20,183 nt of DNA from a virus. The stretch covers positions 1 through 20,183 of the IMG/VR virus record IMGVR_UViG_3300027743_000102. One strand, given 5' to 3'. Under the pieces are notes generated by a model that was not told the DNA's origin, searched no databases, and was given only the letters and a program-made list of their open reading frames with translations. The translations under genes were made by a program, and so were the position numbers. Positions 1 through 20,183 of this stretch are shown here, one piece after another (positions within the stretch are counted from its first letter, which is position 1; every line of letters starts with the position of its first letter).

Positions 1-1
1 T

Positions 2-52
2 CACGTCGGTTGCCGACACGCCACGATCTACCGCGTCAAAGAGGAGGAGTAA
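2..52 (+). CDS. 3' end of an upstream gene, possibly a helix-turn-helix protein (partial)
   Basis: The frame beginning at base 2 is open and ends with TAA at 50-52, sharing its last A with the ATG of the next gene (TAATG). The 16 visible residues end HVGCRHATIYRVKEEE. The stretch VGCRHATIYRVK resembles the turn and recognition helix of helix-turn-helix proteins (compare 'LGVSRATIYRWLK'). A DNA-binding phage protein is therefore possible, but most of the gene lies outside the window. The stop-start overlap and the ribosome site inside its 3' end (GGAGGAG) support translational coupling to the next gene. Confidence 0.45.
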   Translation, partial: HVGCRHATIYRVKEEE

Positions 53-351
53 TGCAGTCTGTAATGGACTTCCCTTGGAGATACAAGCACTGCGCTGACA
101 GTACGCAGGTGTCAGCCGGGCCGTGCGTGTTGCACACGATCACCATCAACCGCCTCGATACCGGAGCGTGCGTCGTGACCGTGTACGACAACCCGGCAGC
201 GGCGGGAAACGTGATCGCAATCATTGACCTCACGCCCACGGCTGTCGTGAACGTGATGAGCACGACGCTCATCTTCGACGCGCAGTGCGATACGGGGCTC
301 TATGCTGACTTCAGCGGGGCGGGCGGCGACATCACGGTGACGTACAAGTAG
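52..351 (+). CDS. small beta-rich phage virion protein
   Basis: This encodes 99 residues. ATG at 52 is chosen because GGAGGAG lies just upstream and the codon overlaps the upstream TAA; the frame is open further upstream but without a ribosome site. The protein is almost all predicted beta-strand, with a block VLHTITINRLDTGACVVTVY near residues 26-45, then 'YDNPAAAGNVIAIIDLTP' and a C-terminal DITVTYK. This layout (a strand pair, a 'YDN..A..G..IA.ID' block, 'GLYADFSG' and a terminal 'TVTYK') resembles small phage structural proteins encoded beside capsid genes. No enzymatic residues are apparent. A decoration or virion-associated role is inferred from position and fold type only. Confidence 0.6.
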   Translation: MQSVMDFPWRYKHCADSTQVSAGPCVLHTITINRLDTGACVVTVYDNPAAAGNVIAIIDLTPTAVVNVMSTTLIFDAQCDTGLYADFSGAGGDITVTYK

Positions 352-363
352 GAGGGGATCCAA

Positions 364-1305
364 ATGCCTTGGAGTGTCGGCGACGTCGATCAATTCAAGA
401 AGGGCCTGACCGACGCCGAAAAGAAGACGTGGGTAAAGGTGGCGAACGATCGTCTCGCCGCGTGCTTGAAGGAAGGGCGAACGGACTGCGAGGCGTCAGC
501 CATCAAGCAGGCTAACGGCGTCGTCGAAGAGGCACAGCATGAGCACGCTGCACTTGGAGAGAAGATCCTCGAAGCCGTGTTCGACGAAGGCGCTACGTTC
601 AAGGCGACGATCCAGGGCTTCCTCCGCGCTGCGAAGGCTGTCACACGTCACCCGAACATCCCCGCCAAGGTCAAGAAACAGGTCGACGAGTTGCGCGACT
701 TGATCGGCAAGAACACCTGGGCGGACCTTGCAGTCGATTCGACCCCCACTCATGAGGCCGTACACCCGTCCGAGGGCATTAGAGAGGCCCTACAGTCGAT
801 CGCGCGGCGGCAAGTGCGTTCCCGGCTACGGGAGATGTCGCTGGGGGGTGTGTCAGTCGCCGAGTTTGAGACGAAGCTAAACGACGCGCTCAAGGCTAAG
901 CTCGGGGCAGACTATTATCCATTCAGCGTGCTAGACGTGTACGAGAACATGGTCGTCTTCGCTGCCGAGGGCGGTATGTGGGGCGCTCCGTACACGATCA
1001 GCCTGGACGGGTCAATCGAGATCGGCAAGCCGGTGCGCGTCAAGCGTATCTGCCGCTACATCCCGGTCACCGAGAACATCCCGCAAGAGCAGTTGCCCGG
1101 CGACCGTGAGGAGCAGGGCGATGAAAGCGACTGGTGGAAGTACAGCCAGGACTGGGGCAACGACGGCGAGAAGGTGCTCGGGAGTACGGTTTCCGGCGAC
1201 ACGCAGGGACGCGGAACGAATGAGGCCCTGCACGAAGACGGCGCAATCGTGACGCAGTTCGTCGAAGACGGCGCACTCGTCGAAGAGGGTGAGAACGATG
1301 GCTAG
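364..1305 (+). CDS. ChaB-like/DUF2213-like head protein
   Basis: This encodes 313 residues, starting at ATG with GGAGGGG upstream. Residues 1-55 match the ChaB-like pattern of many phage head-operon proteins: 'MPWSVGDVDQFKKGLTDAEK', then 'WVKVANDRLAACL' and 'ASAIKQANGVV'. The middle is helical and charged. Residues about 190-235 hold a conserved-looking 'YPFSVLDVYENMVVF' followed by 'GAPYTISLDGSIEIGKPVRV', the strand pattern that precedes protease or scaffold domains in DUF2213/XkdF-like phage proteins. The tail from residue 235 is acidic and probably disordered. It sits directly upstream of the predicted prohead protease and overlaps it by 8 bases, so a role in capsid assembly is likely. No catalytic residues are identifiable. 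Confidence 0.6.
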   Translation: MPWSVGDVDQFKKGLTDAEKKTWVKVANDRLAACLKEGRTDCEASAIKQANGVVEEAQHEHAALGEKILEAVFDEGATFKATIQGFLRAAKAVTRHPNIPAKVKKQVDELRDLIGKNTWADLAVDSTPTHEAVHPSEGIREALQSIARRQVRSRLREMSLGGVSVAEFETKLNDALKAKLGADYYPFSVLDVYENMVVFAAEGGMWGAPYTISLDGSIEIGKPVRVKRICRYIPVTENIPQEQLPGDREEQGDESDWWKYSQDWGNDGEKVLGSTVSGDTQGRGTNEALHEDGAIVTQFVEDGALVEEGENDG

Positions 1306-2329
1306 GGTTGTCAGAGAAGACGGCACGGTGCGCCTGCGGATCATCGGTCCCGGCCAGGGATCGAGCGCGTACTACGAGGCCGAGCAGTTGAAGCGTGACG
1401 CGGCAGTGTTCAAGAACGCTCAGGTGTTCTGGGATCATCCGTCGACACGCGATGAGAAGGAACGCCCGGAGCGTAGCTTGCGCGACCTATGCGGCGTGGC
1501 TGTAGCCGATCCCGTGTACGAAGAGAACGGTGCAGCGGGGCCGGGACTCTACACGGACGTTCGCGTCTTCAAACCGTACCGTCCGATGGTCGAAGAGATG
1601 GGGCCGCACATCGGCGTGTCGATTCGCGCATCCGGTTCGGTCGTCTCGAAGAAGATCGGCACGGAGTCCAAGCGCGTGGCCGAGAAGTTCACCTCTGGCG
1701 GGTTCGATTTCGTGACCAAGGCTGGGGCGGGCGGGGCTGTCGTACCCCTTCAAGAGAGTGCCCGCCCTGGCGTCAATGATTTCGTAGAGGCGTTCCTTGC
1801 GGCTCATCCGCAGGAATCGGAAACGAGCGAGAGCGCACGGGCGCAGTTCATCGAATGGGCGACGGGCTCTCACACACAACAGACAGAGGAGGAAGACATG
1901 GAGCTGAAAGAGCAGCTCACGAAGTTGGAGACTGAGAACGCCGCCCTCAAGGAATCGCAGAAGCAGCTAGAACAGGCGCTCGTTCTCAAGGAAGCCGGGG
2001 AGATCGTAGACGCTGCGCTCATCGCCGAGAAGGATCTGCCGGACATGGCGCGTGCCCGTCTGCGAGAGGCCCTCAAAGGCAAGCAGACGTTGAAGGAAGG
2101 CAAGCTCGACAAGGACGCGCTGACCGCTCTCGTCAAGGAAGCCGCGAAGGCGGAGCGCGCGTACATCGAGAGCCTGAAGCCGCACGGCGTCACCGGCATG
2201 GGACCGGCTAGCGGCGCGGACGACGGCAAGGCGCGGCTGCGCGAGTCGTATGTGCAGATGCACTTGCAGAACGGTGAAACGAAGGAAAAGGCCGAGCGGC
2301 TGGCTGACCTCGCCGTGCTCGGACGATAG
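1298..2329 (+). CDS. prohead protease with C-terminal scaffold
   Basis: This encodes 343 residues. ATG 1298 is preferred over an in-frame GTG at 1289 because GGGTGAG lies five or so bases ahead of it. Residues 1-150 form the protease-like part: 'LRIIGPGQGSSAYYEAEQLK' (about 13-32), 'AQVFWDHPST' with His47, 'ERSLRDLCGV', and 'PHIGVSIRASG' with Ser108, then 'FDFVTKAGAGG'. His47 and Ser108 are the best candidates for a His/Ser catalytic pair; this is inferred from motif conservation in phage prohead proteases, not proven. Residues 155-200 form an acidic linker. From residue 201 a coiled-coil, Lys/Glu-rich region follows, typical of scaffolds. It would cut scaffold and capsid proteins during prohead maturation. 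It lies just upstream of the decoration and capsid genes. Confidence 0.75.
   Translation: MARVVREDGTVRLRIIGPGQGSSAYYEAEQLKRDAAVFKNAQVFWDHPSTRDEKERPERSLRDLCGVAVADPVYEENGAAGPGLYTDVRVFKPYRPMVEEMGPHIGVSIRASGSVVSKKIGTESKRVAEKFTSGGFDFVTKAGAGGAVVPLQESARPGVNDFVEAFLAAHPQESETSESARAQFIEWATGSHTQQTEEEDMELKEQLTKLETENAALKESQKQLEQALVLKEAGEIVDAALIAEKDLPDMARARLREALKGKQTLKEGKLDKDALTALVKEAAKAERAYIESLKPHGVTGMGPASGADDGKARLRESYVQMHLQNGETKEKAERLADLAVLGR
1887..1892 (+). promoter_or_regulatory. strong internal ribosome binding site for the scaffold
   Basis: AGGAGG stands five bases before the in-frame ATG at 1898, deep inside the protease gene. It is as strong as the sites in front of the capsid and decoration genes and falls at the junction between the acidic linker and the coiled coil. 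A chance Glu-Glu-Glu-Asp codon run could produce the same bases, which is the main caution. Confidence 0.65.
1898..2329 (+). CDS. internally initiated capsid scaffold (lambda Nu3-like)
   Basis: An ATG at residue 201 of the protease frame is preceded by a textbook ribosome site (AGAGGAGG, five bases of spacing), so a separate 143-residue product from the same stop is likely. It begins MELKEQLTKLETENAALKES, a heptad-like coiled coil to about residue 35, then a helical Lys/Glu/Ala-rich body and a basic C-terminus with 'ERLADLAVLGR'. Protease genes that contain an in-frame scaffold start are well known in phages (lambda C/Nu3). The free scaffold would guide capsid assembly and then be degraded by the protease. 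Its separate production is inferred from the start signal. Confidence 0.65.
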   Translation: MELKEQLTKLETENAALKESQKQLEQALVLKEAGEIVDAALIAEKDLPDMARARLREALKGKQTLKEGKLDKDALTALVKEAAKAERAYIESLKPHGVTGMGPASGADDGKARLRESYVQMHLQNGETKEKAERLADLAVLGR

Positions 2330-2337
2330 GAGGGAAC

Positions 2338-3495
2338 ATGCCTGCTTTGTATCTGGCAACAGGAAAGACGGCTGGCGAGGAGTGCAGCTCCACTTACGAG
2401 GGGCGTCACATTACGCTCGAAGAGTCGTACCTGACTCACCCGTATCATGCGGATGGCTTTGTCGATAAGGGCGATCCGTGCAACGTCGGGGACATCGTAG
2501 GTGTCGCGTTCAACAGCGCGGCTGCGGCGACCGACTACATCGCTCTTGACACCGAAGGCATCTGGTTCTTGAACATCATCGCATCCGACGACGTCGGCAC
2601 GAGCGCCGTTGCTCCAGGAGACGAACTCTACATCAACACGGGCGTCGTCTCGAAGCGTGCGAGTGGTATCCCGTTCGGTAAGGCGCTTTGCACGCTGACC
2701 GGATCGGTCAGCAATCAGGTCGGCGCGGTCAAGGTCCACTGCGAGCTGCGCGACCTCGATCCGAGCATGATTATCGTCTCGGTCGAAGGGAACGACACCA
2801 CTGGGAAAGGCTGCTGGGATTCTCCGTACGCCACGATCACGAAGGCGTTCACGATGGTCACCGCTACCCGCAAGACGATCTACGTCCTGCCGGGAGACTA
2901 CGCCGAGGCGGCTGCGCTGACGTGGCCTAGCATCACCGGTACGCGCCTAATCGGAATGGACGGACAGGGTAACGTCACTATCTCGAACGGTGGTGCCGGT
3001 ACGTGGGTGCTCACGATCAACCCGACTGTCCAGACTGGATCGTTCGAGGCGTTCATCGAGAACATCAATATCGACCACGGCGACATCATCGGCCTTGAGA
3101 TCAACAACACGGCGACCGCGAAGAAGGTCATCGTCCACCTCAAGAGCGTGTCTGCCGAGGCCGGTAGCGGTGACTCGATCAACGTCACCCATACCGATGC
3201 GGCGAATGCCATCCGCCTCTATGCGAAGAACTGCCACGAGATCGAGGGCCTTGTCGATTGGCAGATGAAGAACGCGAGCGATCGTATTCGTTTCTACGAG
3301 AGCGTTCTCGCTGGCGGACTCACGACTTCGGCGGACGTTATCGCGGGGGAACTCACCCTGAGCAATACGGTGATCCTCACGGGCGCACTGACGATTGGCA
3401 ACGCGGCCAACATCCTGACCTATCGTGGATGCCTGTACCGCACTGACGCCGATCCGTCCATCTACACAGAACTCGCAGACGGCTACTCGGCGTAG
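2338..3495 (+). CDS. DUF2190-like capsid decoration protein fused to a beta-helix
   Basis: This encodes 385 residues; ATG follows AGGAGGG. Residues 1-139 look like a DUF2190-type decoration protein: 'PCNVGDIVGVAFNSAAAAT', 'YIALDTEGIWFL', 'VAPGDELYINTGVV', then 'SGIPFGKALCTL' and a closing 'VGAVKVHCEL' strand. DUF2190 proteins stabilise capsids at their outer surface in other phages. From residue 144 a different domain starts with 'MIIVSVEGNDTTGKGC', 'SPYATITKAF' and 'IYVLPGDYAEAAAL', the entry of a right-handed parallel beta-helix. Short repeated strands ('LIGMDGQGNVTIS', 'IENINIDHGDIIGLEI', 'LTLSNTVILTGALTI') continue to the end. The gene lies directly before the capsid gene. The fusion would put a beta-helix on the outside of the head; ligand binding there is inference. 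Confidence 0.72.
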   Translation: MPALYLATGKTAGEECSSTYEGRHITLEESYLTHPYHADGFVDKGDPCNVGDIVGVAFNSAAAATDYIALDTEGIWFLNIIASDDVGTSAVAPGDELYINTGVVSKRASGIPFGKALCTLTGSVSNQVGAVKVHCELRDLDPSMIIVSVEGNDTTGKGCWDSPYATITKAFTMVTATRKTIYVLPGDYAEAAALTWPSITGTRLIGMDGQGNVTISNGGAGTWVLTINPTVQTGSFEAFIENINIDHGDIIGLEINNTATAKKVIVHLKSVSAEAGSGDSINVTHTDAANAIRLYAKNCHEIEGLVDWQMKNASDRIRFYESVLAGGLTTSADVIAGELTLSNTVILTGALTIGNAANILTYRGCLYRTDADPSIYTELADGYSA

Positions 3496-3509
3496 CAAAG
3501 GAGATCCTA

Positions 3510-4652
3510 ATGCCTAACCTGACATTCGCGGAGGAGACTCAGCTTCAGGAAGCCTTCCGCCCTGTCCGTGGTACGTTCACGGAAGCACAGGTCGCGGAGG
3601 CTGTTGACCTGATCCGCAACGCTCAGCACATGCCAGCCCATCGGCACGAGTACATGCTGCGCGAAGCGATCACCACGTCAGATTTCCCGTACCTGTTCGG
3701 GATCGTCATCGAACACGAGATGCTGGCCCGCTACCGTTTCGCGGCAGCGGACTGGGAATCCTGGACGAAGGTATCGACCGTCCCCAACTTCAACATCCAC
3801 CAGCGCCACAGCCTCGATGGACTGACTGGACGGCTGGCTCGCGTCGGAGAGAAGGGCGAGTACCTCGTCTCGACGAAGCCTGACCATGGACGCCGGTATC
3901 TCCAGGTCTTGAAGTACGGCGCACAGTTCGACATTTCGTGGGAAGCCCTCATCAACGACGGGCTTGGCGCGTTCTCGGACATCGCGCAGCGGTACGCTGA
4001 CGCTGCTCGGAACACGGAATCGTTCCTCGCTACGTCGCTATATTGCTCTGCGGCTGGCCCGAACGTGCTACTCTACGGCGCTCCGATCGTCGCCCCTGAC
4101 GGTGCGAACGTGACGAACCTCGGCGCTCTCGCCCTCACGATTGCGAACCTCGAAGCGACGATGGAACTCATGTCGGCGCAGACGGACGCAAACGGCGACC
4201 CGCTCGGCATTCGCGGTATGCACCTCGTTGTACCGCCTAGCCTGGAGTTCACCGCTCGGCAGATCCTCACGTCCTCGACGAAGATGTGGGTCGAGCTTGG
4301 CGGTATCGGCGGCCCGCTCCCGTACCCGACGAACAACGTCATCGGGCAGATCGGCTTGCAGCTGCACGTCGACCCGTGGCTGCCGGTCATCGACGCGACG
4401 GGTAACGATGTCGGCACCTGGTACCTGTTCGCTGACACTACACAGGGCTACGCGATTGAGTATGCGCGGCTGCGCGGACACGAGGTACCGGAAATCTGCA
4501 TGAAGGCCAGCGACAAGGCGAGCCCGAGCGGTGCGCCGCTGTCTCCGTTCTCCGGCGACTTCGCAACGGATAACGTGTTCTACCGGGTGCGTGTGGTCGG
4601 AGGCGGGACGCAGCTTGACCCGCGCCTGACTTACGCGCAGGTTCACACCTAG
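3510..4652 (+). CDS. major capsid protein (HK97-like fold)
   Basis: This encodes 380 residues, starting at ATG with AAAGGAG seven bases upstream. Residues 1-50 are a helical N-arm ('TEAQVAEAVDLIRNAQ'). 'LREAITTSDFPYLFGIVIEH' (about 50-69) is typical of HK97-fold capsid proteins, followed by the E-loop region 'SWTKVSTVPNFNIHQRHSLD', 'VLKYGAQFDISWEALINDGL', an 'RYADAARNTESFLATSLY' spine helix and the P/A-domain pieces 'GIRGMHLVVPPSLEFTAR'. The C-terminal third holds 'LQLHVDPWLPV', 'TWYLFAD' and 'FYRVRVVGGG'. Position after protease, scaffold and decoration genes and before the connector genes fits. It forms the icosahedral shell. I cannot separate it further into subfamilies. Confidence 0.88.
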   Translation: MPNLTFAEETQLQEAFRPVRGTFTEAQVAEAVDLIRNAQHMPAHRHEYMLREAITTSDFPYLFGIVIEHEMLARYRFAAADWESWTKVSTVPNFNIHQRHSLDGLTGRLARVGEKGEYLVSTKPDHGRRYLQVLKYGAQFDISWEALINDGLGAFSDIAQRYADAARNTESFLATSLYCSAAGPNVLLYGAPIVAPDGANVTNLGALALTIANLEATMELMSAQTDANGDPLGIRGMHLVVPPSLEFTARQILTSSTKMWVELGGIGGPLPYPTNNVIGQIGLQLHVDPWLPVIDATGNDVGTWYLFADTTQGYAIEYARLRGHEVPEICMKASDKASPSGAPLSPFSGDFATDNVFYRVRVVGGGTQLDPRLTYAQVHT

Positions 4653-4671
4653 CCGATGCTAGGAGGTGTCC

Positions 4672-4980
4672 ATGACGCCTGACAGCGTGACGAAGTTCAG
4701 AGTTGGATCACAGGCGATCGCCGCAGCGGTGACCGCCGAGCAGTTGCCTGCCCTGGCAGCGGCCAACGGTATGGCGATTGTCGTGAAGGCGCGGGACACA
4801 AACACAGGATCTATCTGGATCGGTCACTCCAAGGCGACGGCTGAAGCTCACCACTTCAGCCTCGCCCCCGGAGCGTCCATCCATATCCTTGTTGACAATC
4901 TCAGCGACGTGTGGGTTGACGTTGAAGTGAACGGAGAAGTCGTCGAATGGATCGTGGAGGTGGGCTATGGCGCAGTTTGA
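4672..4980 (+). CDS. small beta-rich virion protein
   Basis: This encodes 102 residues. ATG 4672 is chosen because AGGAGGT sits five bases upstream; a GTG at 4666 lies inside that site. The pattern 'GMAIVVKARDTNTGSIWIG', 'HHFSLAPGASIHILVDNL' and 'VWVDVEVNGEVVEWIVEV' is a small beta-barrel type seen in many phage head operons ('vkA..NtG..yvG', 'L.pGes..l.vdnl', 'v..ngE.v.W'). A virion-associated role is likely. Its last 14 bases overlap the start of the next gene, so the two are probably made together. Confidence 0.55.
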   Translation: MTPDSVTKFRVGSQAIAAAVTAEQLPALAAANGMAIVVKARDTNTGSIWIGHSKATAEAHHFSLAPGASIHILVDNLSDVWVDVEVNGEVVEWIVEVGYGAV

Positions 4981-6268
4981 GGCAGGGCCGATCTCACCGG
5001 CACTCCAGGCGACGATCAATGCGACCAACGCGGCGCTCGGCACACGTGCCGACGCGGCCGCCGAAGGCGCAGTGACAAACACCGACACGGCGATTGCGTA
5101 CCTGAAGCAGCTTGTCATCGCAACGGATCGCAACGTCGGCGCACCGACTAGCGGCATGGCGATCACGAAGACGCTGTACGTGAGCGCGACGGGGACGGAT
5201 GCGGATGGCCTCAGTTGGGTCACCGCGTTTCACACGATCAACCAGGCGCTCGATGCGGCGTCACTTGCTGCCGGTGACTGTACCCTCATCCTCATCTCGC
5301 CTTCGTCGGTTGCTTACGACATCAACGTGACCGGCGATCCAACCTGGGCAGCGAACGTGATCCTTCAAGGCACGTACCGTACCTGGACGCGGATCGTCAA
5401 CACGCATGTCGGAGCGACTTCGATCCTCAAACTCACGGGCAAGGCTGGCGCGATCTCCCTCAACTTCGACCTCGGCGCGACGGATAACGACGGCCTCATC
5501 TTCACGGGGCCGGGATTCCTCGTCCAAGGCTGCTTCTTCACGGGCACGGCGTTGACCGGAGCGGCAACGGCCCTCGATCTCGTCGGCGCTGCCCAGATCA
5601 TCAATGGGCACGTCGGCGACTGCGAGTTCATCGGCAATCCGACGAACATGACCGCGCTGAAGCTGACCAAGATCGCCTACTCCGTCTTCATGGGCTTGAA
5701 GATCGGCAACTGCCTAGCCGGGATACAGATCACGGACGCGGAATCTGACTACAACTACTTCTCCGATATCCTGCTAATGGACAACGCGATCGGGCTCGAT
5801 GTCGACGCTGGTAACGGTCAACACTTCATCGACGTCCTCATGAACGGCAACACCGTCAACATCGACGACGAAGTTGGCGACCATATGTTCGTGCGGATAT
5901 CTGACCAGTTCCCGCTCACAACCTACCCCGACAACCTCACGGGAGTCAGCGTACCGACACACCTCAACGCAGCGACATGGGGCGTCGATACGGAACTGCG
6001 ATCGGCGGCGACAGCGACGAAGCCTTTCCAAGTCGTCAACGTCTACGCAGTGCCAAGCGTGTCGGAGATATTCCGCATACGACTGAGCGCTGACAGCGGA
6101 GCAACGTTCTTCTCGGACATCATCGTTGATGCCGTGAAGAAGACGAGCGTGCTGTCGGGGACAGGAACCGAATACGTGTTCAACCAGGGGACGCGGATCA
6201 GCGCATCGTGTCAAAGCCTTAGCGGCGGCGACACGTTGGCAGTCTGGCTGAAGATCCAGGAGATATAG
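4967..6268 (+). CDS. beta-helix protein of the head module
   Basis: This encodes 433 residues. The ATG overlaps the previous gene by 14 bases and follows GGAGGTGG. Residues 1-55 are helical with Ala-rich stretches. At residue 70 'LYVSATGTDADGLSW' and 'AFHTINQALDAAS' open a right-handed beta-helix (pectate-lyase-like, DUF1565-like entry), then 'CTLILISPSSVAYDINVTGD' and many short coils such as 'LVQGCFFTGTALTG', 'VGDCEFIGNPTNM' and 'VFMGLKIGNC'. From about residue 335 a separate beta-sandwich-like domain follows ('FQVVNVYAVPSVSEIFRIRL' to 'TLAVWLKIQEI'). No clear catalytic residues are seen. Position among capsid and connector genes suggests a head fibre or surface protein rather than a tail spike, but location is inferred. 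Confidence 0.65.
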   Translation: MAQFEAGPISPALQATINATNAALGTRADAAAEGAVTNTDTAIAYLKQLVIATDRNVGAPTSGMAITKTLYVSATGTDADGLSWVTAFHTINQALDAASLAAGDCTLILISPSSVAYDINVTGDPTWAANVILQGTYRTWTRIVNTHVGATSILKLTGKAGAISLNFDLGATDNDGLIFTGPGFLVQGCFFTGTALTGAATALDLVGAAQIINGHVGDCEFIGNPTNMTALKLTKIAYSVFMGLKIGNCLAGIQITDAESDYNYFSDILLMDNAIGLDVDAGNGQHFIDVLMNGNTVNIDDEVGDHMFVRISDQFPLTTYPDNLTGVSVPTHLNAATWGVDTELRSAATATKPFQVVNVYAVPSVSEIFRIRLSADSGATFFSDIIVDAVKKTSVLSGTGTEYVFNQGTRISASCQSLSGGDTLAVWLKIQEI

Positions 6269-6276
6269 GAGGACTG

Positions 6277-6486
6277 ATGCGCCGGAAGCCGGAAGCGATC
6301 ACGCGGGATCAGGAGTTCTACGACTCGATCCTCGTTGAATTGCGCGAGCTGCGTTTGCAGGTAACCGCGATCGCACAAGCGGTATCCGGCGCTCCGTCCA
6401 CGTTCAAGTGTGAGCAGTGCGGGCAGGGGTTCGTGAGTCAGCGCGCCCTTGCCGCACACCTCAAGGTTCACAAGGAGGGCCCGTGA
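6277..6486 (+). CDS. small coiled-coil protein with a C2H2 zinc finger
   Basis: This encodes 69 residues, starting at ATG behind AGGAGG. Residues 11-37 ('FYDSILVELRELRLQVTAIA') form a short helix resembling small phage head-operon proteins with 'L..IL.ELR.LR'. Residues 43-65 read FKCEQCGQGFVSQRALAAHL, then KVH. This is a perfect classical C2H2 finger: Cys45, Cys48, His61 and His65 with spacing C-x2-C-x12-H-x3-H, plus the expected Phe52 and Leu58 core positions. A zinc-binding role is very likely; whether it binds nucleic acid or protein is unknown. The stop codon overlaps the GTG of the next gene (GTGA). Confidence 0.75.
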   Translation: MRRKPEAITRDQEFYDSILVELRELRLQVTAIAQAVSGAPSTFKCEQCGQGFVSQRALAAHLKVHKEGP

Positions 6487-6662
6487 GCAAGTGGGGCCGG
6501 TGTCTACTTCACTCTCTGCTTGACCGGATGGAGGAAGAGGACAAGGATCGCCCCGGCACTGACGGGAATCTCGCACGGGAAGTCTACAAGGCAATCCGTG
6601 AGTACGTTGAGGAGCTAGAAGGGAAGGCGGGTGTAGAGCCATGGCGTACACATACGTCCTGA
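6483..6662 (+). CDS. hypothetical 59-residue phage protein
   Basis: GTG 6483 is chosen as the start: AAGGAGG lies a few bases upstream and the codon overlaps the preceding TGA (GTGA). The product is helical and charged, with 'LLHSLLDRMEEEDKDRPG' then 'AREVYKAIREYVEELEGKAG'. I do not recognise the family. The 3' end overlaps the adaptor gene by 22 bases. Position between the zinc-finger gene and the head-tail adaptor suggests a minor role in head completion, without direct evidence. Confidence 0.55.
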   Translation: MSKWGRCLLHSLLDRMEEEDKDRPGTDGNLAREVYKAIREYVEELEGKAGVEPWRTHTS

Positions 6663-7048
6663 CAACCGATGTCGGCAAGGTGCGGGCGTTGACCCGCGAC
6701 ACACGCGGGCCTACTACCGTCTTCTTCCAGGATGAGGAGATCGAGCTTTACAAGGAACTGAACGGCGGCGGTAGCGATACCGTCACGATCCTCAACACGG
6801 CGGCCCAACTGCTCGACGTGTGGGCAACCGATGAAGCGATGGTGACGAAGGCAGTACAGCTACTCGACGTCATGACCGACGGCCCGGCAGTCGCTCGGCA
6901 GCTACGGTATCACGCGGTGCTCTTGAGGGAGCAAGCGGAGGCGCTGGCGCTTGAGGGCGACGCTGGATTCGATACAGCGGAGATGGCGCTCGGCCCGTTC
7001 TCCATCCGCGAGCAGATCGAGAACGAAGCGTTGAAGGACACCGAATGA
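6641..7048 (+). CDS. head-tail adaptor (gp6-like connector)
   Basis: This encodes 135 residues. ATG 6641 lies inside the previous gene, so it is probably translated by coupling; no strong ribosome site is seen. The opening 'TYVLTTDVGKVRALTRDT', then 'FFQDEEIELYKELNGG', is the pattern of siphovirus head-tail connectors ('d.gkvR.li.D....v.FsDeEI'). A helical body follows ('LNTAAQLLDVWATDEAMV', 'DGPAVARQLRYHAVLLREQA'). Such adaptors bind the portal in a ring and extend it towards the tail. Gene order (adaptor, stopper, neck, terminator, tube) agrees. It ends in an ATGA overlap with the next gene. Confidence 0.72.
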   Translation: MAYTYVLTTDVGKVRALTRDTRGPTTVFFQDEEIELYKELNGGGSDTVTILNTAAQLLDVWATDEAMVTKAVQLLDVMTDGPAVARQLRYHAVLLREQAEALALEGDAGFDTAEMALGPFSIREQIENEALKDTE

Positions 7049-7410
7049 CGACGGCGATCTTCCATCCCAACATGCTGGCCCGGCTGGCCGACTTCTTCCC
7101 CGGTCTGTGTACGATCCAGGCACGGGTAGATACGCAGGATGCTGTCACGGGTGAGGTCACAAACACCTGGGCGAATCTTGCGGGCCACGTCGACCTGCCG
7201 TGTACGCATGGCCCATCGAAGGGCGATGAAGTGAAGCGCGCCGATCAGACTTACGTTGTGTCCAACTACACGCTGGCGCTGGCCGGCGACTATCCGACGA
7301 TCAACGAGACAATGCAAGCCGTGGTCGACGGGACGGCATACGAGATCCTGCTTGTGCAATGTGACAGCCACGGCATGAAGACGCGGATACTGACGCGGAA
7401 GGTGACGTGA
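7045..7410 (+). CDS. head closure / stopper-like protein
   Basis: This encodes 121 residues and starts in an ATGA overlap with the adaptor gene. It opens with a short helix ('HPNMLARLADFFP') and continues as strands: 'CTIQARVDTQDAVTGEVTNT', 'HVDLPCTHGP', 'DEVKRADQTYVVSNYTLAL' and 'YEILLVQCDSHGMKTRI'. This all-beta layout and the position between adaptor and neck protein suit the stopper (SPP1 gp16-like / DUF6093-like) proteins that close the head. The family call rests mostly on gene order and strand pattern. Confidence 0.6.
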   Translation: MTTAIFHPNMLARLADFFPGLCTIQARVDTQDAVTGEVTNTWANLAGHVDLPCTHGPSKGDEVKRADQTYVVSNYTLALAGDYPTINETMQAVVDGTAYEILLVQCDSHGMKTRILTRKVT

Positions 7411-7916
7411 TGGCTGACGCGGTGACGATGCGCCTAGAGATCAAGGGCCTGCCTGAGCTTCTCAAGAAGCTGCAACAGCTAGGCGGCGACGTCGAGAACG
7501 CTGTCGCGGCGTCACTGATGGCCTCTGCTCTGCAAGTCGCCGGTGACGCCAAGCGGCGGTCACCCGTGAAGACGGGCAACCTCATGCGCTCGATCACCGC
7601 TACCGGCGCACAGGACGGGCCGATCACCGACACGGAAGGAATGCTGCCCGAACAGAGCGTCGCCAGCCTGACGACGAACATAAAGAAGGGCGGCAAGGCA
7701 GATGCCTACATAGGGACGAACGTTTGCTACGCGAAGCGCATGGAGTTCGGCTTCAAGGGACCGGACAAGCTGGGGAGGATCTACGATCAAGGTCCACGTC
7801 CATACTTGCGCCCCGCTCTCGACGAGAACAAAGACAAGATCGAGCGGATATTCCGTAGCGGATTGCAGGCGGTAATCAAGAGCGCGGAAGAGAAAGCCGC
7901 GAAGGCAGGTGGATGA
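7410..7916 (+). CDS. HK97 gp10-like neck / tail completion protein
   Basis: This encodes 168 residues. ATG 7410 is chosen over GTG 7407 because it forms a TGATG overlap with the previous stop and follows GGAAGGTGA. 'RLEIKGLPELLKKLQQLG' and 'SALQVAGDAKRRSPVKTGNL' then 'MRSI' give the well-known HK97 gp10 signature ('A..i...Ak..sPv.TG.L..Si'). 'DAYIGTNVCYAKRMEFGF' and 'GPRPYLRPALDENKDKI' match the later conserved 'vgt...YA...EfG' and 'RPfl.PA' segments. It connects head and tail or completes the tail end. The C-terminus is a Lys/Ala/Glu helix. Confidence 0.85.
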   Translation: MADAVTMRLEIKGLPELLKKLQQLGGDVENAVAASLMASALQVAGDAKRRSPVKTGNLMRSITATGAQDGPITDTEGMLPEQSVASLTTNIKKGGKADAYIGTNVCYAKRMEFGFKGPDKLGRIYDQGPRPYLRPALDENKDKIERIFRSGLQAVIKSAEEKAAKAGG

Positions 7917-8299
7917 TGGCCGAGCCGGAAAGCGGGTTGCGAGCATGGGCGCTGGCTGACCCAACGGTTGCCGGGCTGATCGGTACGCGGTTCTATCCTA
8001 TGGTACTGCCGCAGACGCCGACGCTACCAGCCTGCACGTACTTCCGCGTCAGTCATCGCATCCCAGATGAGATCCCGTATCCGACGATTCGGATGCAGGT
8101 CACCTGTTGGGCGACTACACATAGCGGCGCACGGGCACTGGCAACGGCGCTAGAAGCCGCAGCTGGCAAGAAGAAGGGCACAAGCGCGGGCGTGGAGATC
8201 AAGTATGCGAGTGTCGCCAACGATCTCGACATGCGCGATCCAGACACCGGCTACTACATGGTCCCGGTGGATTTCAAGGTGACGTATAGGAGAGTGTGA
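7913..8299 (+). CDS. tail terminator (DUF3168-like)
   Basis: This encodes 128 residues. The start is ATG 7913 in an ATGA overlap, or ATG 7916 three bases on. 'LRAWALADPTVAGLIGTRFY', 'PQTPTLPACTYFRVS', 'TIRMQVTCWATTHSGARALA' and a closing 'GYYMVPVDFKVTYR' match the DUF3168-type tail terminator pattern ('L..dp.v..lvg.riyp...pq....P...y..is', 'riqv.cwa.....a..l'). The terminator caps the tube at its set length and joins it to the neck. It directly precedes the major tail gene, as expected. Confidence 0.78.
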   Translation: MMAEPESGLRAWALADPTVAGLIGTRFYPMVLPQTPTLPACTYFRVSHRIPDEIPYPTIRMQVTCWATTHSGARALATALEAAAGKKKGTSAGVEIKYASVANDLDMRDPDTGYYMVPVDFKVTYRRV

Positions 8300-8300
8300 A

Positions 8301-9332
8301 ATGGCACAGACCACAGTTCAACAGAGTCAGACCATCCGGTTCGGATCGGCGAAATGGGAGATGGGGGCCAACGTTGGCGCTCTCGTCGACATGGGTGCGA
8401 TCCGCAACGCAGCGTTCGAGTACACCTTTGACAAGGTTGAGGTCAAGTCCGACAACGCGGGGATCATCAAGCAGGCTGTAGCGAACGAGCGTGCCTCGCT
8501 TGGCGGTGACCTCATGGAGATCAACGCGACGAACCTCGGTAGCTTCTACAGCGGCGTCCTGACTGCCGCTTCTGTCGCTGCCGCTCCCGTCGCCGTAACG
8601 AACGAGACGCAGATTCTCACCGGTACGACCGAGAACATCCTGGCGCATCGCAACGCGGCGGGGACGGAAGTCGCTTCGATCGTCGTCACGAATGCTGCGG
8701 GCGCGGTGACCTACATCCGCGACTGCGACTACATCATCAATGTAAACGCCAACGGCTACACCACGATTGCGCGGGCCTATCCGACCGTGATCGAAGGTCC
8801 GACGGTTGTCTGCGCTGTCACGGGCACGACGAACTACTTCCTGAGCGCAGGTTCGTGGAACGTACAACCCGCCGTCGGAGATCATATCTACGTCACCGGG
8901 TTCACCGATCCCGCTAACAACGGAGTTAAGACGGTCACCGCCGTCACCACCACGCTCATCACCGTCTCCGAAGTGCTCGTCAACGAGGCGGAAGGCGATA
9001 CGGTCACGATCACCCGGGGCGGAATCCAGACCGGCGATACGACGCTTGTCGACTACAGCTACACCCCGAGCGCATCGAAGACCCTCAAGGGCGGCGGGCT
9101 CACCACCTTCACCGCTCGCGTCTGCCGGTTCACGAACACGAACGCAGCCGGGCTGACCTTCGTTATCACGATCTTCTCCGCAACGCCTGACGGTGGAATC
9201 ACGATCGACTTCCCCGCCGACGACGCGGAAGATCCAGCTCTGTGCCCTATCAAGATGGTCGGCGTTTGCGATACCACGCTGACTGCCGGAGAGCAGCTAT
9301 TCGAGTGGGAAGATAACCAGCACACGGTCTAG
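8301..9332 (+). CDS. major tail (tube) protein
   Basis: This encodes 343 residues, starting at ATG behind GGAGAG, one base after the preceding stop. 'SQTIRFGSAKWEMG', 'VDMGAIRNAAFEYTFDKVEV' and 'NAGIIKQAVANERASLGGDL' are the opening of a phage tube protein. An inner segment (about 190-240: 'VGDHIYVTGFTDPANNG' then 'VKTVTAVTTTLITVSEVL') looks like an added small beta-domain. The C-terminal part ('LTFVITIFSATPDGGITIDF', 'CPIKMVGVCDTTL') returns to the tube fold. At 343 residues it is longer than many tube proteins, consistent with an inserted domain on the tail surface. It lies between the terminator and the chaperone region. Confidence 0.82.
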   Translation: MAQTTVQQSQTIRFGSAKWEMGANVGALVDMGAIRNAAFEYTFDKVEVKSDNAGIIKQAVANERASLGGDLMEINATNLGSFYSGVLTAASVAAAPVAVTNETQILTGTTENILAHRNAAGTEVASIVVTNAAGAVTYIRDCDYIINVNANGYTTIARAYPTVIEGPTVVCAVTGTTNYFLSAGSWNVQPAVGDHIYVTGFTDPANNGVKTVTAVTTTLITVSEVLVNEAEGDTVTITRGGIQTGDTTLVDYSYTPSASKTLKGGGLTTFTARVCRFTNTNAAGLTFVITIFSATPDGGITIDFPADDAEDPALCPIKMVGVCDTTLTAGEQLFEWEDNQHTV

Positions 9333-9350
9333 CCGTGAGGAGGTACACGA

Positions 9351-10022
9351 ATGACTTGGGTTGAGGAAGCGCGGGAGATGCGCAGCGGCGGGATGACCTA
9401 TCACGCGATTGGTCTTTCCGTTGGGAAACACAGTGCAACCGTTTCCCGCGCCCTCAATCCAGAGCGGCCACACCGCAACAGACAACGGGATTGGTACATC
9501 AAAAACCGCGCGGAGATCCTTGCCAAGAGGGCAGGATACTACGCCGAGCACACGGAAGAGATCAGTGCTTACAAAGCGGTGTGGCGGGAAGAAAAACGAG
9601 AGGACAGAAAGGCGAAAGACCGAGAGTATTACGCGGCCCATAAGGATGAGCGGAAGTCCCAGATGCGGGCCTATGCCGCCGAGAACCGGGAACGCATTCG
9701 CTCATATGCTGCGCGCTACCGGAAAGAACACCCAGAAGTCGAGATCGAACACGGCGCGGAAAGGAGAATGCGTATCTCTGGGTCCAGCTCCCCACAAGAA
9801 CGAGAAGCCGCTAGGAAGTTCATCCACAAAGTGAAGACGGCGCAACGAGCAATATGCTATCTGTGCGGTAAGCGCCTATCGAGAGGAGAACGAACAATAG
9901 ACCACATCATCCCGCTTGCGAAAGGGGGCAGGCACGTTACGAATAACCTGGCTTGTGCTTGCCGTAGTTGCAACAGCAAGAAGAAGGCGAAGCTTCCGGA
10001 AGAAGTCGGAGTGTTGTTATAG
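9351..10022 (+). CDS. free-standing HNH homing endonuclease
   Basis: This encodes 223 residues, starting at ATG behind AGGAGGT. Residues 14-36 ('GMTYHAIGLSVGKHSATVSR') form a helix-turn-helix for DNA binding. Residues 45-127 are a highly charged linker with repeated 'YYA.H..E' and 'YAAENRERIRSYAARY' segments. Residues 169-208 are the HNH nuclease: Cys169 and Cys172 ('CYLCG'), Asp184-His185 ('IDHIIPLAKGG'), Asn199, then Cys204, Cys207 and Asn208 ('CRSCNSKKK'). These are the metal-binding and catalytic positions of HNH enzymes with a Cys4 zinc site. It separates the tube gene from its chaperones, a typical landing place for mobile homing genes. The stretch looks more A-rich than its neighbours. 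Confidence 0.9.
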   Translation: MTWVEEAREMRSGGMTYHAIGLSVGKHSATVSRALNPERPHRNRQRDWYIKNRAEILAKRAGYYAEHTEEISAYKAVWREEKREDRKAKDREYYAAHKDERKSQMRAYAAENRERIRSYAARYRKEHPEVEIEHGAERRMRISGSSSPQEREAARKFIHKVKTAQRAICYLCGKRLSRGERTIDHIIPLAKGGRHVTNNLACACRSCNSKKKAKLPEEVGVLL

Positions 10023-10031
10023 GAGGGAACG

Positions 10032-10430
10032 GTGGAACAGGAAAAGGCAAAGCCGATCACGATCAAAGACTTCGACGCGGTAGCCCCCGAGAAACGGCAA
10101 GCACGCATCGGCGGGCGGGTAGTGGACATCGGGTTCATCCCCGCCCGCGTGCTGTTCGACATTGCCAGATTCAAGGACGATATGGACAGCGGGAAGCTAT
10201 CGACCACCGAGCAGATTACAGCAATGGTCGAGCTTGTCGCCCGTGTGACGACGCGGAGTGACCCAGCGATCACGGCGGACTGGTTGCTTGAGAACGCCTC
10301 GATCCAGGGCCTACTCGACTTTTGCTCATGGGTGATGAATCCCGCTGCTCAGAAGGCCAAGGAGTACGAGGACAAACAGGGAAACGCGGAAACGGCCAAG
10401 TCTCCCGAATTGAACTTGGCCGAATCCTAG
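10032..10430 (+). CDS. tail assembly chaperone, short form (lambda G-like)
   Basis: This encodes 132 residues, starting at GTG 10032 with AGGAGG just upstream. It opens 'KPITIKDFDAVAP', continues 'VVDIGFIPARVLFDIARFKD', and has a helical region ('TTEQITAMVELVARV') then 'ADWLLENASIQGLLDFCSWV'. The helical layout, the size close to lambda gpG (140 residues) and the place directly before the tape measure gene identify the chaperone. It would bind the tape measure protein and recruit tube subunits. The frame stops at TAG 10428-10430 unless ribosomes shift at 10379-10385. Confidence 0.85.
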   Translation: MEQEKAKPITIKDFDAVAPEKRQARIGGRVVDIGFIPARVLFDIARFKDDMDSGKLSTTEQITAMVELVARVTTRSDPAITADWLLENASIQGLLDFCSWVMNPAAQKAKEYEDKQGNAETAKSPELNLAES

Positions 10431-10702
10431 CGAAGCTGTCGATCTCGTACCCAGGCACGACGCCGGACTACTGGCTAGACGAGCAGCCGCTAGAGAACTG
10501 GTTCATGTTCGTCGGGTACGCGGAGGAAGAGAAGATGCACGATGCGAGAGTGCTGATCGGGACGTGGGCGGCGGCGCACACGAAGAAGGGGCTGCCGCCC
10601 GAGAAACGCTTGATCGTGTCCTCCGTTGACGAGTCGCCGGATAGGGCCGCGTTCTACCGCAACCCGGAGATCCGCAAGCGCATCGTGAAGGGGCCGCTAT
10701 GA
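10032..10702 (+). CDS. tail assembly chaperone, long frameshift form (lambda GT-like)
   Basis: A programmed -1 shift at GGGAAAC (10379-10385) would join the first 118 residues of the short form to 105 residues read in the -1 frame, ending at TGA 10700-10702, about 223 in all (lambda gpGT is 279). The joined reading is continuous and sensible: 'EDKQGN' then 'RGNGQVSRIELGRILAKLS', 'YWLDEQPLENWFMFVGYAEE' and 'GLPPEKRLIVSS'. The -1 frame has no good start codon of its own with a ribosome site, supporting expression only by shifting. The stop overlaps the tape measure ATG (ATGA). Confidence 0.85.
10379..10422 (+). promoter_or_regulatory. programmed -1 ribosomal frameshift signal
   Basis: The heptamer G GGA AAC (10379-10385) sits in the correct X XXY YYZ phase of the short chaperone frame; lambda uses the near-identical GGGAAAG. 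After a 7-base spacer (10386-10392), CGGCCAAGT (10393-10401) and ACTTGGCCG (10414-10422) form a perfect 9-bp stem around a 12-base loop. I looked for a pseudoknot partner of the loop just downstream and saw none. Slip site, spacing and stem together make this a near-complete signal. Confidence 0.9.
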
Positions 10703-13700
10703 GCCAGATCGGGACGCTATCTATCGGCATCATCGGCGATATGGCGGGGCTATCAAAGGCTCTCGACAACGCCAAGAAGAGCGTCACTGACTTCGCGACG
10801 AAGACACAGGCTCTAGGGAAGCAAGTCTCGGACGCTGGCGTACAGATGACGAAGTGGGTCACTGGCCCGATCGTCGCGGCTGGCGCTGGCATCCTTGCCC
10901 TGACGACGAAGGTCGCCAACTACGCTGACGAGTTGCTTGACCTCAAGGCGCAGACGGGGCTCTCGACCGACTCGCTACAAGAGTGGCGACACGTCGCGGA
11001 GATCGCTGGCGTTAGCGCCGACACGGTTGCCAACGCGGTGATCGGCCTTACGCGCCGTCTGCCGTCGCTTGCCGAAGAGGGGTCCGTCAGCTCAGAGCAG
11101 CTTGCCAAGCTCGGACTCGCCTTCGAGGACTTAGCAGCGATGGACCCTGAAGACACGATCGACACGCTCATTGATCGCCTGTCGTCCATGGAGGATGTCA
11201 CTGAGCGCAACGCTATCGGCGCGAAGCTGTTCGGTGGGGCGTGGATTGAGATGGCCCCGATACTCGACGAGGGCGCGGAGGGCATCAAGGCACTACGTGA
11301 AGAGGCGCACGAACTCGGGATCGTCGTCAGCGAAGAGAGCCTCGATCAGATTGACGCATTCCGCAAGGAGTGGGTCAAGGTCAAGGAGCAGTTCGCTGGA
11401 CTGTTCCGTGAACTCGGCATGAAGCTGATGCCACTCATGCGGGACACGTTCATTCCCATCATCAAGAATACGATCGTTCCGATGCTGAAGACGTTCGCCG
11501 AGAAGATCGCGGCGCTCGTCACATGGTTCGGAAGCCTAAGCCCGAAGACGCAAGAGACGATCGTGAAGCTAGTCGCGCTCGCTGCCGTGGCGGGGCCGCT
11601 CGTTCTCACCGTCGGCAAGCTCATCACCGCTGTCGGAACACTATCGAAGGCGTTTATCGCGTTCGCTACGAATCCGATATTGCTCGGACTGGCTGGCGTA
11701 GCGGCTGTCATCGTCACGCTCATCTCACGCTTCAACGATGCGAAGCAGGCAACGTTAGAGCTTGAACAGTCTTACGTCACAGCGGCTTCCAACATGATCG
11801 CCGCGAGCGCTGATCTGTCCGAGGCGCTGGATGCGCTGGCCGCTGGCGTAGGCGACCTAGACTGGATCTTGAGCGAGGCTGACTTCTCCGCGTTGATCTC
11901 CAACCTCGACGCGCTCAAGGAGTCTCTGACGGGCGTTCCCGCTGACGAGATCGAGACGCGCTGGGCCGATGGCGTCAACCGGATCTTCGATGCGCTCGAA
12001 GCGGAGTACCCGAACCTACAGAAGATCCTTGAGACGTACCGACGCGGCTTCCTGGAGAAGGGCGAGGAGATGGCCGATGGGCTTATCAGTGGCTTCCGCG
12101 AGCAGGCGTCGGCCTTCGGTGACGCAGTAGACGCGACAGTCGCTGTCGGCCTGGGCTCTGCCGCCAACGCTACAGAAGGCTTCTCTGCGCTGGGGACGGA
12201 GGCCGGTGTCGCGTTCGGCGAGGGATTGTCGCTTGGACTCAACGAAACAGCGAAGACCGTAGACGAGTCGTTCTCCGCTGTCGGCGATAACGCCCTACTG
12301 AATCTACAGACGCAAGGCAGGATGCTCTCCACGGAAGCCGAGCGCATCGCCGCCGATACCAAGGCGCGGCTGGATGAACTCATGCGCCAGTCTGCCGAGA
12401 CAATGCAGCAGGCGGCGGAAGGCTACACGCCAGCGTTCGCAGACTTGCAGACGCAGGTCAATGCCGCTGTGTGGGCGTTCGAGATGGCGAAGCAGACATT
12501 CGGCGAGCAGTCGCTTGAAGCCGCCGCTGCCTTCCAAACGATGCTCACGGTGCAAGAGCGGTTGAAGAGTGTTTCGGACGATCTGTTCACGAACCTCAAG
12601 CAAGTCAACGGTCCGCTGCTCGATCTGATCGTCTACATGCAGGAATACACCGGGGAGCTAGAGGCGAACGAACAGTTCATGCAGTCGTTCATCGCGCACC
12701 AGCTACACGCGAAGGATGCACTTGCCGGGCTGGGGATCTCGGTAGAGCAGATGACCGGCCAGTGGTGGGAATACGCTGGGATCACGCGCACTGCGCTTGA
12801 GACGGTTGAGGATGAGACGAAGAAGACGACCGAAGCGACGGAAGATCTCGGCAAGGGAACCGATGTCGTTTTCGGGAAGTGGCGTCCGGTTCCGGGGATC
12901 GTCGGACAAGTAACGACGGCGCTATCCGCCATGAGCGAGAGTGCCAAGGTCACCGCCGAAGAGTTCCTCACGTCCGTCGCGGGCACCATGACGAGTGCCT
13001 TGACGGAGTTCGGCGAGAGCATCATGACGATGGCCGACACGAACAAGAAACTCGCAGAAGATCACAAGGCGACACTTGAACAGATCGACACCGACTACCA
13101 GACTGCCGCGACCTCCGCTGCTGACGCCCGCGACAAGGATCTTCAGAACCTCAAGGATCAACTCGCCGACGGCAAGATCACGCAAGAGACGTACACCCGC
13201 GAGATGCGCCAGGTGTGGGCCGACTACAACACGAAGTTCATCCAGGCAGAGAAGGACCGTGAGGGCGCGCTGGATGATGAGAAAACGGCATACGAAGAGC
13301 AGAAGGTCACGATCGGGAAGCTCGTCGGCGACCTCGTACATACCGTCCTGACTGGGATCGCCCGCACGTTGCTGGGCTACGCGGCGGAGCACTTCGCTCT
13401 TGGGCTTATCAATGCCGCGCTATTGAACTTCGTCCAGGCGGGGAAGGAGTTTGCGGCGTCTGGTATCGCAGCCTTGGCCGCCGCTGGCATGGGCATCTTC
13501 GAGTCTGCTATCCCGTTCGCCAAGGGCGGCATGGTCGCGGGCGCACTCGGGGAGCCCGTCCCGGCAATCGTCCACGGCGGCGAGATGGTTCTGACGCCCG
13601 AGCAACAGCGAGCCGGGCTGATCGACTACGAGATGATGAGCCATGCGATGGCTGACGCGCTTGAGGAAGTGCTACCCGGCAAGGATCGCCCGCTCTACCT

Positions 13701-13785
13701 CGTCACGGATGGGAAGGTATGGGCGAGGACAATGCTCCCTTTCCTCCAGGGTGAAGAGAAGCGGCTAGGACTGGTGACGCCATGA
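10699..13785 (+). CDS. tail tape measure protein
   Basis: This encodes 1028 residues, by far the longest complete gene. It starts in an ATGA overlap with the chaperone stop. It opens with 'IGDMAGLSKALDNAKKSVTD' and a hydrophobic stretch (about 53-70, 'WVTGPIVAAGAGILALTT'). Further hydrophobic segments lie at about 287-345 ('LVALAAVAGPLVLTVGKLIT', 'ILLGLAGVAAVIVTLIS') and about 879-907 ('IARTLLGYAAEHFALGLINA'). Long helical stretches fill the rest, including a charged coiled coil at about 790-870. 'FAKGGMVAGALGEPVPAIVH' and 'GGEMVLTPEQQ' (about 945-970) are typical of tape measure C-termini. The protein sets tail length and helps DNA pass into the cell. At about 1.5 angstrom per residue the tail would be about 150 nm. 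Confidence 0.93.
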   Translation: MSQIGTLSIGIIGDMAGLSKALDNAKKSVTDFATKTQALGKQVSDAGVQMTKWVTGPIVAAGAGILALTTKVANYADELLDLKAQTGLSTDSLQEWRHVAEIAGVSADTVANAVIGLTRRLPSLAEEGSVSSEQLAKLGLAFEDLAAMDPEDTIDTLIDRLSSMEDVTERNAIGAKLFGGAWIEMAPILDEGAEGIKALREEAHELGIVVSEESLDQIDAFRKEWVKVKEQFAGLFRELGMKLMPLMRDTFIPIIKNTIVPMLKTFAEKIAALVTWFGSLSPKTQETIVKLVALAAVAGPLVLTVGKLITAVGTLSKAFIAFATNPILLGLAGVAAVIVTLISRFNDAKQATLELEQSYVTAASNMIAASADLSEALDALAAGVGDLDWILSEADFSALISNLDALKESLTGVPADEIETRWADGVNRIFDALEAEYPNLQKILETYRRGFLEKGEEMADGLISGFREQASAFGDAVDATVAVGLGSAANATEGFSALGTEAGVAFGEGLSLGLNETAKTVDESFSAVGDNALLNLQTQGRMLSTEAERIAADTKARLDELMRQSAETMQQAAEGYTPAFADLQTQVNAAVWAFEMAKQTFGEQSLEAAAAFQTMLTVQERLKSVSDDLFTNLKQVNGPLLDLIVYMQEYTGELEANEQFMQSFIAHQLHAKDALAGLGISVEQMTGQWWEYAGITRTALETVEDETKKTTEATEDLGKGTDVVFGKWRPVPGIVGQVTTALSAMSESAKVTAEEFLTSVAGTMTSALTEFGESIMTMADTNKKLAEDHKATLEQIDTDYQTAATSAADARDKDLQNLKDQLADGKITQETYTREMRQVWADYNTKFIQAEKDREGALDDEKTAYEEQKVTIGKLVGDLVHTVLTGIARTLLGYAAEHFALGLINAALLNFVQAGKEFAASGIAALAAAGMGIFESAIPFAKGGMVAGALGEPVPAIVHGGEMVLTPEQQRAGLIDYEMMSHAMADALEEVLPGKDRPLYLVTDGKVWARTMLPFLQGEEKRLGLVTP

Positions 13786-14162
13786 GCGCAGCGGGTCGAT
13801 TCTGGCTGGGGCCGTTGGGTACTGAGTCGCTGTTTCAGCAAGACGGATTCGCGCTGGGGACCGAGGAGTTCGAGATCAACCGTGAGGGCCGTGTGGCGAA
13901 TGGCGCACTCGTGATCGACGTGATCGCCTCGAAGAAGAAGTTCACAATCAGCTACACGACGGCGGTGGGGCAGGACGCGCTAGACGATCTTGTCGCGCTG
14001 TACGTGCTCGGCGTCACGGCTACGCTCAGCCTCATCATTGAGAACAACGATGCGACGACGACTAGCTACACCGTGAAGTTCCGCCCGTTCTCGAGGGTGC
14101 GGACAGCGACGAAGGATACGTGGCTCTACGATCCAGTGACGTTCACGCTAGAGGAGGTCTGA
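13782..14162 (+). CDS. small beta-rich minor tail protein (distal-tail-like)
   Basis: This encodes 126 residues and starts in an ATGA overlap with the tape measure stop. It is largely beta-strand: 'GRFWLGPLGTESLFQQDGFA', 'EFEINREGRVANGALVIDVI', 'KKFTISYTTAVGQDALDDLV', 'ATLSLIIENNDATTTSYTVK' and 'WLYDPVTFTLEEV'. Position directly after the tape measure gene and the 'G..v.d....K..f.i.y' pattern suit a distal tail or tail-tip adaptor. Family assignment is inferred, as it is shorter than a full distal tail protein. Confidence 0.6.
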   Translation: MSAAGRFWLGPLGTESLFQQDGFALGTEEFEINREGRVANGALVIDVIASKKKFTISYTTAVGQDALDDLVALYVLGVTATLSLIIENNDATTTSYTVKFRPFSRVRTATKDTWLYDPVTFTLEEV

Positions 14163-14353
14163 TGCCTTACGTTGGAAAGAGTAGGCCGAAAGCGTCTATC
14201 TCTGCCAGGGTCATCAAGGCGGACGGGACGATTGTCGACTTGGGTGTGATCGCTGGCGAAGGAAAGAAGGAACCAGCGAATGAGGAGAAGGGCCGCAAAG
14301 GGCGAGAGCTGTTGAACAAGCTGTTCAAGAAGGAGGCCAAGAATGGCCGCTGA
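14162..14353 (+). CDS. small basic tail-operon protein
   Basis: This encodes 63 residues. ATG 14162 is chosen: it forms TGATG with the previous stop and has GAGGAGGT upstream. The N-terminal half has two strands ('ISARVIKADGTIVDLGVI') and the C-terminal half is a strongly basic helix ('KGRKGRELLNKLFKKEAKNG'). I do not recognise the family. Its last 11 bases overlap the next gene. A minor tail or assembly role is inferred from position alone. Confidence 0.6.
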   Translation: MPYVGKSRPKASISARVIKADGTIVDLGVIAGEGKKEPANEEKGRKGRELLNKLFKKEAKNGR

Positions 14354-14744
14354 CGTAGTGTACTGCGTAGATCAGGGATTGGCGATCACGACGGACAGGC
14401 TGTTGGCAACGCCGACGGTACTGAGTCCACACTGGGTTCACTGGGGAATTGGGACGACGCCCGCTGCGGCGATCAATACGGTGCTCGAATCGCCTGGCGC
14501 GGAAGCTCGCACGGTTGGCACGGACACCGTAGAGACGACCACTACCACGGGCGACACGTATCAGGTAGTAGGCACGATCACCTGTGCGGGTGCAGGCAAG
14601 GCGATCACGGAGTGTGGGCTGTTCAACCACCTAACGAGTACGACGGGGTATCTGTACTTGCGGGCGACGTTCGATGTCATCAACGTGAACGTCGGCGACT
14701 CGATTGAGTTCACCTGCAAGGTCCAGTACACGAACCCGGCGTAG
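14343..14744 (+). CDS. phage tail protein, beta-rich
   Basis: This encodes 133 residues; ATG follows GGAGG and overlaps the previous gene. 'PHWVHWGIGTTPAAAINTVL', 'EARTVGTDTVETTTTTGDTY', 'QVVGTITCAGAGKAITECGL' and 'YLYLRATFDVINVNVGDSIE' give a pattern seen in many phage tail operons ('GtGt.....dt.L..e...R', 'tyqvvgt.t..g..aItE.Gl', 'l..ratF..inv..gdsi'). It is likely a virion protein of the tail tip or fibre attachment. After its stop comes the only sizeable gap in the tail operon (about 48 bases). Confidence 0.62.
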   Translation: MAADVVYCVDQGLAITTDRLLATPTVLSPHWVHWGIGTTPAAAINTVLESPGAEARTVGTDTVETTTTTGDTYQVVGTITCAGAGKAITECGLFNHLTSTTGYLYLRATFDVINVNVGDSIEFTCKVQYTNPA

Positions 14745-14755
14745 TCGGGGCGTTC

Positions 14756-14779
14756 GGGGCTTGTCTTTGGGCAGGCCCC
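14756..14779 (+). other. RNA hairpin before the tail beta-helix gene
   Basis: GGGGCTTG (14756-14763) pairs with CAGGCCCC (14772-14779), an 8-bp stem with one G-U pair and an 8-base loop, in the 48-base gap between two tail genes. No T-run follows, so it is not a standard terminator. Its CCCC could instead pair with the GGGGG at 14782-14786 that serves as ribosome site for the next gene, so it may influence translation. This is structural reading by eye only. Confidence 0.5.
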
Positions 14780-14792
14780 TCGGGGGTGAATG

Positions 14793-16208
14793 ATGGCGAA
14801 ACCGTATGCAGTCTTGAACGAAGTACAGGACGAGTTGACATCGAACTTCGTCCACGGCACAGACAACCATCTTCACCTCGTCTCTGCCGCTGCATTTGAT
14901 TCCGGTGGAGGGTACATCCGTGTCGAGACGGCGGATGGTACTCACTGGGTTCTGTACGAGTACACTTCCGTAGCGACGAACGATCTAAACGGCCTGACGC
15001 CGTGTACGCTTGGCGTGGTTGAGACGGACGCTGCGTACACGTTCACAAGCGGCTCAATCGTATCGCGGGTTGTGATGGCCGAGGATGTTTCGGAACTCAT
15101 CACGGGGCCAGCCAGCGCGACGGACGGTGCTCCGGTGGGCTTCGATGGCACGACGGGATCGAAGGCCAAGGAACTGACAGCAGCGGCGCTGTCTTCCTAC
15201 CTTGGCACGTTCACGAGCGCGAGCGTGACGCTTTACGTTGCGAAGACGGGGAATGACGGGAATGCAGGAACGTCAGGAAGCCCGAAATTGACGATCACTG
15301 GCGCGTTGAACGCGCTGCCGATCACGATTGCGCACGCCTGTTACATCAATGTGATGAATGGAACGTACACGGAATCTCTGACGACTCCGCTCAGCCGGTT
15401 CAACGTGCTGGCGTCGCTGACGATCCGAGCCATGAACACGTCCGACGTGGCTCTACACTGTCGCGGTGAGGCAACGGCTGGCGCGGCCACGACCATCACC
15501 GTGGAAGCCGCCCACGTCACCGCGGACGATCAGTGGAATGGCGGGCAGGTCATTCTATGGAAGGACACTGGCTCCGGGCAGATTCGCGACATCACCGACT
15601 CAGACGAATCCGACAATACCGTCACGGTGGCGACGTGGGACACGAACCCGGCCAGCGGGACCGACTACATCCTCACGGGCCTCGTGGTCATCGACGGCGA
15701 CACAGTGAGCGCGGTGTCTGCGTCTGGCTGCCGCAACGTCTATTTCGAGGGCATCCGGTTCACGGTATCGGGCTCTGACGCTTATAATTGCGTGGACCTC
15801 AACGGCTTCTCATACCTGACGTTCACCAACTGCCTATTCGACGACATCTACGCCTTCAGTTGCGGGACCTCGTCAGCGGCGATGATCTGGTACTGCGGCT
15901 TCCGTATCCCAGCGAGCGGATACGGGCTCACATGCCAGACCGGATCGTTCGTCACTGTCACTGGCGGCGTTGCCTACGGCGCGAAGTCGAGCGACTTTGG
16001 CGTGTACGTCGCATCGGGCGGGACAGTCAACGTGGCGAGTCTCCAGGTGCGGCACTGCGCAACGGGCGTGCGAGCCGCATCTGGCGGCTGGCAACTCGGT
16101 TCCTTCATCACCTACACAGACAATACGACAAACACGAACCCTGATACCCCGTCTGATACAGCCGCAATCGTGGCGGACGGCTTCGCGTTCATACAGGATC
16201 AGAGCTAG
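14793..16208 (+). CDS. beta-helix tail protein (tailspike-like)
   Basis: This encodes 471 residues. ATG 14793 is preferred over ATG 14790 because GGGGG (14782-14786) is then better spaced. The N-terminus ('MAKPYAVLNEVQDELTSNFV', then 'YIRVETADGTHWVLYEYTSV') is probably the tail-attachment part. At residues 148-172 'LYVAKTGNDGNAGTSGSPKL' and 'TITGAL' open a right-handed beta-helix. Repeated coils follow: 'CRNVYFEGIRFTVSGSDAYN', 'FSYLTFTNCLFDDIYAFSCG' and 'VNVASLQVRHCATGVRAASG'. Such helices bind or cleave surface glycans in phage tail spikes; no acidic catalytic cluster is obvious here. It lies between tail proteins and the transglutaminase-like gene. A receptor-binding role is inferred. Confidence 0.72.
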   Translation: MAKPYAVLNEVQDELTSNFVHGTDNHLHLVSAAAFDSGGGYIRVETADGTHWVLYEYTSVATNDLNGLTPCTLGVVETDAAYTFTSGSIVSRVVMAEDVSELITGPASATDGAPVGFDGTTGSKAKELTAAALSSYLGTFTSASVTLYVAKTGNDGNAGTSGSPKLTITGALNALPITIAHACYINVMNGTYTESLTTPLSRFNVLASLTIRAMNTSDVALHCRGEATAGAATTITVEAAHVTADDQWNGGQVILWKDTGSGQIRDITDSDESDNTVTVATWDTNPASGTDYILTGLVVIDGDTVSAVSASGCRNVYFEGIRFTVSGSDAYNCVDLNGFSYLTFTNCLFDDIYAFSCGTSSAAMIWYCGFRIPASGYGLTCQTGSFVTVTGGVAYGAKSSDFGVYVASGGTVNVASLQVRHCATGVRAASGGWQLGSFITYTDNTTNTNPDTPSDTAAIVADGFAFIQDQS

Positions 16209-16216
16209 GAGGCTCT

Positions 16217-17254
16217 ATGGGTGTCTGGGGGCGGGATCGCTACGGGGCAGAGACGGCGCTAGGCGGAGGGATCTGGGTTCCTCCGCCCGATGCGTTCGTG
16301 CAGACGCGGATCACGCTCGCCATGGCGACGGACAAGGATTCTGTCACGGTCAGCCTCCCCACTGGCTGGTATCGCGCCGTCCTCGATACGGGAGTTCTCT
16401 ACGACTTCGCGGAGGAAATGCCGTGGGCGCTGCACGGCGGGGCGTACAACGACGTGAACAAGGCAACGGTCTACGCGGTCGCGGCAGACGATTCACAGGA
16501 GTACGTGGGTGAGATTGAGATCCTACGCCAATCTGAGCGTGTCCTCTTTGAGCGGTACGGATTCGTCCAGCAGTATGGTTACGTCCTGATCGGGCGTTGC
16601 TCGTTCGAGCTATCCGATCCTGGGACGACAAGCTACTCGACGACGAGTATGGCCGAACTCACGGCGAGTGAACAGGCGGCGATCCGCGATCTCTTTCCTA
16701 GCATCACAAAAGCACAGGCGACGCCAGATCAGTCGCCATCTGTGGCGCTTGAGAACGCCATCGCGGTTCAGGAAGTTCTCGCGCCGTACCTCCTCAACAA
16801 CGGACCCTCTTCGATCTGGAGCGGATCGCACACGCCGTCTGAATGCTTCGACCTTGTGATGAATGAAGACGCGCCCGTGATGTGCGGAATGGCGCAGCTT
16901 CTCTACGCCTATCTCGCCATCTCGACCCGCAACTTCACAGCGGCGGATGTGCATAAGACGAATCTGCGCCGCTATGCGGACATCCCGGGGATCACGATGA
17001 ACAGCCATGCCGTGATCGCTCTAGACGCCTCGGATGGTTGGTTCATGTTCGATCCGTTCGCGGGCGTGTACTGCACGAACGGAGCGAACCTACTCAGCGC
17101 GGACGAGATCAGATCCGCCGACAAGGACGACGTGACGGTGAACGCGATCGGAGACGCCGCCTGGGAACCGGACTTCGGGCCTGCCCCCTACGACTACAAC
17201 TACTTCTGCCACTTCAACTACATCGAGCACCTCACGTTGACGGGAGTGGGATAG
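16217..17254 (+). CDS. tail protein with a transglutaminase-like domain
   Basis: This encodes 345 residues; ATG follows AGGAGG. It opens with 'MGVWGRDRYG', like the next protein. Residues 25-140 are beta-rich and not recognised. Residues about 175-290 look like a transglutaminase-like (papain-fold) domain: a helix beginning with Cys223 ('PVMCGMAQLLYAYL'), 'NLRRYADIPGITMNSHAVIA' with His264, then 'WFMFDPFAGVY' with Asp279. This order and spacing of Cys, His and Asp, with the Asp in a 'W..FDP' turn, is the family's catalytic layout. Members are proteases, amidases or cross-linking enzymes. In a tail-tip operon it could cut or cross-link cell-wall or virion peptides; the substrate is unknown. 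It ends one base before the next GTG. Confidence 0.7.
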   Translation: MGVWGRDRYGAETALGGGIWVPPPDAFVQTRITLAMATDKDSVTVSLPTGWYRAVLDTGVLYDFAEEMPWALHGGAYNDVNKATVYAVAADDSQEYVGEIEILRQSERVLFERYGFVQQYGYVLIGRCSFELSDPGTTSYSTTSMAELTASEQAAIRDLFPSITKAQATPDQSPSVALENAIAVQEVLAPYLLNNGPSSIWSGSHTPSECFDLVMNEDAPVMCGMAQLLYAYLAISTRNFTAADVHKTNLRRYADIPGITMNSHAVIALDASDGWFMFDPFAGVYCTNGANLLSADEIRSADKDDVTVNAIGDAAWEPDFGPAPYDYNYFCHFNYIEHLTLTGVG

Positions 17255-17255
17255 C

Positions 17256-20183
17256 GTGTTCGGACACAACCGCTACGGGACAACGAGGTATGGATCGAAA
17301 GGACCCGCGCTTGGCGTCACCTATACGAAGACCGTAGCGACGGCGACCGTAGCGACTGTCGGTTCGGTGCCCCGCGAAGCTGGCAAGCACGTCACCGGAA
17401 CCGTCCAGGCGGTGGGGACGTCTATCAGGCCGGTCAAGGTCACGCGAGCCATTAGCGGGGCCGTAGGATCGATCGGTGCCGTAGCGCGGGCGACTTCCAA
17501 GCATGTCGCGGCGGCGACAGTCGCGACGGTAGCAACGGTTCCTAGCAGATTCTATCGCTGGATCAAGGTAGTCGCTACGGCTACGGTAGAAGCTGTTGGC
17601 ACTGTCACCCGCAAGACCGGCCAACACGTAACCGCCATCGTCTCGACGGTCGCATCAATCACGCCGCGCAACATCAAGCGGGCGATTTCGGCGACGGTCG
17701 ACACGCTGGGGACGGTTGCTCGATCCACGGCCAAGCACGTCGCCGCCGCCACGGTTTCCACGGTCGGCTCGGTACTCCGTGGGATGGTATGGCACAAGCT
17801 AGTCGCCACGGCGGTTGTCTCGACAGTGGGCACGGTCAAGCGGAAGACGGGCAAGCACGTCACGGGCACGGCTACCGCCATCGGGCTCAGCATCCGCCCG
17901 ATCACCGTAGGCAAGCACGTTACGGGAACTGTCGCCACAGTCGGCACGATCCGCCCGGTCAACATCTGGCGCACGATCATGGCGGCAGTCGGCACGGTCG
18001 GCGTCGTTCTCCAGAAGACAAGCAAGCACGTCGCCACGGCTACCGTTTCGACCGTTGCCACGATCCTGTCGACCGCTGTCCAAGTTGTCACAGGCGGCGT
18101 GTCCACTCTCGCCAGCGTCTCGCGTAAGACCTTCCGACACGTCACCGCCGTCGTGTCCACCGTCGCTACCGTCTCCGACTTCCTCTACGACATCGTCTAC
18201 GCCATGAATCAGACCATCCGCCACATCTACGGAAAAGTCCGCATCACCTACACGGACCCGTACTTCTCCGCAGGCGTGGCGACTTCCGCCGATGCCGTTG
18301 GCGACTACACCTACACGGATCAGACCGTTGACAACGTGACAACCGAGACGTACAAGTGGTTTTCGCTGCACCGCAACATACTCGACGGTACCTTCCATCC
18401 GCTGCCCGGCGATCAGTCGATCTCGGTTGGATGGTGGGGCACACAGCTATCGGACTTCGTGACGCACGCCTTCGTGCCGACCTATCCTAAGCTCACGCTG
18501 ACGCACGCGGCCCGTACCGTCTCCGACTTGCTCGTTGTCGGCGACGACAAGCTCGACGAGTACCCCGTCGACTTCACGATCAAGCTCTACAACGCCTCGA
18601 ACGTGCTACAGCACACCGAGACGGTTGTCGGCAACGCGTACTACTACTACTCGACGCCGCTCTCGCCAGCGCATACCGGAATTGCCAAGCAGGTGCTAGA
18701 GATCACGAAGTGGAGTCGCGGGGATTCCGTCGTCAAGATCGCACAGTTCTTCACGACGCTTGAAGAGACGTACGAGAGCGAAGACGGCGAACTCGTTGAC
18801 ATCAACGTCACTGAGCAACGCGAGTTCACGGGGACCACCATCCCGCAAGGCAACCTCGCCAACTCGGAGATTCGTGTCCGTCTCAACAACATCGACGGTA
18901 CGTTCGACGCAGGCAACACGGCGAGCCGCTTGAATGGCCTGCTGTTGAACAACCGCGCGATCACCGCCTGGCTCGGCGTCGACCTTATCCCGTCCGGTGT
19001 GCGGCGCTGGTATCCGCTTGGGACGTTCTACTCACGCGATTGGTCCGCCCCGGATTCGGAGATCTGGGCCGAGGTAAGCGGTCAGGACATGCTCGCCCGC
19101 TTGCAGTCGACCACGTTCTCTACGTCCACCGTCTACGAATCGAAGACGCTGGAAGAGCTTGCCATCGTCATCATGACCGACGCGGGCCTGACTTCGGCGG
19201 ACTGGGACATTGACGCGGCACTCGCTGCGATCACCGTACCCTACGCCTGGTTCGATGCTGTCTCGCATCGTGAGTGCCTGCGCAAGATTGCCGCCGCGTG
19301 CATGGGCCAGTGCTACTGCAACCGTGACGGCAAGATCGTCCTTGAGGTCTACTCCGCGCCGAGTCTCAATCCGTTCGAGTACACGTCGGGTAACGTGTTC
19401 GACATCGACCATCCGCTTCAGTGGTCGCAGATGGTGAACTACGTGCAGGCGCGAGCGACACCGCGTGAACTAAGCGTCGAACAGGATATCGTTACGGACG
19501 TTGAAGTCTTCACGGTCCCCGCCCTGAGCAGCGTGACGAAGCTCCACTACTACATCTCGTCACCGTGCAAGGACGTTACCGCTCCGACAATCGTTGGCGG
19601 GGCAGACATCACCGTGAGCGCGTACACCGCCTACGCTTGGGGAATCTCAGTGACCTACGCGAATGCTGGCGTCGGTGATGAGACGGTGACGAGCACGACG
19701 GTACGCGGCAAGGTGCTAGAAGAGGTAAGCGGGAAACTCGTGACGGCTCAGGACGCCGCCTCGATCGCGCAGAATGGCAAGCAGACGCTCTCGGAAACGA
19801 TCACCTCAGAGTTCTGGCAGGATGAGACGCGGGCGCAGGAAGTGGCCGACGGGATCTTGACTACCTACCGCAACCCGCGCCGCGACATCGTGATGCGGGC
19901 ACGCGGCAACATCGCGCAACTGCTCGGCGATCGCGTCAAGTGCCCCGACTCGTTGACAGCGGGGACGACGGCGCACTTCGGCATTGTCGGACAGGACATC
20001 TCATACGACGGCGGACTAGAGATCGTCGTGACCGCGCAACGGCTGGGGGTAATGACCTCGAAGACGGTCACGGCGACGGTCGGGACGGTAGCAACGAGAT
20101 CGTGGAAGCCCGTAGCGAAGAAGGGACTAGCGGTTGGAACTGTCGCCACGGTGGCTACCGTCGCCCGCAAGGCAACGCACAAG
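17256..20183 (+). CDS. giant tail hub protein with flanking repeats (partial, 3' end missing)
   Basis: An open frame of 976 codons runs from GTG 17256 off the window end. An in-frame stop at 17238-17240 makes this GTG the first possible start. It begins 'VFGHNRYGTTRYGSKG'. Residues 25-306 are a repeat tract. Residues about 326-510 hold strand-rich domains, including 'EYPVDFTIKLYNASNVLQHT' and 'ITKWSRGDSVVKIAQFF', resembling a galactose-binding (F5/8-like) domain. Residues about 515-930 look like a tail hub: 'GNLANSEIRVRLNNIDGTFD', 'RAITAWLGVDL', 'WYPLGTFYSRDWSAP', 'TLEELAIVIMTDAGL', 'VPYAWFDAVSHRECLRKIAA' and 'CYCNRDGKIVLEVY'. The repeats resume at residue 936. It probably forms the tail tip around the tape measure end. 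Confidence 0.8.
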   Translation, partial: MFGHNRYGTTRYGSKGPALGVTYTKTVATATVATVGSVPREAGKHVTGTVQAVGTSIRPVKVTRAISGAVGSIGAVARATSKHVAAATVATVATVPSRFYRWIKVVATATVEAVGTVTRKTGQHVTAIVSTVASITPRNIKRAISATVDTLGTVARSTAKHVAAATVSTVGSVLRGMVWHKLVATAVVSTVGTVKRKTGKHVTGTATAIGLSIRPITVGKHVTGTVATVGTIRPVNIWRTIMAAVGTVGVVLQKTSKHVATATVSTVATILSTAVQVVTGGVSTLASVSRKTFRHVTAVVSTVATVSDFLYDIVYAMNQTIRHIYGKVRITYTDPYFSAGVATSADAVGDYTYTDQTVDNVTTETYKWFSLHRNILDGTFHPLPGDQSISVGWWGTQLSDFVTHAFVPTYPKLTLTHAARTVSDLLVVGDDKLDEYPVDFTIKLYNASNVLQHTETVVGNAYYYYSTPLSPAHTGIAKQVLEITKWSRGDSVVKIAQFFTTLEETYESEDGELVDINVTEQREFTGTTIPQGNLANSEIRVRLNNIDGTFDAGNTASRLNGLLLNNRAITAWLGVDLIPSGVRRWYPLGTFYSRDWSAPDSEIWAEVSGQDMLARLQSTTFSTSTVYESKTLEELAIVIMTDAGLTSADWDIDAALAAITVPYAWFDAVSHRECLRKIAAACMGQCYCNRDGKIVLEVYSAPSLNPFEYTSGNVFDIDHPLQWSQMVNYVQARATPRELSVEQDIVTDVEVFTVPALSSVTKLHYYISSPCKDVTAPTIVGGADITVSAYTAYAWGISVTYANAGVGDETVTSTTVRGKVLEEVSGKLVTAQDAASIAQNGKQTLSETITSEFWQDETRAQEVADGILTTYRNPRRDIVMRARGNIAQLLGDRVKCPDSLTAGTTAHFGIVGQDISYDGGLEIVVTAQRLGVMTSKTVTATVGTVATRSWKPVAKKGLAVGTVATVATVARKATHK
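17328..18179 (+). repeat. hierarchical coding repeat (about 19-residue units in 4-unit super-repeats)
   Basis: Fifteen imperfect units of 18-22 residues follow the consensus K-H-V-x-[AG]-T-V-[AS]-T-V-G-[TS]-V-x-R-K-T-G. They group into super-repeats starting at 17385, 17622 and 17913 (residues 44, 123 and 220). Each runs an 'HVT' unit, an 'R-[AT]-I-[SM]' unit, a 'KHVA' unit and a fourth unit of which two have the form 'VATATV...GTVxRKTG'. An extra 'HVT' unit stands at residue 200 and a last one at residue 294. Synonymous codons differ widely between copies, so the repeats are kept at protein level and are not recent DNA duplications. Confidence 0.85.
20061..20183 (+). repeat. second tract of the same repeat, cut by the window end
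   Basis: After the hub domain the frame returns to the repeat: 'KTVTATVGTVATRSWKPVAK' and then 'VGTVATVATVARKATHK', closely matching the first N-terminal unit ('TKTVATATVATVGSV'). At least two units are visible and the tract continues past the window. Confidence 0.8.

Follow-up and report, generated by a model that had tools for sequence, protein, structure and literature searches.

A candidate new family of basic, length-variable repeats on both sides of the hub domain in a siphophage tail protein

The whole stretch of DNA analysed here (the window) comes from an uncultured phage; its record, a virus fragment of 20,183 bases, carries a head and tail module. Its genes are ordered as head maturation protease, major head protein, Neck1-like protein, tail terminator, HNH endonuclease and tape measure protein, and this layout is that of a siphophage. 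The tail module reads Neck1, tail terminator, a tail protein with a weak Ig-like match, tape measure and then hub, with the HNH endonuclease gene (9351-10022) standing between the gene of the Ig-like tail protein and the tape measure gene. As is usual for a siphophage tail module, the hub gene lies after the tape measure gene (10699-13785), from which it is separated by four ORFs (two small ones, then two larger ones). A 472-aa ORF at 14790-16208 has weak similarity to DUF1565 and LIC10774 and possibly encodes a parallel beta-helix tail protein. The ORF at 16217-17254, just upstream of the hub gene, starts with MGVWGRDRYGAE, which resembles the YG motif of the array protein described below, and contains a CGMAQLLYAY...HAVIALD...WFMFDPFAG pattern that looks like that of a transglutaminase-type cysteine peptidase, a likeness backed by no Pfam or NCBIfam match. 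The hub gene itself contains the following features (L numbers designate family members found in IMG/VR):

17256-20183, plus strand: hub gene with a GTG start; the frame is open to the contig end, 976 aa are seen and the C-terminus is cut by the record end
17259-17294, plus strand: N-terminal motif FGHNRYGTTRYG (family pattern YGxNRYGxxRYG), located in front of the array; a motif of this kind opens the array protein in L002, L004, L007, L008, L010, L022 and L018
17328-17564, plus strand: super-repeat 1, units 1-4, types A, B, C, D (79 aa)
17565-17795, plus strand: super-repeat 2, units 5-8, order A-(B-like)-C-D (77 aa)
17796-18080, plus strand: super-repeat 3, units 9-13, types A, B, B, C, D (95 aa)
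18081-18134, plus strand: unit 14, penultimate, with a Gly-Gly-Val core (family matrix)
18135-18179, plus strand: unit 15, the last one ahead of the hub domain (family matrix)
18198-19925, plus strand: hub core, aa ~315-890, a ~600-residue domain with a gp27/VgrG/Mu gp44-like fold; phrog_13879, E 4.5e-40
18261-18746, plus strand: discoidin/CBM32-like domain inside the hub, aa ~336-497; 4zy9_A Z 7.5, 2xqx_A Z 7.2, 4gwi_A Z 7.2, on a medium-confidence model
20061-20183, plus strand: at least two more units 3' of the hub domain, truncated where the contig ends; their cores are at aa 936-949 and 957-970

An initial annotation of this DNA had called the product a tail hub protein, and this is supported: the PHROG matches are to a tail family, and residues ~315-890 have a fold like that of Mu gp44, VgrG, T5 pb3 and lambda gpJ. 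A single-chain AlphaFold model built with ten sequences had a mean pLDDT of 42, with values of 70-90 in parts of the hub and ~25 in the array. VIA-align matched its hub to a phage Milano baseplate protein (Z 10.5 over 130 residues), the Mu baseplate (9.4), VgrG (8.7), a Streptomyces contractile injection system (8.3) and the T5 and lambda tail tips (~7), the structure matches including 9ki1_G (Z 9.4), 9jg9_E (Z 8.7), 9gtr_q (Z 8.3), 1wru (Z 7.7), 8k35_A (Z 7.6) and 7zhj_b (Z 6.9). On this medium-confidence model, the likeness is one of overall arrangement only, with an rmsd of 8-10 Å over ~240 residues. The discoidin/CBM32 matches of residues ~336-497 span Z 6-7.5, and CBM insertions in the gp27-like domain are described for some hub proteins, termed 'evolved Tals' (PMC7291167).

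In the usual Tal layout, the hub domain comes first and the extension behind it, with exceptions such as T5 pb3 (PMC7291167). The window protein departs from this order by placing a large extension, of 15 repeat units, ahead of its hub domain; since exceptions such as T5 pb3 exist in the literature, its assignment to the gp27/VgrG type was kept. It resembles gp27/VgrG-type hubs (Mu gp44, T5 pb3, lambda gpJ; the siphophage 'Tal') in its core fold and in the position of its gene downstream of the tape measure gene, but differs from them in having a 15-unit array ahead of the hub domain and another array behind it. For the phage Jersey hub protein, N-terminal additions whose placement is uncertain have been reported, and both Jersey gp32 and lambda gpJ share with the window protein the presence of extra N-terminal material, but these are described as small globular domains or lambda-like additions, whereas the window has a repeat array (PMC13243795). 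The hub is of a known kind, to which the array adds a new accessory.

The array before the hub (aa 25-308, 17328-18179) consists of 15 units of 18-22 residues, as delimited with a position-specific matrix built from family members, which found 140 units in ten proteins against ~1.4 expected from shuffled versions. All 15 units that had been drawn initially were recovered at identical coordinates, but the units behind the hub and the occurrence of the repeat across a family had been missed. The super-repeats, described at first as three full copies of 74-79 residues, need a correction: the four unit types do recur in order, but the third copy has five units and 95 residues. Since this super-repeat contains a second B unit, the strongest autocorrelation peak of the array lies at lag 97 (0.277), followed by lag 78 (0.224), while the best lag of shuffled sequences has a 99.8th percentile of 0.209; the observed similarity between units four apart was reached by 81 of 5000 shuffled unit orders. 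Likewise, only part of the units have the basic 'RKTGKHV' joint that had been reported; in general, the joint between units reads R-x-x-x-K. The silent divergence between copies was confirmed, with different codons at 68% of the positions where two window units share an amino acid, and Tandem Repeats Finder detected no DNA repeat in the array, whose copies are too diverged to show as tandem repeats.

The array was compared with known sequences. In profile searches against Pfam, PHROG and NCBIfam, no match passed the curated cut-offs (the best of the weak PHROG matches had E 0.005), PDB sequences gave no credible match and tblastn with three arrays found nothing credible among isolated phages. 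The best tblastn match (Curvibacter phage P26059A, E 0.004) and a PhiCh1 match were rejected, as both lie on the strand opposite to annotated genes; as a positive control, tblastn with the low-complexity filter on does recover known relatives at this database size. There was no match to the array in the plasmid collections searched, and a search of genomes with the hub found nothing. A two-unit DNA pattern matched bacterial genomes twice, neither match containing repeats on reading; this pattern covered units exactly 18 apart and is not exhaustive, so that a wider occurrence is possible. A scan with the L010 array recovered L010 only, and literature searches for the repeat found nothing relevant. 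Judged from sequence, the array is a candidate new repeat family, absent from the libraries searched, in line with the original remark that no named phage repeat family is known to have this form.

Relatives of the window protein were found by searching IMG/VR with the hub domain. Eight of them (L002, L003, L004, L007, L008, L010, L011 and L012) have an array before the hub and units after it; their hubs remain 53-78% identical to that of the window while the number of units before the hub varies from 9 to 19, the counts for L011 and L012 being lower bounds since both are cut at their starts. The L019 sequence begins inside the hub and has units after it, and the L018 and L022 fragments stop within the array. 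In L020 (5911-7812), the hub is ~33% identical, only ~30 residues stand ahead of it and no repeat unit is found on either side; considering this array-less hub next to the array-bearing relatives, the array is apparently an accessory that belongs to a single hub lineage. The family pattern is clearer than the window's own units: 18 residues of the form K-x-[LIV]-x-[AG]-x-V-x-[VAT]-x-[GA]-[TS]-V-x-R-x-[IVT]-x. Among 72 exact 18-mers, positions 3, 5, 7, 9, 11 and 13 are hydrophobic or small in 82-99%, Lys or Arg occupies position 1 in 89% and position 15 in 94-97%, and acidic residues are near zero.

The window array has no confident fold in the full-length model. Six units of L022 were modelled separately by AlphaFold, with an alignment of 19 family stretches taken as non-overlapping six-unit windows. 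The best of five models (mean pLDDT 61, pTM 0.53; 45-51 for the other four) has one strand per 18-residue unit, at residues 6-15, 24-33, 42-49, 61-67, 81-88 and 99-102. Its top VIA-align match was FwdC (Z 9.3, 2.4 Å over 108 residues), a Z that for a repeat fold may reflect a common arrangement, as the tool itself notes, since repeat folds attract such matches; Foldseek E-values were all above 0.1. Lower-ranked matches were an RTX block, ice-binding proteins, hexapeptide enzymes and CsgA, and nearly all PDB matches of the model are, by what we take to be their fold class, beta-solenoids. The beta-solenoid suggested initially thus receives moderate support from L022, but not from the window array itself: the model points with moderate confidence to a parallel solenoid in which each coil holds a single long strand.

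Motifs of known solenoids were also looked for in six arrays. The hexapeptide pattern of left-handed beta-helices ([LIV][GAED]..[STAV]. three in a row), the RTX beta-roll motif (GGxGxD) and the CsgA curli repeat (SxxxxxQxGxxNxAxxxQ) each gave 0 matches, and the similarity to the GXGXG domain (FwdC / glutamate synthase) is one of fold only, with no Pfam match and a single GxxGxxxG in the six arrays. As a putative beta-solenoid, the array would resemble FwdC (formylmethanofuran dehydrogenase subunit C), on which the L022 model superposes, as well as ice-binding proteins and CsgA, but it has another motif, would carry paired Lys/Arg ladders and showed no sequence relationship to any of them. With curli CsgA and other functional amyloid repeats it has in common tandem, probably beta-forming units of ~20 residues, but it lacks the CsgA motif, and where curli have their Gln/Asn pattern its joints are strongly basic.

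The reading that we prefer, and to which we give about even chances, is that the repeats constitute a new family and fold into a basic beta-solenoid rod of variable length, mounted on a hub of known kind and with a putative role as a spacer or adhesive stalk. Each unit of ~18 residues would be a strand alternating small or hydrophobic residues with Thr/Ser/Asn, followed by the Arg-x-x-x-Lys joint; the units would most likely stack into a parallel beta-solenoid, along which the joints would align as two ladders of positive charge. One such rod would stand ahead of the hub domain and a shorter one behind it.

Alternatively, the units may form an antiparallel up-and-down sheet, or three chains may wind into a trimeric beta-prism or spiral, making a fibre rather than a single-chain solenoid. 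The alternation of residues would suit any long amphipathic strand, and trimeric beta folds are frequent in viral fibre shafts. The only usable model (L022) nevertheless yields mostly solenoid matches, and the unit length of 18 differs from the 15 residues of the triple beta-spiral repeat. Known tail hubs of this kind are trimers (PMC7291167), so that a trimer is expected for this hub too and three arrays would be close together. Altogether, we regard a fibre as possible but unlikely.

The ends of the arrays bear on the role of the rods. The YGxNRYGxxRYG motif or a close variant begins the array in most members, and other sequence precedes the N-terminal array in L003 (~300 residues) and L011. 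A ~140-residue domain ends the C-terminal array and is common to L002, L004, L008 and L011 (mutual E 7e-12 to 9e-34), and L012 and L019 carry different sequences at this place; none of these flanking domains had a credible Pfam match. Arrays that differ in length and carry exchangeable ends would be expected of a spacer, and it is from these two properties that we infer a stalk. On the solenoid reading, the rods would probably be stiff, length-variable spacers at the tail tip that keep exchangeable end domains off the hub, and the Lys/Arg ladders may adhere to acidic cell-surface polymers. A further, tentative and rather doubtful version is that of a new beta-solenoid class, with its two Lys/Arg ladders running along rods on both sides of the hub, in which gain and loss of units would tune both reach and electrostatic grip. 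If the fold holds, an undescribed repeat is added to the known components of phage tail tips, and its naturally length-varied basic rods could serve for testing tail reach against cell-surface layers. Two observations on these flanks stand apart: in L007 (4900-8193), YGxNRYGxxRYG occurs three times in one protein, with one N-terminal copy and two copies close to the C-terminus, as might be seen for a docking tag, and the ~300 residues of L003 (6258-7208) resemble three tandem ~100-residue beta domains, without Pfam match.

The charge of the array could also be read otherwise. In nine out of nine proteins, array and hub have opposite net charges (+18 to +48 for every array and -25 to -51 for every hub), and the tape measure protein has a net charge of -64. 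The array may then be an assembly device that is wound around the acidic hub or contacts the tape measure protein, likewise acidic, acting as an electrostatic clamp during tail-tip assembly, which would fit the published contact of the tape measure C-terminus with the hub cavity (PMC7291167). A fixed interface would, however, not be expected to vary in unit number, the end domains on the arrays suggest outward display and the hub relative with 33% identity does without an array, all of which makes such a clamp improbable.

Constraint on the array was estimated. The penultimate unit before the hub has a Gly-Gly-[VI] core in eight of the nine proteins with a readable array (Ser-Gly-Ala in L002), and the order of units at the end of the window array matches that of L002. 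For the last seven units of these two, dN was ~0.42 and dS ~0.80, against ~0.17 and ~0.79 for the hub, giving ratios of ~0.52 and ~0.22 that are rough, as they come from short, biased stretches. The long-term selection proposed by the initial annotation is thereby supported, in a weaker form than on the hub: from codon comparison, the array is constrained, but less than the hub. Protein evolution ~2.4 times that of the hub and the low pLDDT of the full-length model would suit a low-constraint, mostly disordered linker kept for its composition only, but the strict position pattern of 124 units in nine proteins, the unit order shared by the ends of the window and L002 arrays and the conserved penultimate unit make this very unlikely.

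In three relatives (L002 10928-12061, L003 10432-11541 and L004 10954-12120), the product of the next gene after the hub is beta-propeller-like and has YVKxGGVW-type repeats close to its N-terminal end.

Follow-up and report, generated by a model that had tools for sequence, protein, structure and literature searches.

Introduction

The shafts of trimeric fibres built from beta-repeats have a consensus of alternating hydrophobic positions with a Gly/Ala column. The BACON unit is a whole Ig-like domain. Tandem BACON repeats of crAss-like phages are tail-associated and grow by duplication, according to PMC6949934. Additional modules are also known in tail hubs of the gp27/VgrG/Tal type. In PMC10721106 and PMC7291167, lambda gpJ and T5 pb3 are described with extra domains that precede, interrupt or follow the hub scaffold; the first of these sources reports FNIII domains inserted in the hub and trailing it, and the second a CBM-type domain inside the gp27-like hub of the "Evolved Tal" proteins. 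The original prediction for the present locus stated that, as a rule, a tail hub begins at the N-terminus; exceptions are known, since the hub occupies residues ~185–520 of lambda gpJ and 386–754 of T5 pb3 (PMC7291167).

The hub gene and its central region

The window analysed here spans the whole of a linear virus record (IMGVR_UViG_3300027743_000102; 20,183 bases), the sequence of which stops within the hub gene. All features given below lie on the plus strand. A tape measure protein is encoded at 10,699–13,785 (phrog_8125 and many other tape-measure families), and the hub gene, starting at 17,256, is found downstream of it, four main ORFs later; it sits therefore in the tail module. It is the last gene of the record and reads off the contig end: the ORF at 17,256–20,183 has a GTG start and codes for 976 residues up to that point, the C-terminus being missing. 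Relatives of this ORF begin at the equivalent place with the same N-terminal cap motif, a YG..RYG..RYG peptide that reads FGHNRYGTTRYG in the window (residues 2–13; 17,259–17,294).

The central part of the protein (residues ~314–930; 18,195–20,045) was assigned to a gp27/VgrG/Tal-type hub from PHROGs matches, model pLDDT and VIA fold matches. A family of unknown function, phrog_13879, matches residues 316–904 (E 1.5e-39), and a minor tail protein family, phrog_10359, matches residues 512–688 (E 2.3e-11); these matches cover the hub only, not the repeats described below, and both families were matched by all 10 hub proteins scanned. The AlphaFold2 model of the window protein has a mean pLDDT of 54, with values of 70–94 over much of residues 540–870. 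In VIA, residues 322–882 align with the hub of phage Milano (8fqc_C1; Z 14.6, rmsd 4.5, 253 residues), below which comes a long list of further hubs, such as those of Mu (Z 13.4) and VgrG1 (Z 13.0). Much the same list, with a top Z of 14.9, was obtained from a separate model of one relative, L010. A sequence search of solved structures with the hub profile gave one chance match (E 0.21).

The hub region is discontinuous because a CBM32-like (galactose-binding-like) domain is nested in it, at residues 336–487 (18,261–18,716). According to the model and to VIA, this domain lies between the first hub strand (324–333) and the remaining hub. It aligns with CpGH89 CBM32-6 (Z 9.3, rmsd 3.0, 90 residues), and the L010 model gives a comparable match to CBM32-5 (Z 9.0); within the domain, residues 347–408 have low model confidence. 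These predicted structures support the reading of the central region as a gp27/VgrG-type tail hub with a nested CBM32-like domain. The original prediction had placed a galactose-binding-like domain and a hub between two stretches of a single repeat; fold comparison backs both domains.

The same repeat on both sides of the hub

Repeat units were located with an ungapped 15-column profile and counted at a score cut of 8. In the window protein, 15 units precede the hub and two follow it, with none inside. The N tract (residues 26–308; 17,331–18,179) is supported by both the profile scan and the column pattern; its units are spaced by 18–22 residues and the last one spans residues 294–308. The C units are KTVTATVGTVATRSW (residues 936–950; 20,061–20,105) and GLAVGTVATVATVAR (residues 957–971; 20,124–20,168), the latter ending 15 bases from the contig end. 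The tract had been predicted to end at residue 306 and to resume at 936, and both boundaries were right to within 2 residues.

The repeat length is 18–19 residues. Among 130 units from nine proteins, 84 of the 112 gaps correspond to a spacing of 18 or 19, the odd columns are conserved as K-x-[VIL]-x-[AG]-x-V-x-[VT]-x-[GA]-x-[VI]-x-R, and the even columns are variable, polar and rich in Ser, Thr and Asn. As far as sequence can tell, such columns are those expected if each unit is a single long strand. Lys, Arg or His occupies column 1 in 78% of these units and column 15 in 72%. The window N tract contains 32 Lys+Arg vs 3 Asp+Glu, with 44 vs 73 in the hub, and the N tracts of 8/8 proteins hold 19–41 basic and 2–6 acidic residues. 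Some C tracts are less basic (Lys+Arg:Asp+Glu of 10:6 in L012, 9:4 in L010 and 5:5 in L026). The strong basic charge of the tracts is more than a plain stalk needs, and a binding role is possible.

The identity of the repeats on the two sides was assessed by a blind test, in which a profile made solely from the N units of other proteins was scored on the C tract and the hub. In the window, the two C units score 19.6 and 16.1, the best score anywhere in the hub being 3.2, and the value of 19.6 was equalled by one of 2000 shuffles of the C tract. In 7/7 proteins, the best C-tract score ranges from 17.3 to 25.1 and the hub does not exceed 3.7, with 0 or 1 of 2000 shuffles as good. A few single C units score low in this test, namely two of the five in L011 (0.7 and 1.9) and one in L012 (1.3). 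A weaker test, Smith–Waterman alignment of the window C tract with its own N tract, gave a score reached by 9/500 shuffles; in each of five relatives the N–C score was reached by 0/500. When 16 proteins were scanned together, none of their hubs contained a unit at the score cut. The two-sided repeat of the window protein is confirmed and real.

Neither Pfam nor NCBIfam holds a family over the repeat or the head domains described below: no Pfam family was found at E 0.01 in 10/10 proteins scanned and no NCBIfam family in 3/3 carriers scanned, the sole Pfam match of the window being Holin_SPP1, at 13.7 bits vs a cut-off of 27. The pLDDT is <50 over both repeat tracts in both AlphaFold2 models (window and L010), leaving the repeat fold unpredicted. 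Tailspike fold matches at residues ~76–300 of the window model rest on this low-confidence part (pLDDT <50) and were set aside.

Carriers, non-carriers and origin of the repeat

Scans of virus contigs gave 17 other hub proteins, hence 18 with the window. Ten of them carry the repeat. Post-hub units are present in 10/10 carriers, window included (1 to 5 each at the cut of 8), and N units in the 9/9 whose N side is on the contig; the similarity after the hub is not confined to chance Val/Thr strands in the relatives, the outcome that would have refuted the original prediction. Given as N+C, the counts at this cut are 15+2 for the window, 19+3 for L002, 13+1 for L003, 11+2 for L006 (12 N units with the first profile, 11 with the refined one), 10+5 for L010, 14+5 for L011, 13+3 for L026 and 17+1 for L041, the second C unit of which scores 6.6 and was admitted, at a cut of 6, in the nine-protein dialect test below. 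L027 has 7+2 units, its N side being cut by the contig end, and L012 has 5 C units, its N side being off the contig.

The eight non-carriers (L013, L014, L015, L018, L019, L023, L030 and L043) contain 0 units, and in 8/8 of them the protein ends at the hub. By eye, six of the eight show another repeat-like stretch before the hub, of the 'TDTLLPKV' type in L013 and L015, and L014 and L043 show none.

A tree was built of 16 hubs, without L041 and L043, which were found later. The nine carriers then known group in a single clade (100/100), the stem of which has a length of 0.92 changes per column. Because 8/18 hubs are devoid of the repeat and the carriers form one clade, the repeats look like a later addition to a pre-existing hub. 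This is the simplest history suggested by the sequences; the root of the tree is not fixed, and one loss elsewhere is formally possible. The original prediction had offered the reverse order, with a hub inserted into a longer, pre-existing repeat protein. The presence of the same repeat on both sides of the hub is what such an insertion would leave, but the distribution just described speaks against it, as does the confinement of the repeat: one N tract, searched in 16 virus records, was found only in the hub gene or, in the L027 record, in the presumed other end of that gene. An insertion of the hub is therefore very unlikely. The other arrangement offered by the original prediction, repeats that encase the hub, is a possibility: the tracts flank the hub in sequence, in parts of the model with pLDDT <50.

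Two scans of bacterial and archaeal genomes gave no relative. In a phage collection, the whole protein had no match at 1e-5, and two repeat tracts had none either; at a loose limit, ~22–26% matches to part of the hub were obtained among the matches listed (best 20 of 63 records). Among named viruses, Methanoculleus virus L4768 is the closest by its capsid; it had no hub-profile match in the 28 kb examined.

Cap peptide and head domains

The YGxNRYGxxRYG-like cap opens 7/8 visible N-termini (window, L002, L006, L010, L026, L041 and L027). For L027 it was counted through L032, a gene start on the other end of the L027 record that we infer to belong to the same gene. In L003, other domains are found at the N-terminus in place of the cap. 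In L041 the cap recurs after the hub, at residues 1018 and 1079, the second of these copies being at the C-terminus; the three L041 copies have 10–12 of 13 residues in common but only 2–7 codons. All nine occurrences of the cap in the 20 sequences searched are in this hub gene.

Head domains follow the C tract in several carriers. A first family is seen in L002, L006, L010 and L011, and a second, unrelated one in L012 and L027; no head follows the C tract in L003, L026 and L041. Pfam gave no match for either family. In L011, an apparent end of a family-one head also precedes the N tract (1/500 shuffles as good when compared with its own C head).

Matched repeat dialects within each virus

The units have a dialect according to the virus: TVxTVGTV in the window, TVGTSGSV in L003, NVTVAASV in L006, and TVNxSGTV in L010 and L011. 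The C tract resembles the N tract of its own virus, as judged by the average identity between the C units and the N units of the same protein. The own N–C pairing is the best of all assignments, both with eight proteins (1 of 40,320) and with nine (1 of 362,880); these permutations treat the viruses as independent, ignoring kinship, and omit L012, with its N side off the contig. Dialects are shared within two clusters, window/L002/L003 and L010/L011/L026, and an off-diagonal value is higher in 2/9 rows (L002 with L003, L011 with L026). After subtraction of composition, own exceeds cross in 27/28 virus pairs, the exception being L011–L026. Own and cross similarity would be expected to be about equal if the tracts had simply diverged since a common ancestor, and some lineage-specific coupling is therefore needed.

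Composition by itself separates the viruses (3 of 40,320). This, together with the 9/500 shuffles that reach the window's N–C score, is what could be said for a C-side similarity due to a chance run of Val and Thr. The pairing still ranks 2 of 40,320 once composition is subtracted, which reveals a position-specific excess; with the blind profile (1/2000), the 0/500 of five relatives and the post-hub units of 10/10 carriers, the probability left to chance is negligible.

Traces of copying were looked for at the DNA level. TRF found no tandem repeat in the window, and a DNA repeat search detected in the window gene a single weak family of 45 nt, with copies 64–76% alike, and none in L002, L011 or L027. 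Recent gene conversion between the two tracts was rejected: in 8/8 genes, the N–C codon identity at positions of identical residues is within 1.2 SD of synonymous shuffles, and the best-matching N–C stretches examined show no codon excess (e.g. 9/20 codons in L026). Within N tracts, codon identity is above synonymous shuffles in L026 (1/300) and L011 (8/300), and recent duplication is seen there, with 17/24 codons in one L026 pair and DNA repeat copies 82–100% alike in L032. The penultimate N unit is the best match of the second C unit in L010 and L011 and of the first in L026 and L027.

Such matching without DNA-level copying is also what selection on contacts predicts. The N and C tracts, from one chain or from neighbours, could fold together into a composite beta-structure that lies against the hub or surrounds it, where touching strands would explain the dialects; the own pairing being the best of 362,880 and the opposite charges of the basic tracts and the acidic hub fit this arrangement. 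The numbers of N and C units differ widely, however, without tracking one another (19:3, 14:5, 13:1, 11:2, 10:5). The hubs of non-carriers are moreover about as acidic (-4.7 to -5.5 per 100 residues) as those of carriers (-4.3 to -7.9), so that hub acidity is no fit to the tracts; the hub as an acidic seat for basic tracts was rejected for this reason. We consider a composite structure rather unlikely. A similarly low probability is given to the tracts being polyanion-binding arms, in which Lys in column 1 and Arg in column 15 would form ladders that bind an acidic surface polymer or DNA. The basic residues at the two ends of the unit (78% and 72%) and the basic N tracts of 8/8 proteins would suit this function, but no binding family was matched, and the C tracts of L012, L010 and L026 are much less basic.

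Proposed architecture

The assembly that we favour, and hold to be probable, is a trimeric tail-tip hub of a long-tailed virus, with beta-stalks at both ends and swappable heads. The term stalk is based on the strand-like columns of the repeat, on the heads and on the cap. At the end of the tail, the hub would form a trimeric ring, as in its relatives. Stiff beta-stalks would leave it at the two chain ends: on one side the N tract, with 15 units here and 7 to 19 among the carriers, and on the other the C tract, which is shorter (1 to 5 units in relatives) and would bear an interchangeable head domain or no head. Free stalk ends would be capped by the YG-RYG-RYG peptide. The inserted CBM and the heads are predicted to keep hold of the host surface during the opening of the hub.

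A single dialect in both stalks may reflect the same structural job, in the same oligomer, with the same partner or on the same surface. The match could be maintained by selection, or could derive from old copying within the gene, the silent-site traces of which would be gone. More tentatively, the repeat and its YG-RYG-RYG cap may constitute a stalk module usable at either hub end, and the two stalks of one protein may evolve in step across a 600-residue hub through their co-assembly, in the same trimer or on a shared surface. This would be a concerted evolution at the protein level, with no detectable DNA copying; we regard it as a possibility with the balance of probability against it.

Comparison with known systems

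The hubs of Milano (8fqc), Mu (9ki1/1wru), VgrG1, T5 pb3 and lambda gpJ have a fold in common with residues 318–930 of the window model and, as in the window, their gp27/VgrG/Tal-type genes are located downstream of the tape measure. The modules that follow those hubs are FNIII domains or fibres, whereas in the window and the other carriers the same repeat flanks the hub. As in the "Evolved Tal" proteins, the window hub contains an inserted CBM-type domain, which may bind carbohydrate; it differs from them by having one CBM32-like domain right after the first hub strand and repeat tracts at both ends.

The repeat itself resembles the shafts of trimeric fibres (triple beta-spiral, triple-stranded beta-helix) by its short units, alternating hydrophobic positions and Gly/Ala column. 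It differs from them by a unit of 18–19 residues and by the strong Lys/Arg preference at both strand ends, and no sequence or fold match supports the likeness. Unlike BACON domains, its unit is about one strand long. In the open-licence literature searched, no description was found of this repeat, or of a hub flanked by a single repeat, in PMC7291167, PMC10276861, PMC8540584, PMC10721106 or elsewhere.

A hub clade with a private two-end repeat, matched within each virus and different between viruses, constitutes a natural experiment on the co-evolution of stalk and hub, and the relatives collected are sufficient to build a profile of a repeat absent from Pfam and NCBIfam. Since hubs with inserted or C-terminal modules were already known, it is the private repeat on both ends that, from sequence comparison, appears to be new.

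Hub genes and their neighbours

In the related virus sequence L027, whose hub protein carries the Val/Thr repeat, the start of the sequence and positions 2725-3684 of L032, the other end of the same virus record, apparently hold two parts of the hub gene. The last 93 bases of this record are an exact copy of an inner stretch. Such a terminal copy, together with hub-gene parts at both ends, suggests that this genome is probably circular and was broken by the assembler within the repeats.

Other repeats are seen around related hubs. Two hub proteins lacking the Val/Thr repeat (L013 and L015) have a different tandem repeat, about 'KTDTLLPKVSE', N-terminal to the hub and preceded by a second galactose-binding-like region, which matches Laminin_G_3. 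In three carriers of the Val/Thr repeat (L002, L003 and L006), a gene downstream of the hub appears by eye to open with three short 'KYVKVGGAWKPV'-type repeats, followed by a propeller-like protein.

The ORF adjoining the hub gene on its upstream side (16217-17254) displays a Cys...His...Asp arrangement, in CGMAQLLYAYL and HAVIALDASDGWFMFDP. This arrangement is reminiscent of transglutaminase-like peptidases, a likeness with no supporting match in Pfam, NCBIfam or solved structures. An HNH endonuclease gene (9351-10022; PF14279, E 1.8e-16) lies within the tail module of the window, and in L002 a putative HNH homing endonuclease gene (7147-7659, identified by eye) immediately precedes the hub gene, whose start lies 2 bases away.

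Virus affinity and possible host

The hub profile found no match in the 28 kb of Methanoculleus virus L4768 that were scanned. Several capsid and head-tail genes of the window (1289-10699) share 34-43% identity with those of this virus, along some or most of the gene length, and stand in the same order in both. These same-order matches make a virus with a methanogenic archaeal host a possible source of the window. For the capsid, the match to L4768 reaches 38.7% identity and 218 bits, the next named match being well below.
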